From Desulfobacteraceae bacterium 4572_130 (lineage in GTDB: Bacteria > Desulfobacterota > Desulfobacteria > Desulfobacterales > Desulfobacteraceae), in contig NBLN01000009.1 in NCBI GenBank assembly GCA_002084425.1, positions 1-64,000 on the forward strand: a stretch of DNA of 64,000 nucleotides, read 5' to 3'. A program made the translations under genes and the position numbers. Of this stretch, positions 1 to 64,000 are shown one piece after another. How positions within the stretch are numbered: the stretch's first letter is position 1; every line of letters starts with the position of its first letter. The notes under the pieces were generated by a model. That model was not told where the DNA came from. It saw only the letters and a program-made list of their open reading frames with translations, and made no database searches.

Positions 1-91
1 TTTAGATGGTTTTAAGTCTGAAAATAATTTAAAATCTTTTCTGAAAATTCGTATTAATAACAATAAAATTTAAAAAAATAGACACAGTTAA

Positions 92-371
92 GTTAACGCT
101 CCCGTTTTTCTAGTGTGTGCTGCAAAAAATATAGCACTTACTGAACAAAAACAAAATAATCTTATGGTATTGTGTAAATGTTGTTATGGCAGTTTAAAAA
201 TAGCTGAATTTTATTTAAAACAGAATCCTAACCTTCTTAACAAAGTTAATAAAGTTCTTGCAAAGGAAAATTTGACCTTTAAAGGCACAGTAAAAATCAA
301 ACATTTTCTCTCTGTACTTCATAAAGATATCCAATGTTCAACATTAAAATCACATGTAAAAATAAAATTCA
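92..371 (+). pseudogene. hdrB-like internal fragment
   Basis: The frame is open from 92 with a possible GTG at 113. It reads like the middle of an HdrB (CCG-domain heterodisulfide reductase subunit): a CKCCYGSL motif followed by a helical stretch ending KHFLSVLHKDI, the usual order after the first cysteine cluster. The N-terminal CCG cysteines and the whole second CCG domain are absent. After about 371 the homology switches abruptly to HdrA in another frame. I read this as a remnant left by a deletion that joined hdrB to hdrA. It has no credible start or ribosome site, so it is probably not functional. Confidence 0.6.
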
Positions 372-2732
372 AAAAATATTATTACCAGCCTTGAAATGGA
401 AAGAATTTTGTCTGAATCTGGACCCTATGAAGGGCATCTGGTACGACCCCTATATAAAAAAACACCGAAAAAAATTGCATGGCTTAACTGTATTGGATCA
501 AGGGATGAACATCTTGGGGCTAATGGATATTATTCCGGGGTTTGTTGCACCAATTCTATAAAAGGAGCTATATTAGCTAAAGATCATATTAAAACTTTGG
601 ATACCGCCATCTTTTATATTGATATACGGACTTATAACAAAGATATAGAACGGTATTATAATTATGCTAAAAATGATCTTGAGGTCAGATTCATTAAATC
701 CAAAATCACATCAATTGAACCTATTAATGGTAATGGCAATCATCTGCTTTCCTATATAGATGCTTCAGGAAAAAGAATTCAAGAAGAATTTGATATAATT
801 GTTTTATCCGTGGGGTTAATCATTCCTGAAAAATCAAAATTGCTTGCTCGTAATCTTGGTATTAGTATTGATGATTATGGCTTTCCTTTAACAACCAGCT
901 TTGAACCTGTTGAAACCTCAAGGCATGGAGTTTATGTCTGCGGTGCTTTTCATAGCCCTAAAACTATTCCTTCATTTATTATTGATGCTAGTGCTGCTTC
1001 TGGAATGATAGGAAGCCTATTATCGGAATCAAGATGGAGCAAAACCAAAACCATTGAACTTATTCCAGAAAGGGATATTCGGGGTGAACCTCCCAGAATA
1101 GGAGTCTTTGTCTGCTGCTGTGGAACTAATATTGCCGCTTATGTTAATGTAGCAGCTGTTGTAGAACATGCAAAAACATTACCCTATGTTGTTTTTGTCC
1201 AGCAGAACTTGTTTTCGTGTTCTCAGGATACTCAAGACGAGATGACTCAGATCATAAAGGACCAAAAACTCAACCGTATAGTTGTGGCAGCATGTACCCC
1301 CAAAACCCATGAACCTCTTTTCCAGAATACTGTTGTTAAGGCAGGGCTTAACAAATATTTATTTGAAATGGTTAATATTAGAAACCACTGCTCCTGGGTT
1401 CATCAGTCTGATATAAATCATGCCACAACTAAGGCAAAAAACTTAGTAGAAATGGGTGCGGCAAAAGCAAAGCCTCTTATGGAGCCTGAAATGACTGTTA
1501 ATCAGCAGGTTTTAATTGTAGGCGGTGGTATTGCAGGACTGGAGGCGGCAAAAAATTTATCCAGACAGGGATTTATAACCTTTGTTATTGAAAAAACTAG
1601 CCGATTAGGCGGACAAACCAAAAAACTTTATAAAACATGGAAAGGTGAGTTTATCAATGACTATTTAAATGGGCTTATGGATGATATTAATGATGAACCT
1701 CTTGTTTTATTTTGGTTAAATGCTGAAATTTTGGAAGTGGAAGGCTCAATAGGAAATTTTAAAACAACAATTTGCTCTAATGGTCGGAAACAAATTCTTA
1801 ACCATGGAGTGGTAATTATTGCATCTGGTGCATCACAATATATTCCCCAAAAACATTTGTACGGTCAAAGTAATCAAGTAATGACAAGCCTTGAGCTGGA
1901 ACAGGAATTTAATAAAAATACAAGCTTTGAAGCTTATAAAACCATTGCTTTTCTTCAATGTGTTGGATCGCGTAATGAAAAACATCCTTATTGTTCCAAG
2001 GTTTGTTGCACCCAGTCTATTAAAAATGCTATTTTATTAAAGCATATGGATCCCAAAAAACAAATTTATATTTTGTACAGGGATATCAGGACTTATGGAA
2101 TGCGGAAAAACTTGTATCAAAGTGCCAGAGATATGGGGATTCATTTTATTCGATATAATAATGATAAAAACCTTAATGTGAGCCAAAACAACGCTTTTGT
2201 AAAACTTGAATTCACAGATATTGTGTTTCGCCGTAAAATGATTATTAAAGTTGATCTATTAGTGCTTGCTAGTGCAATCACTGCCACCCCTAAAAATCCA
2301 CTGGCAAAATTATTCAAAGTCTCACAAAATACAGATCATTTTTTTGCAGAAGCACATATAAAACTTCGACCTAATGATTTTGCTACAAAGGGCATGTTTT
2401 TATGTGGTTTAGCTCATGGTCCCAAAACAGTGGGAGAATCCATTGCCCAGGCAGCTTCGGCAAGAGCTGCTACTGTACTGTCACAAAAATCTGTATTATT
2501 ACAAGGAACAGTAGCCTATGTTAATCCAGTTTTTTGTAGTAAATGCGGAATCTGCATTTCAATTTGTCCTTATTATGCCCCTGTCTTTAACTTAAAAAGT
2601 GAAAAAGCCCAGATTCAAGAAACATTGTGTAAAGGATGCGGACTTTGCGTGGCTTCCTGTCGATCAGGTGCCATCAACCTGAATGGCTTTGAAATTTGGG
2701 AAATTATGAATATGCTCAAATCCATTATATAG
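372..2732 (+). pseudogene. HdrA-like protein lacking its N-terminal FAD half
   Basis: HdrA-like homology begins upstream of the first ATG (396) with codons for KNITSLEMERIL, a conserved HdrA segment, so the first Rossmann domain and about 300 residues are missing. What remains (778 codons from 396) is the C-terminal part of one HdrA unit, then a second unit with a GGGIAGLEAA FAD motif near residue 375, a CVGSR...YCSKVCC cluster motif, and a C-terminal 2[4Fe-4S] ferredoxin (CSKCGICISICP, CKGCGLCVASC). In the first unit the cluster motif is degraded: CIGSRDEHLGANGYYSGVCC has G and Y where Cys is usual. Intact HdrA is a cytoplasmic flavin-based electron-bifurcating subunit. This copy is probably decaying, although the open frame is long. 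Confidence 0.65.
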
Positions 2733-2741
2733 AAAAACCTA

Positions 2742-3191
2742 TTATCCCCATCTTTTAATATAAGCTTTTTTTTCTTTACCATTAAATCCAGAAGCCTCGG
2801 AAAAGTCATCTACTTTTTTATTCAGATGCCCAGTCATAAACATCACTTTATAGCACCCGCGTTTTCTTGCATATTCAGTAGCATGTGACATAATTGCCCT
2901 GCCATATCCCTGTCTGCGGTATTTCCTGTGAGTTGCGATGTTTTCAATCAGAGCATAGGGTCGACAGCCCCTGGTTAAATTGGGAGCAATGGTAATAGAG
3001 CAGGAAGCCATAAGTATATTATTATCAAAAACTCCCAAAACAGCAAAATTATCACTTGATTGAATTGTATTCCATATCTCATCAACAACTTTTTTTTCTG
3101 CTATAGGCTCATCTTTTACATCATAAAGGTGTAATAAATAAAATTCAAGAAGCTGATCAAGCTCAGCTTTTTTTATTTCTCGTGCTTCCAT
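2742..3191 (-). CDS. GNAT-family N-acetyltransferase
   Basis: A 149-residue protein the size of a single GNAT domain. The acetyl-CoA-binding motif A is visible as IENIATHRKYRRQGYGRAI (Q/R-x-x-G-x-G/A type), after the beta strand that carries ASCSITIAP. The C-terminal strand ending in EASGFNGKEKKAYIKRW is also typical. The substrate cannot be told from sequence. Its 3' end faces the hdrA remnant. The ATG at 3191 follows a purine-rich AAAGGAA stretch. A dispersed repeat (3208-3312) lies just upstream, and no neighbour suggests a pathway. Confidence 0.85.
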   Translation of the reverse strand: MEAREIKKAELDQLLEFYLLHLYDVKDEPIAEKKVVDEIWNTIQSSDNFAVLGVFDNNILMASCSITIAPNLTRGCRPYALIENIATHRKYRRQGYGRAIMSHATEYARKRGCYKVMFMTGHLNKKVDDFSEASGFNGKEKKAYIKRWG

Positions 3192-3207
3192 AGTTCCTTT
3201 TTCCTTT

Positions 3208-3312
3208 ATTTATATGAAAAAACAACTACTTAATATTCTTTTATGTTTTATGTTTTGTTGTGAGGGAAATTAAGAACCGAAAATCAGATCTGCCTCATAG
3301 CAGTTCTTAATA
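3208..3312 (+). repeat. Dispersed ~95-bp repeat, copy A
   Basis: Copy A of an intergenic repeat family seen at least five times in the window, plus partial copies. It starts with TTTATATGAAA, continues with ACTACTTAATATTCTTTTATG and TTTTGTTGTGAGGGAAATTA, and ends with CAGATCTGCCTCATAGCAGTT. It has an extra TTTTATG step relative to copy B (5126-5223), which is inverted and shares the GTGAGGGAAATTA variant. The AGATCT end lies 18 nt from the stop of the small minus-strand ORF at 3331-3522. Confidence 0.8.
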
Positions 3313-3330
3313 AATTGTTTTAAAAAATAT

Positions 3331-3522
3331 TTAAATAAACCTAGCTGCTAATAATAAAATTATTAATACAATAACTGTGAGACAATAAATAATCAATTTA
3401 TTTATTAAGAGTATTTTTTCTATCTCTTGACCTGATATTGTGGCTTTGATAAAATCTTTTTTTAAAAAAAAGAGTAGCATATATATGCTAATAAATAATA
3501 TATAAAAAAGTTTATTATTCAT
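3331..3522 (-). CDS. Putative small two-helix membrane protein
   Basis: A 63-codon frame starting at an ATG that abuts the ATG of the divergent Usp gene (CATATG at 3520-3525). The predicted protein has two hydrophobic helices, about residues 4-20 and 44-62, joined by a basic and polar loop (KKDFIKATISGQE). I do not recognise a family. Support is its membrane-protein pattern and the dispersed repeat that ends 18 nt past its stop, the same placement the repeat has behind four other genes. Against it, no clear ribosome-binding site is visible and the frame could be a chance ORF in AT-rich DNA. Confidence 0.35.
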   Translation of the reverse strand: MNNKLFYILFISIYMLLFFLKKDFIKATISGQEIEKILLINKLIIYCLTVIVLIILLLAARFI

Positions 3523-3993
3523 ATGATTAACCAAGCAAAATATCAAAATATTCTCCTTTGTACTGATTATTCTAAAGATGCTGAAATGGCGTTTGTTCAT
3601 GCCTATGACCAAGCAAATAAGTATAAGGCAAAGCTTCATATCATGAATGTAATTCCTTCAGTAAATCCCTGTAAAGTACAGATTTCTGAAAAATCCATGT
3701 CAAAGAAAAAATCTGATAAAACAGATGAACACCACAGCCTTCAGGAACTTGGGGCATTGAAAAAGGTTTATAATAAACGATGTATAGATCTCCCTAATTA
3801 TGAATTTGTTATCAAAATAGGCTCACCTGATGTTAAAATCATCAGATATTCCCAAAAAAATAATATTGATATGATCATACTTGGAACTGCTGGACGCCAT
3901 GAGACTAAACGCCTGACCTATGTTAGAACCGCTGCAAATGTATCAAAGTATGCAAATTGCCAGGTCATCACCATTGGAAACCCTAAGTATTAA
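3523..3993 (+). CDS. Universal stress protein (UspA family)
   Basis: A 156-residue single Usp domain. It opens with YQNILLCTDYSKDAEMAF, the usual first strand and helix, and closes with a GSPDVKIIRYSQKNNIDMII strand-helix-strand and a GTAGRHETKRL segment in the nucleotide-loop position. The classical G-x2-G-x9-G-S/T loop is imperfect, so ATP binding is uncertain. A sensor kinase gene follows 49 nt downstream on the same strand, suggesting a two-gene stress or redox module. The pair lies between inverted copies A and B of the dispersed repeat. The start has no clear Shine-Dalgarno sequence. Confidence 0.85.
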   Translation: MINQAKYQNILLCTDYSKDAEMAFVHAYDQANKYKAKLHIMNVIPSVNPCKVQISEKSMSKKKSDKTDEHHSLQELGALKKVYNKRCIDLPNYEFVIKIGSPDVKIIRYSQKNNIDMIILGTAGRHETKRLTYVRTAANVSKYANCQVITIGNPKY

Positions 3994-4042
3994 AAATTAT
4001 TTTTTGTAGTTTTTAGAAAAAATTCAAGTTTAAGGATATTAT

Positions 4043-5125
4043 ATGAACTATTCAAATAATTCCGAAATTATGGATTTAACATTTAAAAGCATTATTGATG
4101 CAATGCCTTGCTATATTATGGTTCAAAATCTGGATTTTAATATTTTATTTGCTAATCATAAATTAAAAAGCGATTTTGGTGATGATATTATAAATCATTC
4201 TTGCTATTCAGTCCTAAAAGGCTCCAGTCATCAATGTAACATATGCCCGGTAAGAAAAACATTTAAAGATAAAAAAGTTCATATCAGTGAAGAGACCATT
4301 CATTTATCAGATGAAACTGTCATTGAAATGATTGCTTATTCAGCTCCTTTATTTGATGCAATGGGAAATGTAAAGGCATGTATCAAACTTCTAGTCAATG
4401 TGGGAACTATTAAGAACACCCATAAAGAACTTGTGACCTTAGGGCAATCTATAGCCCTGCTTTCCCATGATATTAAAAACATTCTTGAAGGCTTGCAAGG
4501 GGGAGGCTATGTAGTTGAAGAGGGTATTAAAGACAAAGATATTCAACTCTCTCGTAGGGGTTGGGAGATTGTTAAAAAAAATATTACTGAAATAACCCGT
4601 ATTGCACAGAACATTCTTTATTCAGCCAAAGAAAGAAAACCCAAAAAGAAAACAGTATCTCCTGTATATGTAGCACGCCAAGCAGGTCAATTGTTTGCAG
4701 AAAAAGCATCTTCCATGGGAATTCAATTATTGTTACAACTTAATCCCAAAGTCCCACCTGTAAATTTTGATCCAACTGGTATTTCTAGGATGCTGGAGAA
4801 TTTGATTTGGAATTCATTACAAGCTTGTCAAGAAAATACAGACAAAAGTAAACACATGGTTTATGTGCGAGTAGATTATTATGATAATTATCATTTTATG
4901 TACGAAGTTGAAGACAATGCCAGTGGAATGGATATGAAAACCCATAAAAACCTGTTTAAGGAATTTTTCTCTTCAAAGGGGGATTCTGGAACAGGTCTTG
5001 GGCTAATGGTTGTTGAAAGAATTGTTCAAAATCATCAAGGTAAGATTGAGGTGTTGACAAAACCTGGAAAAGGGAGTTTGTTTAGAATTATTTTTAAGCT
5101 GGATAATAAAAAATTAGAATTTTAA
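4043..5125 (+). CDS. PAS-domain sensor histidine kinase
   Basis: A 360-residue cytoplasmic kinase. An N-terminal PAS-like domain (about 10-125) carries a cysteine cluster (CYSVL...CNICPVRKTF) that may sense redox state or bind metal. A dimerisation/phosphoacceptor helix follows with LLSHDIKNILEGL (H about residue 147). The HATPase domain is complete: N box ENLIWNSLQAC, G1 VEDNASGMD, F box FFSSKG, G2 GTGLGL. There is no membrane segment. The ribosome site is AAGGATATTAT before ATG. It is a paralogue of the kinase at 6282-7631, whose ATP domain is incomplete. The stop codon touches repeat copy B, whose CTGCC-ATAA-GGCAG hairpin and T run could end the transcript. Confidence 0.9.
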   Translation: MNYSNNSEIMDLTFKSIIDAMPCYIMVQNLDFNILFANHKLKSDFGDDIINHSCYSVLKGSSHQCNICPVRKTFKDKKVHISEETIHLSDETVIEMIAYSAPLFDAMGNVKACIKLLVNVGTIKNTHKELVTLGQSIALLSHDIKNILEGLQGGGYVVEEGIKDKDIQLSRRGWEIVKKNITEITRIAQNILYSAKERKPKKKTVSPVYVARQAGQLFAEKASSMGIQLLLQLNPKVPPVNFDPTGISRMLENLIWNSLQACQENTDKSKHMVYVRVDYYDNYHFMYEVEDNASGMDMKTHKNLFKEFFSSKGDSGTGLGLMVVERIVQNHQGKIEVLTKPGKGSLFRIIFKLDNKKLEF

Positions 5126-5223
5126 TAACTGCCATAAGGCAGATCTGATTTTTGGTTCCTAATTTCCCTCACAACAAAACATAAAAGAATATTAAGTAGT
5201 TATAAGTTCTTTCATATAAATGC
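5126..5223 (-). repeat. Dispersed repeat, copy B (immediately after a stop codon)
   Basis: Inverted relative to copy A and nearly identical to it. Read in the direction of the upstream kinase gene, it begins right at the stop codon with TAACTGCCATAAGGCAGATC. This forms a CTGCC/GGCAG stem-loop followed by ATCTGATTTTTGG, so it resembles an intrinsic terminator. The far end carries AGTAGTTATAAG, which can pair imperfectly with the near end (TAATAACTGC), giving MITE-like termini. Confidence 0.8.
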
Positions 5224-5356
5224 CCATAAATAAATGCGGTATCAATTGTCCAGATTTGAAGTTCCGTGGGTATTACAAAAAATCTTCACCATGAAATTTG
5301 AACAAAATAAAACGATTATGCAAACCTGTCATTAATTTTAAAAGGAGAAAAATTTT

Positions 5357-5752
5357 ATGGATAAGGCAACACCATCAAAAATAGTAATTGTTGATGATAA
5401 TACAGATTACTTGTTCACCATGAAGACATTTTTATCTAGAAATGGCTATAAGGTTAAAACAGCCCCAGATGGTGAGACTGGCATAGAGTTAATAAAAAAA
5501 GAACATCCAGATCTTGTTATGTTGGATGTTATGATGGAAACAACTTTTTCAGGGTTTGAAGTATGCAAACAAATAAGAAATGATGCTGATCTGAAAAAAA
5601 CTCCCATTATTGGAATTACAGGAATGGAAGATGAGATTGGTATTATATTTGATAAATATGATGACGCTGATTATTTCAGTCCAAATGCATTTTTTGATAA
5701 GCCAGTAGATAAAGACGCATTACTTAAAACCATTCAGGATTTAATTTCCTGA
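5357..5752 (+). CDS. Single-domain response regulator (CheY-like)
   Basis: A 131-residue receiver domain with no output domain. Acidic residues are visible in VIVDDN, the phospho-acceptor is Asp in MLDVMME, the conserved Thr/Ser is in GITGMED, and the Lys is in FFDKPVD. A strong AAAGGAG precedes the ATG. It follows the PAS kinase (4043-5125), with repeat copy B between them, so that kinase is a likely phosphodonor. It runs convergently into rrf2 with only 81 nt between. As a stand-alone receiver it would act through protein contacts or a phosphorelay. Confidence 0.88.
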   Translation: MDKATPSKIVIVDDNTDYLFTMKTFLSRNGYKVKTAPDGETGIELIKKEHPDLVMLDVMMETTFSGFEVCKQIRNDADLKKTPIIGITGMEDEIGIIFDKYDDADYFSPNAFFDKPVDKDALLKTIQDLIS

Positions 5753-5833
5753 ATACAGCTTGTTTTTCATTTTAATTAAAAAGTAAATTTAACTGCTTTG
5801 ATAAAAACCCTATATTAGAATTCACTAGGCATA

Positions 5834-6259
5834 TTACTTATTATATTTGCTATTAATAATATCAGCAATAGTAATTTTATCAAGCCGATTAAACATAGCT
5901 TTGCTTGCTTCTACCCAAACCCATCTTGAAAAACAATCTCCTGCTCTGTTGCAAATACCACATTCTTGCTTTTCATCATCTGTACAATCAGTAATAGCAG
6001 AAGTGCCTTCAAGAATTCTGACAACATCGCCAATATTTATTTCTTCCGGAGATTTCGCCAGTAAATATCCACCAAACAGACCTCTTTGTGTTTTTACCAT
6101 CCCACCTTTTTTTAATTTTAATATAATTTGCTCTAAATATTTAAGTGATATATTCTGTCTAGAGGAAATATTATTTAAAGGAATGGGTTTATTGTCTCCA
6201 TTAATGGCAAGATCAATAAGCAGTCGTGTTCCATATCTGCTCTTTGTGGTAAGTCTCAT
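5834..6259 (-). CDS. rrf2: Rrf2-family transcriptional regulator
   Basis: A 141-residue Rrf2/IscR-family DNA-binding protein. The winged-helix N-terminus (MRLTTKSRYGTRLLIDLA, then ISLKYLEQIILKLKKGGMV) and the wing (TQRGLFGGYLLAK) are textbook. Three Cys sit in the C-terminal loop (ECGICNRAGDC), the position that ligates an Fe-S cluster in several family members. The family was named from the gene at the end of the Desulfovibrio vulgaris hmc operon, and this one lies in the same place, downstream of hmcABCDEF and rrf1. I infer that it represses hmc; the palindromic half-sites at the hmcA promoter are candidate targets. Confidence 0.9.
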   Translation of the reverse strand: MRLTTKSRYGTRLLIDLAINGDNKPIPLNNISSRQNISLKYLEQIILKLKKGGMVKTQRGLFGGYLLAKSPEEINIGDVVRILEGTSAITDCTDDEKQECGICNRAGDCFSRWVWVEASKAMFNRLDKITIADIINSKYNK

Positions 6260-6281
6260 TTATTCTACTCTCTATTTACAA

Positions 6282-7631
6282 TTAATTGTTATCAGGAAAA
6301 TCTAGGATATTAATATTGCTTGGTTTGACTCTAGGCATATATATTTGAAATGTTGATCCTTTACCTAATTTTGAGTTTATACTTATAGTGCCTCCATGAT
6401 TTTCTATTACTCTATGTGCAATAAACAAACCTAAACCAGTCCCCTTAGAGCCTTTAGATGTAAAAAACATGGTAAATAATTTTTCCTGTGCAAGGGCAGC
6501 TTGAAACCATGTGGGATCAATTTCGAGATTGCCTAGAGATGGTGATATAGACAGTTTTATTTTAACTCTTTTACTCTCAGCCAGAGGATTAACAGTAGAG
6601 AGAATAGACTGAATCAGTTCAAAACCATCAAGTGTTTGATATTGCAGCTTTCTTGATTTTGCATAGTAAAGAATTTCAAGAACCATTTTTTTGATTTTAT
6701 TACTCATTTCACTGGTATTATGAAACGCCCTAATAATCCGCTTCATATCATTTTTTTCAATTCCTGTTTCCAATTGATAAATTCCACCGTCAAGAGCTGT
6801 GAGCATACCTTTAACACCATGGGACATGGAACCTATCATCATACCAAGTGAAGAAAGATGATCCTGTAATTCTCGTATCTGGGTAATATTAGTTGAAATC
6901 TCCATAACCTGAGTGATTTCATTATCATCATTATAAATAGGTGCTGTCTGGGTTAGAACATTATATTGTTTGCCTAATTTAGATGTTACAATTTCTTCTG
7001 TATTATAAGATTTTCCATTAGCAAAAGTTGATTTAACAGGGCATTTAATACAAGGAGATGTCCTGTGTTTATACTGTTCATAACAATATCTTCCCAGCTC
7101 ATTTCCAAAATCTCTTTGAAATTTTTTATTTGATGCAGTAATTCTTAAATTTTTATCCTGAACTGATATATAGCTTGGAACCTGATCAAATAGATCTTGA
7201 AAAATATTTTGGGCTTTATGAAGGTCAGCCAACTTTTGGGAATACTTACCAAGCTTTTTATTTAATGAAATCATTGTCAAAGCCTTGGCAATGTTATGAT
7301 CAAGTGATTTTTTATTAACCGGCTTTTCCAAATACGCCAGAGCATTTTTGTTTATTTTGTCCATTGCAGAATCAAGGGAGCTGGAATCAACAAGAATAAT
7401 AATTTCAATTAATTTATTAGAAATTTTAATCTCTTTAAGAATACCAGAGATATCAGTTTTACCAAGAGTAATATCACTAAGGAGGATATCAAACTCATTT
7501 TTCTCAATGTAATTTGAAAATTCATCCATGGTTGAAGCAATAATGACTTGAAATTGATGGCGTTCCAGATAGGCTACCAATGCTTGGGCATAAGATCTAT
7601 CATTATCTACTATTAATATTTGATATCCCAT
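6282..7631 (-). CDS. REC-PAS histidine kinase with truncated ATP-binding domain
   Basis: A 449-residue protein. An N-terminal receiver domain (ILIVDNDRS, Asp in LLSDITLG, Lys in YLEKPVN) is followed by a PAS-like domain with a cysteine cluster (CIKCPVKSTF), a phosphoacceptor-like helix (SMSHGVKGML) and a partial HATPase. The ATP domain passes from DPTWFQAALAQ directly to EKLFTMFFTSKG at about residue 382, so the N box and G1 box are missing. Compared with the paralogue at 4043-5125 about 48 residues are absent, with the frame retained. The F and G2 boxes (GTGLGL) remain. It is probably unable to bind ATP normally, unless the gap is an assembly error. It lies between rrf1 and rrf2. Confidence 0.85.
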   Translation of the reverse strand: MGYQILIVDNDRSYAQALVAYLERHQFQVIIASTMDEFSNYIEKNEFDILLSDITLGKTDISGILKEIKISNKLIEIIILVDSSSLDSAMDKINKNALAYLEKPVNKKSLDHNIAKALTMISLNKKLGKYSQKLADLHKAQNIFQDLFDQVPSYISVQDKNLRITASNKKFQRDFGNELGRYCYEQYKHRTSPCIKCPVKSTFANGKSYNTEEIVTSKLGKQYNVLTQTAPIYNDDNEITQVMEISTNITQIRELQDHLSSLGMMIGSMSHGVKGMLTALDGGIYQLETGIEKNDMKRIIRAFHNTSEMSNKIKKMVLEILYYAKSRKLQYQTLDGFELIQSILSTVNPLAESKRVKIKLSISPSLGNLEIDPTWFQAALAQEKLFTMFFTSKGSKGTGLGLFIAHRVIENHGGTISINSKLGKGSTFQIYMPRVKPSNINILDFPDNN

Positions 7632-7641
7632 AAGCTGTTTT

Positions 7642-7992
7642 TTAGTTTAAAATATCCTGTACTATTTTTAATAATTCTTTTCTGTCAAAGGGTTTAGTCA
7701 AACTTGCAACTGCTTTACTTATAGCATACTCATTACCTGACATCCCACTTATTACAACAACAGGAATATTTTTTAAAGTCGTATTCTGAACCATCTTACT
7801 GTAAAATCTTGGTCCCCACTCCCCGGGCATTTCCAGATCCAAAGTAATTAAATCAAAGGGTTCTGAATTTACAAGTTCAAGAGCTTCCTCAACATTGATG
7901 GCAGAGGCTGTGAAATAACCATTATCTTCAAACAAATCAATCAAATATTCCTGAATACTTGGATCGTCATCAATTATAAGTATCTTTTTCAT
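7642..7992 (-). CDS. rrf1: Rrf1-like single-domain response regulator
   Basis: A 116-residue receiver-only protein: acidic pocket IIDDDPS, phospho-acceptor Asp in LDLEMPGEWG, Ser in VISGMSG, Lys in LTKPFD. A GGAGAG precedes the ATG. In Desulfovibrio vulgaris the hmc operon ends with rrf1, a receiver protein, and rrf2; here the same pair follows hmcF, separated by a tandem Usp gene and a sensor kinase. The symbol is assigned from position and domain type rather than from sequence identity. Confidence 0.75.
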   Translation of the reverse strand: MKKILIIDDDPSIQEYLIDLFEDNGYFTASAINVEEALELVNSEPFDLITLDLEMPGEWGPRFYSKMVQNTTLKNIPVVVISGMSGNEYAISKAVASLTKPFDRKELLKIVQDILN

Positions 7993-8037
7993 TTTTTTCT
8001 CTCCATTTAAGATTTGTCAAAGAATTTAAGTTTAATT

Positions 8038-8937
8038 TTATTTGGTCATGCACAGCACAGGACACCCAGCACGGAGAATTACCTGTTTAATATTACTACC
8101 TAATTCTTCAGTTGTTGAGCCTGGATTTTTTGAATCTTGTGCCATAATAATCAAATCTGCAAATTTCTCCCTTGCATACTTTACAATTTCAATATATGGC
8201 ACACCTTCCCAGACTTCTATTGAATAATTATCAATGCCTTCCATTTTTGAAACATATTTTTTTCTGAAAAATCGAAGTTTTTCTCGCATACGCTGTTCAA
8301 TAGTATCTTGATCAAAAATTTCAGATTCAGGGGTTAAACTTATATTTTGAGCATGGAATATATGAAGTTCACAATTAATATTCCTTGCCAGTTTACAAGC
8401 AAAATCAAAAGCAACATCAGAGGATTTTGAAAAATCAGTAGCAAAAACTATATTTGTGATAGAACCCCAAAATGATGCTGCTGGACGATTAACAAGCAAT
8501 ACAGGACAATCTGATGCCTTTATAACTCTTTGAAGTGTGGAGCCTGCACTACCAAATTTATAGACAGGACTGCCTTCACTTTCAGTACTTCTTCCCATAA
8601 CTAGAAGATCAGGTTTATTTTTTCTAATTTCCCTTAAAATTTCCCTATGGGGATAACCAATAAGCGTTTTAATCTCATAGCTTTTGGTTTTTGGAAGCAA
8701 CTCTGCATAATAGGTTTTTATTTCTTCTTTAACCCATGCAATATATTCATCATCAACCTCAACTTTTTCCCTTGTCTTTACATCAGTAACTTTTTGACTG
8801 AAACCACGGCTGGGAACTCCTAGAATATGTAAAATATTCATGTGAGAATTGTAAAGATTGCTAATGTTAAATGCTACTCTGGCTGCATGATCGCTAGCTT
8901 TTGTTGCTGATGTTGCAAATAGTATTTTTTTAAACAT
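8038..8937 (-). CDS. Tandem universal stress protein
   Basis: 299 residues made of two Usp domains, about 1-150 and 158-299. Each starts with the characteristic strand (FKKILFATSATKASDHA; ITNIVFATDFSKSSDVA), and each has the late PDLLVMG or ADLIIMAQ strand. The first domain has GRSTESEGSP and the second AQDSKNPGST in the nucleotide-loop position, neither a perfect ATP loop. The ATG follows AGAGGGTAG. It lies 38 nt after hmcF and before rrf1, so it is probably part of the extended hmc transcript. The D. vulgaris hmc operon does not have it at this position, as far as I recall. Confidence 0.88.
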   Translation of the reverse strand: MFKKILFATSATKASDHAARVAFNISNLYNSHMNILHILGVPSRGFSQKVTDVKTREKVEVDDEYIAWVKEEIKTYYAELLPKTKSYEIKTLIGYPHREILREIRKNKPDLLVMGRSTESEGSPVYKFGSAGSTLQRVIKASDCPVLLVNRPAASFWGSITNIVFATDFSKSSDVAFDFACKLARNINCELHIFHAQNISLTPESEIFDQDTIEQRMREKLRFFRKKYVSKMEGIDNYSIEVWEGVPYIEIVKYAREKFADLIIMAQDSKNPGSTTEELGSNIKQVILRAGCPVLCMTK

Positions 8938-8974
8938 ATCTACCCTCTATAGAATTTTGCAAAAAAATTGCATA

Positions 8975-10363
8975 TTATTCTCTAGGCCTTAAATGTTCAG
9001 GGATATCAAGCATTTTAATAATAACTGGTTTTAGAAATGACCACTCTATGCCAATGGTATATTCTTCTTCCAAATCTCGTATTGCATCCCAACAGTTATG
9101 GCATGGAGCAAGTACTAACTTTGCTCCTGTGCTTAAAATCTGGTCTCTTTTTGTTATAAGTGCTTTATTCCTCTGGGGTCTGTACAATCCCACACCATTA
9201 AATCCACCACCACCACCACAACAATAATTATGTTCTTTATTGGGACTCATTTCAATAAAATAACCAGGTTCAACAATATGCTTAATTATTTCCCTGGTTG
9301 CAGATTTTAAACCATGGTTACGAACATAGTTGCATGAATCCTGTAATGTTACTGGAACTTTTAATCGTTTGGCAGGATCAATTTTTAGCTTACCTGTTTT
9401 TAATGCATCAGCCAACCATTCCACATAATGAATAGATTTTACAGGAGGTCTTCCATCTTTTCGTCCAACCCAGTACGGCCCTTCAACTACAGTTGCCCTG
9501 TGAGCATGACCACATTCTGTGCCTACCATAATTTTAGGTTTTAAACGTTCCATAGCATCATATACGGTTTCTACCTGCATTTTACAAGCTGCCCAGTCTC
9601 CGGCAAACATTGAAAGACTGGTTTGTTCCCAGCCCTTTGAAGGAACTGTCCAATTTTCTCCAGCAATATGAAATAAAATAGCTGCTTCTGCTAAATCCTC
9701 TGGATAATGTTTTACTTCTCTTGCATTAACTGTATACATGATGTCAGCCCCTTGTATATCAACTGGGGCTTTTAAACCAGGATATTCATCTTCATATTCT
9801 TCAACTATCCACTCAAATGTATCAACAAAATCTTCATTAGTAACATCCATTTGAGCTCTATAAACCCTGTGCATACCAGCACCAATTTTTAATTCCCAGG
9901 GAACAAATCCCTGCTGATATAAAAGACCTCTTAAATATCCCATCATAATTCCAACATCAATTCCATGGGGACAATACATGGCACAACGATTACAACATGT
10001 ACATTGGGACCAGGCAATCTCCATAGTTTTAATCATAAAATTATTATCAACATTACCTTTTTTCCGAATTATTTCTCCAAGTGTGGACTGAATTTTATAA
10101 GCTGGAACCTGTTTAGGATTATGGTCATCAACAAGATATAAAAAACAACTATCAGCACACATACCGCAATGAGCACAAATCTCAAGCCATGTGCGGATAC
10201 GAGATTTACAAGTGTTTTGTATGGTCTTCCATAAAAGCTTTGTATCAACTTCAATGGATTTCATTTCCCTATAATATACTTCACCGCTTGTATCTGATAA
10301 AAGTGTATTTAGTGCTTCAGCAGAATCAATTGGTTTTTTGTTACAAAGTGTACCTTCAGGCAT
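8975..10363 (-). CDS. hmcF: HmcF: HdrD-like cytoplasmic iron-sulfur subunit
   Basis: A 462-residue DsrK/HdrD-like protein. Two [4Fe-4S] motifs lie in the N-terminal third ([11 protein letters not shown] and [14 protein letters not shown]), with CCG-domain cysteines in the C-terminal half ([27 protein letters not shown]) that bind the noncubane catalytic cluster in HdrB/HdrD. Length matches HmcF of Desulfovibrio. In the Hmc complex this is the cytoplasmic end, exchanging electrons with the membrane cytochrome b subunit. GGGGAG precedes the ATG. It lies 128 nt after hmcE. A TmcB- or DsrK-like assignment is the alternative, but the full hmcABCDE set upstream decides it. Confidence 0.9.
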
Positions 10364-10491
10364 TTATTTTTCTCCCCAGGTTGATATGACTTTTTATAAA
10401 ACTATAAACAAACCCTTTTATGAGTTAGTTTTTAATTATCTATCCCTTGCCAACATCAGCAACTTTTTATCTAACTATAATTATAAGGTGC

Positions 10492-11169
10492 TTACCAATT
10501 TAAAGTAGTGCCTTTTATCCCACCGCGTTTAATACCGAAATCCATGCCAATCTGTGCCCTTGATGCAAAAAATAGAACAACATGAGATAGTTTTGTAAAG
10601 GGAATAGCAATAAGAAGAATCTCTCCCAATAATATATGTATTGTTAACCAAAAAGAATAATCACCAAGTTCATACCGTGCAATAAGTCCGCTTATAAAAG
10701 GTGCCAATGAAATAAAAAGGATAAAATAATCATACCAAGTAGTAAGTATGCGGACTTTTGGAAGAGCAATTCGTCTTAAAATAATTAACAAACCACAAAT
10801 TACAGTAGCCCATGTTAATATATCTGCAACAAAGGGATTAAGAGCAAAAAAAGAAAACCCCAATTTTTCTTTTAAAAATAGATTATGTGCAACCAGAAAA
10901 ACAGGAACTAAGACAGCACCAGCATGAAATCCAAAAAATAAAACTGTCATTAAAGGTTGTTTTCTCCAACCAAGTGTACCAAAGGGAATAAGCCATCTAT
11001 ATATAGAGTTAACTGCTCCTTTAAAGCCTGACATGGGAAATTCTTTATAAGCAACACGATCAAGCTGCCAGCTCAATCCTCTAAAATAAAATATTATGCG
11101 AACAAGCATTCCAATAAGGCATATAGCCAGTGCCAACCAGAACATAAAGCCTGTTAAAAATTCGTACAT
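10492..11169 (-). CDS. hmcE: HmcE: integral membrane cytochrome b-like subunit
   Basis: About 225 residues with five hydrophobic helices, starting MYEFLTGFMFWLALAICLIG. It resembles the DsrM/NarI-type cytochrome b domain; candidate haem histidines occur in FGFHAGAV, VAHNLFL, TIHILLG and LSHVVLF. I chose the ATG at 11169 because GGAGG stands six bases before it; a longer frame would begin four codons upstream and overlap that ribosome site. It follows hmcD by 21 nt and precedes hmcF, as in the Desulfovibrio operon. Its role is transmembrane electron transfer to HmcF, probably with quinone contact. Confidence 0.88.
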   Translation of the reverse strand: MYEFLTGFMFWLALAICLIGMLVRIIFYFRGLSWQLDRVAYKEFPMSGFKGAVNSIYRWLIPFGTLGWRKQPLMTVLFFGFHAGAVLVPVFLVAHNLFLKEKLGFSFFALNPFVADILTWATVICGLLIILRRIALPKVRILTTWYDYFILFISLAPFISGLIARYELGDYSFWLTIHILLGEILLIAIPFTKLSHVVLFFASRAQIGMDFGIKRGGIKGTTLNW

Positions 11170-11190
11170 TGCATCCTCCACTTTATGTTT

Positions 11191-11334
11191 TTAAAATGTT
11201 CTTTTCTTTTTGTCTGAATCTGTTAAGAATAACCAGAAAAGAAGTAAAAAAACCAAAATCCCGCCCATTAAAAGATATGTAATACCTTCAGAATAAATCA
11301 TAAAATCATGTAAAGTATAAAATACTTTTTCCAT
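11191..11334 (-). CDS. hmcD: HmcD: 47-residue membrane subunit
   Basis: A short gene read directly from the sequence between hmcC and hmcE: ATG at 11334, 47 codons, TAA at 11191-11193. The product starts MEKVFYTLHDFMIYSEGI, has one long hydrophobic helix (about residues 19-38) and ends in the basic tail DKKKRTF. A clear AAGGAG lies upstream of the ATG. Size, single helix and position between the NrfD-like and cytochrome b-like genes match hmcD of Desulfovibrio vulgaris, a very small membrane protein of unknown role in the Hmc complex. Confidence 0.85.
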   Translation of the reverse strand: MEKVFYTLHDFMIYSEGITYLLMGGILVFLLLFWLFLTDSDKKKRTF

Positions 11335-11355
11335 AAAACTCTCCTTATATTACTA

Positions 11356-12528
11356 CTAATGATCGTTTTTATAATCAGGATGCTCATGGAGTATAGGCAT
11401 TTTTGTTGCAATAAATCGATATGCTATAATTCCAATGGTTACAATAAATAAAGAAATTCCAATTTCTTTCCAGCTTGGAAAATATCTTGCACTTGAAGGA
11501 AGATGCCAGTTAAATGCAATAACTGATACATTTAATCGATTTAATACAATTCCAAGTACAGCCAATATGGAAGCAATTCTAACAAGTTTAATATTTTTAT
11601 CACGAACCGCAACTGCATATAAAAAAGCAGGGACTGCCACAAATCCTATAAGTTCAAGAAGAAACCAAAGCCCCCAGCCAGTTGCGAGATAATGCCAGTT
11701 ATTATCACTGGCAATGCCGATAAATTTTGTAGCAATATATCCCATCATAACAAAGGACGCTGCCTTGCCAAATCCTAATGCTACTCCCAAGCTTTCATCA
11801 AGATGAGTCTTATCCATTTTATGATGGAGAAAACGATGAGCAAGAGATCCTTCAAATATTACCATGGACATTCCAGCAAATATACTTGAAACAAAAAAGA
11901 AAACAGGCAGATATGAGGAATACCACAAAGGATGAAGCTTGGATGGAGCAATTAAAAATAAGGCTCCAAGGGAAGACTGGTGCAGTGTTGATAATACAAC
12001 TCCAAAAATAGTCAGCACAAGTGTTAATTTAACAACAAAGTTTCGTATTTTTTTATACCCCAACCATTCAAGAGCAGCAGGAGAATATTCAATAAACAAA
12101 ACATTAAGATAAAGAAACACACAAAGGCCTACTTCAAATAACAAAGAAGATGTCCCTTGGGAAAAAAATAATGGATAGGGAAGACGCCAGGGACGCCCTA
12201 CATCAAAATTTAAAGCAAAAACTACCAGGGCATAACCAAGAAAGGCAGTTAAAATAGCAGGCCTTACAGCAGAATGAAAACGTTTAAGTCCAAAAATGTA
12301 ACACGCAGCTGAAGTTACATATCCACCGGCTGCTAAAGCAACACCACAAAGCAGATCAAAGCCGATCCATATACCCCATGGATTATTATTATCAAGATTT
12401 GTTACAGTACCAAGACCGCCCCAAAAACGACTAACAGTCAGGAAAAGTCCTACAATTAAAATTATACCTGCAACAATATTAAAAGGTGTAAACAAAGGTC
12501 TGTTTACACGACTTTTTTCAAGTGCCAT
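11356..12528 (-). CDS. hmcC: HmcC: NrfD/PsrC-type quinone-interacting membrane subunit
   Basis: A 390-residue polytopic membrane protein with about ten hydrophobic helices. NrfD-family hallmarks are present, such as NPWGIWIGFDLLCGVALAAGGY near residue 50 and the AVRPAILTAFLGY helix. Family members (DsrP, HybB, PsrC) bind no cofactor and accept or donate menaquinol electrons from the periplasmic Fe-S subunit. GGAGGAATAATAG precedes the ATG. Its start is 13 nt after the hmcB stop, so the two are tightly coupled, consistent with HmcB docking on HmcC. Confidence 0.92.
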   Translation of the reverse strand: MALEKSRVNRPLFTPFNIVAGIILIVGLFLTVSRFWGGLGTVTNLDNNNPWGIWIGFDLLCGVALAAGGYVTSAACYIFGLKRFHSAVRPAILTAFLGYALVVFALNFDVGRPWRLPYPLFFSQGTSSLLFEVGLCVFLYLNVLFIEYSPAALEWLGYKKIRNFVVKLTLVLTIFGVVLSTLHQSSLGALFLIAPSKLHPLWYSSYLPVFFFVSSIFAGMSMVIFEGSLAHRFLHHKMDKTHLDESLGVALGFGKAASFVMMGYIATKFIGIASDNNWHYLATGWGLWFLLELIGFVAVPAFLYAVAVRDKNIKLVRIASILAVLGIVLNRLNVSVIAFNWHLPSSARYFPSWKEIGISLFIVTIGIIAYRFIATKMPILHEHPDYKNDH

Positions 12529-12541
12529 CTATTATTCCTCC

Positions 12542-13651
12542 CTAGGATTTATCTATAACTTCTATATTTTTGTCCTTAATATTTTTCCTTTGTTTTTTTT
12601 CTTTAGTTTCCTCAGTTTCTTTTTTTGCCTGCTCAAGGGCTTTTTTTATTTCAAAATTAATAGCTGATTTTTTTTCTTGAGTCATTTTTTCTTTTTGAAC
12701 AGATAATTTATCATTCATCTCATCTGTTAGAGCAGTTTTGGTATTTTCTACAGCTGTTTTTAATTCTTTGTCTGCAAGAATATCTTTTTGTTTTGAAATA
12801 GCATAGATTCCAGTTAAAAGAACGGGCCACAAGCTTACAATTATTGGCACTGCTCCTAATGCTTGGGATGTTAAAGCAGGAGCTGATGTTGTACCTAAGT
12901 CCTCACTCATACCAATTTTTGAAAAATCATATTTTGAAAGATAAAGCCAGTTTGTACCTCCCATCTCATGTTCGCCATAAAGATATTCTTTGTAATGCCC
13001 GGGATATTTATTAATTCTTTTCCAAGCAATTTTAATAAGTTCCTTTCTTTTACCAAATGTTATAGCCTCAACAGGACATGATACAACACACCCTGGAAGT
13101 TCTCCCTTATCAATTTTTGGTTTACACATGGTACATTTTACTACTTTAGGAGAAGTAGGATTATTATACTCATAAGCTGGTATGTTAAAGGAACAGGCAA
13201 TCATGCAGTATCGACAGCCAACACAAAGGGAAGCATCATAAACCACTGCTCCTGTTTTATCTTTTTTTAAAGCCTTAACAAAACAAGCAGAGGCACAAGC
13301 AGGTTCAAGGCAGTGATTGCATTGTTTTTTTACAAATACAGCAGGTTTATCAGATTTTGGAGTAAAACGATTAACAACAGTAAATGCTTTTTCATCTGTT
13401 CTACGATTTAAATCCAGAATAGAAAGATCATCAAAGGATTTGGAAGGGGTTGGAAGGGAGTTTGTTTTATTACATGCTTTTTCGCATTTTCGACACCCAA
13501 TACATCTTGTTGTGTCATGAAGCACTCCAAAACTATCTGGATAACCTTTAAACTGCTTGTTTGAAGCAGCATATATCTTATTTCCAGTCAGTGTAGATGC
13601 TCCCAGGGCTGCACCCATCCAGCCCAGGAATTTTCTCCGGGATATTCCCAT
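12542..13651 (-). CDS. hmcB: HmcB: periplasmic four-cluster ferredoxin subunit, Tat-exported
   Basis: 369 residues. A twin-arginine signal ([16 protein letters not shown]) sends the folded protein to the periplasm. Cys motifs for four [4Fe-4S] clusters follow in HybA/DsrO order: [35 protein letters not shown], and CTMCKPKI...CVVSCP. A hydrophobic helix near residues 265-285 and a long Lys/Glu-rich coiled tail follow, so the protein is probably membrane-anchored. It should carry electrons between HmcA haems and the NrfD-like HmcC. GAGGTGG precedes the ATG. The 115-nt gap to hmcA holds a hairpin that may adjust relative expression. Confidence 0.92.
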
Positions 13652-13677
13652 ATTTCCACCTCAAAAGTTAATGGCAT

Positions 13678-13703
13678 GGTAAAAGCTCTGTAAAGCTTTT
13701 GCC
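13678..13703 (-). promoter_or_regulatory. Intercistronic hairpin between hmcA and hmcB
   Basis: GGTAAAAGCT and AGCTTTTGCC form a stem of about 10 bp (one G-T pair) around a short CTGTA loop, in the 115-nt gap between hmcA and hmcB. No T run follows on the transcribed strand, so it is more likely an mRNA-processing or stability element, giving more HmcA than the membrane subunits, than a full terminator. Confidence 0.5.
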
Positions 13704-13766
13704 AGTTATCTATATTTTAAATTTCAACTTTTTATTAAATTGCCAAAGTTATATTTATTTTTTCAG

Positions 13767-15374
13767 TTATTTCTTTATCTTTTCATGGCAGGATATACAA
13801 TCAGTCCCAACTGGAGTTTTAATATTCATTTTATTATGGCATGAAATACACTGTCCATGATATGCAGCCTTTAAATCAGGTTTTTTACTGCCATGCTTGC
13901 CTTGTTTGTTGTGGCAGGATTGACATTTTACAGGTGTTAAACTTGATGGACTGTTATGATGACAACCCATACAAAGTGTTTTATCATTTTTATGAAAGGA
14001 TTTAGCTAATCTGCTTTTTTCAGAATTGATTTTTAATTGATTAAAAACTTTTAAATGTGGGAAATTAACTGGTTTATATTCATTAGATAAGCTTGCAATA
14101 ACTACTTTTTCAGGAATTTTTTTACTGATTTCATTATAGGACTTTAATCTAGTATTTGCAGTTTTATCAGCAAGCTTCACCATTTTATCCATATCTTTTA
14201 AAGAATTAATTGTAATTTGACTTTTATCAACCTCATGGCATTGTGTGCAGGTCATATTGGAAAATTCTTTTTCAGGTATTTTGCTGTGACATCCTGCACA
14301 TTGTTTTTCATTTTTTCTTTGATTATGACAAGACACACAACTGTGCTCAGTTTCCCGGTTGTGCATGGCAGATTCAAGAGAAATAAAATCACCTTTTGTG
14401 TCACCACCCACTGTATGACAATCCCTACAGCCTTTTAAAGATTCATGATGGCATGATTTACAACTTTTTACTGAAGTTTCATGGAATTTATGATTAAAAG
14501 CTACTGGATTCATGCTTGAATTTATCAGTTTTTGAGATAATTTTGTATTATCATTATATCCTGTAATTAAAACATGATCAGGCTGATTTCTTTTTAATCG
14601 TGGTATTTTAGTTAATGTTTTAATTTTTTCCTGCTCTATTGTACTATGACATCCTTTACAGTTTGTTGGGCCTCCTGTCTTTTTTTCAATTTTAAGGGAT
14701 TCATGGCAATTAACACAGGCATTATGCGAAGCTTCCTTAATTGATGTAACATCTTTTGTACTTTCTAAAGTATGACAATAGATGCAGGATTCTTCTTCCC
14801 CTTTCTTGTAATAAATTGTTTTTGATTTTTCATTAAAAACATGGTGGCATGCTTGGCAGTTAGTGCCATTCTTAGATGGGATTATTTTTGATTGTTCATG
14901 GGTATAGTGAAGTGATCTATCAAAATCAATTGCTTTCCAGGAAGAATCTGTTTTTATTTGTGAATTATGGCAGGCACGACATTCTTCTGTTACAGGTCCG
15001 GCTTTTATTTTTTCAGCCTTTTTTTCTATATGACAGGAAATACAGTTTTTATGGTATATTTCCATATCAATTTCTAAAGTGGAATTTTCTTTTCGTTTAA
15101 ATTTAAATATAAATGAATCCTTGTTTTTTAAATGACAGGTACTGCAATCTTCTTGTTTTGTTAATATCTCTATATGACGGTCATGAAGAAAAGTTACCCC
15201 ATGCATGGCTTCACTGCCGGGAACATTTAGAAGATCAATAGTAATTATATCTGTTCGTTTATTTTGTAATTCTTTTGTTTCTGCACCTGCAATAACCAAA
15301 GTTATTATTAAAATTAATAATACAAAAATACATGTAATAAAATGTCTTTTTCTAACAGAATGAAGTTTTACCAT
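13767..15374 (-). CDS. hmcA: HmcA: hexadecahaem high-molecular-weight cytochrome c
   Basis: 535 residues with an N-terminal export signal (basic RKRHF, then a hydrophobic helix about 13-30). I count exactly sixteen CxxCH haem motifs, from CSTCH to the last CISCH, matching the 16-haem HmcA of Desulfovibrio in both haem number and length. It is the periplasmic electron entry of the Hmc complex, accepting electrons from type I cytochrome c3 and hydrogenases in known systems. It is the first gene of hmcABCDEF and has its own promoter region (15419-15473). A terminator for the upstream hdrCB unit lies at 15657-15689, so hmc is a separate transcript. Confidence 0.95.
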   Translation of the reverse strand: MVKLHSVRKRHFITCIFVLLILIITLVIAGAETKELQNKRTDIITIDLLNVPGSEAMHGVTFLHDRHIEILTKQEDCSTCHLKNKDSFIFKFKRKENSTLEIDMEIYHKNCISCHIEKKAEKIKAGPVTEECRACHNSQIKTDSSWKAIDFDRSLHYTHEQSKIIPSKNGTNCQACHHVFNEKSKTIYYKKGEEESCIYCHTLESTKDVTSIKEASHNACVNCHESLKIEKKTGGPTNCKGCHSTIEQEKIKTLTKIPRLKRNQPDHVLITGYNDNTKLSQKLINSSMNPVAFNHKFHETSVKSCKSCHHESLKGCRDCHTVGGDTKGDFISLESAMHNRETEHSCVSCHNQRKNEKQCAGCHSKIPEKEFSNMTCTQCHEVDKSQITINSLKDMDKMVKLADKTANTRLKSYNEISKKIPEKVVIASLSNEYKPVNFPHLKVFNQLKINSEKSRLAKSFHKNDKTLCMGCHHNSPSSLTPVKCQSCHNKQGKHGSKKPDLKAAYHGQCISCHNKMNIKTPVGTDCISCHEKIKK

Positions 15375-15418
15375 GCTTCAACCCTTTAATTAATTTCTTT
15401 GTTAAATTAAAGAAAATA

Positions 15419-15473
15419 AATTCATACTATATTACTATGAATTTATTCATACTATTTTTATAGGGATTGTCAA
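15419..15473 (-). promoter_or_regulatory. hmcA promoter with overlapping three-half-site operator
   Basis: On the minus strand a perfect TTGACA (15468-15473) is followed, after 16 nt, by TATGAA (15446-15451), about 70 nt before the hmcA ATG. Three copies of the half-site ATTCATA/TATGAAT lie at 15420-15426, 15436-15442 and 15445-15451. The last two form the palindrome TATGAATTTATTCATA, which covers the -10, and the first two form an inverted repeat with a 9-nt spacer near the expected start site. Placement suits a repressor; Rrf2 encoded at the end of the same operon is the obvious candidate. This is inference. Confidence 0.6.
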
Positions 15474-15656
15474 TAAAATAAATTTGATAATTTAAATATA
15501 AAATTATTTTATAATGCACTAAAAAGGCATGATAATGGAATTGTCAGATACTTATTCAGGTAATTTTTTTTTAATTTTTGATTTGTTATAGAAAATTTTA
15601 AGGCAAGATTTAAAAAAATGAGAAAAATCAAAAGATTTTTTTAAGAAGTGAAAATA

Positions 15657-15689
15657 AAAAAGCCCTTTAATTTTATTAAAAGGCTTTTT
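15657..15689 (-). terminator. Intrinsic terminator after hdrCB
   Basis: A 15-bp stem with one mismatch (AAAAAGCCCTTTAAT / ATTAAAAGGCTTTTT) and a TTT loop. On the minus strand it is followed by the T-rich TTTTTTATTTT. It lies downstream of the hdrB stop (15786) and upstream of the hmcA promoter, separating the two units. T runs on both sides could make it bidirectional. Confidence 0.8.
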
Positions 15690-15696
15690 GTATTCT

Positions 15697-15790
15697 TTTT
15701 ATATAAAAGGACTTATAATTAATATTTTTTGATGTTTTGTTGTAAGACAAACCAGGAATTAAAAACTAGATCTGGCTTATGGGAGTTATT
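15697..15790 (+). repeat. Dispersed repeat, copy C
   Basis: Another copy of the ~95-bp family: TTTATATAAAAGGACTTATAA at the left, TGTTTTGTTGTAAGACAAA in the centre, CTAGATCTGGCTTATGGGAG at the right. The AGATCT end overlaps the stop codon of the minus-strand hdrB gene (15786-15788). Confidence 0.8.
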
Positions 15791-16673
15791 TTAATTTGTT
15801 TATTATTGAATCTTTTGAAATACTAGAAATTGATGCAACCTGTTTTGCATCAAATCCCATACAAAGAGCTAATAACTGATTATAATCAAAAACTGGAATA
15901 TTGTATTTATCAGTATTTTCAGTTTCATTTAATTTTTTTTGAATATTATCAAGATGCATAAGGCAGGTAATACAGGAAACAACAATAAATTCTGCTTTTG
16001 TTTCATCAATTATAGCATCAAGTTTAGCTTTGGCAAATTCAGTTGCCTCATTAGGCGAATTGTTTGTAAACCCTCCTGCTCCACCACAACACGAAAGTTC
16101 ATGGCTGTAAGTGTCAACTGTTGCACCCAAGGCTTCAGTTAATTGTCTTAATGCTTTAGGCTCTCTTGGAGAATCTTCAAAACCAACAACTTCACTTGGG
16201 AAAAGTGTATGACACGGATATTGAATTACACCATGAACACCTTTAAGATTTTTTTTAATAGCTTTAGAAATTTTTTCTGTTCCTACATCTTTATAAAGTA
16301 TTTTAGATACATGGTGAACCTTTGTTTTGCATTTAAGTTTTCTGCCTGTTAATTCCAGAAGTTCATTAATGCGGGCAAGTTTTTTTTTATCATGAACAAG
16401 GTGATCCCGTCCCATTCTAAGGGAGCTGTAGCAGGACCCGCATTCAACCATAATATCTAAGCCCTTTGCTTCTGCAATAGAAAGATTCCACCCACTTGAT
16501 GCAAGCCATGATTCATCATCTGTTGAAGGAAAGGATCCAAAAGCAGGGCAGCATACATAACCTTCTGTATCTAGAAGTTGTACACCAAGTTCAGGCATTG
16601 TTAATCTGATTGCCTGCTCAACATCAGGCCTTATTGCCGGGGTATTACAACCAAGAAAAAGACATAATTTCAT
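15786..16673 (-). CDS. hdrB: HdrB-like heterodisulfide reductase subunit B
   Basis: 295 residues with two CCG domains. The first has FLGCNTPAIRP, GYVCCPAFGS and CGSCYSSL, the second YPCHTLF, LSCCGGAGGF and VSCITCLMHL. These cysteines bind noncubane [4Fe-4S] clusters that reduce disulfides such as heterodisulfide or a DsrC trisulfide. Length is normal for the family. An AGAGGAA ribosome site overlaps the end of hdrC, two nt upstream, so the pair is translationally coupled. The stop codon falls inside repeat copy C. It probably worked with the HdrA at 19593-22712, from which it is now separated by the TPR insertion. Confidence 0.9.
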   Translation of the reverse strand: MKLCLFLGCNTPAIRPDVEQAIRLTMPELGVQLLDTEGYVCCPAFGSFPSTDDESWLASSGWNLSIAEAKGLDIMVECGSCYSSLRMGRDHLVHDKKKLARINELLELTGRKLKCKTKVHHVSKILYKDVGTEKISKAIKKNLKGVHGVIQYPCHTLFPSEVVGFEDSPREPKALRQLTEALGATVDTYSHELSCCGGAGGFTNNSPNEATEFAKAKLDAIIDETKAEFIVVSCITCLMHLDNIQKKLNETENTDKYNIPVFDYNQLLALCMGFDAKQVASISSISKDSIINKLK

Positions 16674-16675
16674 TT

Positions 16676-17179
16676 TTATTCCTCTTTAAACATATAATCG
16701 TTTTCTTTAACTACTGGTGTTTTCATGAGCATTTCCTGATAAAGTTTCATTTGTTCAGGCATATTAGTTATGGTTTTAAGTTCTGGCAATCCTAAGGATT
16801 TTCTTAATTCCACATTCATACCAACAGCCTGAGTATATCCCCTTGTATAAATTTCAACAATAGAGGGTGGAACCCTTGTTTCATCATTTGTACTTTGCCA
16901 TTTTCTAATGGCAAGTATAAGTTCAAAAGGTTTTACATCCATAGGACACATTTCTTCACATCTTGAACAGGAAACACATGCCCAAGGAGTATCTTCATCA
17001 TAAAGTTCATCTTCCAATCCATAAACAACCATTCTTGCAAGATTTCTCACTAAAAGCGGAGGCTCTCCATTAGATGCAGGACAGCCTGATATGCAGGTAC
17101 TGCAATTAAAACAATGAAGAAGATCTTTTGTATTATATATTTCCTTCCATAAATCTTTGTTTGATTGGCTAAAATCCAT
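16676..17179 (-). CDS. hdrC: HdrC-like heterodisulfide reductase subunit C
   Basis: 167 residues with two [4Fe-4S] motifs, CFNCSTCISGCPAS near residue 23 and CVSCSRCEEMCPMD near residue 68, in the order typical of soluble HdrC. It relays electrons between HdrA and HdrB in the cytoplasm. AAAGGAAT precedes the ATG. It is coupled to hdrB (two-nt gap). The nearest upstream gene on the strand is an accessory coiled-coil protein, not hdrA, so its promoter may lie in the 78 nt before it or transcription may continue through the insertion. Confidence 0.9.
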   Translation of the reverse strand: MDFSQSNKDLWKEIYNTKDLLHCFNCSTCISGCPASNGEPPLLVRNLARMVVYGLEDELYDEDTPWACVSCSRCEEMCPMDVKPFELILAIRKWQSTNDETRVPPSIVEIYTRGYTQAVGMNVELRKSLGLPELKTITNMPEQMKLYQEMLMKTPVVKENDYMFKEE

Positions 17180-17257
17180 ATTTATATTCCTTTAAGCTGT
17201 TAAAATAGCTAAGGTTAATTGCTTTTATTTAATTTATATACACCTTTATTTGATTAG

Positions 17258-17737
17258 CTAAAATTCATGTAGTACTTGTTGTTTTAATAATGCAGCTTCT
17301 TGTTCTTTTAAAAGTTTTTCTTTTATCTCTAACTTTTTCAATGCTTGATTCTCAGATTGTATAATAATATTACCTTTCTTATCTTTTTGAGTGCTGTTAG
17401 TTTGAGTACTTTTAAGCCGTCTAATTAATTTTCGATTTTTCAATTTTTCGTTATTAATTTTTTTTAACTTATCTGGAATTTCTAATATTTTTATACGCTT
17501 ATGAGAGCTTTGAAATTGTTTTTTTATTTGGGAATTAATTTCATTCTCGAATTTTTTTAATCTATCTTTTTTACAATAGTCTTTTTCGATAAGATCAATT
17601 TTTTTCACTATTTTTTTAAATTCTTCTTGTTTTGCAAATTGATTATCAAGATATATATATGCAGTTAGAATTGCTGCAATCATACTCATTATATAGTATA
17701 TCATGGATAATTCTGATATTTTTGTTAAAATTTTCAT
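17258..17737 (-). CDS. Unknown membrane-anchored coiled-coil protein
   Basis: 159 residues: one hydrophobic helix at about 12-30, then a Lys/Glu-rich sequence with heptad character to the C-terminus (for instance LEIKEKLLKEQEAALLKQQ). No enzyme motif is visible. Its ATG overlaps the stop of the TPR gene by four bases (ATGA), so the two are co-translated and probably form a membrane-tethered scaffold. The pair sits between hdrA and hdrC with repeats on its upstream side and looks like an accessory insertion. Confidence 0.65.
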   Translation of the reverse strand: MKILTKISELSMIYYIMSMIAAILTAYIYLDNQFAKQEEFKKIVKKIDLIEKDYCKKDRLKKFENEINSQIKKQFQSSHKRIKILEIPDKLKKINNEKLKNRKLIRRLKSTQTNSTQKDKKGNIIIQSENQALKKLEIKEKLLKEQEAALLKQQVLHEF

Positions 17738-19164
17738 TTCTGAATTTTAATCTTTTTTATAATTACATTTAAGTTTTGTTTCGTTTTAATAGTATATGAA
17801 TGGTTATCACCTAATTCTTTTTTAAGTATGTTAAAAGACATCTGAAAATAATTATAAGCTTTTTTATAATCACCTATTTTCCCCCAAGTATTCCCAAGGT
17901 TATTCCAAATGATAGCAACTTTAATTGATTCTTGACCATAAATAATTAAATTAATCTCTAATGCTTGTTCATAGTTTTCAATTGCCTTTTCATATTTGCC
18001 CAAAGCTTCCCATGCCTCACCAAAATTATTCCAGTCTCTTGCTACTGCTGGATGTTCAGGTCCATAGGTTTTTAAGTCAGAATTTAAAGCTTTTTCAAGA
18101 TATTCAACTGCTTTTTCATATTTGCCAAGGAATCGCCATGCTGAACCAAGATTATTCCAAACTTTTGCTACTGCTGGATGTTCAGGTCCATAGGTTTTTA
18201 AGTCAGAATTTAAAGCTTTTTCAAGATATTCAACTGCTTTTTTATATTTGCCAAGGGATTGCCATGTTAAACCAAGATTATTCCAAACTTTTGCTACTGC
18301 TGGATGTTCAGGTCCATAGGTTTTTAAGTCAGAATTTAAAGCTTTTTCATAATATTCAATAGCCTTTTTATATTTGCCAAGGAATCGCCATACTGAACCA
18401 AGATTATTCCAATCCCTTGCTACATCAGGATGTTCATCACCATAGGTTTTTAAGCCAGAATTTAAAGCTTTTTCAAGATACTCAACTGCTTTTTTATATT
18501 TGCCAAGAGTAATAAAAATTAAACCTAATTGATTTAAATAAACACCATTTTCAGGATTATATTCACAAGCTTTTTCAAAGTAAAATAAAGCATTTTTATA
18601 TTCAAGTTTTAGTTCTTTAACTAGTCCTAATTCATAGGAACTTTGAGCAAGTTTATTATCAGCAATTTGATTTTTCTTTAAATCCTGTTTAAATGATTGT
18701 TCCAGTAATTTTTCAGCACCATCAAAATCACCATTGGATAATTTTTCATTTGCCTTTGCTATTAACTTGTCATCACCTGATCTTGCAACTAATCTTTTTT
18801 CAATTTCCTTATATTTGACTTTCCATTCTGCTATAAGTTTTTCTTTGTCTTGAATTGCAATATCTTTTTCATCAAGAAGTTCTGCTAATCTTTCATAAGC
18901 CCTTGAAGGGATATCAATTTTTGCATCATTTATTGTTATTGTACTATTATGCTCAACAATTACAGTTTTTATAAGTGAATACAAAAATAGTATTAAAGCA
19001 GCTATCATGATTGTTATAGCAGTCATTGTTATTGTACTATTATGCTCAACAATTACAGTTTTTATAAGTGAATACAAAACTGGTATTAAAGCAGCTATCA
19101 TGATTGTTATAGCAGTCATTTTTGCAACTTTGATTGCTGGATTATTTTTATCATTATTTGTCAT
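17734..19164 (-). CDS. Membrane-anchored TPR protein (kinesin-light-chain-type repeats)
   Basis: 476 residues. The N-terminus contains two near-identical hydrophobic helices, each within a 31-residue unit starting MTAITIMIAALI, made by a 93-bp tandem duplication. A short coiled coil follows (KEKLIAEWKVKYKEIEKRL), then about seven TPRs of 42 residues. The central ones are almost identical (DLKTYGPEHPAVAK, WNNLGSAWRFLGKY), of the kinesin-light-chain/TPR_12 kind. Such repeats mediate protein-protein contact; no catalytic domain is present. The near-identity of neighbouring repeats points to recent expansion and makes this region prone to assembly collapse. Confidence 0.85.
   Translation of the reverse strand: MTNNDKNNPAIKVAKMTAITIMIAALIPVLYSLIKTVIVEHNSTITMTAITIMIAALILFLYSLIKTVIVEHNSTITINDAKIDIPSRAYERLAELLDEKDIAIQDKEKLIAEWKVKYKEIEKRLVARSGDDKLIAKANEKLSNGDFDGAEKLLEQSFKQDLKKNQIADNKLAQSSYELGLVKELKLEYKNALFYFEKACEYNPENGVYLNQLGLIFITLGKYKKAVEYLEKALNSGLKTYGDEHPDVARDWNNLGSVWRFLGKYKKAIEYYEKALNSDLKTYGPEHPAVAKVWNNLGLTWQSLGKYKKAVEYLEKALNSDLKTYGPEHPAVAKVWNNLGSAWRFLGKYEKAVEYLEKALNSDLKTYGPEHPAVARDWNNFGEAWEALGKYEKAIENYEQALEINLIIYGQESIKVAIIWNNLGNTWGKIGDYKKAYNYFQMSFNILKKELGDNHSYTIKTKQNLNVIIKKIKIQK
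18934..19119 (-). repeat. 93-bp tandem duplication inside the TPR gene
   Basis: Two consecutive 93-bp copies (starting TGTTATTGTACTATTATGCT at 18934 and 19027) differ at only a few bases. They encode two copies of a 31-residue segment containing one membrane helix, so the duplication keeps the frame and turns a one-pass anchor into a two-pass hairpin. Confidence 0.9.
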
Positions 19165-19211
19165 AATTAATTCTTAATTAAAGATAAATTGGCAATTATT
19201 CAGCACATTAT

Positions 19212-19343
19212 ATTCTCATTTCCATGCTCCAGCGTGGAAATGTATATATAGACGCTCCAGAGTTGAATTTTAGCTTTTAAATATCTAAATAATAAATACT
19301 CTTTGGGTACCCGTTCCAACGCTGGAGCATTGGAACGAGATAA
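19212..19343 (-). repeat. MITE-like palindromic element
   Basis: A non-coding block of about 130 bp with imperfect terminal inverted repeats: TCTCATTTCCATGCTCCAGC at the left and, on the other strand, TCTCGTTCCAATGCTCCAGC at the right. Each end folds by itself (CATTTCCA...TGGAAATG; GTTCCAA...TTGGAAC). The middle contains GACGCTCCAGAG. I recall GCTCCAGCGTGGGAACG-type elements from other Desulfobacterota genomes. The chance ORF across it is not credible. Confidence 0.65.
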
Positions 19344-19407
19344 ATTCACATTATAACAAAATAAAATTATTTTTATCATTATTGGGGATAATATTTCTTT
19401 TCTCACT

Positions 19408-19550
19408 TAAAATATAAAGTCCTTTTCGTGTAATTTCGTGTTTTTCGTAGTTAAGTAGTTATCGTTAATTGGAACGAAATCATTTATCTTACATTTTAAA
19501 AATATAAAGTCCTTTTTGTATAATTTCGTGTTTTTCGTAGTTAAGTAGTT
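19408..19550 (+). repeat. Two 53-bp direct repeats, 90-bp period
   Basis: AATATAAAGTCCTTTT is followed by TAATTTCGTGTTTTTCGTAG and TTAAGTAGTT in both copies (19408-19460 and 19498-19550), separated by 37 nt containing GGAACGAAATC. A diverged inverted relative (AACCACGAAAAATAC ... GATTTCGTG) lies at 63258-63310, so this is a dispersed family. No gene is visible between 19165 and 19592. Confidence 0.75.
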
Positions 19551-19592
19551 GTAATTAAATGATTAAGTAATTATTCACAAAATAGATAATTT

Positions 19593-22500
19593 TTACAAAG
19601 CCATATCAATCATAGCCATAATTTGTTTATCACTAAATCCCATTATTTCACTGGCATTATTCTGGCAGACAACTGCACACATACCACATGCCTGACATGC
19701 TGCATTATCAACAATAATTTTATTAAGTGATTCATCATATGTCCTTGCATTATAAGGACAAATATCAACACATCTTTGACATTGCACACATAAAGAATGA
19801 TGTACCTTTGAAATTGTACCAGCTGTATAAATTGTTTCATTACAAAGACAAGCATGAGCTTTTTGACTGGCTGCTTCAGCCTGTAAAATCGCATCTTTTA
19901 AAAACATAGGCGAATGAGCAGTTCCTGCAAGAAAAAATCCTGTTTTTTGAAATTCAATGGGACGCCATTTTGAATCAGCTTCAACAAAAAATCCATCTTC
20001 ATTAATTGGAACATTAAATATTTTTCCAAGTTGTTTATTAGAAGTTTCAGAAGCAATTCCAGTTGAAAGTATTAAAAAATCACAAGATATTTTAACTTGT
20101 GAATTTAAAACATGTTCCTTAAATGCAACAACAGGTTTATCATCTATAATTTCAACTTCAGGTTTATTATTAAGAGTATAATTTACAAAAATAATTCCTT
20201 GTGCCCGTGCCTTTGTATAATATTGTTCAAAAAAACCATAAGTCATAATATCTCTGTATAAAATAAAAATTCTTATATCAGGATTTTTTTCCTTTATTTT
20301 AAGAGCATTTTCAATTGCTCCTATACAGCAAATACGACTGCAATATCCTTGTTTTTCCTTTTCTTTTCCAATTTCTCCAGAACTAATTTCTCTTGACCCA
20401 ACACATTGAATCATAACAATATTTTCAGCATTTTCTATGTTAATTTCTTTTGTTTCAAGTCCTTGTTTAAGTTCATTTTGTGTTAAAATTTTATCTGAAT
20501 TTTTATATTCATATTCTTGTGTTTCACTTTTTAAAGCACCTGTTGCAAGTATTGCAGCACCATGATTTAAATATGTACTTTTTTCTTTAATATTATCTGT
20601 AATTCTTGATTTAAAATTTCCAAGACTTCCCTTAGTTTCCGTTACTTCACAATTTAAATGAATAATAATATTTTTATGTTCAAAAACTTTAATTTGAAGA
20701 TCCTTTCCCATTGAAACAGGTTTAAGCCCCTCTATTGTATTCTCAATATGATTTCCTGCATATCCTCCAAGTTTGTCTGATTTTTCTATTAAATGAACAT
20801 TTATATTTTTATTCGCAAGAGCAAGTGCTGAATACATTCCAGCAATTCCTCCACCAACAACAAGTACAGTTTGATTAATTTCAAGGGGTTCAACATAAAG
20901 AGCAGGTTTAAATTTTAGATTTTCAATTCTTGCTTTAATTTCATTTAATGCCTGTTTTGTCCAATTAATATCTGGCATGGTTTCATCAGTTTGAACACTT
21001 TTATAAATAAGAGATGCAAGATCAAATATTTCAATTAAAGAAGATATAAATCCTGCTTTTTTTGCAAGATTTTTTAAGGATTTTCTATAAATAAAAGGCT
21101 GGCAAAGCCCCATTAACAAACGATTGCATTTTGATTTTTCAAGTAAATTAATTAGCTCTTGTTTTCCATTATCATTGCAAGCTGTATCAATTATATTTAC
21201 TTCTCCAACTTGATTTAAGGTCTGCAATTTTTTTTTAAGCATATTAAAATCAATATTGGTTTTACTTTCTTTTTCACTGCATTTACATAAAACAACAGAT
21301 ATAAGAGGCAGATCTCTTTCAACAGTTTTTGGTTCAGAAATCACCTTTTGTTCAATAACTGCAACATCTAATGTTGATAAAAGAGAACTTGCCTTTCCAG
21401 CTGCTGCAATACCACTTGATACAGCTTCACTAATATCAGTTAAACCCATTAAAGAACCACATATAAACACACCAGGCTTATTAAGTTCTATTTTGTTATA
21501 TTCCTTGGTTGGAATAAGTCCTTGAGAAGTTAATTTAAAATTAAAAAGCTTGGCTATTTGTTCATAATCTTGTTTAAAAATTTGTCCTGTAGATAAAACA
21601 ACCATATCATAGGTTTCAGTAAAAAATTCATTTGTTTTAGGATCAAAATATCTAATTAAAAGGCTTTTGTCTGGATTAAGCATAACTCCCTGAACCCGAC
21701 ATCTAATAAGTTTTACATTATGTTCATTAACTGCTTTTTCCTTATATCTATAAAAGTCTTTTCCAAATGTGCGCATATCCATATAAAAAATAGTTGTTTC
21801 AACATTTTTTCCTGCTTTTTCCTTGGCAAGAACTGCTTCCTTTAGGGCAAACATGCAGCAAATAGAAGAACAATAATCTCTTTTTTGCCTTTTATTTCTT
21901 GAGCCCATGCACTGAATCCATGCAATTTTTTCAGCTGGTTTGTTATCAGATGGACGCTTTATTATACCTTTATTATTATAATTGGTATTATCATAAGTAC
22001 CAGTTCCACTTATAATTCGTTCAAACGCAAGAGAAGATACTACATCTTTAGATACTGCATAGGATTTTACATCTTCAAATTCTTTTGTATTATAAAGTTT
22101 GACACCAGAGGCAAGAATAATAGCATGAACTTCTTTTTCAAGGATTTCATGTTCTGCATTAAGATTAATAGCATTTGTTGGACAGATTTTTACGCATTCA
22201 TCACATTTAGTACAAATATCCATGTCTATTAAAAGCATTTCAGGAGTGCTATATGGAACAGGCTGATAAACAGCTTTTCGTTTAGTTAATCCATGATTAA
22301 ATTCATCATGTTTTTCAATGGGACAAACCTTAATACATTTACCAAGTCCATTACATTTATCTGTATCTATATATCTTGCTTTTTTTTGAAGCTGAATTTT
22401 GTAATTGCCTGCATCACCTTCAACTTTTACAAGTTTTGTAAAAGGCAGTATTTCAATATTTTCATGGAACAAACCTTTACGCATACAGTACTGGGAGGCA

Positions 22501-22712
22501 TATTCCCTGCCAATCATAGGAAGTATTCTGCACATACCACAATGATCTGTTGGAAATTGATGATCAAGTTTTGCAAGAATTCCACCAATTTGAGGTGATG
22601 AATCAGTTAGTAAAACTTTGTATCCAATATCAGCAAGCTCTAAACTTGCCTTAATTCCAGAAATTCCTGCACCTGTAACAAGCACTGTACCTGTCTGCTT
22701 TTTTTCTGCCAT
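19593..22712 (-). CDS. hdrA: Double-length HdrA-like flavoprotein
   Basis: 1039 residues comprising two HdrA units. Unit 1: FAD motif VTGAGISGIKASLEL (about 13), CGMCRILP, a ferredoxin pair in which the first motif reads CNGLGKCIKVCP (Leu where the second Cys is expected) and the second is intact (CTKCDECVKICP), then CMGSR...YCSSICC. Unit 2: an HdrA N-terminal-like linker domain (about 460-640), FAD motif VVGGGIAGMYSALAL, CVGSR...YCSRICC, and a C-terminal 2[4Fe-4S] domain (CVQCQRCVDICP, CQACGMCAVVC). The HdrA family performs flavin-based bifurcation or confurcation. The partners HdrC and HdrB follow beyond the TPR insertion. AGCAGGAG precedes the ATG. Confidence 0.9.
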   Translation of the reverse strand: MAEKKQTGTVLVTGAGISGIKASLELADIGYKVLLTDSSPQIGGILAKLDHQFPTDHCGMCRILPMIGREYASQYCMRKGLFHENIEILPFTKLVKVEGDAGNYKIQLQKKARYIDTDKCNGLGKCIKVCPIEKHDEFNHGLTKRKAVYQPVPYSTPEMLLIDMDICTKCDECVKICPTNAINLNAEHEILEKEVHAIILASGVKLYNTKEFEDVKSYAVSKDVVSSLAFERIISGTGTYDNTNYNNKGIIKRPSDNKPAEKIAWIQCMGSRNKRQKRDYCSSICCMFALKEAVLAKEKAGKNVETTIFYMDMRTFGKDFYRYKEKAVNEHNVKLIRCRVQGVMLNPDKSLLIRYFDPKTNEFFTETYDMVVLSTGQIFKQDYEQIAKLFNFKLTSQGLIPTKEYNKIELNKPGVFICGSLMGLTDISEAVSSGIAAAGKASSLLSTLDVAVIEQKVISEPKTVERDLPLISVVLCKCSEKESKTNIDFNMLKKKLQTLNQVGEVNIIDTACNDNGKQELINLLEKSKCNRLLMGLCQPFIYRKSLKNLAKKAGFISSLIEIFDLASLIYKSVQTDETMPDINWTKQALNEIKARIENLKFKPALYVEPLEINQTVLVVGGGIAGMYSALALANKNINVHLIEKSDKLGGYAGNHIENTIEGLKPVSMGKDLQIKVFEHKNIIIHLNCEVTETKGSLGNFKSRITDNIKEKSTYLNHGAAILATGALKSETQEYEYKNSDKILTQNELKQGLETKEINIENAENIVMIQCVGSREISSGEIGKEKEKQGYCSRICCIGAIENALKIKEKNPDIRIFILYRDIMTYGFFEQYYTKARAQGIIFVNYTLNNKPEVEIIDDKPVVAFKEHVLNSQVKISCDFLILSTGIASETSNKQLGKIFNVPINEDGFFVEADSKWRPIEFQKTGFFLAGTAHSPMFLKDAILQAEAASQKAHACLCNETIYTAGTISKVHHSLCVQCQRCVDICPYNARTYDESLNKIIVDNAACQACGMCAVVCQNNASEIMGFSDKQIMAMIDMAL

Positions 22713-22736
22713 AATATAAACTCCTGCTATTTTACC

Positions 22737-23879
22737 CTATTTTACCTGTCCTGTAACTTCAACAAACTCATCATGATCAAAAATAGTTAATGGCTGTGCC
22801 TCATCAAAAGCTCTTCCTGCCTGATAATCAAAACGATCTTGGGTTTTATTTGCAACAGTTCTAAAAACAGGCATAAGATCAATATCATTGGGGCAGGCAC
22901 TAGTGCATTGACCACAGCCAACACAAAATAAACTCATATGAGACATACGGGTTAAATGATAAAATGTTGTGTCAGCAGGCATTTTAAGCGTTCCAAAACT
23001 ATCTGCCCATGCCATATATTGATCTCCATTGTGCCTAAATGTATCTGTTACAAAAACGCATTCTTTGCAATAGCATACAGGGCATGCAACCCTGCAATTA
23101 TAGCAGTTAATGCAGGCAGCAAATCTTTTTTCAAGATCATCAAAACTATTGCTTGATTCTCTGTATTCTTCAAAAGCTTTATCTCTTGCATTAATTCGTT
23201 CTTTTATAAGTTTTTTTACTGTATTACTGGAACTTGCTGGAACAGAGTCATTTAAATCAATTCCTGCTTTTTCAAGGGCTTTATCACCTTTTAAACTAAG
23301 GCTTTCAATATAAAGAGCATCAGAGCCAGTATCAATAATACACAATCTTAAATCAACATTATCAGGTCTTGGAAATTCGCAGATTTTACAAGCTTTGGAA
23401 ATATCATAATCATTATTTTGAGTATTTCCTGCAACACCTTTTTCAATAAAGGATTCAGATGTTTCACCTTGTTCTTGAAATTTTAAAAAATCAAGATTTT
23501 CATATCTTCCAATACAATCAATTCCAATAAGTAATACATCATCAAGATTTGCCTGTTTAAGTTTAACAAGTTCAACTAAGGCTCTGATTTCGCAGGATCT
23601 TAAAATCATTGCAACTTTTCTGTTTGAAGGTTTTGCTGTAATTGAAGATGCAATCTTTGCTCCATTTACAGGAACAACCGGGGCAAAGGGATCAATAGAA
23701 TCAATAGCTTTAATATTGGAATTTTTCGTAACAAGAGTTTGCATTACTCCTTTATTGGGCTGGGTCATGGGAGCAAGCAGGGCGTCTATTGCATTTTTTT
23801 CAATCATTTTTTTGAAAAAATCAGCCAGTTCCTTATTAAGTTCACCTTTTTTAAAGGATAATTTTATGGATTTTGACAT
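22737..23879 (-). CDS. FdhB/FrhB-like iron-sulfur flavoprotein
   Basis: 380 residues related to the beta subunits of F420-dependent formate dehydrogenase and hydrogenase (FdhB/FrhB), also found as partner proteins of HdrA/MvhD in sulfate reducers. Visible features are an N-terminal segment with NGAKIASSI and AMILRSCEIRALVELVKL, a CIGRYEN stretch, a CKICEFPRPDN motif, and a C-terminal Fe-S region, CINCYNCRVACPVCYCKEC plus CVGCGQCTSACPNDIDL. It probably holds FAD and several [4Fe-4S] clusters and injects electrons into the neighbouring HdrA. The electron donor is not evident; no formate dehydrogenase or hydrogenase catalytic gene is in the window. GGAGAAC precedes the ATG. Confidence 0.75.
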   Translation of the reverse strand: MSKSIKLSFKKGELNKELADFFKKMIEKNAIDALLAPMTQPNKGVMQTLVTKNSNIKAIDSIDPFAPVVPVNGAKIASSITAKPSNRKVAMILRSCEIRALVELVKLKQANLDDVLLIGIDCIGRYENLDFLKFQEQGETSESFIEKGVAGNTQNNDYDISKACKICEFPRPDNVDLRLCIIDTGSDALYIESLSLKGDKALEKAGIDLNDSVPASSSNTVKKLIKERINARDKAFEEYRESSNSFDDLEKRFAACINCYNCRVACPVCYCKECVFVTDTFRHNGDQYMAWADSFGTLKMPADTTFYHLTRMSHMSLFCVGCGQCTSACPNDIDLMPVFRTVANKTQDRFDYQAGRAFDEAQPLTIFDHDEFVEVTGQVK

Positions 23880-23946
23880 TTTTATATGTTCTCCGTTTAT
23901 CTTATTCTATAATTTGGTCTTTAATTAGAATTTTCGGAATTTTTTC

Positions 23947-24012
23947 TTTTTTTATGTTTTGTTATAAGACAAATTAAGAATCCAAAACCAGATCTGCTTT
24001 ATGGGATTTATT
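23947..24012 (+). repeat. Dispersed repeat, copy D (supplies a C-terminus)
   Basis: The 3' two-thirds of the repeat family (TTTATGTTTTGTTATAAGAC ... CCAGATCTGCTTTATGGGA). The minus-strand mvhD reading frame runs into it: the last ten codons, SHKADLVLDS, and the TAA at 23974 are repeat sequence. The 5' part of the element is missing. Confidence 0.75.
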
Positions 24013-24414
24013 AAGAGGGCTTGGGCCAAGTTTAATAAGCTTATCAGTCATTTCATTTACAACTTCCTGCAGCATATTTCCTTCACTTGCTGCAATCCAG
24101 CGAAGCCAGAATCGCCTTTCATCAATCCCATATTGTTTAAGAATTTCTGTAAGCATTGCAACTCGCCTTCTTGCTTTTAGATTACCATTTATATAATGGC
24201 AGTCTCCGGGCCAGCATCCGCCAATTAACACTCCATCAACACCATTTAAAAAAGCTTTAATTACATATTTGGGATCAACCATTCCACTGCACATAACCCG
24301 AATGATTTTAATATTAGGGGGATATGACAGACGAGATGTACCAGCTAGATCAGCAGCAGTAAAAGTACACCAGTTACAAAAAAATCCCACTATTTTTGGT
24401 TCAAACTCGCTCAT
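23974..24414 (-). CDS. mvhD: MvhD-like hydrogenase/HdrA iron-sulfur subunit
   Basis: 146 residues. It starts MSEFEPKIVGFFCNWC; the longer frame upstream was rejected because AGGAGG lies just before this ATG. Conserved cysteines of the FrhD/MvhD [2Fe-2S] family are seen in FFCNWCTFTAADLAG, VMCSGMVD and GGCWPGDCHYINGN. MvhD normally hands electrons from a hydrogenase or dehydrogenase to HdrA; here it lies directly after the HdrA-GltD chimera and before the FdhB-like gene, so it probably bridges those two. The last ten residues are encoded by repeat copy D, an acquired tail. No selenocysteine codon is present. Confidence 0.9.
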   Translation of the reverse strand: MSEFEPKIVGFFCNWCTFTAADLAGTSRLSYPPNIKIIRVMCSGMVDPKYVIKAFLNGVDGVLIGGCWPGDCHYINGNLKARRRVAMLTEILKQYGIDERRFWLRWIAASEGNMLQEVVNEMTDKLIKLGPSPLNKSHKADLVLDS

Positions 24415-24427
24415 CTTATAACTCCTC

Positions 24428-27400
24428 CTAGTTGAGTAATAATCCATCAATTTCAGCAAAAATCTGCTTATCAGTAAAATGTCTCACTTTTGCAGCACCG
24501 CTTGGGCAATGACCTGCACAACTTCCGCAACCCTTGCATACAGCACTGTTCACTTCTGAGACATTTTTAAATTCATTGTATTCAATAGCTGAATAAGGAC
24601 AAAGTCCAATACATACTTGACATCCCACACAAATATCTGGATCAATATAGGAAATCATTGGTGGAACTTCAACTTCTCCTTTTGCACTTAATGCAAGGCA
24701 TTCTGCTGCTGCTCCCTTTGCCTGAGCTACAGTATCTGGAATATCTTTTGGACCCTGGCATGCTCCTGCAAGAAAAACTCCGCTTGATGGTGTGGAAACA
24801 GGTGCAAGTTTAGGATGTTCTTCCTGAAAAAAACCATCAGCTCCAATACCAATTCCAAATTTACGCATAACCTCTTCAGCATTGGATCTTGGTTCCATTG
24901 CTGTACAAAGAATAACCATTTCAACTTCAATAGAAAGCATTCTTGCTGAAAGTGTATCTTCTGCTGTAACTGTAAGAATTCCATTGCTGTCTTGTGTAAT
25001 GGAACCTGCTTTTCCCCTTATCATTTTAACGCCTTCTTCCTGAACTTTTTTAAAGAATTCTTCATATCCCTTTCCAAAACACCGCATATCAATGTAAAAA
25101 TTATAAACTATAGTGTCATGTCCGCATTTGTCTTTTAAAAGATGAGCATATTTTAAGGCATACATACAGCAGGTGCGGGAACAATATTCATGATAATTAA
25201 TATCACGACTTCCAATGCAGTGAAGAATTGCAACGCTTTTAGGAGGATCTGTAAATTTCATGGGATCATTTAAATCACGCTTTAAAAATTTTCCGGAAGT
25301 TGGGCCTGTAGCATTTGATAATCGTTCAAATTCAAGGTTTGTAAAAACATTTGTATATTTGCCATAGCCATATTGTTTCATAGGGCTTGGATTAAGGGGA
25401 TCAAACCCTGTAGCAATAATTATGGAACCAGCATCAATAATTTGTTTTTCATCTTTTACATTATGATCAATGGCTTCAGCTTTACATTGATCAACACAAA
25501 GCTTGCATTCACAACACCCTCCACAATTAAGGCATTTTAAAGCATCTTTTTGTGCTGATGTTTCATCAAGTCCAAGATCAACTTCATTAAAAGAATTTTT
25601 TCTTGCATCAGGTTCAATAAAAACAGGTTTACCACGCTCAACAATATTTATATCTTCTGGTATAGGTAAAAAATCTTGTTTTTCTTGATTTGAAATTTGC
25701 TGCTCTCTATTTTCCTGTTCTTTTTCTTGTTCAAATAATTCCATTTTATTATTTAAATATCTTTCAATAGCTTTAACAGCTTTATGACCTCCTGCAATTG
25801 CCTCAATTACTGTAGCAGGTCCTGTTACAGAATCACCTGCTGCAAAAACTCCTGGTTCTGATGTCTGCATAGTAACAGGATTAACATTAAAAGTTCCCCA
25901 GGATGTTAATTTAATATTTGTATCTTTTATAACAGGTGCTGTTTCAACTTTTTGACCAATAGCAGGAATTATCATATTACAGTGAATAATATATTCACTA
26001 TTCTCAATTGGAACAGGTCTTCGTCTGCCGCTTTTATCACTTGGGCCAAGTTCATTTTTAATACATTCAATACCAATAACTTTATTATTTTCAGTTATTA
26101 CTTTTTTAGGTCCTACAAGAGTTATAAATTCAATGCCTTCCTCTTTTGCACCTTTAATTTCTTCATGATCTGCCGGCATTTCTTTTTCTGTTCTGCGATA
26201 AACAATTGATACAGTTTCAGCTCCTGATCGTATGGCAACTCTGGCTGCATCCATTGCAACATTTCCACCGCCAATAACAACAACATGTTTTTTTGCAGAT
26301 CCAGCATTTTCAAGATTTTCTCTGCGTAAAAAAGGAACTGCATCCACAACTCCAAAAGCATCTTCATTTTCAATGTTCATAGGCACAGGCACATGAGCAC
26401 CTATTCCAAGAAATACTGCATCAAATCCCTGCTCTTTTAAACTTGTCAGAGTGAAATCTTTTCCTAAAAAAGTATTTGTTTTAAGTTCAATACCTGTGGA
26501 AAGGATATTGTTAATTTCCTTATCAAGTATAACAGGAGGAAGTCTGTAATCAGGAATACCTGTTCTAAGCATTCCACCTGGTTTTTCCATTCCTTCAAAA
26601 ATTGTTACTTTAAATCCTTTTAATCTTAAATAATATGCAACAGTAAGTCCTGCAGGGCCTGAACCAATAACAGCAATGTGCTTATCTATTTCCTTAACTT
26701 CAGGTTTTGGCACATCTTCAAATTTTCCATTATCAGCAGCAAATCTTTTTAAATCCCTAATTGAAACAGGGGAGTCTATTAATGCTCTTCTACAGTCAGT
26801 TTCACATGGATGGGGGCATACTCTTCCAAGAACTCCGGGCAAAGGAAGACGTTCCATAATAATATTAAGTGCTTGTTGATAATTACCCGCTTTAACCATT
26901 TGTACATACCCTTGTACATTTGTTTGTGCAGGGCATGAAGTTTTACATGGTGAAGTTGTTCTTTTATCAATAACATATCTTACAGGTACAGCCTGAGGAA
27001 AAGAAATATAAATAGCTTTTCTCATTTTTGTATTAACATCCCATTCATTGGGCATTTCAACAGGACATACTTTTGCACAGTCTCCGCATCCTGTACAATT
27101 AGATTTTATATATCTTGCTTTTTTATTTACAGTAACTTTAAAATTTCCTACAAAACCACTAACATGTTCAACCTCAGCATAAGTCATAAGCTCAACATTT
27201 TTTTCTTGAGCAACGGCAACCATTTTAGGAGTACCAATACATGCTGCACAATCTAAGGTTGGAAAAGTTTTATCATATTGTAACATATGACCGCCTACTG
27301 TTGGCTGTTTTTCAATTAAATATGCTTTAAAACCTGAACTTGCTATATCAAGAGAAGCCTGCATCCCTGCAATTCCTCCCCCAACAACAATAGTATTGGA

Positions 27401-27826
27401 ATTTACTGAAAATTTACTTGGTATAAGTGAGTCTTGATAGGAAACTCTTTTAAGTCCTGCTCTTACAAGAATTCTTGCTTTTTTAGTTGCTTTATCTTCA
27501 TTTTCCGTAACCCATGAGCCATGTTCTCTTACACAAACCATATGAAAAGCATAATAAGGATTAAGCCCTGCCCGCTGACACGCTGCTCTAAATGTTTTTT
27601 CATGCATTCTAGGTGAGCATGAAGCAACAACTACTCTTGTAAGATTATATTCTTTTATATCTTTTTCAATAAGTTCCTGACCTGGATCAGAACACATAAA
27701 CAGATAATCTCGGGAAACAGCAACATTTGGGAAAGTGGCTGCATATTCTGCAACCTCTTTTACCCGAACTCTGTAGGCAATATTAATACCACAATGACAG
27801 ATATAAAATCCAATTCGTTCAGACAT
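24428..27826 (-). CDS. HdrA with an embedded GltD/NfnB-type NAD(P)H module
   Basis: 1132 residues. Residues 1-300 are the HdrA front: ICHCGINIA, VVASCSPRMHEKTF, FAD motif VVGGGIAGMQASLD, TLDCAACIGTPKMV, CTGCGDCAKVCP. From about 310 to 710 a glutamate-synthase-small-subunit-like segment is inserted: CKTSCPAQTNVQGYV, RVCPHPCETDCRRA, FAD motif AVIGSGPAGLTVAYYL, NAD(P)H motif VVIGGGNVAMDAARVA, AAGDSVTGPATV. HdrA then resumes: CLNCGGCCECKLCVDQC, CIGSR...YCSRTCC, and the two-cluster ferredoxin (CVGCQVCIGLCP, CKGCGSCAGHCP). The architecture suggests NAD(P)H entering an HdrA bifurcation site. It overlaps the upstream gene by 8 nt; AGGAGAACTATC precedes the ATG. Confidence 0.9.
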   Translation of the reverse strand: MSERIGFYICHCGINIAYRVRVKEVAEYAATFPNVAVSRDYLFMCSDPGQELIEKDIKEYNLTRVVVASCSPRMHEKTFRAACQRAGLNPYYAFHMVCVREHGSWVTENEDKATKKARILVRAGLKRVSYQDSLIPSKFSVNSNTIVVGGGIAGMQASLDIASSGFKAYLIEKQPTVGGHMLQYDKTFPTLDCAACIGTPKMVAVAQEKNVELMTYAEVEHVSGFVGNFKVTVNKKARYIKSNCTGCGDCAKVCPVEMPNEWDVNTKMRKAIYISFPQAVPVRYVIDKRTTSPCKTSCPAQTNVQGYVQMVKAGNYQQALNIIMERLPLPGVLGRVCPHPCETDCRRALIDSPVSIRDLKRFAADNGKFEDVPKPEVKEIDKHIAVIGSGPAGLTVAYYLRLKGFKVTIFEGMEKPGGMLRTGIPDYRLPPVILDKEINNILSTGIELKTNTFLGKDFTLTSLKEQGFDAVFLGIGAHVPVPMNIENEDAFGVVDAVPFLRRENLENAGSAKKHVVVIGGGNVAMDAARVAIRSGAETVSIVYRRTEKEMPADHEEIKGAKEEGIEFITLVGPKKVITENNKVIGIECIKNELGPSDKSGRRRPVPIENSEYIIHCNMIIPAIGQKVETAPVIKDTNIKLTSWGTFNVNPVTMQTSEPGVFAAGDSVTGPATVIEAIAGGHKAVKAIERYLNNKMELFEQEKEQENREQQISNQEKQDFLPIPEDINIVERGKPVFIEPDARKNSFNEVDLGLDETSAQKDALKCLNCGGCCECKLCVDQCKAEAIDHNVKDEKQIIDAGSIIIATGFDPLNPSPMKQYGYGKYTNVFTNLEFERLSNATGPTSGKFLKRDLNDPMKFTDPPKSVAILHCIGSRDINYHEYCSRTCCMYALKYAHLLKDKCGHDTIVYNFYIDMRCFGKGYEEFFKKVQEEGVKMIRGKAGSITQDSNGILTVTAEDTLSARMLSIEVEMVILCTAMEPRSNAEEVMRKFGIGIGADGFFQEEHPKLAPVSTPSSGVFLAGACQGPKDIPDTVAQAKGAAAECLALSAKGEVEVPPMISYIDPDICVGCQVCIGLCPYSAIEYNEFKNVSEVNSAVCKGCGSCAGHCPSGAAKVRHFTDKQIFAEIDGLLLN

Positions 27827-30074
27827 GATAGTTCTCCTGTGATTCTAAAACTAATTCAGCAACATCTTTCACTTTTATCTTATCCTGTAATTTAAGTTCT
27901 ATTACAGCATCATTAAGCATTTTCATGCAATAAGGACAAGCTGTAGCAATTATATTAGAACCTGTTTCAATAGCTTGTTTTATACGCAGTACTCCAAAAC
28001 TTTCATTAATTGAAAATTTTTCCCAAGGACCACTGCTTCCACCGCCACAGCAAAGACTTGTTGTTTTATTATTATACATTTCAACAAGTTCTAATTTGGG
28101 TATTGCCTTTAAAATATTTCGTGGTGCATTATAAATTCCATTATGCCTTCCAAGATAGCATGGATCATGAAAAGTAACTTTTAAATCAATTTTATTTACT
28201 GGTTTAATAGTTCCTTTTTTAATAAGTGTTTCTAAAAGTTCAACATAATGTTCAATTTTTACAGAATTTGCTAATTTCTTATATGATTTTTTAAAACTGT
28301 TCATGCAATGAGGAGAAAAAGTGAGTATTTTTTTAACATTATTATTTAAAAACATATCAGTATTTTGTTTAGAAAGGTCTGAAAATATATGTTTAACACC
28401 CATTACATTTGAATGTTCTCCACAGCAGTTTTCTTGACTGCCAAGTGTTCCAAAAGAAACTTTAGAATGTTTAAGCAATTTTATTAAAGCATTTCCTGCT
28501 TTTTGTGAATTTTTCAAGACACTTGTGTCATGGGCAATAGTACAACATGTAAATAAATAATATTCATTATTTTTATTAAATTCAGGTATTGATTTATTCC
28601 AATTAATACGATCTTGTTTTTTGCCATTCCAGGGATTGCCATTAATTTTTAAACTTTTAATTGGATTATTTAAATGCTTTGGCAGTTTATTTTTTTCAAC
28701 ATTTTGTTGCCGTACAGATTTAATTATATCAATTATTTCAATTCCTCTGGGGCAGTGTTCAGTACAGGAATTACAAGTAACACACTTCCAGCAAGCTTTA
28801 TCAACATTAAAATCGTCACATGTATTAAGGGAAATATTACGAATTATCTGGCGGGGGCTAAAATACGAAACCTGATTCCAAGGGCAGACTCCAGAACAAG
28901 TGCCGCATTGCATACACCCCATAAAATTCTCATTAACATCTTTTGTAATAGTTTGAAAATCAACTTGTGATTCTTTTAATGCTTTTTCTTTTAAAGTTGT
29001 TAAAAAAATTGCAAGGGGTCTGTAAAAAAGATGTGATAATTTTCCAAAGGGAAGCATTATACAAAGCATGCCAACGCAGATGGCAACATGGATTGTGTAC
29101 ATTGTGTAGGTTGCAATAGGAAAACCTGAAATCCTGAAAAAATGAACAAGAATTCCTGTAAAAGCAATTGCAAATAATAATATAAGAAAAAACAGATCTG
29201 TAAAATCAGAATACCTATGAAGTTTTTCTTCCTTTAAATATAACCTGCTGTACAGCATATTTCCTGAAATAAGCATTAATACAATAGTAGCATAATATCC
29301 AAAAATTCGCGTAGGATGCCAAAACGGATGTATAATATCAGTTTGAAATACTTCAAGAAAACCAATTACAAGAACTTCCATAACAACATAACCTGAAAAC
29401 AGCAGAAAATGCCGCATCCATCTGCTGCTTGGACCTGTTCCGCATTTTCGCCATCGTTTTTGTGTTAAATAATGAAGTAAAAAAATTGGCGCTTGAGTGA
29501 TATAGGTTAAAATAGGAATTTTTGTACCTTTCATAATTTTAAGATACATTCGAAACCCATTTGTAATAAGCAAAATTCCAAGTATGGCAAACATGATTTG
29601 ATCGCCAATATGAACATAATGTGCAGGAGCAAAGGAATTTAATGCTACGCGATCAGTAATAACAGGCCCATGTCCAAATAAAAAAAGCAAAATAATGCTA
29701 AATGCTACAACAAAAAAAGCACCAACTTCCCATTTTGGTGATGTGTAAAATTTATGGGCAAGACCTGTAAAATCAAATTTTGTTGTAAGAAAGCGTCTTG
29801 CTGCCATCATTGTTTCAGCAGGTTCTGCACCTCTTGGACAATCTATATTACAGTCTCCACAATAATAACACAGCCATGGTTCAGGAGATTCAAGTAATTT
29901 GTCTTCAAGTCCCAGTTGAAGATAACGATAAATTTTGCGCGGGAAAGAATTAGTGCCGGTTGACAAGGGACATGCTGCACTACAGTTTCCACACTGCATG
30001 CATAATTCCATATCCTTTGCTCCAAGTTTTTCTATTTCTTTATATAAATTCTGGTTGATATTATTTTTCCCCAA
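27819..30074 (-). CDS. QmoC-HdrD membrane fusion protein
   Basis: 751 residues. Residues 1-100 are HdrC-like (CMQCGNCSAACP from Cys25, CYYCGDCNIDCPRG). Residues 115-370 form a cytochrome b-like membrane domain with about six helices, as in QmoC. Residues 385-751 are HdrD-like: CMQCGTCSGVCPW, CVTCNSCTEHCPRG, then CCG motifs FTCCTIAHD, NCCGEHSN, HDPCYLGRH, SLCCGGGSSGPW. It would link menaquinone to cytoplasmic disulfide or HdrA chemistry in one chain. The start is TTG at 30074, chosen because CTAGGAG stands 7 nt upstream and the first Cys motif follows closely. It is the first gene of the hdr operon; its 5' end is duplicated at 31064-31190. Confidence 0.9.
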   Translation of the reverse strand: MGKNNINQNLYKEIEKLGAKDMELCMQCGNCSAACPLSTGTNSFPRKIYRYLQLGLEDKLLESPEPWLCYYCGDCNIDCPRGAEPAETMMAARRFLTTKFDFTGLAHKFYTSPKWEVGAFFVVAFSIILLFLFGHGPVITDRVALNSFAPAHYVHIGDQIMFAILGILLITNGFRMYLKIMKGTKIPILTYITQAPIFLLHYLTQKRWRKCGTGPSSRWMRHFLLFSGYVVMEVLVIGFLEVFQTDIIHPFWHPTRIFGYYATIVLMLISGNMLYSRLYLKEEKLHRYSDFTDLFFLILLFAIAFTGILVHFFRISGFPIATYTMYTIHVAICVGMLCIMLPFGKLSHLFYRPLAIFLTTLKEKALKESQVDFQTITKDVNENFMGCMQCGTCSGVCPWNQVSYFSPRQIIRNISLNTCDDFNVDKACWKCVTCNSCTEHCPRGIEIIDIIKSVRQQNVEKNKLPKHLNNPIKSLKINGNPWNGKKQDRINWNKSIPEFNKNNEYYLFTCCTIAHDTSVLKNSQKAGNALIKLLKHSKVSFGTLGSQENCCGEHSNVMGVKHIFSDLSKQNTDMFLNNNVKKILTFSPHCMNSFKKSYKKLANSVKIEHYVELLETLIKKGTIKPVNKIDLKVTFHDPCYLGRHNGIYNAPRNILKAIPKLELVEMYNNKTTSLCCGGGSSGPWEKFSINESFGVLRIKQAIETGSNIIATACPYCMKMLNDAVIELKLQDKIKVKDVAELVLESQENYHV

Positions 30075-30128
30075 AGAAATTCTCCTAGATATTTCAGCTT
30101 TCCTTCAAATACAGTATATAGTTATTAT
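30002..30128. repeat. 5' end of the qmoC-hdrD gene, source copy of a duplication
   Basis: This 127-bp block (first ~24 codons plus upstream DNA of the 27819-30074 gene) recurs at 31064-31190 in the same orientation with about six substitutions and no gaps. The two copies bracket about 0.93 kb of foreign-looking DNA. Confidence 0.92.
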
Positions 30129-30524
30129 TAACTTACAGCTTGCTATATATAGTAGGAACTATTCATACAGTTTTGTATTTTCTAGCAGATTGTCGAATAG
30201 CAAATGAAAATTTACCTGTCAACAGGTACATCAGCAATTTTTTTTAAAATATTATTTTAACTTTTTTTATTATGTATGCTGTAAAAGTTTTACTGGTTAT
30301 TTTTTTATATGAATTGCTCTATAAATTTATTGTAATATTGTAAGTTTTAACTATTTTTTAATTAGGCTACAAAAAACTGGAGAGGTGATAAAAATGTTCA
30401 ATATATGATTATGCATAGTACATTATCGAAATAGCGTTAGGGATTAAAAATAATTCCTATACCTTCATAGAACTGAAATTTTATCAAAAAATTACCCCAA
30501 ATCCATTGAAAGGAGAAAGAACTC
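30129..30524. other. 396-bp intergenic region upstream of the island
   Basis: No gene is visible. The left part is the upstream region of the minus-strand qmoC-hdrD gene and contains CTATTCATACAG (about 30159-30170), which shares the ATTCATA half-site found at the hmcA promoter. At about 30433 GCGTTAGGGATT resembles the 3' end of an integron attC site, next to the cassette-like gene at 30525. Both readings are tentative. Confidence 0.35.
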
Positions 30525-30902
30525 ATGAAATTATTTATAACAGCAATATTTGCCTTTGTTATTTTTGTTACTCCATTGCATGCTAACGAGTTTACAATTG
30601 TCGCTCCTCAAGACGGCCAAATTGTCTACGCTAACCCAACCAACGGGGAATATACGATTCCAATAAGCTTTAGTGCTATTTCTTATGTTGACAGCCTAAG
30701 GCCCATACTCATAAACTGGAGTGTTGGAAGTCAAGGGAACAGCTATGATGGTTTGAAAGGAAAAGCCTACATGCGTGAGCATTTTACAACTCAGTTTGTA
30801 TTTAAAAGCAGTTTGGGATCCTTATTAGAAACGGAAGTAGTAGTTACCATCTTCCGTGGTAATATTTCGGAGAGTGTTTCAGTACAAGTAGTATACCCAT
30901 AG
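30525..30902 (+). CDS. Small secreted protein of unknown function
   Basis: 125 residues with a clear Sec signal peptide (MKLFITAIFAFVIFVTPLHA, probable cleavage before NEF) and a mature part rich in beta-strand-forming residues (EFTIVAPQDGQIVYA, EVVVTIFRGNISESVSVQVV), suggesting one immunoglobulin-like or similar beta-sandwich fold in the periplasm. I do not recognise the family. A strong AAAGGAG precedes the ATG. Base composition is visibly less AT-rich than the flanking operons, and the gene sits alone on the plus strand in the cassette-like island, which suggests transfer. Confidence 0.7.
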   Translation: MKLFITAIFAFVIFVTPLHANEFTIVAPQDGQIVYANPTNGEYTIPISFSAISYVDSLRPILINWSVGSQGNSYDGLKGKAYMREHFTTQFVFKSSLGSLLETEVVVTIFRGNISESVSVQVVYP

Positions 30903-31063
30903 GTCCATAGGCGTAACAGAACGAGTAAAGCTGGGGGGGGGCTTGAATGATCAGTATTGTCGGAGATAAAGAATCTTATATTTCAATAGTCTGTTTTGCA
31001 ATTCCTTGCCCCCATTTGTTTTGTACTAATCAGTGCCTAACCCATCAGTCAAAAGGTCTTAAA
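30903..31063. other. Non-coding island segment with G9 tract and attC-like half
   Basis: No gene. It holds a nine-G run (30933-30941), unusual in this AT-rich DNA, and near 31036-31058 GCCTAACCCATCAGTCAAAA, which resembles the 5' arm of an integron attC site. That arm stops a few bases before the duplicated qmoC-hdrD segment at 31064, as if the site were truncated by that event. Confidence 0.35.
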
Positions 31064-31190
31064 ATAATTCCATATCCTTTGCTCCAAGTTTTTCTATTTC
31101 TTTATATAAATTCTGGCTAATATTATTTTTCCCCAAAAAAATTCTCCTAGATATTTCAACTTTCCTTTAAATACAGTATATAGATATTAC
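31064..31190. repeat. Duplicated 5' end of the qmoC-hdrD gene
   Basis: Second copy of the block at 30002-30128. The minus-strand ribosome site and TTG start are retained, but the frame stops after about 25 codons (…KDMELF, stop). It can only give a tiny peptide, though the upstream signals may still drive antisense transcription toward the cassette gene at 30525. Confidence 0.92.
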
Positions 31191-31227
31191 AAGCTTAGGG
31201 TAAAATAATTATAATACTGAGGTGAAC

Positions 31228-31437
31228 ATGATTAAAAATTTTATTTTAGACTATTGGATTGATGATGGTTGGTATGTAGGAAAACTTCGTGAAGTCCCAG
31301 GAGTTTTTAGTCAGGGGGAAACTTTTGAAGAGTTAAAACTAAATATTAAAGATGCTTTTGCTCTTATGACTGATGAAATGCTGTCAATTCCTGTTCAAAA
31401 TTTTAAGTCTGCTGAATTACAAATAGAAGTGCCGTGA
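31228..31437 (+). CDS. hicB: HicB-like antitoxin
   Basis: 69 residues from the ATG at 31228, preferred over an upstream GTG because GAGGTG is the ribosome site. The protein shows the HicB partial RNase-H-like fold: YWIDDGWYVGKLREVPGVFSQGETFEEL followed by an amphipathic helix NIKDAFALMTDEML. No C-terminal DNA-binding extension is visible; this is the short HicB type. Its TGA overlaps the GTG start of hicA (GTGA). Antitoxin and toxin would form a complex that neutralises HicA. In gene order it is the less usual antitoxin-first arrangement. Confidence 0.85.
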   Translation: MIKNFILDYWIDDGWYVGKLREVPGVFSQGETFEELKLNIKDAFALMTDEMLSIPVQNFKSAELQIEVP

Positions 31438-31610
31438 AACGTAAAAATTTTATTAAACAACTCATTGCTAAAGGCTGTTACCTAAAGCGACACGGAAGCA
31501 GACACGATATTTATGCCAACCCTATGATCGGGAAACAAGTACCTGTTCCAAGGCATCAGGAAATTAAGGAAAGCTTATGCAAATTAATCAAAAAGCAGTT
31601 GGGAATATAA
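31434..31610 (+). CDS. hicA: HicA-like mRNA interferase toxin
   Basis: A 58-codon gene (GTG at 31434, TAA at 31608-31610) read directly from the sequence. The product starts KRKNFIKQLIAKGCYLKRHG and has the family's catalytic His in HGSRHDIY, followed by VPVPRHQEIKESLCKLIKKQ, the standard double-stranded-RNA-binding-like fold. HicA cleaves mRNA when free of HicB. The start codon overlaps the hicB stop. The attC-like site begins 4 nt after the stop, as expected for a gene cassette. Confidence 0.88.
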   Translation: MKRKNFIKQLIAKGCYLKRHGSRHDIYANPMIGKQVPVPRHQEIKESLCKLIKKQLGI

Positions 31611-31614
31611 GAAC

Positions 31615-31748
31615 TCCTAACAAATTATTCAAGACAGACCCCAAACGCGCATAGCTCTTTGTTTTTATAAAATTACTCTTTCTTCAATAAAAGCGCTCCC
31701 AAGCAAAGTAAATACAGCGTTTTAGGCTGCTCAATTCAAGCGTTATAC
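31615..31748 (+). other. Integron attC-like recombination site
   Basis: 134 bp with both arms of an attC site. The left arm TCCTAACAAATTATTCAAGA is close to the common CTAACAATTCATTCAAG form. The right arm GGCTGCTCAATTCAAGCG plus GTTATAC (31742-31748) is close to GGCTTAATTCAAGCGTTAG. Inside, CAAACGC and GCGTTTT, and CTTTG and CAAAG, can pair. The R' core GTTATAC deviates from GTTRRRY at one position. The site sits between hicA and the next small gene, exactly where cassettes join. No integrase gene is in the window. Confidence 0.65.
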
Positions 31749-31775
31749 AAAAAACATTTTTATAAAGGTGATTAA

Positions 31776-32090
31776 TTGAAACCAAAAAATCTATATCCAA
31801 ATGAAAAATTTTCAAATGCCATAACTACTTTAGCAACCAGCCCCAAATCTATTCAAGAAAGGATCGCAGATGCATTCATATTTGATATAATACATGTAAA
31901 AGCGAAAGATGTTCCAGAGGACATCCAATACAGACTTGAAAAATTGCAAAAAAAAATGACATCTGTGGAGCCTATATCAGATGAAGGTCGCATTATTGCG
32001 ACAACCCGAAATATGACTACAGATGAAGCAGTAGAAATCGCCAATGAGATAGTTTATCTAGCAGATATAATTAATAATTCCAGCCAATAG
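31776..32090 (+). CDS. Unknown small soluble protein (cassette-like)
   Basis: 104 residues, mostly helical and charged, with no recognised motif: a segment SIQERIADAFIFDIIHV, then LEKLQKKM and a C-terminal helix DEAVEIANEIVYLADIINN. The start is a TTG preceded by AAAGGTG at five nt. It begins 27 nt after the attC-like site and ends before a clear terminator, so it could be the second gene of a cassette array. Function unknown. Confidence 0.6.
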   Translation: MKPKNLYPNEKFSNAITTLATSPKSIQERIADAFIFDIIHVKAKDVPEDIQYRLEKLQKKMTSVEPISDEGRIIATTRNMTTDEAVEIANEIVYLADIINNSSQ

Positions 32091-32096
32091 CCAAGC

Positions 32097-32131
32097 AACA
32101 CACCTTGTGTGTTATTTTGCTATTTTTTTTT
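32097..32131 (+). terminator. Intrinsic terminator after the island
   Basis: AACACAC-CTT-GTGTGTT stem-loop (32097-32113), flanked by an outer TAGC/GCTA pairing and followed by a T run ending in ATTTTTTTTTTAT. It suits the plus-strand gene at 31776. The T run touches the pgpA stop codon on the other strand. Confidence 0.75.
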
Positions 32132-32606
32132 ATAATACCATTAAAATTATTTTTAAAACAACAAAAGTAAAAAGTCCTGCAACAATATCATCTAAAACAA
32201 CACCTGCCCCATTATTAAATTTTTTTTCAAAATTTCGTATTGGAGGGGGCTTTAAAATATCAAAAAATCTAAATATAAAAAATCCTAGAATAAGATTTAA
32301 AAAAGTAATAGGTATCCCTGCCATTGCAACTACAAACCCTGCAATTTCATCAATCACAATACATCCTGGATCTTTTTGTTTTAAAATTTTTTCAGCTTTA
32401 TCACATATCCATATGCTGAAAATAATTAAAAAAATTACTCCAAATACTTTATAATCTGCATTAAGCCAATTTAAAAAAAACACAAAAGGAATACCTGCTA
32501 AAGTTCCAAATGTTCCCGGAGCAAAAGGTATTTTACCAACAAATCCACCAGTAGTGATAAAAATAATAATTTTTTCTTTTAAATTCTTGTTATCAGTTAA
32601 ATTCAT
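32130..32606 (-). CDS. pgpA: Phosphatidylglycerophosphatase A
   Basis: 158 residues, usual for PgpA. It has the family signatures GKIPFAPGTFGTLAG near residue 23 and VIDEIAGF near residue 84 (acidic residues for metal), and several membrane helices. It removes the phosphate from phosphatidylglycerophosphate to make phosphatidylglycerol in the inner membrane. It follows larC by 43 nt on the same strand and may be the last gene of a pepT-larC-pgpA unit. Confidence 0.92.
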   Translation of the reverse strand: MNLTDNKNLKEKIIIFITTGGFVGKIPFAPGTFGTLAGIPFVFFLNWLNADYKVFGVIFLIIFSIWICDKAEKILKQKDPGCIVIDEIAGFVVAMAGIPITFLNLILGFFIFRFFDILKPPPIRNFEKKFNNGAGVVLDDIVAGLFTFVVLKIILMVL

Positions 32607-32649
32607 ATTTAAATCTATATCCTTAAAAAATATTAATAATTAAAAAATC

Positions 32650-33831
32650 TTACTTTATATCCAAAGATATTTGTGAATAAACATGTTTTAAAGGGATTTT
32701 TTCTTTTTGTGCAATTTTACGGCATATTTCATATTCAGGCACTAGACAATGAATACCATTAATCTGCGTTATTTTTTTTACCTGAATATCTCCAAATCTT
32801 GTTTTTACAAATACTTTTTTTCTTTTAAGTATTGTTCTTTTAACTTTATGATATCTTACTCCTGTTGTTGTTGTTTGTTGTAAAATCAGATTAATAATAT
32901 TTTGTAAATCTTGTTTTTTACATAATACTTCCATTTTTATTCCAGGTCTGTTTTTTTTCATTTGTACTGGAATATAATATAAATCAAGGGCATTTTCTTT
33001 AAAAATCTGCTCCATAACATAACTGAAAATTTCAGGATTCATATCATCAATTACAGTTTCAACAACAAATACACTTTCCTTTGTTATAAAATCATTTTCT
33101 AAGAAAATATTTTTTTCTTTATGGCCAGTTATAATACGAAGAAAATTAGGAATTTTTGAATCAGATTTATTTTTGCCTGAACCATAACCTATTTTATCAA
33201 TAATCATATCAGGTATAGGTCCAAATTCATTAACAAGCGTAGTAATAATGGCAGCTCCTGTTGGAGTAACAATTTCCCTTGGTATTTTTAAATTTTTTAC
33301 AGGCACTTTTTTTAATATTTCAAGTGTTGCAGGTGCTGGAACCGGAATAACACCATGACGGCATTTTACAAAACCTGTTCCCAAAGGAATTAATGGAGCA
33401 TATACATGTGTAATTTTAAGATATTCTATACATAAAAATGCTCCAACAATATCAACTATAGCATCAACTCCTCCAAGTTCATGAAAATGAATTTTTTCAA
33501 TATCAGTGCCATGCACTTGGGATTCAGCTTTAGCAATTTTTTTAAAAGCAGATAAACTTAAATTTTTAGTTTTATCAGAAAGACAAGATTTTAAAATCAA
33601 AGTTTTTATGTCTTTATAATTTTTTGCATGACAATTTTTATCTATATCTACAAAAAGATTTACTCCTTTTATTTCACTGTGCCAAATATCTTCTGCCCTT
33701 ATATCAAAGCCCTTTAAAGGTATAGATGCTATTTTTTTTTTAAGCCAGTCAATGGGAACTCCAAGATGAACAAAAGCTCCTAAAGTCATATCACCACTTA
33801 TGCCGGAAAAAATATCAAACCAAGCTATCAT
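32650..33831 (-). CDS. larC: LarC: nickel insertase for the nickel-pincer cofactor
   Basis: 393 residues, full length for LarC. It starts MIAWFDIFSGISGDMTLGA and has the conserved KIHFHELGGVDAIVDIVG and EIVTPTGAAI stretches. The C-terminal part (FVVETVIDDMNPE, GVRYHKVKR) is in the same frame, so no programmed frameshift is needed as in Lactiplantibacillus. LarC inserts nickel into the pyridinium cofactor of lactate racemase and related LarA enzymes. No larA, larB or larE is in the window. It starts six nt after the peptidase gene ends. Confidence 0.92.
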   Translation of the reverse strand: MIAWFDIFSGISGDMTLGAFVHLGVPIDWLKKKIASIPLKGFDIRAEDIWHSEIKGVNLFVDIDKNCHAKNYKDIKTLILKSCLSDKTKNLSLSAFKKIAKAESQVHGTDIEKIHFHELGGVDAIVDIVGAFLCIEYLKITHVYAPLIPLGTGFVKCRHGVIPVPAPATLEILKKVPVKNLKIPREIVTPTGAAIITTLVNEFGPIPDMIIDKIGYGSGKNKSDSKIPNFLRIITGHKEKNIFLENDFITKESVFVVETVIDDMNPEIFSYVMEQIFKENALDLYYIPVQMKKNRPGIKMEVLCKKQDLQNIINLILQQTTTTGVRYHKVKRTILKRKKVFVKTRFGDIQVKKITQINGIHCLVPEYEICRKIAQKEKIPLKHVYSQISLDIK

Positions 33832-33836
33832 AATAT

Positions 33837-34976
33837 TTAAAAGTCTCCTGCTATATAAGTTTTTATAATTTCAAGTAAAAGTTTTGCTGTTTTTTCCATA
33901 TCATCAAGTTTTATAGATTCTCTTAGAGTATGCACATCTGTCATTCCTGTTCCAAGAACTCCTGCTATAATTTTCTTGGTAAAAAAAATATTTGCATCAG
34001 ACCCGCCTTCAATACTTTTGGACTCCATTTGTCTTCCAAGATTTTCACACGCTTTTTTTACAAGTTTTATAATACTATGATTATCAGAAATATTGGTTGC
34101 AGAAAATTCTTGTTCTAAAATTACTTCTATTTTAGGAAGATTATCATTCTTTTTTTGAAAAGAATCTATAGTTTTATGAAAAGCATTAATAATTGTATTA
34201 GTGATTTTTTTAAGCTTATCTTTATTATGACTTCTTGCTTCTCCTTCAATTATAACAAGTTCAGGAACAATATTAGTTGCAATACCACCTTTTATTATAC
34301 CAAGATTACATGTTGTTTCATGATCAATCCTTCCTAAATTAAGACTGGCTATTGCCTTGGCTGCAACTAATATAGCATTTATTCCATTTTCAGGTGAAAT
34401 GCCTGCATGAGCATCTTTTCCATGAATTTTTATAGTAAATCTATTAGAAGCAGGAGCTTTTGTAATAATTCCATTAATATCAGTTGAATCAAGAATATAT
34501 CCCATTTTTGAATCAATTAAAGAAAAATCAAAATGCTTTGCACCAAGAAGTCCAATTTCTTCACATATAGTAAAAATAATTTCAATAGGAGGATAATCTA
34601 AATTATTTTCAAAAATTACTTCCATAACTTCAATAATAATGGCTAAGGCAGATTTATCATCAGCGCCTAGAATAGTTGTTCCATTACTTTTAAAAACACC
34701 ATTATCAAAAATAACTTTTACTCCTTTTCCGGGTTTTACAGTATCCATATGCCCTGAAAAAAAAATTGGTTTATCACCAGTATTTCCTTTAAACTTTGCA
34801 ACAAGATTTCCACAATTACCCCCAATAATCTTATGTGCTTTGTCAAATTTAACTTTTGCTCCTATATTCTTTAAAATATCTGCTAATACTTTTGCTAATG
34901 CACCCTCTTTTTTTGATATAGAATCAATTTCAGCAAACATTTTAAAGCGCTTGGCAAGTCTATTTGTATTAATCAT
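33837..34976 (-). CDS. M20-family peptidase, PepT-like
   Basis: 379 residues. Zinc ligands of the M20 di-zinc aminopeptidase fold are visible: His in FSGHMDTV, bridging Asp in LGADDKSA, catalytic Glu pair in CEEIGLLGA, Asp in ILDSTD, and a late His in TDVHTLRE. The dimerisation domain starts at KIHGKDAHAGISPENG. It resembles tripeptidase T and would cleave small peptides in the cytoplasm. It is the first gene of a short operon with larC and pgpA; I see no functional link. Confidence 0.88.
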   Translation of the reverse strand: MINTNRLAKRFKMFAEIDSISKKEGALAKVLADILKNIGAKVKFDKAHKIIGGNCGNLVAKFKGNTGDKPIFFSGHMDTVKPGKGVKVIFDNGVFKSNGTTILGADDKSALAIIIEVMEVIFENNLDYPPIEIIFTICEEIGLLGAKHFDFSLIDSKMGYILDSTDINGIITKAPASNRFTIKIHGKDAHAGISPENGINAILVAAKAIASLNLGRIDHETTCNLGIIKGGIATNIVPELVIIEGEARSHNKDKLKKITNTIINAFHKTIDSFQKKNDNLPKIEVILEQEFSATNISDNHSIIKLVKKACENLGRQMESKSIEGGSDANIFFTKKIIAGVLGTGMTDVHTLRESIKLDDMEKTAKLLLEIIKTYIAGDF

Positions 34977-35351
34977 TTTATAATCCTTTATACCCCAAAA
35001 ACTTCTTGTCTATCCTGTAATTTTGATAATCTATAAAAAAAATATAGTTACAATAAAAAACTTAAATCTCCCTTTGAAAAAATAAAAAACCTTATTATGC
35101 TTATAATAACAAGCAGATAGAATATTTTCATCTTAAAAAAACTATCATCAACAAAATAAAACAAATATGACATAAGGAGTATTAGCTTTCAAGAATGAAC
35201 AAACTCAAGGAGTTATTTTAAAAAGAGTTTATTTTTAAGATTGACAAAAATTCATCTCATAATTAGATATTAAAATAATTTTTAGCTAGAAAAAACTAAA
35301 CAAATGCGTTTGTGCAAAGATGTAAAGGTCTCAATAATATAAGGTTAAACT
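34977..35351. other. 375-bp intergenic region between divergent genes
   Basis: Separates the minus-strand pepT-like operon from the plus-strand flavin reductase. Very AT-rich. It must hold two outward promoters, but I see no convincing -35/-10 pair, hairpin, repeat or short gene in it. Confidence 0.5.
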
Positions 35352-35987
35352 ATGGATACTATCGCAAAAAAGTATAAAAATGCCCTGTCAGGATCAAAAA
35401 AGATTATTGGAATTAATGGCAGCCCAAGGAAAAATGGGAATTCAGATATTCTTTTAAAACAGATTTTAAAAGGAGCAAAAGAAACAAATGTTTCCGCTAA
35501 AAGAATTTATCTGCGGGATTTCCAGTTTCAGTCATGTGCTGGATGTGAAAAATGTAGAAAAGATAAAATCTGTACTGGATTAAATGATGGAATGACCCTT
35601 CTTTACCCGAAAATAATAGAATCTCAAGGTCTGGTCATTATATCACCAACTCACAACTATAATGTAACAGCCTTGATTAAAGCATTTATAGACCGCCTTT
35701 ATTGTTTTTATAATTTTACTAAAGACCGTCCTGGGCCATGGTCAAGCAATTTGGCGGGACAGGGTCGAAAAGCTGTTTTAATAGCAGTGTGCGAACAAAA
35801 ATCGAAAAAAGACATGGGTTTCACACTTGATGCCATGCGCCTGCCCATTAAAGCCTTGGGATTTGATATAATTGCAGAACTGCCTGTGTTAAAAGTTTTT
35901 AACAGAGGAAAAATCAGAGAAAACAAAGAAATACTGGCAAAAGCTTTAAACTTAGGAAAAAACTTGGCAGCGCTTCTTAATAAGTGA
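35352..35987 (+). CDS. NAD(P)H-dependent FMN reductase-like flavoprotein
   Basis: 211 residues with a flavodoxin-like fold. The FMN phosphate loop is GINGSPRKNGNSDILL near residue 20. A cysteine pair follows, CAGCEKCRKDKICTG, typical of iron-sulfur flavoprotein relatives. ISPTHNYNVTALIKAFIDR matches the second FMN-contacting strand. It could reduce flavins or quinones using NAD(P)H. It is a single gene converging on the OpuC operon, with a shared hairpin between. The TGA stop is a normal end; homology does not continue past it, so it is not a selenocysteine codon. Confidence 0.88.
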   Translation: MDTIAKKYKNALSGSKKIIGINGSPRKNGNSDILLKQILKGAKETNVSAKRIYLRDFQFQSCAGCEKCRKDKICTGLNDGMTLLYPKIIESQGLVIISPTHNYNVTALIKAFIDRLYCFYNFTKDRPGPWSSNLAGQGRKAVLIAVCEQKSKKDMGFTLDAMRLPIKALGFDIIAELPVLKVFNRGKIRENKEILAKALNLGKNLAALLNK

Positions 35988-36021
35988 TCCAAACACAAGT
36001 ACACAAGTATTTGGATCACTT
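35982..36021. terminator. Bidirectional hairpin between convergent genes
   Basis: A perfect 12-bp stem, AAGTGATCCAAA (35982-35993) and TTTGGATCACTT (36010-36021), with a 16-nt loop, between the convergent flavin reductase and the opuCC-like gene. It starts at the stop codon of the first. T tracts are short on both sides. Confidence 0.75.
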
Positions 36022-36037
36022 AATATTTATCCAGTTA

Positions 36038-36946
36038 TTACTTAAGACAACCCTTTGCTTTTACCCAAGCTTCAGCTACTTCTTTTACTGATTTTTTATC
36101 CACATCTACAGCCTTGTTCATATTTTGCATTTCTGCTTCAGTTATATCTCTCATAGGTTCAAGAATCTTGTCAATTTCAGGATATTTGTCAAGAATATCC
36201 TTGCGCACCACAGGAACAGGGTTGTAAACAGGAAAGAATTTTTTGTCGTCATTTAGATTGATAAACCCGAATGCGGCAATACGTCCATCAGTGGAAAATC
36301 CCATAGATGAATTAGTTTCTTTATTTTTTAGAGATGTATAGCATAGTCCTGTAGACATCTTTTTTATATTTTTGATAGGAACTTTAAATCCATAAGCTTT
36401 CATAAGACCTCGAAAACCATCAGGTCGTTCCCAATATTCTGGATTCATTCCAAAAATAAGTTTCTTTGGATTTTTATTAACATAAACAGCCAAATCAGAA
36501 ATAGAAGCTATACCCTTTTCCTGTGCATCTTTTTTCCGCATCATCATAGTATATGTATTATTATGCCTAATAAAACCGGTCCATATAAGTCCGTTTTTCT
36601 TATCTTCTTTTTTCACCCAATTGTAAATTTTATCAGGGTTAGTCATGACTTCCTTATCATCTTGCTTAAAAAATACCGTATAAGCACTGCCAGTATATTC
36701 AAAATACATATCAACCTGGCCCGTTTCCAATGACTTGCGCAATAAGGATGTTCCTATACCTGTAGTCAGGGTTACATCAAATCCTTGATGTCGCAATAAA
36801 ATACCGGCAATTTCCGGCAGTATGTATTGGTCAGTATAATTTTTTCCTCCAACCACGATTTTTTTATCAGCAAAGCTGAGACATGGAAATACAACAATTG
36901 ACATAAATAATATAACAGCAAGCCAGATTACGATAAATTTTTTCAT
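36038..36946 (-). CDS. opuCC: Osmoprotectant ABC transporter substrate-binding protein
   Basis: 302 residues with a Sec signal (hydrophobic WLAVILFMSIVVFPCLSFA). The mature start KKIVVGGKNYTDQYILPEI and the FEYTGSAYTVFF segment are typical of OpuC/ProX-like periplasmic proteins that bind glycine betaine, choline or similar quaternary amines. It is the last gene of a four-gene minus-strand ABC transporter operon (ATPase, two permeases, binding protein). Repeat copy E lies between it and the upstream permease. Confidence 0.9.
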   Translation of the reverse strand: MKKFIVIWLAVILFMSIVVFPCLSFADKKIVVGGKNYTDQYILPEIAGILLRHQGFDVTLTTGIGTSLLRKSLETGQVDMYFEYTGSAYTVFFKQDDKEVMTNPDKIYNWVKKEDKKNGLIWTGFIRHNNTYTMMMRKKDAQEKGIASISDLAVYVNKNPKKLIFGMNPEYWERPDGFRGLMKAYGFKVPIKNIKKMSTGLCYTSLKNKETNSSMGFSTDGRIAAFGFINLNDDKKFFPVYNPVPVVRKDILDKYPEIDKILEPMRDITEAEMQNMNKAVDVDKKSVKEVAEAWVKAKGCLK

Positions 36947-36987
36947 ACATATTCCTTCTGTTTTGTTAATTTTTTGTTTTAAAATTT

Positions 36988-37114
36988 TTTTCTATAAAAG
37001 AACTTATAACTGCTTTACGCAAACCTTTCTTAATATTCTTTTATATTTTATTATAATTGTAAGGCAAAGGAAAAGCAAAAACCCAAAATCAGATCTGCCT
37101 CATAGAAGTTACTA
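36988..37114 (+). repeat. Dispersed repeat, copy E
   Basis: Full-length but diverged copy: CTATAAAAGAACTTATAACT at the left, CTTAATATTCTTTTATATTT, and AAATCAGATCTGCCTCATAG at the right, with an extra stretch (GCTTTACGCAAACC) inside. The AGATCT end stops 2 nt before the stop codon of the minus-strand permease gene (37116). It separates the permease gene from the binding-protein gene of the same operon. Confidence 0.78.
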
Positions 37115-37115
37115 T

Positions 37116-37853
37116 CTAATGTTCACTTGCAAGCCTCAAGCCTTTGGAAACAATAAGTAATCCCAAGATTTCGCAAAGAAAATCTGCAACAAGAGCCATA
37201 AAAGTTACAGGAATAGCCCCGGCAAGCAATTGCTCGGTCCGCATAAGACTAATGCCTGAAAAAATAAGATCTCCCAACCCACCTGCTCCTATAAGAAAAG
37301 CCAGCGCAGCAGTTCCAATATTAATAATCATAGCAACACGAAAACCTGTAAGAATTACACTTGTAGCATTAGGCAGTTCAATTTCAAGCAAAATACGCCA
37401 TGCAGGCATTCCCATACCTTTTGCAGCATTAACCAGGTAAGGTGGCACAGCAATTATCCCTGCAAGAGTATTTCTGGCTATTGGTAAAATCGAATAAATT
37501 ATCAAAGCAAAAATCGCAGGTTTTGTGCCAATACCAAGAAAACTCATAGCTAGAGCCAGAACAGCCAGGGAAGGAATAGTTTGGCCTAAGCTTATAATAT
37601 ACATGACAACGCCGGCTATTTTTTTAAATCGCTTTCGGGTCAATATAATTCCAACAGCAAGACCAATTATGGTAGCAATGGCCATACTGTAAACAACCAG
37701 AATTAAATGCTGCCAGAAAAATATTATAATAAACGGGTATTCATTAGGATCAATCACATATTCAATCAGACCAACCCTTTCAGCTATAATTCCTGTACCC
37801 ATAAGTATTAAGATCAGCAAAAATCTATTTAGTTTTTTAAAGATGATTCCCAT
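37116..37853 (-). CDS. opuCD: Osmoprotectant ABC transporter permease
   Basis: 245 residues with about six membrane helices and the ABC-permease EAA-type loop (VNAAKGMGMPAWRILLEIELP, spanning the ATPase contact). It shows the OpuC family layout with GLGDLIFSGI near the end. Its start overlaps the 3' end of the preceding permease gene by 25 nt, so the two are coupled. With its partner it forms the membrane channel of the transporter. Confidence 0.9.
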   Translation of the reverse strand: MGIIFKKLNRFLLILILMGTGIIAERVGLIEYVIDPNEYPFIIIFFWQHLILVVYSMAIATIIGLAVGIILTRKRFKKIAGVVMYIISLGQTIPSLAVLALAMSFLGIGTKPAIFALIIYSILPIARNTLAGIIAVPPYLVNAAKGMGMPAWRILLEIELPNATSVILTGFRVAMIINIGTAALAFLIGAGGLGDLIFSGISLMRTEQLLAGAIPVTFMALVADFLCEILGLLIVSKGLRLASEH

Positions 37854-38518
37854 TGTACTAACTTCCTCTGAATTTTAATTCCTTTTGGTGTAACCAGATA
37901 TTCAAATAATCCCATACCCCCGTCTACTATGATCGCAAGAAGAGAAACCAGTATTGCACCGCTTAATATCATTTCAGGGTACACACGATTAATGCCCTGC
38001 TGAATCAAAACGCCCAAACCACCTGCTCCGATATAGGAAGCAATAGCAGCAATACCTATGTTCATAACAGCTGCGGTGCGCAATCCAGCCAGTATAAGTG
38101 GTATGGAAATCGGTATTTCAATTTCCTTAAGAAGCTGCCATCTGTTCATGCCCATACCTTTGCCGGCATCTACCACAGCTGGAGGCACATTTTTGATTGC
38201 AGTATATGTATTACGAATTATTGGAAGCTGACTATAAAGGACAAGAGCTATTATTGCAGGAACTTTCCCCAGACCCAGATTAACCATCGCAAGAACAGGG
38301 AGCATAATGCCAAACAGTGCAATGGAAGGGATAGTCATTAAAACATTTGCTGTATTAAGCACTGGTTTTGCCAAGTTTTTATATTTTGTAATCATGATCC
38401 CTAAAGGCACCCCAATGATAGTAGCAATAATCAAAGAAAGACCAACTATCCCAATATGCTCCAAGGAAAGATGCAAAACACGCTGGTTATGCTCCATAAT
38501 AAATTTTAAAGTACTCAC
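37829..38518 (-). CDS. opuCB: Osmoprotectant ABC transporter permease
   Basis: 229 residues, five to six membrane helices, EAA loop VDAGKGMGMNRWQLLKEIE and the GAGGLGVLIQQGI segment typical of OpuCB/OpuCD. It is a paralogue of the following permease gene. It begins 3 nt after the ATPase gene ends and overlaps the next permease, making a tight operon. Confidence 0.9.
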   Translation of the reverse strand: MSTLKFIMEHNQRVLHLSLEHIGIVGLSLIIATIIGVPLGIMITKYKNLAKPVLNTANVLMTIPSIALFGIMLPVLAMVNLGLGKVPAIIALVLYSQLPIIRNTYTAIKNVPPAVVDAGKGMGMNRWQLLKEIEIPISIPLILAGLRTAAVMNIGIAAIASYIGAGGLGVLIQQGINRVYPEMILSGAILVSLLAIIVDGGMGLFEYLVTPKGIKIQRKLVQWESSLKN

Positions 38519-38521
38519 GGT

Positions 38522-39664
38522 CTATACCTCCTTCCAGTCTTTCTCGGCCTCATCAGAATAACTTTTCTTAACAGCTCTTTGTATGTCATTATAACTAACG
38601 GTTCCAATAAAATCTCCATTATCATCTACTACGCAAAAGGTCATGAGAGTATGCATAAGCATATATGAAAGGACATCTCGCAATGAACTGCTTTTTTCCT
38701 CAAAATGAGGATAATTTTCCACTACATCAATAACAAGGCCATTTTCATATTTGAGATTTTTTAATGTTACATATCCTAGTGGTTTGTTATTATCCACTAC
38801 AATACCGTACCTAAAATCATTTTCCTCCAGAAATTTATGAGCTGTCTGTGCATTATCTGTTCCAGCTATTATATTTTGGGGCTTAAAGTTAGTAACTTCG
38901 CTGACCCGCATGAGCCCCAGAACTTTCAGTGCCCTGTCAGCACCAACAAAGTCAGCCACAAATTTGTTTTTGGGCCTGGTCAGTATAACTTCTGGAACGT
39001 CATATTGAATCAATTTACCATTGTCAAATAAAGCGATCTTATCTCCCATTTTAATGGCTTCATGAATGTCGTGGGATACAAAGGCAATGGTCTTTTTTAT
39101 CTTTGACTGGACTCTTAAAAACTCATCTTGAATTTGTTCCCGATTAATGGGATCAATGGCACCAAACGGTTCGTCCATAAGCATGATTTCAGGATCCGCA
39201 GCCAGACCCCGTGCTACTCCAACGCGCTGTTGCTGCCCACCTGAAAGCTCAGCAGGATATCGATTTCGATAAAGTCCCGGTTCAAGATTGGTCATATGCA
39301 ATAACTCATCCACGCGATTATTGATCTTGTGTCTAGGCCATCCCAATAATCTGGGCACAACCGCAATATTCTGGGCAATGGTCTTGTTAGGAAACAGCCC
39401 TATTTCCTGGATTACATAGCCCATCCTTTGCCTAAGCTTTACCTCGTTAATCTCTGCGATGCTCTCTCCATTTATAGAAATGGAGCCTCTGGTAATTGTA
39501 TCAAGCTTGTTTGTCAACCGCATAGTTGTAGTTTTTCCGCATCCTGATGGGCCAAGAAAAACGACTATTTCACCTTTTTTAATAGTAAAATTTATGTTGT
39601 CCAGTGCAGTTACCGCTTCTTTTCCTACTCCAAATATTTTTGTCACAGAATCATATTTGATCAT
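38522..39664 (-). CDS. opuCA: Osmoprotectant ABC transporter ATPase with CBS domains
   Basis: 380 residues. ABC ATPase: Walker A GPSGCGKTT near residue 38, Q-loop VIQEIGLF, signature LSGGQQQRVG, Walker B IMLMDEPFGAID, H-loop FVSHD. Two CBS domains follow in the C-terminal third (for example MHTLMTFCVVDDNGDFIG), which in OpuA/OpuC relatives sense ionic strength or cyclic di-AMP. First gene of the operon. Import of compatible solutes would suit a marine or saline habitat. Confidence 0.92.
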   Translation of the reverse strand: MIKYDSVTKIFGVGKEAVTALDNINFTIKKGEIVVFLGPSGCGKTTTMRLTNKLDTITRGSISINGESIAEINEVKLRQRMGYVIQEIGLFPNKTIAQNIAVVPRLLGWPRHKINNRVDELLHMTNLEPGLYRNRYPAELSGGQQQRVGVARGLAADPEIMLMDEPFGAIDPINREQIQDEFLRVQSKIKKTIAFVSHDIHEAIKMGDKIALFDNGKLIQYDVPEVILTRPKNKFVADFVGADRALKVLGLMRVSEVTNFKPQNIIAGTDNAQTAHKFLEENDFRYGIVVDNNKPLGYVTLKNLKYENGLVIDVVENYPHFEEKSSSLRDVLSYMLMHTLMTFCVVDDNGDFIGTVSYNDIQRAVKKSYSDEAEKDWKEV

Positions 39665-40030
39665 GATTTCCCTTTAATTCTAGTATAATTTGCTTTTGCA
39701 CCATTTAGACAAATTATCATAATGCCCTCTCTCTTTTTTAAAAGAATTGTATTATTTTTCAAGAACCCTAGAACAAAATAATTTTTTAAATAACTATAAT
39801 ATTAATTAAATTACTAGTCCAACCAATAAATATAGGATAATTATATTAAACTGACAATGCCAATTTTATCAGCAGCATCAAAAATATATTTTCAGGAGAT
39901 TATTATGGAATAAAAAATTAAAAGTGAATTTTTAAAAAATCAACATTATTGTAAAAGTAAAAAAAAATTGCTATATTAGTTACTTAACTAATTTTTTTCA
40001 ATTCTATAAAAAATTAATTTTATCTCTTAT
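39665..40030. other. 366-bp intergenic region upstream of tRNA-Sec
   Basis: Lies between the minus-strand opuCA start and the tRNA gene. It is AT-rich and presumably carries both promoters. I see no open frame with a ribosome site, no strong hairpin and no copy of the window's repeats. Confidence 0.5.
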
Positions 40031-40128
40031 GGAAGTGTACGGCTTACTGGTGGGGCCCTCGGACTTCAAATCCGATGTGGGGCGCTGATACCGTCCCGGG
40101 TGGGTTCGATTCCCATACACTTCCGCCA
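40031..40128 (+). tRNA. selC: Selenocysteine tRNA (anticodon UCA)
   Basis: A 98-nt tRNA including the encoded CCA. Hallmarks of bacterial tRNA-Sec are present: an 8-bp acceptor stem (GGAAGTGT / ACACTTCC), discriminator G, anticodon loop CTTCAAA with TCA at 40066-40068, a long variable arm (TGTGGGGCGCTGATACCGTC region) and a T loop GTTCGAT. It decodes UGA as selenocysteine together with SelA and SelB, neither of which is in the window. A G-rich, structured tRNA stands out in this AT-rich region. Confidence 0.97.
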
Positions 40129-40227
40129 TTATCTACTTCTTTTAAAAAATCTCTTACCTAATCTTTATAAATTAATTTTTACAAGTTCATCAAAAATTTG
40201 TTTAAAAAATAAGTTATCGGAGGATTA

Positions 40228-40986
40228 ATGCTAAATTTTTCATTAAAAGATAAAGTTACAATTATTACAGGAGCAAGCCGTGGTATTGGTGAAGCAATTG
40301 CAACTGTTTTTGCAGAAAATGGGGCAAAATGTATTCTTGTTAGCAGAAAACAGGATAGTATATCAAAAATTGCAGAAAAAATCAAAGAAAATGGATATTT
40401 TGCTGATGCAATTGCTTGCCATATTGGCTATCCAGAGCAAATTAAGGAACTTTATTCAAAAATAAAACACAAATATAAAAGACTTGATATTCTTGTAAAC
40501 AATGCTGCTACTAATCCACATTTTGGTGGAATTTTAGATGCTGACCAAGGAGTATGGGACAAAATAATGGATGTAAATGTTAAAGGTCCATTTTTTATGA
40601 CAAAATATGGTGTAAAATTAATGCTGGAATCTGGTAAAGGTTCTGTATTAAATATATCATCAGTAAATGCTGAAAAACCTGGATTAATGCAGGGAGTATA
40701 TTCAATTTCAAAAGCCAGTCTAGTTTCTATGACAAAAGTTTTTGCCAAGGAACTTGCGCCTTTTAATATAAGAGTAAATGCTCTTCTTCCGGGTTTAACA
40801 GATACAAAATTTTCAAAAGCAATTATTAATAATAAAGAAATCTGCGATTTTGTAATAAAACAAATTCCTATGGGACGCTATGCAAAACCTTTTGAAATGG
40901 TGGGTGCAGCTTTATATTTTGTATCAGATGCTGCTTCATATACAACAGGATCATGCCTTTGTTGTGATGGAGGGTTTTTGCTTTAA
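40228..40986 (+). CDS. SDR-family oxidoreductase
   Basis: 252 residues, a classical short-chain dehydrogenase. Nucleotide motif TGASRGIGEAIA near residue 15, structural NNAAT, catalytic Ser in NISSVNAEKPG, and Tyr/Lys in VYSISKAS; the C-terminus DAASYTTGSCLCCDGGF is typical. It looks close to FabG-like or glucose-dehydrogenase-like SDRs, but the substrate is not evident. CGGAGG precedes the ATG. It stands alone, 99 nt after tRNA-Sec, so the two could share a transcript. Confidence 0.9.
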   Translation: MLNFSLKDKVTIITGASRGIGEAIATVFAENGAKCILVSRKQDSISKIAEKIKENGYFADAIACHIGYPEQIKELYSKIKHKYKRLDILVNNAATNPHFGGILDADQGVWDKIMDVNVKGPFFMTKYGVKLMLESGKGSVLNISSVNAEKPGLMQGVYSISKASLVSMTKVFAKELAPFNIRVNALLPGLTDTKFSKAIINNKEICDFVIKQIPMGRYAKPFEMVGAALYFVSDAASYTTGSCLCCDGGFLL

Positions 40987-41110
40987 TAATTAATTTTCAT
41001 AACACAATGCCATGATTTTTCATTAAAAATATTTTATTTATTATTATTGCCAGATATTAATAGTAATATTTGAAGTCTAATAATTCTAATTATTAAAAAC
41101 TTACCTTGTT

Positions 41111-41902
41111 TTAATTTTTCTCAATTTTTTCATTTAAATGTGTAACTGGATTTGGACATTTTTTATTTTCATAGAGTTTTGCATATTTATAAAAAGTTCC
41201 TTCAAAATTAGAAAATGCAATAATAAACCCGGGCCATGCATCCAAAAATCCAAGTTTCATTATAAAATGATCAAAAAATGCCCAAATTCCATGAAGCAAA
41301 GCTTTGTACATTGCAGGTTTTTTTCCTGCTTGATCAAGTTTATCAGCTCCAAGAGATGAATATCTATTAGCTTTGGAAAGAATTTCTTCAAGTGATTTAT
41401 AGGGTATCTGATATATATGATTTTTAAAATAACCAACAGGTTTTAAAGTTTTAATCTCAAACCTTTCATGTACTGGATCATTTTTAAAAACAAGGGTTCC
41501 TTTTTTAAAAAGTTGTGGTTGCCTGTAATCAGGATAAAATCCTGAATGCTTTATCCATTTTCCCATAAAAAAATTTTTTCTTGGAATATAATAAGCATCA
41601 ACCGAATCTTTATCTATGACTATCTTTTTTATCTCTTGTTCAGCTTCTTTAGTACATCTTTCATCAGAATCAAGACTGAAAATCCAGTCATAAGTACATG
41701 CTTGCATGGCTTTATTTCTTAAATCCCCAAATCCTTTAAAAGGTATTTGCACAACCTTTGCTCCAAGAGATTCAGCTATTTCAACAGTTTTATCTGTGCT
41801 ATTAGAATCAACCACAATAATTTCATCAGCCCATTTAACACTTTTTACAGCCGCACCTATTTTTTCTTCCTCATTAAAAGCAATTATATAAGCAGAAATC
41901 AT
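41111..41902 (-). CDS. GT2 glycosyltransferase, WaaE/KdtX-like
   Basis: About 263 residues. The start chosen is the ATG at 41902 with AGGTG six nt upstream, not the GTG two codons earlier. The GT-A fold is shown by ISAYIIAFNEEEKI, VVDSNSTDKTVEIAE and the DxD-like SLDSDER. The middle (KWIKHSGFYPDYRQPQLFKK) matches the lipopolysaccharide-core WaaE/KdtX group, which adds a sugar to inner-core heptose. It is followed upstream by yigZ with a 15-nt gap. No other LPS gene is adjacent. Confidence 0.85.
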   Translation of the reverse strand: MISAYIIAFNEEEKIGAAVKSVKWADEIIVVDSNSTDKTVEIAESLGAKVVQIPFKGFGDLRNKAMQACTYDWIFSLDSDERCTKEAEQEIKKIVIDKDSVDAYYIPRKNFFMGKWIKHSGFYPDYRQPQLFKKGTLVFKNDPVHERFEIKTLKPVGYFKNHIYQIPYKSLEEILSKANRYSSLGADKLDQAGKKPAMYKALLHGIWAFFDHFIMKLGFLDAWPGFIIAFSNFEGTFYKYAKLYENKKCPNPVTHLNEKIEKN

Positions 41903-41917
41903 ATTCACACCTTTTTT

Positions 41918-42526
41918 TTATTCTTTTAATATAAAATCCAATTTTTTTATTCTTTGATATTTTTCCAGAAAATTTTTAAGTTTTAAAAAATCCTGATCTT
42001 CAACTTCAAAAACAAAATTTATAACATCAGTATAAACAATATTTTTAATTTGACCATTGAATTTTTGTAACTTATTAAAAATAATATCATTTAATGAATA
42101 CAAAATTTTAATATTATAAACTCTAGTTTTTACAATTTTTCTTAATTTTTTTATTTTAATACATTTTGTTACACAATCGCTATATGCATTAATAATCCCT
42201 TTTATACCAAGTTTTACTCCACCAAAATATCGTGTTACAACAACTGCAATATTTGTAATTTTATTTTTCTGCAAAGAATAAAGCATTGGTTTTCCAGCTG
42301 TTCCTGAAGGTTCTCCTTGATCTGAAAAATGACTTATTTCACCTTTTTCACCTAGAATATATGCCCAACAATTATGAGTTGCATTTTTATAATTTTTTGA
42401 AATTTCTGAAATAAACTTTTTTGCCTGTAATATATTTTCCACATATTGTAATGTACAAATGAATGTTGATCTCTTAATTTTAAGAGTAATACTTCTTTTT
42501 TTATTAATTGAATAAAAATATTCCAT
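41918..42526 (-). CDS. yigZ: YigZ/IMPACT-family protein
   Basis: 202 residues of the UPF0029/IMPACT family. The signature segment is visible: THNCWAYILGE, FSDQGEPSGTAGKPM, and VVVTRYFGGVKLGIKGII. The C-terminal ferredoxin-like domain follows. Bacterial YigZ is linked to translation or ribosome function, but its reaction is unclear. It lies in a minus-strand pair with the glycosyltransferase. Repeat copy F is just upstream of its start. Confidence 0.9.
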   Translation of the reverse strand: MEYFYSINKKRSITLKIKRSTFICTLQYVENILQAKKFISEISKNYKNATHNCWAYILGEKGEISHFSDQGEPSGTAGKPMLYSLQKNKITNIAVVVTRYFGGVKLGIKGIINAYSDCVTKCIKIKKLRKIVKTRVYNIKILYSLNDIIFNKLQKFNGQIKNIVYTDVINFVFEVEDQDFLKLKNFLEKYQRIKKLDFILKE

Positions 42527-42538
42527 AATAATTTATAT

Positions 42539-42600
42539 GTTTATATAAAAGAAACTATAACTATTTAATATTCCTTCATGTTTCATTGTAAGGCAAAATA
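42539..42600 (+). repeat. Dispersed repeat, copy F (5' half)
   Basis: The left two-thirds of the repeat family (TTATATAAAAGAAACTATAA, CTATTTAATATTCCTTCATG, TTTCATTGTAAGGCAAAAT). The AGATCT end is missing. It lies 20 nt from the stop of the minus-strand gene at 42621, in the same orientation as the other copies next to stop codons. Confidence 0.65.
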
Positions 42601-42620
42601 TAGAATAATTATTTATATCT

Positions 42621-44546
42621 TTAAATTGATCTTGCGATTTCTTCAGCTTCATTAATACAATACATTAAATGTCTTGGAGATTTTGCATCACCAATTAAAT
42701 AAAATTTTGCTCTGGTTTTATTTTCAAGTTTTTTTGCATCTCGAATAGAACTTTGCTTTTCAGAAAGCACTATTGAATCAAATTTTTTTAATATAATTTT
42801 ATTTTTATCTATTTTAAATATAACCCCATCATCTGTGAACTGTTTAATAGATACATTTTTATAAAGAACAACATTTCCTTTTTTAAGGCGTTCTCTTAAA
42901 TAATATCTGTCATTGCTTGACATTTCCTCTGCAAAACTTTTTTTTCTGTTTAAAACAACAACCTGTTTTCCTTTATCTGCAAGAAAATCAGCAGTAATTA
43001 ATCCTGTCATACCACCACCTAGTACAATAACTTTATCTTTTACTTGTTCTTTTCCACTTATTAAATCAACATTTGTTACAAGATCCATTTTAGTCTGAAA
43101 AAGTCCTTTAATAATAGGCATATCTGGCATTGAACCTGTAGCAATAACTATTTTATCAGGATTAATTTCATTAATAAGGTTCAATGAAAGTTTTGTATTA
43201 TACCTAACCTCAATATTTAATCTTTTTATTTCATTTTTAAAAAAATCTAAAATATCGTTAAGTTCATCACGATAAGGTGCTTTTGATGCAAGAGATAATA
43301 ATCCTCCTAAATGATTTTCTTTTTCACAAATAACTACCTGATGTCCCTGGAGTATAAATTGTCTTGCCGCTGCTATTCCAGCAGGTCCTCCACCTGCAAT
43401 AAGTACTTTAAATAATTTATCAGGTATTATTTTATCTTTAAGTTTATATTCTCTTCCAACATCTGGATTAACTACACAAGAACCTGGTTCCTTATTAAGC
43501 ACAGCATCTATACATCCAACACAACAACCAATACAAGGACGAATTTGAGAGAATTTACCATTTTTAGCTTTTTCTGGATAATATGGATCTGCAAGAAAAG
43601 ATCTACCCATAGACACTATGTCAGCTTTTCCTTGTTTAATAATTTCATCAGCATGATCAGGATGTTTAATTCTTCCTACAGTAATAACTGGAATATTAAC
43701 ATACTTTTTAACTTCCTTGGCTAAATAAACAAAACACCCATGTTTAGTATACATTGAAGGAATAGTTAATTCTGTGGATCCATAAACTCCTCCTGAAATA
43801 TGAAGATATGCAATACCTGTTTTTTCAAGTAAAGGAGCAATTTTTAGAGTATCTTTTAACTCCCATCCATTTTTAATATAATCGTTTCCATTAATCCGTA
43901 TTCCAACTGGAAATTCCTTTCCTGTTTTTATTTTAATATCTTCTATTATTTCAAATAAAAATCGTGTCCTGTTATTAAAAGATCCTCCATATTCATCTGT
44001 TCTTATATTAGAATTAGGTGCTAAAAATTGATTAATTAAATAACCATGTGCGCCATGTATTTCAATAAAATCAAATCCTGATTCTTTGCATCTTTTTGCT
44101 GAATCTCCAAAACATGACACAAGATTTTTTATTTCACTAATTTTAAGTTCTCTAACCTTTCCTTTTACAACTGCTGGTGCAGGAATAGGAGATGGTCCAA
44201 CCTTTTCTTCAAGATATGACTGACGACCTCCATGCATAAGTTGAACACCAAATAATGTATTATACTTTTTTATTTTTTGAACCATATATTTAAGACTTGG
44301 AATACAATCATCATTATACATTTGTGGAAGATCTGGCAATTCCTGACCTAGGGGATGAACACTTCCACCACCAACAAGCATCATTCCAACCCCACCCTTT
44401 GCTCTTTCTATAAAATACTGAATTAACTGATCTGTTACACAGCAGTTTTCATCTACACCAAAATTTATACTCATAGCAGACATTAAAAGCCTGTTTTTTG
44501 AAGTTATATTGCCAATTTTAATTGGAGTGAAAAGATTTGATAACAT
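42621..44546 (-). CDS. Old-Yellow-Enzyme-type Fe-S flavoprotein (2,4-dienoyl-CoA reductase-like)
   Basis: 641 residues. The N-terminal FMN TIM barrel (about 1-340) has LFTPIKIGNITSKNRLLMSAM, the active-site FIEIHGAHGYLINQFLAP stretch and NRTRFLFEII. A [4Fe-4S] motif follows (CIGCCVGC ... GSCVVNP). The C-terminal FAD/NAD(P)H domain starts VLIAGGGPAGIAAARQF near residue 385 and has VIVLGGGMTGLITADF. This is the layout of FadH, trimethylamine dehydrogenase and enoate reductases; which unsaturated substrate is used cannot be told. It is monocistronic and preceded by the AT-rich TTTAAAC region. Confidence 0.9.
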   Translation of the reverse strand: MLSNLFTPIKIGNITSKNRLLMSAMSINFGVDENCCVTDQLIQYFIERAKGGVGMMLVGGGSVHPLGQELPDLPQMYNDDCIPSLKYMVQKIKKYNTLFGVQLMHGGRQSYLEEKVGPSPIPAPAVVKGKVRELKISEIKNLVSCFGDSAKRCKESGFDFIEIHGAHGYLINQFLAPNSNIRTDEYGGSFNNRTRFLFEIIEDIKIKTGKEFPVGIRINGNDYIKNGWELKDTLKIAPLLEKTGIAYLHISGGVYGSTELTIPSMYTKHGCFVYLAKEVKKYVNIPVITVGRIKHPDHADEIIKQGKADIVSMGRSFLADPYYPEKAKNGKFSQIRPCIGCCVGCIDAVLNKEPGSCVVNPDVGREYKLKDKIIPDKLFKVLIAGGGPAGIAAARQFILQGHQVVICEKENHLGGLLSLASKAPYRDELNDILDFFKNEIKRLNIEVRYNTKLSLNLINEINPDKIVIATGSMPDMPIIKGLFQTKMDLVTNVDLISGKEQVKDKVIVLGGGMTGLITADFLADKGKQVVVLNRKKSFAEEMSSNDRYYLRERLKKGNVVLYKNVSIKQFTDDGVIFKIDKNKIILKKFDSIVLSEKQSSIRDAKKLENKTRAKFYLIGDAKSPRHLMYCINEAEEIARSI

Positions 44547-45075
44547 TATAATTTCCTTTAAATTATAAATTAGAACTACTAAAAAATAGTAAAAAAATTA
44601 TTATACTATTAATTCAAAACTTTCAAAGAATTGTTTTAGTGTTAATATTGTAATTAATAACTCTAATAAGTTATAATTAATAAACTCTGTTTATTTCCCC
44701 TATAATGCAAAAATAACTTTACCTAAATAAATCGAATTTTTAATACTTATAAAAAAAACTGTTTAAAACTTATAAAATAAATGATTTTTTTTAATATAAA
44801 AATGTATTTTTTAAACACTTTTTTAAAAACTGTTTAAAACTTTTACTTTTTAAACATATATATAATATTTTTTTAAACAGTTTTTAAATAAAAAAACTTA
44901 CCTTTATTTAATATGTTAACTAGCTTTTAAACATTTAAACATTACTTATTATTATAAGTACTTATTTATATATAAATAAAAGATAGTATCTTAAACTTAT
45001 TTTTTAAATAAATATGTAATATAAACAAAGCAAAAAAATCAAAATTTTTTAATTTTTAAAATAATTAGGAAAATT
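44547..45075. repeat. 529-bp AT-rich region with iterated TTTAAAC motifs
   Basis: A non-coding, almost pure A/T region between the divergent OYE and carA genes. From about 44760 to 44940 it contains at least seven TTTAAAC or GTTTAAA motifs, several within larger near-palindromes: AAAAACTGTTTAAAAC around 44754 and 44826, and the inverse TTTTTTTAAACAGTTTTT around 44869. No ORF or RNA gene is seen. It could be an operator array controlling carAB and the flavoprotein gene, a bent or curved promoter region, or a decayed element. Confidence 0.55.
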
Positions 45076-46209
45076 ATGAAAGCTTTATTAGCATTTGAAG
45101 ATGGTAGAATTTTTACATGCAAGAGTTTTACAGGACCTGGAGAAACCATAGGAGAGGTTGTTTTTAATACAAGTATGACAGGTTATCAGGAAATTCTTAC
45201 AGATCCATCTTATTATGGTCAAATAATTACTATGACCTATCCTTTAATTGGTAATTATGGTGTATGCTCTAAAGATATAGAATCTGATAAAATTCATGCC
45301 AGAGCTTTAATTGTTAAAGAATATATTGATTTTTATAGTAATTTTCGAGCTACTGAAACTCTAGCCAAATATTTAAAAAAAGAAAAAATACTGGGAGTTG
45401 AAGAATTAGATACAAGAGCTCTTACAAGACATATTAGAAATAAAGGTGCTATGGGAGCTGTTATATCTACTTTTGATCTTGATCCTGAATCTTTAATTAA
45501 AAAAGCAAAAAAAATAAAGCCTATTCAAGGAAATGATCTTGTTAAAAAAGTAACAACAAAAACACCATATTTATGGCATAATAATATGCCGGATTATATT
45601 TTAGAAAAAGATAGTATTAATTTGTCTATATGGAGATATAAAGGGAAAAAATATTCAGTTGCAGTTCTTGATTTTGGAATAAAATATAATATTATAAGGT
45701 GTCTTGAAAAAGCAGGTTGTGAAGTTCTTGTTCTTCCTGCAGAAACTAATGCAGATATTATAAAAAAGCTTAAACCTGATGGAATTTTTCTTTCCAATGG
45801 TCCTGGAGATCCTGAGCCTTTAAATTATGCTGTAAATACAATTAAACACCTTTTGGGATATTGTCCTATATTTGGAATTTGTCTTGGAATGCAGCTTATG
45901 GCACTTGCAATGGGTGCAAAAACTTTTAAAATAAAGTTCGGACACAGGGGAGCAAATCAACCTGTAAAGAATTTTTTAACAAATAAAATTGAAATAACAT
46001 CCCAAAATCATGGATTTGCCGTTGATATTAATTCTATTAAAGAAAAGGGAATAGAAATGACACATATTAATTTAAATGAAAATTCTCTTGAAGGTTTTAA
46101 AAATAATGCATTAAATGCTTTTTCTATTCAATATCATCCTGAATCTTCTCCTGGTCCCCATGATTCATTATATCTTTTTAATCAATTTACAAAAATGATG
46201 GCATTGTAA
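45076..46209 (+). CDS. carA: Carbamoyl-phosphate synthase small subunit
   Basis: 377 residues, full length. The N-terminal domain has [20 protein letters not shown] and TDPSYYGQI. The glutaminase domain has nucleophile Cys in [13 protein letters not shown] and His-x-Glu in [11 protein letters not shown]. It hydrolyses glutamine and channels ammonia to CarB for pyrimidine and arginine synthesis. TTAGGAAAATT precedes the ATG. carB follows after 16 nt. Here carA is intact while carB is interrupted. Confidence 0.95.
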
Positions 46210-46225
46210 AAGGATAAAATTAAAA

Positions 46226-49200
46226 ATGCCAAAAAGAATAGATATTAACAAAATATTAGTTATTGGAGCAGGTCCTATTATAATAGGTCAAGCCTGTGAA
46301 TTTGATTATTCTGGAACTCAAGCCTGTAAAGCCCTTAAAGAAGAGGGATATAATGTTATTCTTATTAATTCTAATCCAGCAAGTATTATGACTGATCCTG
46401 ATACAGCAGACAAAATTTATATTGAACCTGTTACTTCTGAAATTGTTGAAAAAATTATAGAAAAGGAAAGACCTCATGCTTTACTTCCTACTTTAGGGGG
46501 ACAAACAGCACTTAATACTGCTATGAAACTAGCAAAAAAAGGCATTTTAAAAAAATATAATGTTGAAATAATAGGAGCTTCTGAAAAAGCTATTAAAAAA
46601 GCTGAAGATAGGGAATTATTTAGAAATGCCATGAATAAAATTGGTTTAAAAATTCCTAAAAGTATATTTGCCTGTAATATAAATGATGTTGAAAAAGCAG
46701 CACAAAAAATTGGTTTTCCTATTATTATACGCCCAAGTTTTACTCTTGGAGGAACAGGTAGTGGAATTGCTTATAATTCTGATGAACTTTTGGATTTTGC
46801 AAAAAAAGGACTTAATGCAAGTTTGATTAATCAAATAATGCTGGAACAATCAGTACTTGGATGGAAGGAATATGAGCTTGAAGTAATGCGTGATTCCAGC
46901 GGTAATATTGTAATTATATGTTCAATAGAAAATTTAGATCCCATGGGTGTTCATACTGGAGACAGTATAACTGTGGCTCCAGCTCAAACTCTTTGTGATA
47001 AGGAATACCAGGAAATGCGTAATGCATCTATTGCTATTATGCAGGAAATTGGAGTTGATACTGGTGGATCTAATGTTCAGTTTGCTAAAAATCCTAAAAA
47101 TGGGGAAATAATTGTTATTGAAATGAATCCAAGAGTTTCCAGAAGTTCAGCTCTTGCATCAAAAGCTACTGGTTTTCCCATTGCAAAAATAGCAGCAAAG
47201 CTTGCAGTGGGTTTTACCTTGGATGAAATTAAAAATGATATTACAGGAAAAACTCTGGCATGTTTTGAACCTTCAATTGATTATTGTGTTGTAAAAATAC
47301 CAAGATTTACTTTTGAAAAATTTTCTGAAACAAAAGATGTTTTATCAACTTCCATGAAATCTGTTGGTGAGACAATGTCAATTGGAAGAACTTTTAAAGA
47401 AGCTCTTCAAAAGGGATTAAGATCTCTTGAAATTGAAAGATATGGACTTGGTGCTGATGGTAAAGATATAGATATTGAAAAAATTTCAAAAACAGATATT
47501 GAAAAAAAACTTGTAATTCCTAATTCTAAAAGAATTTTTTATATTAGATATGCTTTTAAAAAAGGCATGACACTTAAAAATATTAATGAATTAACAAATA
47601 TTGATCCATGGTTTTTATGGCAGATAAAAGAAATTGTTGAATTTGAAAAAATAATTAAATTAAAAGGAAAAAATTTATCATATGATGTTTTAGAAAAAGC
47701 AAAAAAATTGGGTTTTTCAGATAAACAAATTGCACATCTTACTTTATTTTCAGAAAAAGAAATTAAAATTAAAAGAAAAAAACTTGGAATAATACCAGTT
47801 TATAAACTTGTTGATACATGTGCTGGGGAATTTAAAGCTTCTACTCCTTATTATTATTCCACATATGAAAAAGAATGTGAGGCAAGAATTTCAAATAAAA
47901 AAAAGGTTATTATTTTGGGAGGAGGTCCCAATAGAATAGGTCAGGGCATAGAATTTGATTATTGCTGTGTTCATGCGTCTTTTGCTTTAAAAGAAGAAAA
48001 TATTGAAAGTATTATGGTAAATAGTAATCCTGAAACAGTTAATTGTTCAATTTGGAGGTCAAACGCCTTTAAATCTTGCTAAAGATCTTGAAAAAGCAGG
48101 TGTTCCAATAATTGGAACAAGTTCTAAAAGTATAAATATAGCTGAAGATAGAAATCTTTTTCAAATAATGCTTAAAAAACTTAATCTTAGCCAGCCTGAT
48201 AATGGTATTGCAAATGATTTTAAAACTGCTGAAAAAATTGCTAATAATATTGGTTTTCCTGTAATGGTAAGACCATCATTTGTCCTTGGGGGCAGGGCAA
48301 TGAAAATAGTTTATAATATAAAGGAATTAAAGGAATATTTTAATGTTGCAGTTCTAGTTTCTCCTGATTATCCTGTTCTTATAGATCAATTTCTTGAAGA
48401 TGCTTTTGAACTTGATGTTGATGCTTTATCTGATGGCAATAAAACAATTATTGGCGGTATAATGGAACATGTTGAAGAAGCAGGTATTCATTCTGGAGAT
48501 TCTGCATGTGTTCTTCCTCCATATAGTATATCAGAAAAACATATCAATGAAATAAAGCATGCTACAAGGGCTCTTGCAAAGGAACTTAATGTTAAAGGGC
48601 TTATGAATATTCAGTTTGGAATAATGAATAAAAAACTCTATATAATTGAGGTTAATCCCAGGGCTTCAAGAACAATTCCTTTTGTAAGTAAAGCAACAGG
48701 TGTTCCCTTAGCAAAAATTGCAACAAAAATAATGCTTGGTAAAAGTCTTGATGAACTTGGATTAACAAAGGAAGTTATTCCTAATTATTATTCTGTAAAA
48801 GAGGCTGTTTTGCCGTTTAACAGATTTTCTAATGTTAATCCTGTGCTGGGTCCTGAAATGAAGTCAACTGGGGAAGTTATGGGTTTAGATGTTGATCTGG
48901 GAGCTGCCTTTGCAAAGGCACAATTGGGAGCAGAGCAAAATCTACCTGTTTCAGGAAATGTATTTATCAGTGTACAAGATAGTGATAAAGATAAAATTCT
49001 CCCTCTTGCAAGAGATTTTCATGGTATGGGTTTTACAATTATGACTACAACAGGCACACATATGTTTTTAAAGAAAAATTTAATTTCATCAAAAATTGTA
49101 AAAAAAGTTTCTCTGGGAAGACCGAATATTCTAGATGCTGTTAAAAATAATGAAATTCAACTTATTTTAAATACTAGAAATACTAGAAATGCTTTTTTAA

Positions 49201-49370
49201 GCAGCAAAACAAAACAAGATGGATATAAAATAATGCGTTGTGCAATAAAATTTAAAATTCCTTATGCAACAACAACAGATGGAGCAAAAATGATATGCAG
49301 GGCTATTAAAGCTTTGCAGAAAAAAAGTTTACAAGTAAAAACAATTCAGGATTATCATGCTGGGATTTGA
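46226..49370 (+). pseudogene. carB: Carbamoyl-phosphate synthase large subunit, interrupted
   Basis: Two frames cover carB: 46226-48082 (first synthetase half, [20 protein letters not shown] to the start of the second half) and a shifted frame from about 48042 to 49370 ([17 protein letters not shown] through VMVRPSFVLGGRAM, the allosteric domain, to the stop). At 48040-48042 the text jumps from NPETV to IVQFGG; about 32 conserved residues (the family's STDYDTSDRLYFEP region) are absent and the frame changes, a net loss near 95 nt. Both flanks are otherwise well preserved, so the lesion is very recent or an assembly error. As read, the second ATP-grasp half would not be made. Confidence 0.9.
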
Positions 49371-49417
49371 TAGCATCATAAAAATTTTCTATCTATCTAC
49401 TTTCTACTGAATAAAAA

Positions 49418-50287
49418 TTATTTAAACAGCTTATAAAGTGCCTGGGTTCCATTATTGTCATTAGTTAATTTTTCATAGAGTTTTTTTGCAAGAATAAGTC
49501 CTGGAGTATCAAGATTAAGGTTATTTGCAGAATCAGCAGCAATAATCATATCTTTAATAAAATGTTTTATATAAAATCCAGGTTTATAATCTCCTGCAAT
49601 TATACGGGGTCCAAGATTATTAAGGGACCAGCTTCCTGCTGCGCCCTGACCAATACTTTCTAGCACAGTTGTTTGATCAAGCCCTGCTTTTTTTGAATAT
49701 GCTAAAGATTCACAAACACCAATCATGCAGGATGCAATTGCAATCTGATTTGCAATTTTTGTGTGCTGCCCTTTTCCAGCAGAACCCTGAAAAATAATAT
49801 TTTTCCCCATAATTTTAAAAATTGGCAATAAAGCATTAAATATATCTTTATCACCACCAACCATAATTGAAAGAGTTCCGTTTTTTGCTCCTATATCTCC
49901 ACCAGAAACTGGAGCATCTAGAATATGTATAGAATTTTTTTTCCCTTGGTTATAAATTTTAAGCGCAAGTTCAGGACTTGATGTTGTCATATCTACTGCT
50001 ATTGTTTCAAGCTTGGAATTTTTTAAAATTCCTGTTTTTGAAAGATAAACTTCTTTAACATCATTGGGAAAGCCAAGCATGGTAATAATAAGATTACATT
50101 TTAATGAAATATCTTTAATGGAATCTTCCCATATCCCACCTTTTGCACATATATTTTTTGCTTTGGATTTTGTTCGCGTATATATATGAAGATTATATCC
50201 TGCCTTAATAAGATTATCTGCCATACTGTTTCCCATAACTCCCATTCCAATAAATCCAATAGTTGTTTTTTCAGGTGATACTAGCAT
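49418..50287 (-). CDS. 3-hydroxyisobutyrate dehydrogenase-family oxidoreductase
   Basis: 289 residues, standard length. Rossmann motif IGFIGMGVMGNSMADNLIKA near residue 10, substrate motif DAPVSGGDIGAKNGTLSIMV near residue 130, and catalytic Lys in GKGQHTKIANQ. The family reduces or oxidises small beta-hydroxy acids (3-hydroxyisobutyrate, tartronate semialdehyde, succinic semialdehyde); the exact substrate is undetermined. It converges on carB. There is no operon partner. Confidence 0.9.
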   Translation of the reverse strand: MLVSPEKTTIGFIGMGVMGNSMADNLIKAGYNLHIYTRTKSKAKNICAKGGIWEDSIKDISLKCNLIITMLGFPNDVKEVYLSKTGILKNSKLETIAVDMTTSSPELALKIYNQGKKNSIHILDAPVSGGDIGAKNGTLSIMVGGDKDIFNALLPIFKIMGKNIIFQGSAGKGQHTKIANQIAIASCMIGVCESLAYSKKAGLDQTTVLESIGQGAAGSWSLNNLGPRIIAGDYKPGFYIKHFIKDMIIAADSANNLNLDTPGLILAKKLYEKLTNDNNGTQALYKLFK

Positions 50288-50333
50288 AATGTTTTTTCCT
50301 TTTACTGCGCCATATTAGTTTTTTTCAAGATTA

Positions 50334-51293
50334 TTAACTTTTAACTACATTAATTGTAAAATTTCCTAGATTTTCAGGAAGCTCTGAAAATACAATCATA
50401 AAAGGAATAGAATCCCCTGATTTAATATTAATATTTGAATTATTATTTCCTGTTTTTCTAGAAAGAATAGAATTAATAGTTGATATTTCAAGGGTTTCAA
50501 TTTTTTCCTGGGAAATAAGATTGCCACAAAATACTGTTTTCTTTTTTACCTTAATTTTATTCTTTGTTAAAAGGGTTCCCTTAACTTTAATATTGCTACA
50601 AGGAATTTTTGATTTATTTATTACATCTCCTGTAATAACAAAAAGTTTTTCAGCAGATGAATTTATTACAAATCTGCTTTTAACACTTTTTTGATTAAGA
50701 ATAAGTTTTATATCAGATGATTCAGCAGCAACTTTAAAGGTCATATTTTTATTTAAAGATTGTATTTTGATGCTGGAGATATAAGGAATATTAATCCCTT
50801 GTATAATACATATGATATATCCTGTAATTAATATATTTATTAATAAAAAAAGGAAAATAAAGTTATTTTTTTTTGCAGATTTTTTCCAAAAATCATATAT
50901 AAATTTGGTATTTAGAATTTGCTTTGAATGATAATTTGTTGTGGGAAAATTTTGATTATCTATTTGGTTATTTATTTTATTTGGGGGAGACTTTTGCTTA
51001 CATAAATTAATAGTTTCTTTTATATCTTTTTTTTGATTTTTTCTTATATTAATTTTTGTTGTAAATCCTTGTTTTTCCTTTCCAAGCAGTTCGTTAAATT
51101 CTGGAAAACTAAGATTTTTTTCAAGATATTCTATTTTTTCTTCTTTATCTTTATTGTTAAATTTCTTTTTAAAAGAAGGATAAATAATAAAAATATTTTT
51201 ACATATATTACACCGTACTTTAGAACCCCTTTTGTCTAGAATAGATTCATCTATATTAAATTGTGTTAGACATTTTTCGCAGATGACAATCAT
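50334..51293 (-). CDS. Zinc-ribbon membrane protein (MJ0042/DUF3426-like)
   Basis: 319 residues. An N-terminal zinc ribbon, CEKCLTQFNID...VRCNICKNIFII, of the MJ0042 type; a low-complexity Lys/Asn-rich linker; one membrane helix near residues 145-165 (NFIFLFLLINILITGYIICI); and a C-terminal beta-rich domain of the DUF3426 kind (FVITGDVINKSK, SGDSIPFMIVFSELP). Proteins of this type are common in Desulfobacterota and have no established role. It stands alone upstream of the hydroxyacid dehydrogenase. Confidence 0.8.
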   Translation of the reverse strand: MIVICEKCLTQFNIDESILDKRGSKVRCNICKNIFIIYPSFKKKFNNKDKEEKIEYLEKNLSFPEFNELLGKEKQGFTTKINIRKNQKKDIKETINLCKQKSPPNKINNQIDNQNFPTTNYHSKQILNTKFIYDFWKKSAKKNNFIFLFLLINILITGYIICIIQGINIPYISSIKIQSLNKNMTFKVAAESSDIKLILNQKSVKSRFVINSSAEKLFVITGDVINKSKIPCSNIKVKGTLLTKNKIKVKKKTVFCGNLISQEKIETLEISTINSILSRKTGNNNSNINIKSGDSIPFMIVFSELPENLGNFTINVVKS

Positions 51294-51446
51294 ATTTTTT
51301 TTACTATATTTTATGGCATCGTAAAAATTATATCTACTTTAGTTCTATTATTTTTTCAAAATTATTAGGCATATTAATGCTAAGTAATTTTATTATTATT
51401 GAAAAAATATTAGTCCTTATATATGGAGCTTGTTTTGATGCCTTTT

Positions 51447-51962
51447 TTATAATTCCAAATCAAAAATCGAAGTAAGATTTCTGTATTTTTCATTATAATC
51501 AAGCCCATAGCCCACAATAAAACCACGCTTAATAGTAAAACATGAATAATCTACATTTATTTCTATTTCCCGGCGTTCATGTTTATCAATTAAAGTACAT
51601 ATTTTTAAAGAAGCAGGCTTAAGTGATTTAATATGCTTAGTAATCATTGCAAAAGTCCTGCCAGTATCAATAATATCTTCAACAAGAAGAACATGTTTGT
51701 TTTTTAAATCAAGATCAGGCTTTTTAGTAAATGTAATTTTCCCAGTTGTTGATGTACCTGAATAACTTGAGGCACCAACAAAATCAATTTCATGGTCAAT
51801 TAGAACATTTCTTGTAAGATCTGCAAGAAACAAAAAAGAGCCTTTAAGAATTCCCATAAGAACAAGATTTTTATTCTTATAGTCCTTGGAGATTATATTT
51901 CCTGTTTCTTTAATTTTTTCTTTAATTTTTTGTTCAGAGATTCTTGGAATAAGTTTTCCCAT
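51447..51962 (-). CDS. hpt: Hypoxanthine phosphoribosyltransferase
   Basis: 171 residues. The PRPP-binding loop is LLVEDIIDTGRTF near residue 95, with VGASSYSGTSTTG and KRGFIVGYGLDYNEKYRNL near the end, as expected for Hpt. It salvages hypoxanthine and guanine to IMP and GMP. It is the last of three closely spaced minus-strand genes, mnmG-cbpA-hpt, six nt after the DnaJ-like gene. Confidence 0.95.
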   Translation of the reverse strand: MGKLIPRISEQKIKEKIKETGNIISKDYKNKNLVLMGILKGSFLFLADLTRNVLIDHEIDFVGASSYSGTSTTGKITFTKKPDLDLKNKHVLLVEDIIDTGRTFAMITKHIKSLKPASLKICTLIDKHERREIEINVDYSCFTIKRGFIVGYGLDYNEKYRNLTSIFDLEL

Positions 51963-51968
51963 AATAAT

Positions 51969-52874
51969 TTATAATCCTGTTTTTATTAATTTTTTAATAA
52001 GTTTTTTTTGTTCTTGAGTAAGAATTTTGGGAATATTAAGATTCACAACAACAAAAAAATCACCATTTTCCTGTTTATTTAAATAAGGAATACCTTGATT
52101 TGCAACACGCATTTTAGCTTTATATTGAATTCCCGTAGGAATATTAAGATTTATATCTTTTTCCTTGGCAGTAGTTACTTTAATTTTTGTTCCCAAAAGA
52201 GCGTCACTAAGCTTAATTTCTTTTTTAGTATATATATTATTATCTTTTATTTGAAAATTTTGATTTGCAATTGGCATTGATTTAATAAAAAGATCTCCTC
52301 TGGGTCCGCCTTTAGGACTTTGTCCTCCTTTTTGGGGAACTCTTATTTTTTTTCCTGAAATCATACCTTTAGGAATTTTAATATTTATTGTTTCGCTAGA
52401 TGCCCCATGATTTATTGTAATTGTTTTTTTTGTGCCTTCTATTATTTCTTTTAAAGTTAAAGAAACTGCATATTCAAGGTCATTGCCTTTTATTGGTGGC
52501 TGTCTATTACATCTGCCTCCTCCTCCCATATTAAAGCTAAAAGAGTTTCCTCCAAAGGAACTATTCATATTAGCAGAGTTAAACCTAGATTCCTTAAAAA
52601 TATTTCCCAGATCAAAATTTCTAAAGATATCTTCCTGAGAAAAACGCTGTTTAAAATCAGCTGATCCATATGTGTCATATTGCTGACGTTTTTTTTTATC
52701 ACTTAAAACTGCATAGGCTTCACTGATTTCCTTAAATTTTGTTTCAGAATTTTTATCTCCCTTATTTTTGTCAGGATGATATTTTAAAGCAAGTTTATGA
52801 TAGGCTTTTTTAATTTCACCTTCTGAAGAACTTTTGTTTACTCCAAGAATTTTATAATAATCATTTCCGCTCAT
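51969..52874 (-). CDS. cbpA: CbpA-type DnaJ-domain co-chaperone
   Basis: About 301 residues from the ATG of [14 protein letters not shown]; the frame opens eight codons earlier but that would overlap mnmG. The J domain includes HPDKNKGDK (HPD, contacts DnaK). A G/F-rich and Met/Asn-rich linker follows (NIFKES...[13 protein letters not shown]), then two DnaJ C-terminal substrate domains ([19 protein letters not shown]). There is no zinc-finger domain, hence CbpA- rather than DnaJ-type. It assists Hsp70. Neighbours are mnmG upstream and hpt downstream. Confidence 0.88.
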
Positions 52875-52879
52875 TCTAT

Positions 52880-54763
52880 CTATTTTCCTTTTTCCCAAAA
52901 TCTCTTGCTTGCTACCATAAGAATAGATATGCCGGCAGGTGTCATACCATCTATTCTTGAAGCATGTCCAAGGGATTCAGGCATTATTTTTGTAAGTTTT
53001 TCTTTTAGTTCATTAGATAATCCATGAATTTTAGAAAAATTAATTTTTTTAGGTATTTTTATATTTTCCATCTTTTTATATTTTTTTATTTCATTTAATT
53101 GGCGTTCAATATATCCTTCATATTTGATTTCTATTTCTACTTGTTCTTGAACTCTGGAAGAAACAGGAGTTTTTGGGGAAGCTTTAAGAATATTAACAGC
53201 AGAATAGTTAATCCCTGCTCTTTTAAGAAGTTGGTCAAGTTTTACACCTGTAGTGATTTTAGAGGTTCCAACTTTTGTAAGATAATCATTAGTATGAGAA
53301 CATGGTTTAATAACAGTTTTTTTAATTCTTTGAATTTCTTTGGCAGAAGCTTTTTTTATTTCTCTTGTAATTTCCAAAGTTTGTTTATTTACCAGTCCAA
53401 GCATATAACCTTTTTCAGCAAGTCTTAAATCTGCATTATCTTGTCTTAGCATAAGTCTATACTCTGCTCTGGAAGTAAACATTCTGTATGGTTCTTTTGT
53501 GCCTCTAGTTATAAGATCATCTATCATAACACCCATATAGGCTTCTGACCTGTTTAAAATAAAAGGTTTTTTCTTTTGAATCACACATGCTGCATTTATT
53601 CCTGCCCACATGCCCTGGGCAGCTGCTTCTTCATAGCCTGAAGTTCCATTAATTTGACCTGCAAAAAATAACCCTTTTATTTTTTTTGTTTCAAGAGTTG
53701 ATTTAAGTTGCTGAGGATTTATATAATCATATTCTATTGCATATCCTGGTCTCATAATTTCAGCATATTCCAGCCCTTGAATTAAATGTATAAAATCTAA
53801 CTGAAGTTCCAGAGGAAAGCTGTTGCCAAGACCAGATGCATATATTTCTTTTGTATCAAGTCCTTCATGTTCAAGAATTATTTGATGGCTTGTTCTTTCT
53901 GGAAATTTAACAACTTTATCTTCAAATGAAGGGCAGTATCTTGCTGATTTTCCAATAATATGTCCTCCATAAAGTGCAGAATGTTTAAGATTTTTTTGTA
54001 CAAACTCATGTGCTTTTTTATTTGTGCGGCCAATATAACTTGGAACCAATTTATTTGTAATTTTTTTTGTGGAAAAGGAAAATGGTTTTGGATTAAATTC
54101 TGAATCTTGAACAGTAAATTTTGAAAAATCAATACTTGAAGAATGAAGTCTTGGCGGAGTGCCTGTTTTCATTCTAGCAATATGAAATCCTATTTTTTCA
54201 AGGGATGATGCAAGGGAAATTGAAGAAAATTCACCAGCTCTACCTGCATCAAAAGAGCTAGAACCAATATGTACTTTGCCTTTAAGAAATGTTCCAGTAG
54301 CAAGTATAACAACATCACCATAAAAAATAAAACCTGTTTTTTCAATAATTCCCTTTACTTTTCCATGCTCAATTATAATGTCTTCTACCATTGCTTGTTT
54401 AAAATCAAGATTGCATGTTTTTTCAATCAAAGATTTCATTGCTTGTTGGTATTTGATTTTATCATTTTGCGTTCTAGTGGAATGAAGAGCTGGCCCTTTT
54501 TTTGTATTTAAAGTACGATATTGAATGGCAGATAAATCACAAATTCTAGCCATATTGCCTCCTAGGGCATCTATTTCCTTAACAAGCTGTCCCTTGGCCA
54601 TTCCACCTATAGATGGGCTGCATGGCATTGCTGCAACTTTATCCATATCTATAGTTAGAAAAAGTACACTGCAATCCATATTAGCTGCTGCAATAGCTGC
54701 TTCACATCCTGCATGACCCGCACCCACAACTATAATATCATATATTTTTTTATTAAATTTCAT
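52880..54763 (-). CDS. mnmG: tRNA uridine-5-carboxymethylaminomethyl modification enzyme MnmG
   Basis: 627 residues, full length. The FAD motif is [16 protein letters not shown] near residue 12; [20 protein letters not shown] and [20 protein letters not shown] are family signatures; the C-terminal helical domain binds MnmE and tRNA. With MnmE it modifies the wobble uridine of several tRNAs. mnmG is next to oriC in many bacteria, but no cluster of DnaA boxes, dnaA or parAB accompanies it here. Confidence 0.96.
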
Positions 54764-55138
54764 ATTGATTACAATAAAGTAGTTATAAGTTCTTTTATAT
54801 AAAGCATAAGAAACTCTTTTTTTATAACTATTTTAGTATTCTATTTTGTTGGCTCTAGGAAAAGTTCTTGGGTAGGTTTTAAAAATAGTTAAAATAAGTG
54901 GATAATCACACCATTAATTTGTATTTATTGTTTTAATAAGTATGTGAATGTTTTTTATTGGGAACAAATTGCCATAACAACCTTTCTTTTTTTTAGAAAG
55001 AAAGGTTATGAATATAGCATAACTATATTGGGTTTAAAATGTTCAATTTTAAAAGATGAGCAATAAAAATATTTAAATGCTTTAGACATAAGATTGCCTA
55101 AAACAGCTAAAGTTATGGTTAAGTTGATGGGATTATTG
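54764..55138. other. 375-bp intergenic region upstream of mnmG
   Basis: Contains a fragment of the dispersed repeat (54776-54803: AGTAGTTATAAGTTCTTTTA, inverted), a second weak match to its centre near 54828-54850, one DnaA-box-like AGTGGATAA at 54897-54905, and an 11-bp hairpin AACCTTTCTTT...GAAAGAAAGGTT (about 54979-55007). The hairpin lies beyond the stop of the minus-strand gene at 55139 and could end its transcript. No gene is seen. Confidence 0.5.
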
Positions 55139-55483
55139 TCAGGGTTTTCCCATGTGCCATTGTTTATCTATTTTTCTATTTCTATAATGTTTTATTTGTT
55201 TTTCAATACTATATAATACCTTTTTAATATAAGGATCATCAAGTCCATTATTATTTTTTAAATACTCCAGCAATCTAAATATTTCTTCTCCATCCATGAC
55301 TACCCAATTGCATTTATTGTCAATACATATACAGAAATTTACATTGCCTGAAATTCCTTCATCAATTGAAGGAAGATCAGAAATTGGTTGAATACCGCAT
55401 GAAGCTCCAATACGCCATTTTGCATATCCACTTAATGGAAAAAAAAATAGAAAAATAAAGAATAATAATATAATTTGTTTCAT
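55139..55483 (-). CDS. Small exported protein of unknown function
   Basis: 114 residues with a strong Sec signal peptide (KQIILLFFIFLFFFPLSGYA, probable cut before KWR). The mature part has four Cys (ASCGIQP, FCICIDNKC) that could form two disulfides in the periplasm, then a charged helical tail ending QWHMGKP. No family is recognised. It stands alone between mnmG and the dsr operon on the same strand. Confidence 0.65.
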   Translation of the reverse strand: MKQIILLFFIFLFFFPLSGYAKWRIGASCGIQPISDLPSIDEGISGNVNFCICIDNKCNWVVMDGEEIFRLLEYLKNNNGLDDPYIKKVLYSIEKQIKHYRNRKIDKQWHMGKP

Positions 55484-55600
55484 GTTTTGCTTTTTATGTG
55501 ATTAAAGGTAGGTATTAAGAGCAGATTTCTTATATTGTTCTTTGGGAATCCGCTTTAATTTTTTCAGTGAGTTTTTTAGGTAATTCGTTTATATCCACAT

Positions 55601-55651
55601 ACAAAAGAGTAATAAAATATAACAATTTATTATATTTTATTACTCTTTTGT
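55601..55651 (-). terminator. Perfect 22-bp hairpin after dsrP
   Basis: ACAAAAGAGTAATAAAATAT(AA) at 55601-55622 is perfectly inverted at 55630-55651 around a 7-nt loop, 16 nt past the dsrP stop. On the minus strand no T run follows, so it may act as a 3' stabiliser as much as a terminator; the plus-strand side is followed by a T-rich stretch. Such length without a mismatch suggests selection or a recent origin. Confidence 0.65.
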
Positions 55652-55666
55652 AATTATTTATTTTTA

Positions 55667-56824
55667 TTATCCTCGCACTTCTTCTTTAACTTTTGCTGCA
55701 ATTTTAAAAAGAATAGTTAAAATTAAAAGACCTTTGCCAAACACAGCAAGGCTTATTATAATTTCTTTTAGAGTTGGAGCATATTCTGTAACATGATGTA
55801 AAGGAGATGGCACAAATCCTCCTGAAATCATTCCAAGGCTCTTGTCAATCCATGTACCAACAACTATCATTATACATGTAAAAGGCAAAAGTGTTTGATT
55901 ATTTCTTAGTGCTGGAATTATAAGAAGAATAATACCTATAAACATAAGTGTCATTGAAGTCCACATCCATGGAACAAGGGCATTATGTCCGTGCAAACCA
56001 AAAAACAGATAATTAATATGTGATGCATGCCCGGGAATTTTACTATAATAGGTTACAAATATTTCACATAAAAAGAAAAATACATTAGCTATAAGAGCAT
56101 AACATACAATTTTTGATAAAGTCTGCATTGCATCCCAGCCCGGATCAAATTTAGTAACTTTCCGCATAACAAAGCAAAGAAGAATAAGAACTGAAGGACC
56201 TGCTGCAAATGCTGATGCAAGAAACCTTGGAGCAAGAACTGCTGTAAGCCAAAAGCCTCTGCCTGGAAGTCCGCAGTAAAGATATGCTGTAACTGTATGA
56301 ATACCAATTGCAAAAGGAATGGAAAGATAAATAAGTGGCTTTGTCCATTCAGGTGGTTTTACTTGATTTCTTTCTGCCTCAAGAACCTTCCAGCCAATTA
56401 TAATATTAAGAAATAAATACCCATTAAGCACACACATATCCCAAAACAGCATGGAATGGGGAGTAGGATAAAGCAATACATTTAATGCGCGGGTTGGCTG
56501 ACCAAGATCTACAATTATGAATAAAAGACACATAACTAAAGATGCTACTGCCAGAAATTCACCAAGAATCGTTATCCTATGAAATTTTTCATAATCATGG
56601 AGATAATAAGGTATTACAACCATTACACCACCTGCTGCAACCCCAACAAGGTATGTGAAGTTTGCAATATAAAAACCCCATGATACATCACGAGTCATGC
56701 CAGTAATTGCAAGACCATTTATAAACTGTTCAATATAGACTGCAAATCCTGCTCCCATAACAGCTAAGAGCAGTCCTATCCATATCCAGTATTTTTTACT
56801 TCCTTTAATAGCTATTTCAAGCAT
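55667..56824 (-). CDS. dsrP: DsrP: NrfD-type menaquinol-interacting membrane subunit
   Basis: 385 residues with about ten membrane helices. NrfD/PsrC-family segments include VSWGFYIANFTYLVGVAAGG near residue 45 and YDSKIPGHASH-like loop residues (YSKIPGHASHINYLFFG). It sits in the membrane and passes electrons between menaquinol and the periplasmic DsrO. GAGAGG precedes the ATG. It is the last gene of dsrMKJOP. It is related to HmcC in this window, but the operon partners differ. Confidence 0.93.
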   Translation of the reverse strand: MLEIAIKGSKKYWIWIGLLLAVMGAGFAVYIEQFINGLAITGMTRDVSWGFYIANFTYLVGVAAGGVMVVIPYYLHDYEKFHRITILGEFLAVASLVMCLLFIIVDLGQPTRALNVLLYPTPHSMLFWDMCVLNGYLFLNIIIGWKVLEAERNQVKPPEWTKPLIYLSIPFAIGIHTVTAYLYCGLPGRGFWLTAVLAPRFLASAFAAGPSVLILLCFVMRKVTKFDPGWDAMQTLSKIVCYALIANVFFFLCEIFVTYYSKIPGHASHINYLFFGLHGHNALVPWMWTSMTLMFIGIILLIIPALRNNQTLLPFTCIMIVVGTWIDKSLGMISGGFVPSPLHHVTEYAPTLKEIIISLAVFGKGLLILTILFKIAAKVKEEVRG

Positions 56825-56879
56825 ATTTGCCTCTCTTACATTATTTAAAATATAAATGAAGAATTTTTACGTCATTATC

Positions 56880-57710
56880 TTACATAAGATAGTAAACAGA
56901 TGGCTCAGTTCCAAGCTCTTGTTTACGCCTGATTGAATATTTTTCATTCAAGAGTTGTCTTATTTCAGATTCAGAGTTTTCAAGATCACCCACAACAATT
57001 GCACCTTGTGATGCCTCAGCACAATAAGGTTGTTGACCCTTTGCAAGTCGTTCAGCACATAAATTACATTTTTCCACAACACCTTTAGTGCGCGTAGGAA
57101 AACTTGAATTTGTTTGTTCAATAAAAGGTCTAGGGTCCCTGAAATTAAAACTTCTTGCACCAAATGGACAAGCTGCCATGCAAAATCTGCATCCAATACA
57201 GCGATGAAAATCCATTAATACAATGCCATCTTCTCGTTTAAATGTTGCCTGTGTAGGACATGCCTGAACACAAGGTGCATTTTTACAATGATTACAAGTT
57301 ACAAGAAATGGAAGCTCCTTGAATTTTTCAGCTAGAAATTCATCTTCTTTATCAGGAAAGGCATGCTCAAAATGTTCTTTCCATATCCATTTAACTTCCT
57401 GATGGTGATTTACGGGACTTGTTTTAGGAAATTTTTCTTTGTCAGGCTCGTGATTAAAATCAGGAACATTATGGGCTTTATGACATGCATCAGTAATATT
57501 TGCTGCAATTGCATCTGTAAGTTTGCTGGTATCAATAACCATTCCCCATCGTTTGGCTGAAAAAACTTCGGCATTTTTGGATTTAACAGCATCAACAGTA
57601 CCAGTACCTTGTGATTCAGATGATGCAAAAGTTGTTATTGCCGGAGTCATGCCAATGCCCAGTGCAGAAATACCTGCAACTTTAAGGAATTTTCTTCTGC
57701 TTTTTTTCAT
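56880..57710 (-). CDS. dsrO: DsrO: Tat-exported periplasmic ferredoxin subunit
   Basis: 276 residues from ATG 57710, which overlaps the dsrJ stop (ATGA) and has AAGGAG upstream; the longer frame is rejected. A twin-arginine signal, KKSRRKFLKVAGISALG, is followed by Cys motifs for several [4Fe-4S] clusters: CNHCKNAPCVQACP, CIGCRFCMAACP, CNLCAERLAKGQQPYC. It relays electrons between DsrJ haems and DsrP in the periplasm. Confidence 0.94.
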   Translation of the reverse strand: MKKSRRKFLKVAGISALGIGMTPAITTFASSESQGTGTVDAVKSKNAEVFSAKRWGMVIDTSKLTDAIAANITDACHKAHNVPDFNHEPDKEKFPKTSPVNHHQEVKWIWKEHFEHAFPDKEDEFLAEKFKELPFLVTCNHCKNAPCVQACPTQATFKREDGIVLMDFHRCIGCRFCMAACPFGARSFNFRDPRPFIEQTNSSFPTRTKGVVEKCNLCAERLAKGQQPYCAEASQGAIVVGDLENSESEIRQLLNEKYSIRRKQELGTEPSVYYLM

Positions 57711-58105
57711 TGGGTTATCTCCTTGGGATTTGTGTGGCATTCCCAGCAATAGGGAGCCACTGAGGCATAATCATGACATTTATCGCAAAATTTTTCTTTA
57801 TTTGTATGACAGCCAATACAGGAATTATCACCAGTAGATAAACTCATTTGAAATTTTTCTCCATTGGCAGCTTCATACATTCTATCAGCATCTCTTACAA
57901 CTGAGTCTCTCCACTCATCAAGTAAGGACATGTGATTTGCCCGCATGTCATATTTTTCAAGAACACATTTTTTTGCAGCTTTAGCTTGTTCTGAAAGTTC
58001 AGGTTTTGGAGCAACAGTATCTGATCTACCTAAATTAAACCAGAAGGGAAAGAGTGCTGCAACAACAAATATCACAAGTCCAACTATTATTGCATTTTTA
58101 CTCAT
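57707..58105 (-). CDS. dsrJ: DsrJ: membrane-anchored trihaem cytochrome c
   Basis: About 132 residues from the ATG of MSKNAIIVGLVIFVVAALFP, chosen because GGAGG lies six nt upstream; it overlaps the end of dsrK by 8 nt. One N-terminal membrane helix serves as uncleaved anchor. Three haem motifs near the C-terminus (CIGCH, CDKCH, CWECH) match DsrJ. The family is known for one haem with unusual His/Cys ligation; a Cys at KKCVLEKYDMR is the candidate ligand. It couples to dsrO by an ATGA overlap. Confidence 0.94.
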   Translation of the reverse strand: MSKNAIIVGLVIFVVAALFPFWFNLGRSDTVAPKPELSEQAKAAKKCVLEKYDMRANHMSLLDEWRDSVVRDADRMYEAANGEKFQMSLSTGDNSCIGCHTNKEKFCDKCHDYASVAPYCWECHTNPKEITQ

Positions 58106-59759
58106 CTTCATCCTCCATTTCTTCCTCTTCCATTCCAGGTAATGGTTCCATGCGAAGATCCGTTGTTCTCTTTTGTTCACCAGGCAGGATCAGGGCGTTT
58201 CCAACAAGTTCATGGATACCAATTACATCAACTTCCGGAACCCAGTATTCCATGAGTGTAGGAAATACAGCTCTGTCAATGGCACATATGCAGCACAGAT
58301 GGGTCACGCCAAATTTTTCATGAACATATTTTACAGCATTTGCCCTTGGAAGTCCGCCTGCCATTCTCAGTTCAATATTTTCACCTGCATTGAGTCCTGC
58401 ACCGCTGCCGCAGCAGAATGTCTGCTCTTTGATGGTGTTTTCAGGCATCTCAAAAAAGTTGTCGCAGACATTGTTCATAATATATCTTGGTTCCTCAAGC
58501 AGTCCCATACCCCTTGCAGTGTTGCATGAGTCATGATAAGTCAGAGAAATATTGCTGTTACGGCTCTTGTCAAGTTCAAGTTTTCCATGCTTTATCAGGT
58601 CTGCGGTAAACTCACATATATGAACCATTTTTGTTGATTTTGCATTTTCAAATTTTGTTCCTGTAATAGGATTTACAGGTTCTTCAAGAAAATCAGCAGG
58701 TCCGTTCATAGTATCCATATATTGATGTATAACACGCCACATATGACCACACTCACCACCTAAGATCCATTTTACGCCAAGTCGTTTTGCCTCAGCAAAC
58801 ATTTTAGCATTAAGTCTTTTCATGGTTTCATGGGATGTGAAAAATCCAAAATTACCACCTTCAGACGCATATGTACTCCAGGTAACATCAAGATCATACT
58901 TGTCTTTAAGATATTTAAAAAGAATTAAATAACCTTGACAAGTGTAAGTTCCAGGATCTGCAAAAACATCTCCTGAAGGTGTAATAAAAAGAATATCAGC
59001 CCCTTTTTTATTGAATTGAGGCTCAACATTAACACCTGTAATTTCTTCAATATCCTCTGTAAAAAAATCCAGCATATCTTTAAACGCATGAGGTTGAATT
59101 CCAAGATGATTCCCAGTTTGATAGCAATTAGAAACAGGTGTTGCAATCCAATCTATATTAAGACCAAGAAGATTTAAAAGTTCTCTTCCTATAATGGTAA
59201 TTTCTGCTGTATCAATTCCATAGGGACAAAATACTGAACATCTTCTGCACTCTGTGCATTGAAAAAAATAGTACCACCACTCTTTTAAAACATCCAATGT
59301 TAGAGGTCTATTTCCTGCAATTTTTGAAGCACCTGAAATGCTTTGTAAAATTTTTCCAGCATGTGTAAAATCATTTCTGTAAACAGATCTTAAAAGTTCT
59401 GCTCTTAAAACAGGCATATTTTTAGGATCTCCAGTTCCAAGAAAGAAATGACATTTGTCTGCACAAGCACCACAGCGTACACATATATCCATAAAGATTT
59501 TAAATGTTCTAAATTTTTCCAGTCGTTCTTTAAGTCCATTATGAAGAATTTCCTGCCAATTTTCAGGAAGCTTCCAATCATCTTCTAATGGATTCCATGC
59601 TCTTGCATTAGGTAGGCCCAAAGTTTCAACACTTTCAGCTTTTGCAGCATAGCAATACATTCCAGGTCTAATCTGGACAGAAGTATCCATCCAACTGCCC
59701 CTGGCAGGTGTGTGGTCTATCTTATCCAATAATTCATCTGGTTTGAGTTCATCAGCCAT
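58098..59759 (-). CDS. dsrK: DsrK: HdrD-like catalytic iron-sulfur subunit
   Basis: 553 residues. Two [4Fe-4S] motifs, CVRCGACADKC and CTECRRCSVFCPYG, and a CCG region (HDSCNTARG, FCCGSGAGLNAG, LCCICAIDRAVF) that binds the catalytic noncubane cluster. It faces the cytoplasm and is thought to reduce the DsrC trisulfide made during sulfite reduction. A very acidic tail (EEEEMEDEDE) ends the protein. Its 3' third (about 58100-58800) is visibly richer in G+C than the rest of the gene. It starts 3 nt after dsrM. Confidence 0.95.
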   Translation of the reverse strand: MADELKPDELLDKIDHTPARGSWMDTSVQIRPGMYCYAAKAESVETLGLPNARAWNPLEDDWKLPENWQEILHNGLKERLEKFRTFKIFMDICVRCGACADKCHFFLGTGDPKNMPVLRAELLRSVYRNDFTHAGKILQSISGASKIAGNRPLTLDVLKEWWYYFFQCTECRRCSVFCPYGIDTAEITIIGRELLNLLGLNIDWIATPVSNCYQTGNHLGIQPHAFKDMLDFFTEDIEEITGVNVEPQFNKKGADILFITPSGDVFADPGTYTCQGYLILFKYLKDKYDLDVTWSTYASEGGNFGFFTSHETMKRLNAKMFAEAKRLGVKWILGGECGHMWRVIHQYMDTMNGPADFLEEPVNPITGTKFENAKSTKMVHICEFTADLIKHGKLELDKSRNSNISLTYHDSCNTARGMGLLEEPRYIMNNVCDNFFEMPENTIKEQTFCCGSGAGLNAGENIELRMAGGLPRANAVKYVHEKFGVTHLCCICAIDRAVFPTLMEYWVPEVDVIGIHELVGNALILPGEQKRTTDLRMEPLPGMEEEEMEDEDE

Positions 59760-59762
59760 TTA

Positions 59763-60770
59763 TTACTCCTTCTTATCCACTGGAAGCCCAGCTTCTATCA
59801 TTTTATCTCTAAAGTGATTTTCATATTCTTCATATGTATGAGTCTTTACATTATAGTTCCAAGGATTAATATGTCTTTTGGCACGGGTATTATTGGCCAT
59901 ATTTCTTGTGGGACTTAGGAATATACCGCCTATGTGCATAAGCTTACTTATGGGTAAATATGCAAAAAGAACACTTACCATAAATAAGTGAGCATAAAAA
60001 AGTCCTCCAACACCTTCTGGGATTGATGGATGAAAAGTTACAAGACTCATAATGAATTCTTTTACACTAACAATATCAACCTTTGTAAAATATCTCATTG
60101 AAATTCCGGTTGCTGCTATACCTATTATAAGGAAAAGTGGAAAATAATCTGATGCAAGGGAAATATAACTTACCTTGCCATCAAAAATTCTCCTTGCAAG
60201 CAAAAATAATACAGCTGCAATAAGGACTATTCCTGAAAGAAATATTCCAGGAAGACCAATTTGAATAATTCCATCAAGATATTCAAGAAATCGAACACAT
60301 GCAGGTACTGGTGTTAGGAAAAATCTCAAATGTCTTAAAAGAACAACCAAAAATGAGTAATGAAAAGCTAGAGCTCCAACCCACAGAAAAATTTCCCAGG
60401 AAAAAGAAAGTCTGTTAGTCTCGTCCCTTGCAAATCCAGCTTTTGTGTTTCTAAAAAGAGATCTAAAAAGAAAAATTTCAAGGACCATACGCACAAAAAC
60501 ACCTGATGCAGTATCTGGGTTGTCAATGCAGTTTTGTTTGATCCAAGGAAGTGATTTTTGCTGCCCGCAAGTTGTGGGGATTCTAAAGGGAACTGCAGAA
60601 GATGCCCATCCATATACACGGTATATAAAACCTCCAATAAAAAGTATAACCGCTAGATAGGGAAAAATAATTCCAAATGCCCACTGCATATTGGCTCCCT
60701 CAACCCCTGCGTATGCTAGCAGAAAAAGCAGAAAAACGCCTATTAGGGGTAACATGTACTTTTGATTCAT
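59763..60770 (-). CDS. dsrM: DsrM: membrane cytochrome b subunit
   Basis: 335 residues with five to six membrane helices of the NarI type. Candidate haem-ligand histidines are in ALAFHYSFLVVLLRHLRF and FYAHLFMVSVLF / ISKLMHIGG. It links menaquinone to DsrK. GAGGTGG precedes the ATG. First of dsrMKJOP; the RsbRD-like gene 156 nt upstream is on the same strand and probably co-transcribed. Confidence 0.94.
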   Translation of the reverse strand: MNQKYMLPLIGVFLLFLLAYAGVEGANMQWAFGIIFPYLAVILFIGGFIYRVYGWASSAVPFRIPTTCGQQKSLPWIKQNCIDNPDTASGVFVRMVLEIFLFRSLFRNTKAGFARDETNRLSFSWEIFLWVGALAFHYSFLVVLLRHLRFFLTPVPACVRFLEYLDGIIQIGLPGIFLSGIVLIAAVLFLLARRIFDGKVSYISLASDYFPLFLIIGIAATGISMRYFTKVDIVSVKEFIMSLVTFHPSIPEGVGGLFYAHLFMVSVLFAYLPISKLMHIGGIFLSPTRNMANNTRAKRHINPWNYNVKTHTYEEYENHFRDKMIEAGLPVDKKE

Positions 60771-60926
60771 CTTACAACCACCTCTTTTTTTGGATTTTGC
60801 AAAATAAAAAATGCAAATGCAAAAGCCTGTTTAAAGGGAGTAAAATTATTTCACTTCCCTAGGTTGATGAACTCTTAAAAAGTCCAAATTTAAAATTTAA
60901 ATAACTGCTCTCATATAAACATTAAA

Positions 60927-61505
60927 CTAAGTTTTATTATTTGAGCTGAGAAGCTGCTCCTCAGTGAGCTCTTTTACTAAACCTGCCCTTTCAAAGGCTT
61001 TATGAACTCGTCGTTTTGCCTCAGTTGCCTTTAAAAGGAATATATTTTCTCTACACTTCATAAATCTGTTAAAAGCTGCAAGGCTAATCTCGTCAACTTT
61101 TTTCTCAAAGGAAGAATTTAACGAGGTACCAATAATTTTTTTAACAATTCCCTTTAACTCAAATACAAATTCTACAGCTTTAGAAGCACTAAAACTTTGT
61201 ACAGCTCTAATGCGTATAACTGGATCAAGAGCTTCTTCAATTTTTTCCTGATTTATTTCTTTTTGTTCTATATTTTCATTTTTTCTATTTTCATGCCCTA
61301 ATGTGTGAAAAAGCTTATCCCAAACATCTTCCAAGCTTTGTTTTGTTACACAGCCCACAGGATTGTCAAATTTGTTTTTAGATTTATCAAGTATTCTGGC
61401 TGTTTCCGGAGGATATGTATTAATTGCAGCTTGAAACCACTGGTTAATTATTTTCTCTCTATTTTTTCTAAGTTTTTCAATAAAATCTGCTTTGCTAAAA
61501 TTCAT
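60927..61505 (-). CDS. RsbRD N-terminal-domain-like protein upstream of dsrM
   Basis: 192 residues, entirely helical by composition, starting ADFIEKLRKNREKIINQWFQ, which resembles the N-terminal (globin-like) sensor domain of RsbRD proteins. No STAS domain follows. Proteins of this type occur just ahead of dsrMKJOP in other sulfate reducers, so it is probably a regulator or assembly factor tied to the complex; its action is unknown. The promoter at 61615-61643 would drive it together with dsrMKJOP. Confidence 0.8.
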   Translation of the reverse strand: MNFSKADFIEKLRKNREKIINQWFQAAINTYPPETARILDKSKNKFDNPVGCVTKQSLEDVWDKLFHTLGHENRKNENIEQKEINQEKIEEALDPVIRIRAVQSFSASKAVEFVFELKGIVKKIIGTSLNSSFEKKVDEISLAAFNRFMKCRENIFLLKATEAKRRVHKAFERAGLVKELTEEQLLSSNNKT

Positions 61506-61614
61506 TTGTAAAATACCATCCTCTTAGACTATAATTTTTTTATGATAAAAGATAATAATTTCAAATACTTAAAAATTTATATTTTATTAAAATTGTATGT
61601 TGTAATAGCTTGTC

Positions 61615-61643
61615 GATATAACTATACTTTTAATTTATGTCAA
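61615..61643 (-). promoter_or_regulatory. Probable sigma70-type promoter of the dsr operon
   Basis: On the minus strand TTGACA (61638-61643) and TATATC (61615-61620) are separated by exactly 17 nt. This lies about 110 nt before the RsbRD-like gene, leaving a leader of roughly 100 nt. It is a good match in a region where AT-richness makes -10 boxes common but TTGACA is not. Confidence 0.6.
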
Positions 61644-61710
61644 GGAAATTATATTAGGAATAAAAACAAGATATTTCAGGAAATAAAATTTTAGATTTTT
61701 CTTAAAATCA

Positions 61711-63226
61711 TTAGAATTTTTCTACAATAATAAAACTTTTTTTCTCTTTAATAAGTTTTTTTGAATCTATTCCAGTACAATATATAAGTTCTTTTTTCCC
61801 ATCATTATCTATGTCTGCCATTGCAAAGTCAGCAATATATCCCTGCACAGGATCTGTTTCCCAATCTTTTTTTAGACGGGCTGTTTTCCATATAAAAGAC
61901 TTAATAGAACCTGATGTGAATTTTCTAAATCTCTTTAAAATTTTTTTTGATATATCTTTGTTATGAGCAACAATCACTTCTATAAAAAGGACTAGAACCT
62001 AAAGCAAAAGAACTTTTCCATTTATTGTTTCCATTTAATTTAGTTATATTTAAATGATTATTTTTATCCAGCCAAAGTATTTGCTCAAACCCTGTATTAA
62101 GAATATCTCCAAAGGTAAAACTAAATAAATCTCCATTTTGGGGAATAAAAATTTGATTATTCTTTAAATAATTATTTCCATTCCAATAAAGATAAAAAAC
62201 AGGTCCTGAAAAACCTCCTAAAAAGCTGCCCTCTTGACCTAAAAGAGTTTTTTGTCCATTTTTTTCAATGATACGATAATACCAGCCTGCATTTTTTTTA
62301 ATATATGTAAACTCATTATTTTTCCATTCCATGACAAAGGATTTAACATTATTTTTTTTGTCAACAGATGTAACAAAAATTTCAGCTCTTCCATTTTTAT
62401 TTATATCTGCTGCATCAATTGTTTTAAATGTATTGTAATATTTACCTTGTATTTCACCTTTTTTAATGAGTTTATTATTTTTAAAAGAAAATAAAATAAG
62501 ATTGTGAGCATCAATAGTAACTATATCAGCTAATTTGTCTCCATCAACATCTGCTACTGCAATGGAAGAAAAGCTAGTATTAAATACCTTACTTTTAAAA
62601 ATAATTTTAGGCTTGGATTGAACTTGAGATTTTTCAGAAGTTAAAATACTTTTTTCTGGAATTGCAATTTGGCTTTGTGGATTTGCCGTTAACGGGACTG
62701 AAACTGTATTAATATCTTTTTTTGTAATAACTTGTTCTTTTATGACAATTTTTTTTATATTTTTAGCAATAATTGAAGCATGTTGTACAATGTCTTCCTG
62801 ATTTTTGCTTGATTCATGGAAATAATATATAGTTTTTCCTTTTTTTATATCAATTAGTTCACCATCTGTATTAATAGTTGACCCTATAATTGTAATAGTT
62901 CCCTTTACAATAAAATCTATTTTATTAAATTGTTTGGTGTCTTTCAAAAATTTAAACCTGGGATTATCCATATCAATCCCATAATCTTTAAAATTTTTAT
63001 CTTTACACGCAGCAAGAATTTTTCCTGTATCTCCCAGTCTGGTGCAAATCATTTTTCCAATGCCTTTTCCAAGAAATGAAAGATTTTTTTGGGAAAGAAC
63101 TTCAAAGGGAAATACAATAATTTTTACATTTTTTTGTGAATTTAAGACACTAGCATTTGTATTTACTGCTAGAAATAAAACAAAGAAAAATAACAAAATA
63201 GGGTTAGGATGTAATTTTTTACTCAA
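61711..63226 (-). pseudogene. Exported FG-GAP/VCBS repeat protein, frame broken
   Basis: The main frame (61961-63226, 421 codons) begins with a Sec signal (PNPILLFFFVLFLAVNTNAS), then a domain like outer-membrane-associated TolB-N/FlgT type proteins (IIVFPFEVLSQKNLSFLG), then FG-GAP-type repeats with calcium-loop residues (VADVDGDKLADIV, DAADINKNGRAEIFV). At about 61980-61984 it jumps from SPFY into another frame that continues EVIVAHNKDISKK and another repeat, ADIDNDGKKELIYC, to 61711. The repeat unit that should link them (about 30 residues) is missing, so a deletion near 100 nt with a frameshift is likely. Function unknown. Confidence 0.7.
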
Positions 63227-63631
63227 TTTAATAACTCCTTAATTTTAAATTAAAATATAACCACGAAAAATACTAAAAAATATAAGACTCTTTTCCTGAG
63301 ATTTCGTGATTAAAATATAAAAGCGGATTTTTTATATTGTCTTGATTTAATATATAGTAAAATAGAAAAATTCCTCTATACTATTAAATTATAGTATAAA
63401 AAATCACTAGTAAATAATTTAGTTTATCAAGGGAATATTATTTTTTCTATATTTTTTTAAAATGAGTATTTAATTGTTTTGAAATTATAGGATAGGAATT
63501 TAATTTATAATTAATATTATAAACAAATTTTAATTTTTAAATTGTTTAAGCTATAAATTATATAATTAGGAAAAAGGAAAGAATGGGGAAACAAATAATA
63601 TTTATTTGTTGTAAGGAATTACAAGTTAAAT
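63227..63631. other. 405-bp intergenic region with palindrome and repeat relic
   Basis: Holds a diverged inverted relative of the 19408-19550 repeats (63258-63310: AACCACGAAAAATAC, GATTTCGTG) and a perfect 8-bp inverted repeat TATACTAT-TAAATT-ATAGTATA at 63377-63398, about 150 nt upstream of the FG-GAP gene. No ORF is credible here. Confidence 0.5.
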
Positions 63632-64000
63632 CTAATTAATACACTCTTCGTTACATTTTTTTTCTTTTGCAAAACAGTAAAAAATTTCTGTTTTTATATT
63701 TTTATCGTCATCAAATTGGCTCATATTTTTTTTGAAATCTTCTGTACAACCTATTGTTATAGTATATTCTTTATTATATTTTTTTATAAGCTTTGAATAA
63801 CAATAATAGACTACATCTTTTCCATCTTTTAAATTTTTAAAAGTACTAATTTGTTTACATTCTTGTTCTTTAAAAGCTTTTACCGCACACCATTTATTGC
63901 AAATATTAATTTCAGTATTTATTGTTCTGTCCTCTGGTATAGGAAGCATAAATCTTTTAGAAATACTACCTTTCTTTTGGTTAGCACCTAAATTAGTCTT
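63632..64000 (-). CDS. Unknown Cys-rich protein, partial at window edge
   Basis: The frame is open from the stop at 63632 to the end of the window, so the gene continues beyond it. An internal ATG at 63949 is not necessarily the start, because the upstream codons (NLGANQKKGSISKRF) stay open. The visible 122 residues contain Cys in a spaced pattern (CNKWC, EQECK, YYCYS, TIGCTEDF, FYCFAKEKKCNEEC) and many Lys. No family is recognised; disulfides in a secreted protein are possible, but the N-terminus is not in view. Confidence 0.5.
   Translation of the reverse strand, partial: KTNLGANQKKGSISKRFMLPIPEDRTINTEINICNKWCAVKAFKEQECKQISTFKNLKDGKDVVYYCYSKLIKKYNKEYTITIGCTEDFKKNMSQFDDDKNIKTEIFYCFAKEKKCNEECIN

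Follow-up and report, generated by a model that had tools for sequence, protein, structure and literature searches.

The window analyzed here, a 64,000-nucleotide stretch of contig NBLN01000009.1 from Desulfobacteraceae bacterium 4572_130, a bacterium of sulfate-reducer type, carries a cluster of Hdr-related genes on its minus strand, centered on an HdrA that encloses a complete GltD/NfnB-type module. The closest named relatives of the window belong to the Desulfococcaceae/Desulfobacteraceae. The genes, from high to low coordinates, are:

27819–30074, minus strand: HdrF-type gene (751 aa), a QmoC/HdrC-like membrane domain fused to HdrD (4Fe-4S plus two CCG domains)
24428–27826, minus strand: type III HdrA/HdrL-type gene (1132 aa, stop codon included in the coordinates), with structure-sequence, profile and fold matches
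23974–24459, minus strand: MvhD (FlpD family; PF02662, E = 7e-51), overlapping the 3′ end of the HdrA gene
22737–23879, minus strand: FdhB-like Fe-S protein (380 aa), matching FdhB of 9t1s (1.5e-28) and 8rvu (1.2e-26)
19593–22712, minus strand: double HdrA-like protein (1039 aa), HdrA over residues 7–392 (E = 9e-98) and HdrA-like 6tjr over residues 615–952
16676–17179, minus strand: HdrC-like protein (TIGR03290, below cut-off)
15786–16673, minus strand: HdrB-like protein with two CCG domains (TIGR03288, 234 bits, below cut-off)

An HmcABCEF-type cluster comes next in the window. The order HdrF-type (QmoC-HdrD), type III HdrA, MvhD, FdhB-like, double HdrA, HdrC and HdrB recurs in the Desulfobacterales, complete in four loci (L016, L026, L032 and L033) and in agreement up to the contig ends in the others. 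An HdrF-type gene lies directly upstream of the HdrA fusion in many relatives, and MvhD lies downstream in 33 relative loci with flanking sequence. A variant order, with HdrC-HdrB directly before HdrA-MvhD, occurs at four further loci (L018, L053, L054 and L057).

The HdrA gene is an uninterrupted open reading frame with an ATG start and no internal stops, in which HdrA (residues 1–289) gives way to the GltD/NfnB-type module (290–770) and then resumes (771–1130). Its features are:

26960–27826, minus strand: HdrA residues 1–289, with the N-terminal domain, the first part of the TrxR-like FAD domain and the first half of the inserted ferredoxin domain
27065–27097, minus strand: first Cys motif of the HdrA inserted ferredoxin domain (C244, C247, C250 and C254), invariant in 38 aligned homologues
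25517–26959, minus strand: inserted GltD/NfnB-like NAD(P)H module, residues 290–770, by homology circularly permuted (E = 1e-121 to 9n5u/9bov)
26747–26749, minus strand: K360, equivalent of StnC K170, the ligand of the FAD-proximal 4Fe-4S cluster (Glu in NfnB)
26648–26665, minus strand: FAD Rossmann motif of the insert, GSGPAG (G388–G393), glycines and P391 invariant
26192–26272, minus strand: pyridine-nucleotide Rossmann motif of the insert, GGGNVA (519–524), with YRR (R544 and R545)
25517–25621, minus strand: permuted tail, residues 736–770, homologous to the N-terminus of canonical GltD/NfnB and containing C765 and C768
24431–25516, minus strand: HdrA residues 771–1132, with the second half of the inserted ferredoxin domain, the remaining FAD domain and the C-terminal 2x[4Fe-4S] domain
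25325–25327, minus strand: E834, equivalent of Methanothermococcus thermolithotrophicus HdrA E356, near the flavin N5 (42/42)
25151–25153, minus strand: K892, equivalent of M. thermolithotrophicus HdrA K409 (42/42)

HdrA from solved methanogen complexes aligns to residues 3/4–288/289 and 770/771–1129/1130 (E about 1e-182 to 1e-208), and the first segment alone aligns to HdrA of 8rvu, 5odc, 7bkb and 9sfi with a fold match as well. Relative to M. thermolithotrophicus HdrA (5odc), the chain gains ~481 residues at a single point, between residues 291 and 293 of that structure. The expected HdrA architecture is present in full: an N-terminal domain, a TrxR-like FAD domain with its inserted ferredoxin domain and a C-terminal ferredoxin domain. 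The methanogen HdrA/HdrA2 equivalog models of NCBIfam, which are narrow archaeal models, score 761 bits against a cut-off of 1100, a shortfall that denies only that exact identity. With a single HdrA unit of 1132 aa, the protein is also distinct from the long HdrA-GltD form of the Moorella type. The insert, through residues 289–790, matches NfnA, StnC, NfnL and GltD (E 1e-64 to 1e-121), and is recognized by NCBIfam PRK12771 and gltA, in agreement with Pfam.

An AlphaFold2 model built from 38 sequences (mean pLDDT 85.4, pTM 0.76) was compared with solved structures by VIA-align. In this predicted model, the HdrA core (residues 140–1051) superimposes on 8rwn at 1.2 Å over 425 residues (Z 54) and the whole HdrA on 5odi at 4.6 Å over 642 residues (Z 54). 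The insert matches 9bov (residues 289–786, 1.9 Å over 474 residues, Z 49), StnC (residues 289–786, 1.9 Å over 467 residues, Z 48) and NfnL (residues 288–693, 1.6 Å over 402 residues, Z 39), and thus each module keeps its fold in the predicted fusion. Profile search, structure-sequence alignment and fold matches together bear out an earlier note on this sequence in its reading of an HdrA with a whole GltD/NfnB-like module mid-chain. The placement given there can be made more precise, as the module is indeed mid-HdrA but the cut falls within the inserted ferredoxin domain of HdrA itself and separates the first Cys motif of that domain (C244–C254) from the second (C771–C781). Both dinucleotide motifs reported in that note are present, but the leading CxxC of the module is found at the end of the insert and not at its start.

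This relocated CxxC (C765/C768) is the RCLxC motif that leads a normal GltD/NfnB. A profile of the tail (residues 736–770, R.SF.EV.LG..E.A..EALKCLNC), searched against GltD proteins of the window's genome and relatives, matches residues 24–60 of ordinary GltD (E 7e-9 to 4e-11); none of 1214 decoys does better than E 0.58. As the profile of the tail finds the N-terminus of ordinary GltD, the leading segment stands at the end of the module, and the insert is, on this homology, a circularly permuted GltD. A C-terminal RCLxC segment is common to the solved StnC and NfnABC proteins, and the insert shares with StnC-type GltD both a Lys ligand and an RCLxC motif C-terminal to the Rossmann domains. 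The literature search found no paper that names this arrangement a permutation, which is weak evidence of absence. The permutation puts C768, which by homology ligates the GltD cluster, only three residues from C771, which would ligate the ferredoxin cluster of HdrA, and so the GltD and HdrA cluster chains are very likely neighbors.

That a pyridine-nucleotide site is built into the fusion, as had been proposed in the note, is well supported by both dinucleotide motifs, all of the cluster ligands and the structural matches to NADPH-binding StnC/NfnABC. Across 38 aligned full-length relatives, every HdrA and GltD cluster cysteine is invariant, namely residues 244, 247, 250, 254, 294, 298, 337, 341 and 345, followed by 765, 768, 771, 774, 777 and 781 and the eight between 1066 and 1107. 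The GxGxxA and YRR pattern at the site is that of the NADPH-using NfnL and StnC. In archaeal type III HdrA, use of NAD was inferred from a GxGxxG in preference to a GxGxxA motif (PMC12054007), which might refer to either dinucleotide site; here the pyridine-nucleotide motif is GGGNVA, with A524 in 42/42, and the FAD motif is GSGPAG. The likeness to NADPH enzymes does not settle NADH versus NADPH, as the Moorella complex uses NADH.

This module differs from the bifurcating NfnB, to which it had been likened in the note, in a ligand of the cluster beside the inserted FAD. The FAD in the GltD-like domain of StnC reportedly does not bifurcate, and the cluster nearest to it has Lys170 as a ligand in the position of a Glu in NfnB (PMC10482914). 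Lys occupies position 360 in 42/42 short and 12/12 long homologues and Glu occurs in none, such that the inserted FAD is probably a mere electron relay. The bifurcating flavin is likely to be HdrA's own FAD, fed by the GltD relay flavin in parallel to StnABC, which is the simplest reading of the conserved residues. The equivalents of E356 and K409, which are used to flag a bifurcating HdrA flavin and characterize type III HdrA (PMC12054007), are present as E834 and K892. Because both markers are invariant, NAD(P)H-linked bifurcation is plausible, though the existence of non-bifurcating HdrA homologues (PMC9430772) counts against it. The suggestion that such bifurcation would occur in one polypeptide is not supported, given the conserved multi-subunit operon.

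It should be noted that HdrA proteins with a GltD module have been known from the literature since 2009 and are frequent among relatives, and the window protein joins this known family. A claim of novelty is closed off: the earlier note named prior description of the insertion as a standard HdrA subtype as grounds for refutation, and four publications supply it (PMC2702500, PMC9430772, PMC9012536 and PMC12054007); what is gained is a sharper model for a widespread, little-studied class of HdrA. For Desulfobacterium autotrophicum HRM2, Strittmatter et al. 2009 gave the name HdrL to a protein that fuses heterodisulfide reductase with glutamate synthase and is encoded beside mvhD, and the name HdrF to one that resembles HdrCB but has membrane segments (PMC2702500). 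The window protein, likened here by description, shares the HdrA, the glutamate-synthase-type NADH module and the following mvhD, and the HRM2 genome also has HdrF membrane proteins like that at 27819–30074. HdrL is described as a large type with selenocysteine in two of three copies (PMC2702500), unlike the window protein, which is one complete HdrA plus the insert without selenocysteine. In ANME-1, an NfnB-like stretch of 500 aa interrupts HdrA9–11 (PMC9012536), and PMC12054007 (2025) defined and modelled a 'type III HdrA' by its GltD insertion, proposing NAD(P)H entry via the ferredoxin domain. The window protein is likewise built as a type I HdrA except for a GltD within its inserted ferredoxin domain, and shares with type III HdrA of ANME-1 and Bathyarchaeota and with HdrA9/10/11 the ~500 aa GltD/NfnB at this site and the retained E356/K409. 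It differs from the archaeal proteins, by their description, in being bacterial, in its HdrF-MvhD-FdhB-HdrCB operon and perhaps in its GxGxxA nucleotide motif. The N-terminal TrxR unit of Moorella thermoacetica HdrA is also interrupted by a GltD domain (PMC9430772); that protein resembles the window protein in its N-terminal HdrA unit with a GltD insert and its MvhD partner, but has 1487 aa and two TrxR units and works with MetFV.

The closest solved GltD modules are StnC and NfnA of the StnABC and NfnABC transhydrogenases (8oh5, 9bov and 9n5u), which have the same Lys ligand and C-terminal CxxC as the insert. StnC feeds a separate bifurcating flavin; StnC and NfnA are fused to NuoG/FdhF-type domains, while the window module is fused to HdrA. 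NfnB/NfnL of NfnAB (5jca and 4ylf) shares the fold and the FAD and NAD(P) sites, but has a Glu ligand, is unpermuted and bifurcates itself. Beyond the prior descriptions found, this analysis adds the permutation, the Lys360 ligand type and a probable exchange of inserts between HdrA genes.

The reading favored here, to which a probability of about one half is assigned, is that the short-form type III HdrA (HdrL kind) serves as the entry port for NAD(P)H in an Hdr complex anchored in the membrane, with the HdrA FAD as the likely bifurcating flavin. Sequence and model show the order of the domains, full sets of ligands, the permutation, the type of Lys ligand, and conservation of both the bifurcation residues and the operon; the electron path, its direction, its partners and bifurcation itself are proposed. 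The FAD in the inserted GltD would accept a hydride from NAD(P)H and release single electrons by way of the [4Fe-4S] cluster with Lys360 as ligand and a second one, whose ligand set C765/C768 complete. The electrons would next reach the adjoining clusters in HdrA's inserted ferredoxin domain and then the HdrA FAD, which, in place of the inserted FAD, is the likely site of bifurcation. Of two further branches, one would comprise MvhD, the FdhB-like protein and the C-terminal ferredoxin domain, and the other would run through HdrC/HdrB or the HdrF-type subunit to a disulfide or menaquinone. A precedent for this reading is the Moorella complex, in which HdrA has an insert of this kind (PMC9430772) and which is active with NADH (PMC5861303). 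The Lys ligand and the permutation yield a testable prediction, a relay role for the inserted flavin and bifurcation at the HdrA flavin only. A broader and more tentative proposal is that the Desulfobacterales possess a conserved Hdr complex, anchored in the membrane and bifurcating from NAD(P)H, which may couple the oxidation of NAD(P)H to the reduction of menaquinone or a disulfide and of ferredoxin, with its NAD(P)H module as a permuted cassette exchangeable between HdrA genes. Its components would be the HdrF-type QmoC-HdrD fusion, type III HdrA, MvhD, the FdhB-like protein, the double HdrA and HdrCB.

The insert sits at the usual ferredoxin exit of HdrA, which weighs against the favored reading; it lies in the domain by which type I HdrA reduces ferredoxin, and PMC12054007 proposes that ferredoxin access is blocked at the insertion. 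NAD(P)+ could thus take the seat of ferredoxin, with the insert as the low-potential output port of HdrA; a mid-potential donor acting via MvhD/FdhB-like or the second HdrA would have its electrons split to quinone/disulfide and NAD(P)+, or the complex would perform confurcation. The FdhB-like protein and MvhD offer a possible second port in the same operon, but neither FdhA nor a hydrogenase, as a mid-potential donor enzyme, was found beside the FdhB-like gene at the locus. The sole biochemical precedent also runs in the opposite direction, as the MetFV-HdrABC-MvhD complex of Moorella, when purified, oxidizes NADH with benzyl viologen as acceptor (PMC5861303), and an output role is considered rather unlikely. 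Less probable again is a non-bifurcating NAD(P)H:menaquinone or disulfide reductase with HdrA as a mere wire: the operon's own membrane b-type (QmoC-like) subunit would suit such an enzyme and HdrA homologues of this kind are known (PMC9430772), but E834 and K892, which mark bifurcating versus non-bifurcating HdrA, are invariant.

Two bifurcating flavins per chain, an NfnB-like FAD in addition to the HdrA FAD, have been suggested for ANME-1 HdrA9–11 (PMC9012536). The Arg near N5 (R428, NfnB R201) is conserved in 42/42, a point in favor of this proposal, but the residue occurs in StnC and NfnB kinds alike and does not discriminate between them; StnC has the same Arg and yet its FAD is reported not to bifurcate. 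Together with the StnC-type Lys ligand and with an NfnA partner domain that was not found, this makes a second bifurcating site very improbable, and the prediction of one bifurcating flavin argues against the published two-site suggestion. An assembly chimera or pseudogene, for which no support was found although the genome assembly is fragmented and 80% complete, is rejected, as identical junctions are shared by about 40 full-length relatives from three phyla (Desulfobacterota, Chloroflexota and Latescibacterota), with no stops and with the ligands conserved.

The insert and the HdrA core do not always share a history. In the core tree, L040, L041 and the window protein fall in a well supported clade (100/99) with core identities of 83–84%, but the L040/L041 inserts are only 46% identical to the window insert and identity falls sharply at the module borders. 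L013, compared with the window protein, is near 80–86% identical in core and insert alike. A tree in which the inserts are made to follow that core clade is worse by 155 log units (AU p about 1e-54). The opposite pattern is seen between the short-form L030 and the long-form L096, for which the inserts are 65% and the cores 48% identical, and the two inserts group together in the insert trees (97/88; 82/44). From these comparisons, the insert module has probably been replaced at least once between HdrA genes, which suggests that electron-input modules move between them. The alternative, a strongly accelerated insert in one lineage, is less likely, as the divergent inserts group with other inserts (98/94). 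As the origin of the L040/L041 inserts, recent gene conversion from the long form of the respective genome finds no support, since these inserts are only 51–56% identical to it. HdrA proteins free of the insertion (L038, L039 and L078) nest among the short forms in the core tree, indicating either loss or several gains; the core and insert trees leave out the ANME-1, Bathyarchaeota, Desulfobacterium HdrL and Moorella sequences.

The short form occurs in about 19 of 395 sampled Desulfobacterota genomes, with three of the matches partial. The long form (about 1480–1500 aa) accounts for >100 among the matches listed in the Desulfobacterota scan and matches query residues 144–1045. Among the Chloroflexota, 14/201 genomes were over the cut, mainly with the short form. 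The window's genome also has a long form (L069), which lies beside MTHFR (metF), a MetV-type DUF5981 gene, mvhD and hdrBC-like genes and resembles the Moorella arrangement.

The HdrA cores of the close relatives at loci L040 and L041 share 83-84% identity with the window protein, yet their GltD insert (residues about 290-770; window 25517-26959) was placed outside the insert clade of the window, and the insert of these two proteins is therefore probably a swapped cassette. Further features of the window and of related loci are as follows.

Window 396-2732: additional HdrA-type protein, 778 aa, with an odd domain layout
Window 8975-15374: genes for HmcF, HmcE, HmcC, HmcB and the hexadecaheme HmcA, adjoining the Hdr operon
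Window 17258-19164: TPR protein and 159-aa protein, within the Hdr operon
L069:3099-7529 (own genome, C4:46098-50528): second HdrA-GltD fusion, 1477 aa
L007 (G000:C3:127284-128552): reading frame of the GltD type that contains a single in-frame TAA

The 1477-aa fusion lies next to metF, metV, mvhD and hdrBC-like genes, the same gene company as in the MetFV-HdrABC-MvhD of Moorella. Within the operon of the window, the TPR and 159-aa proteins, the latter without any Pfam or NCBIfam match, occupy a position between the double HdrA and HdrC where relatives carry none. Among ORFs of at least 120 aa, a separate HmcD was not seen beside the Hmc genes. Both the 778-aa protein, in the HdrA tree, and the L007 frame formed very long branches.

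In the scan of Desulfobacterota genomes, many long HdrA-GltD fusions (L061, L066 and L068 among them) carried one in-frame TGA, which probably encodes selenocysteine, as reported for HdrL1/L3 (PMC2702500). Chloroflexota HdrA without the insertion have a TGA replacing the second Cys of LDCxAC (L038:3319-3321; likewise L037 and L078), and here too selenocysteine is the probable reading.
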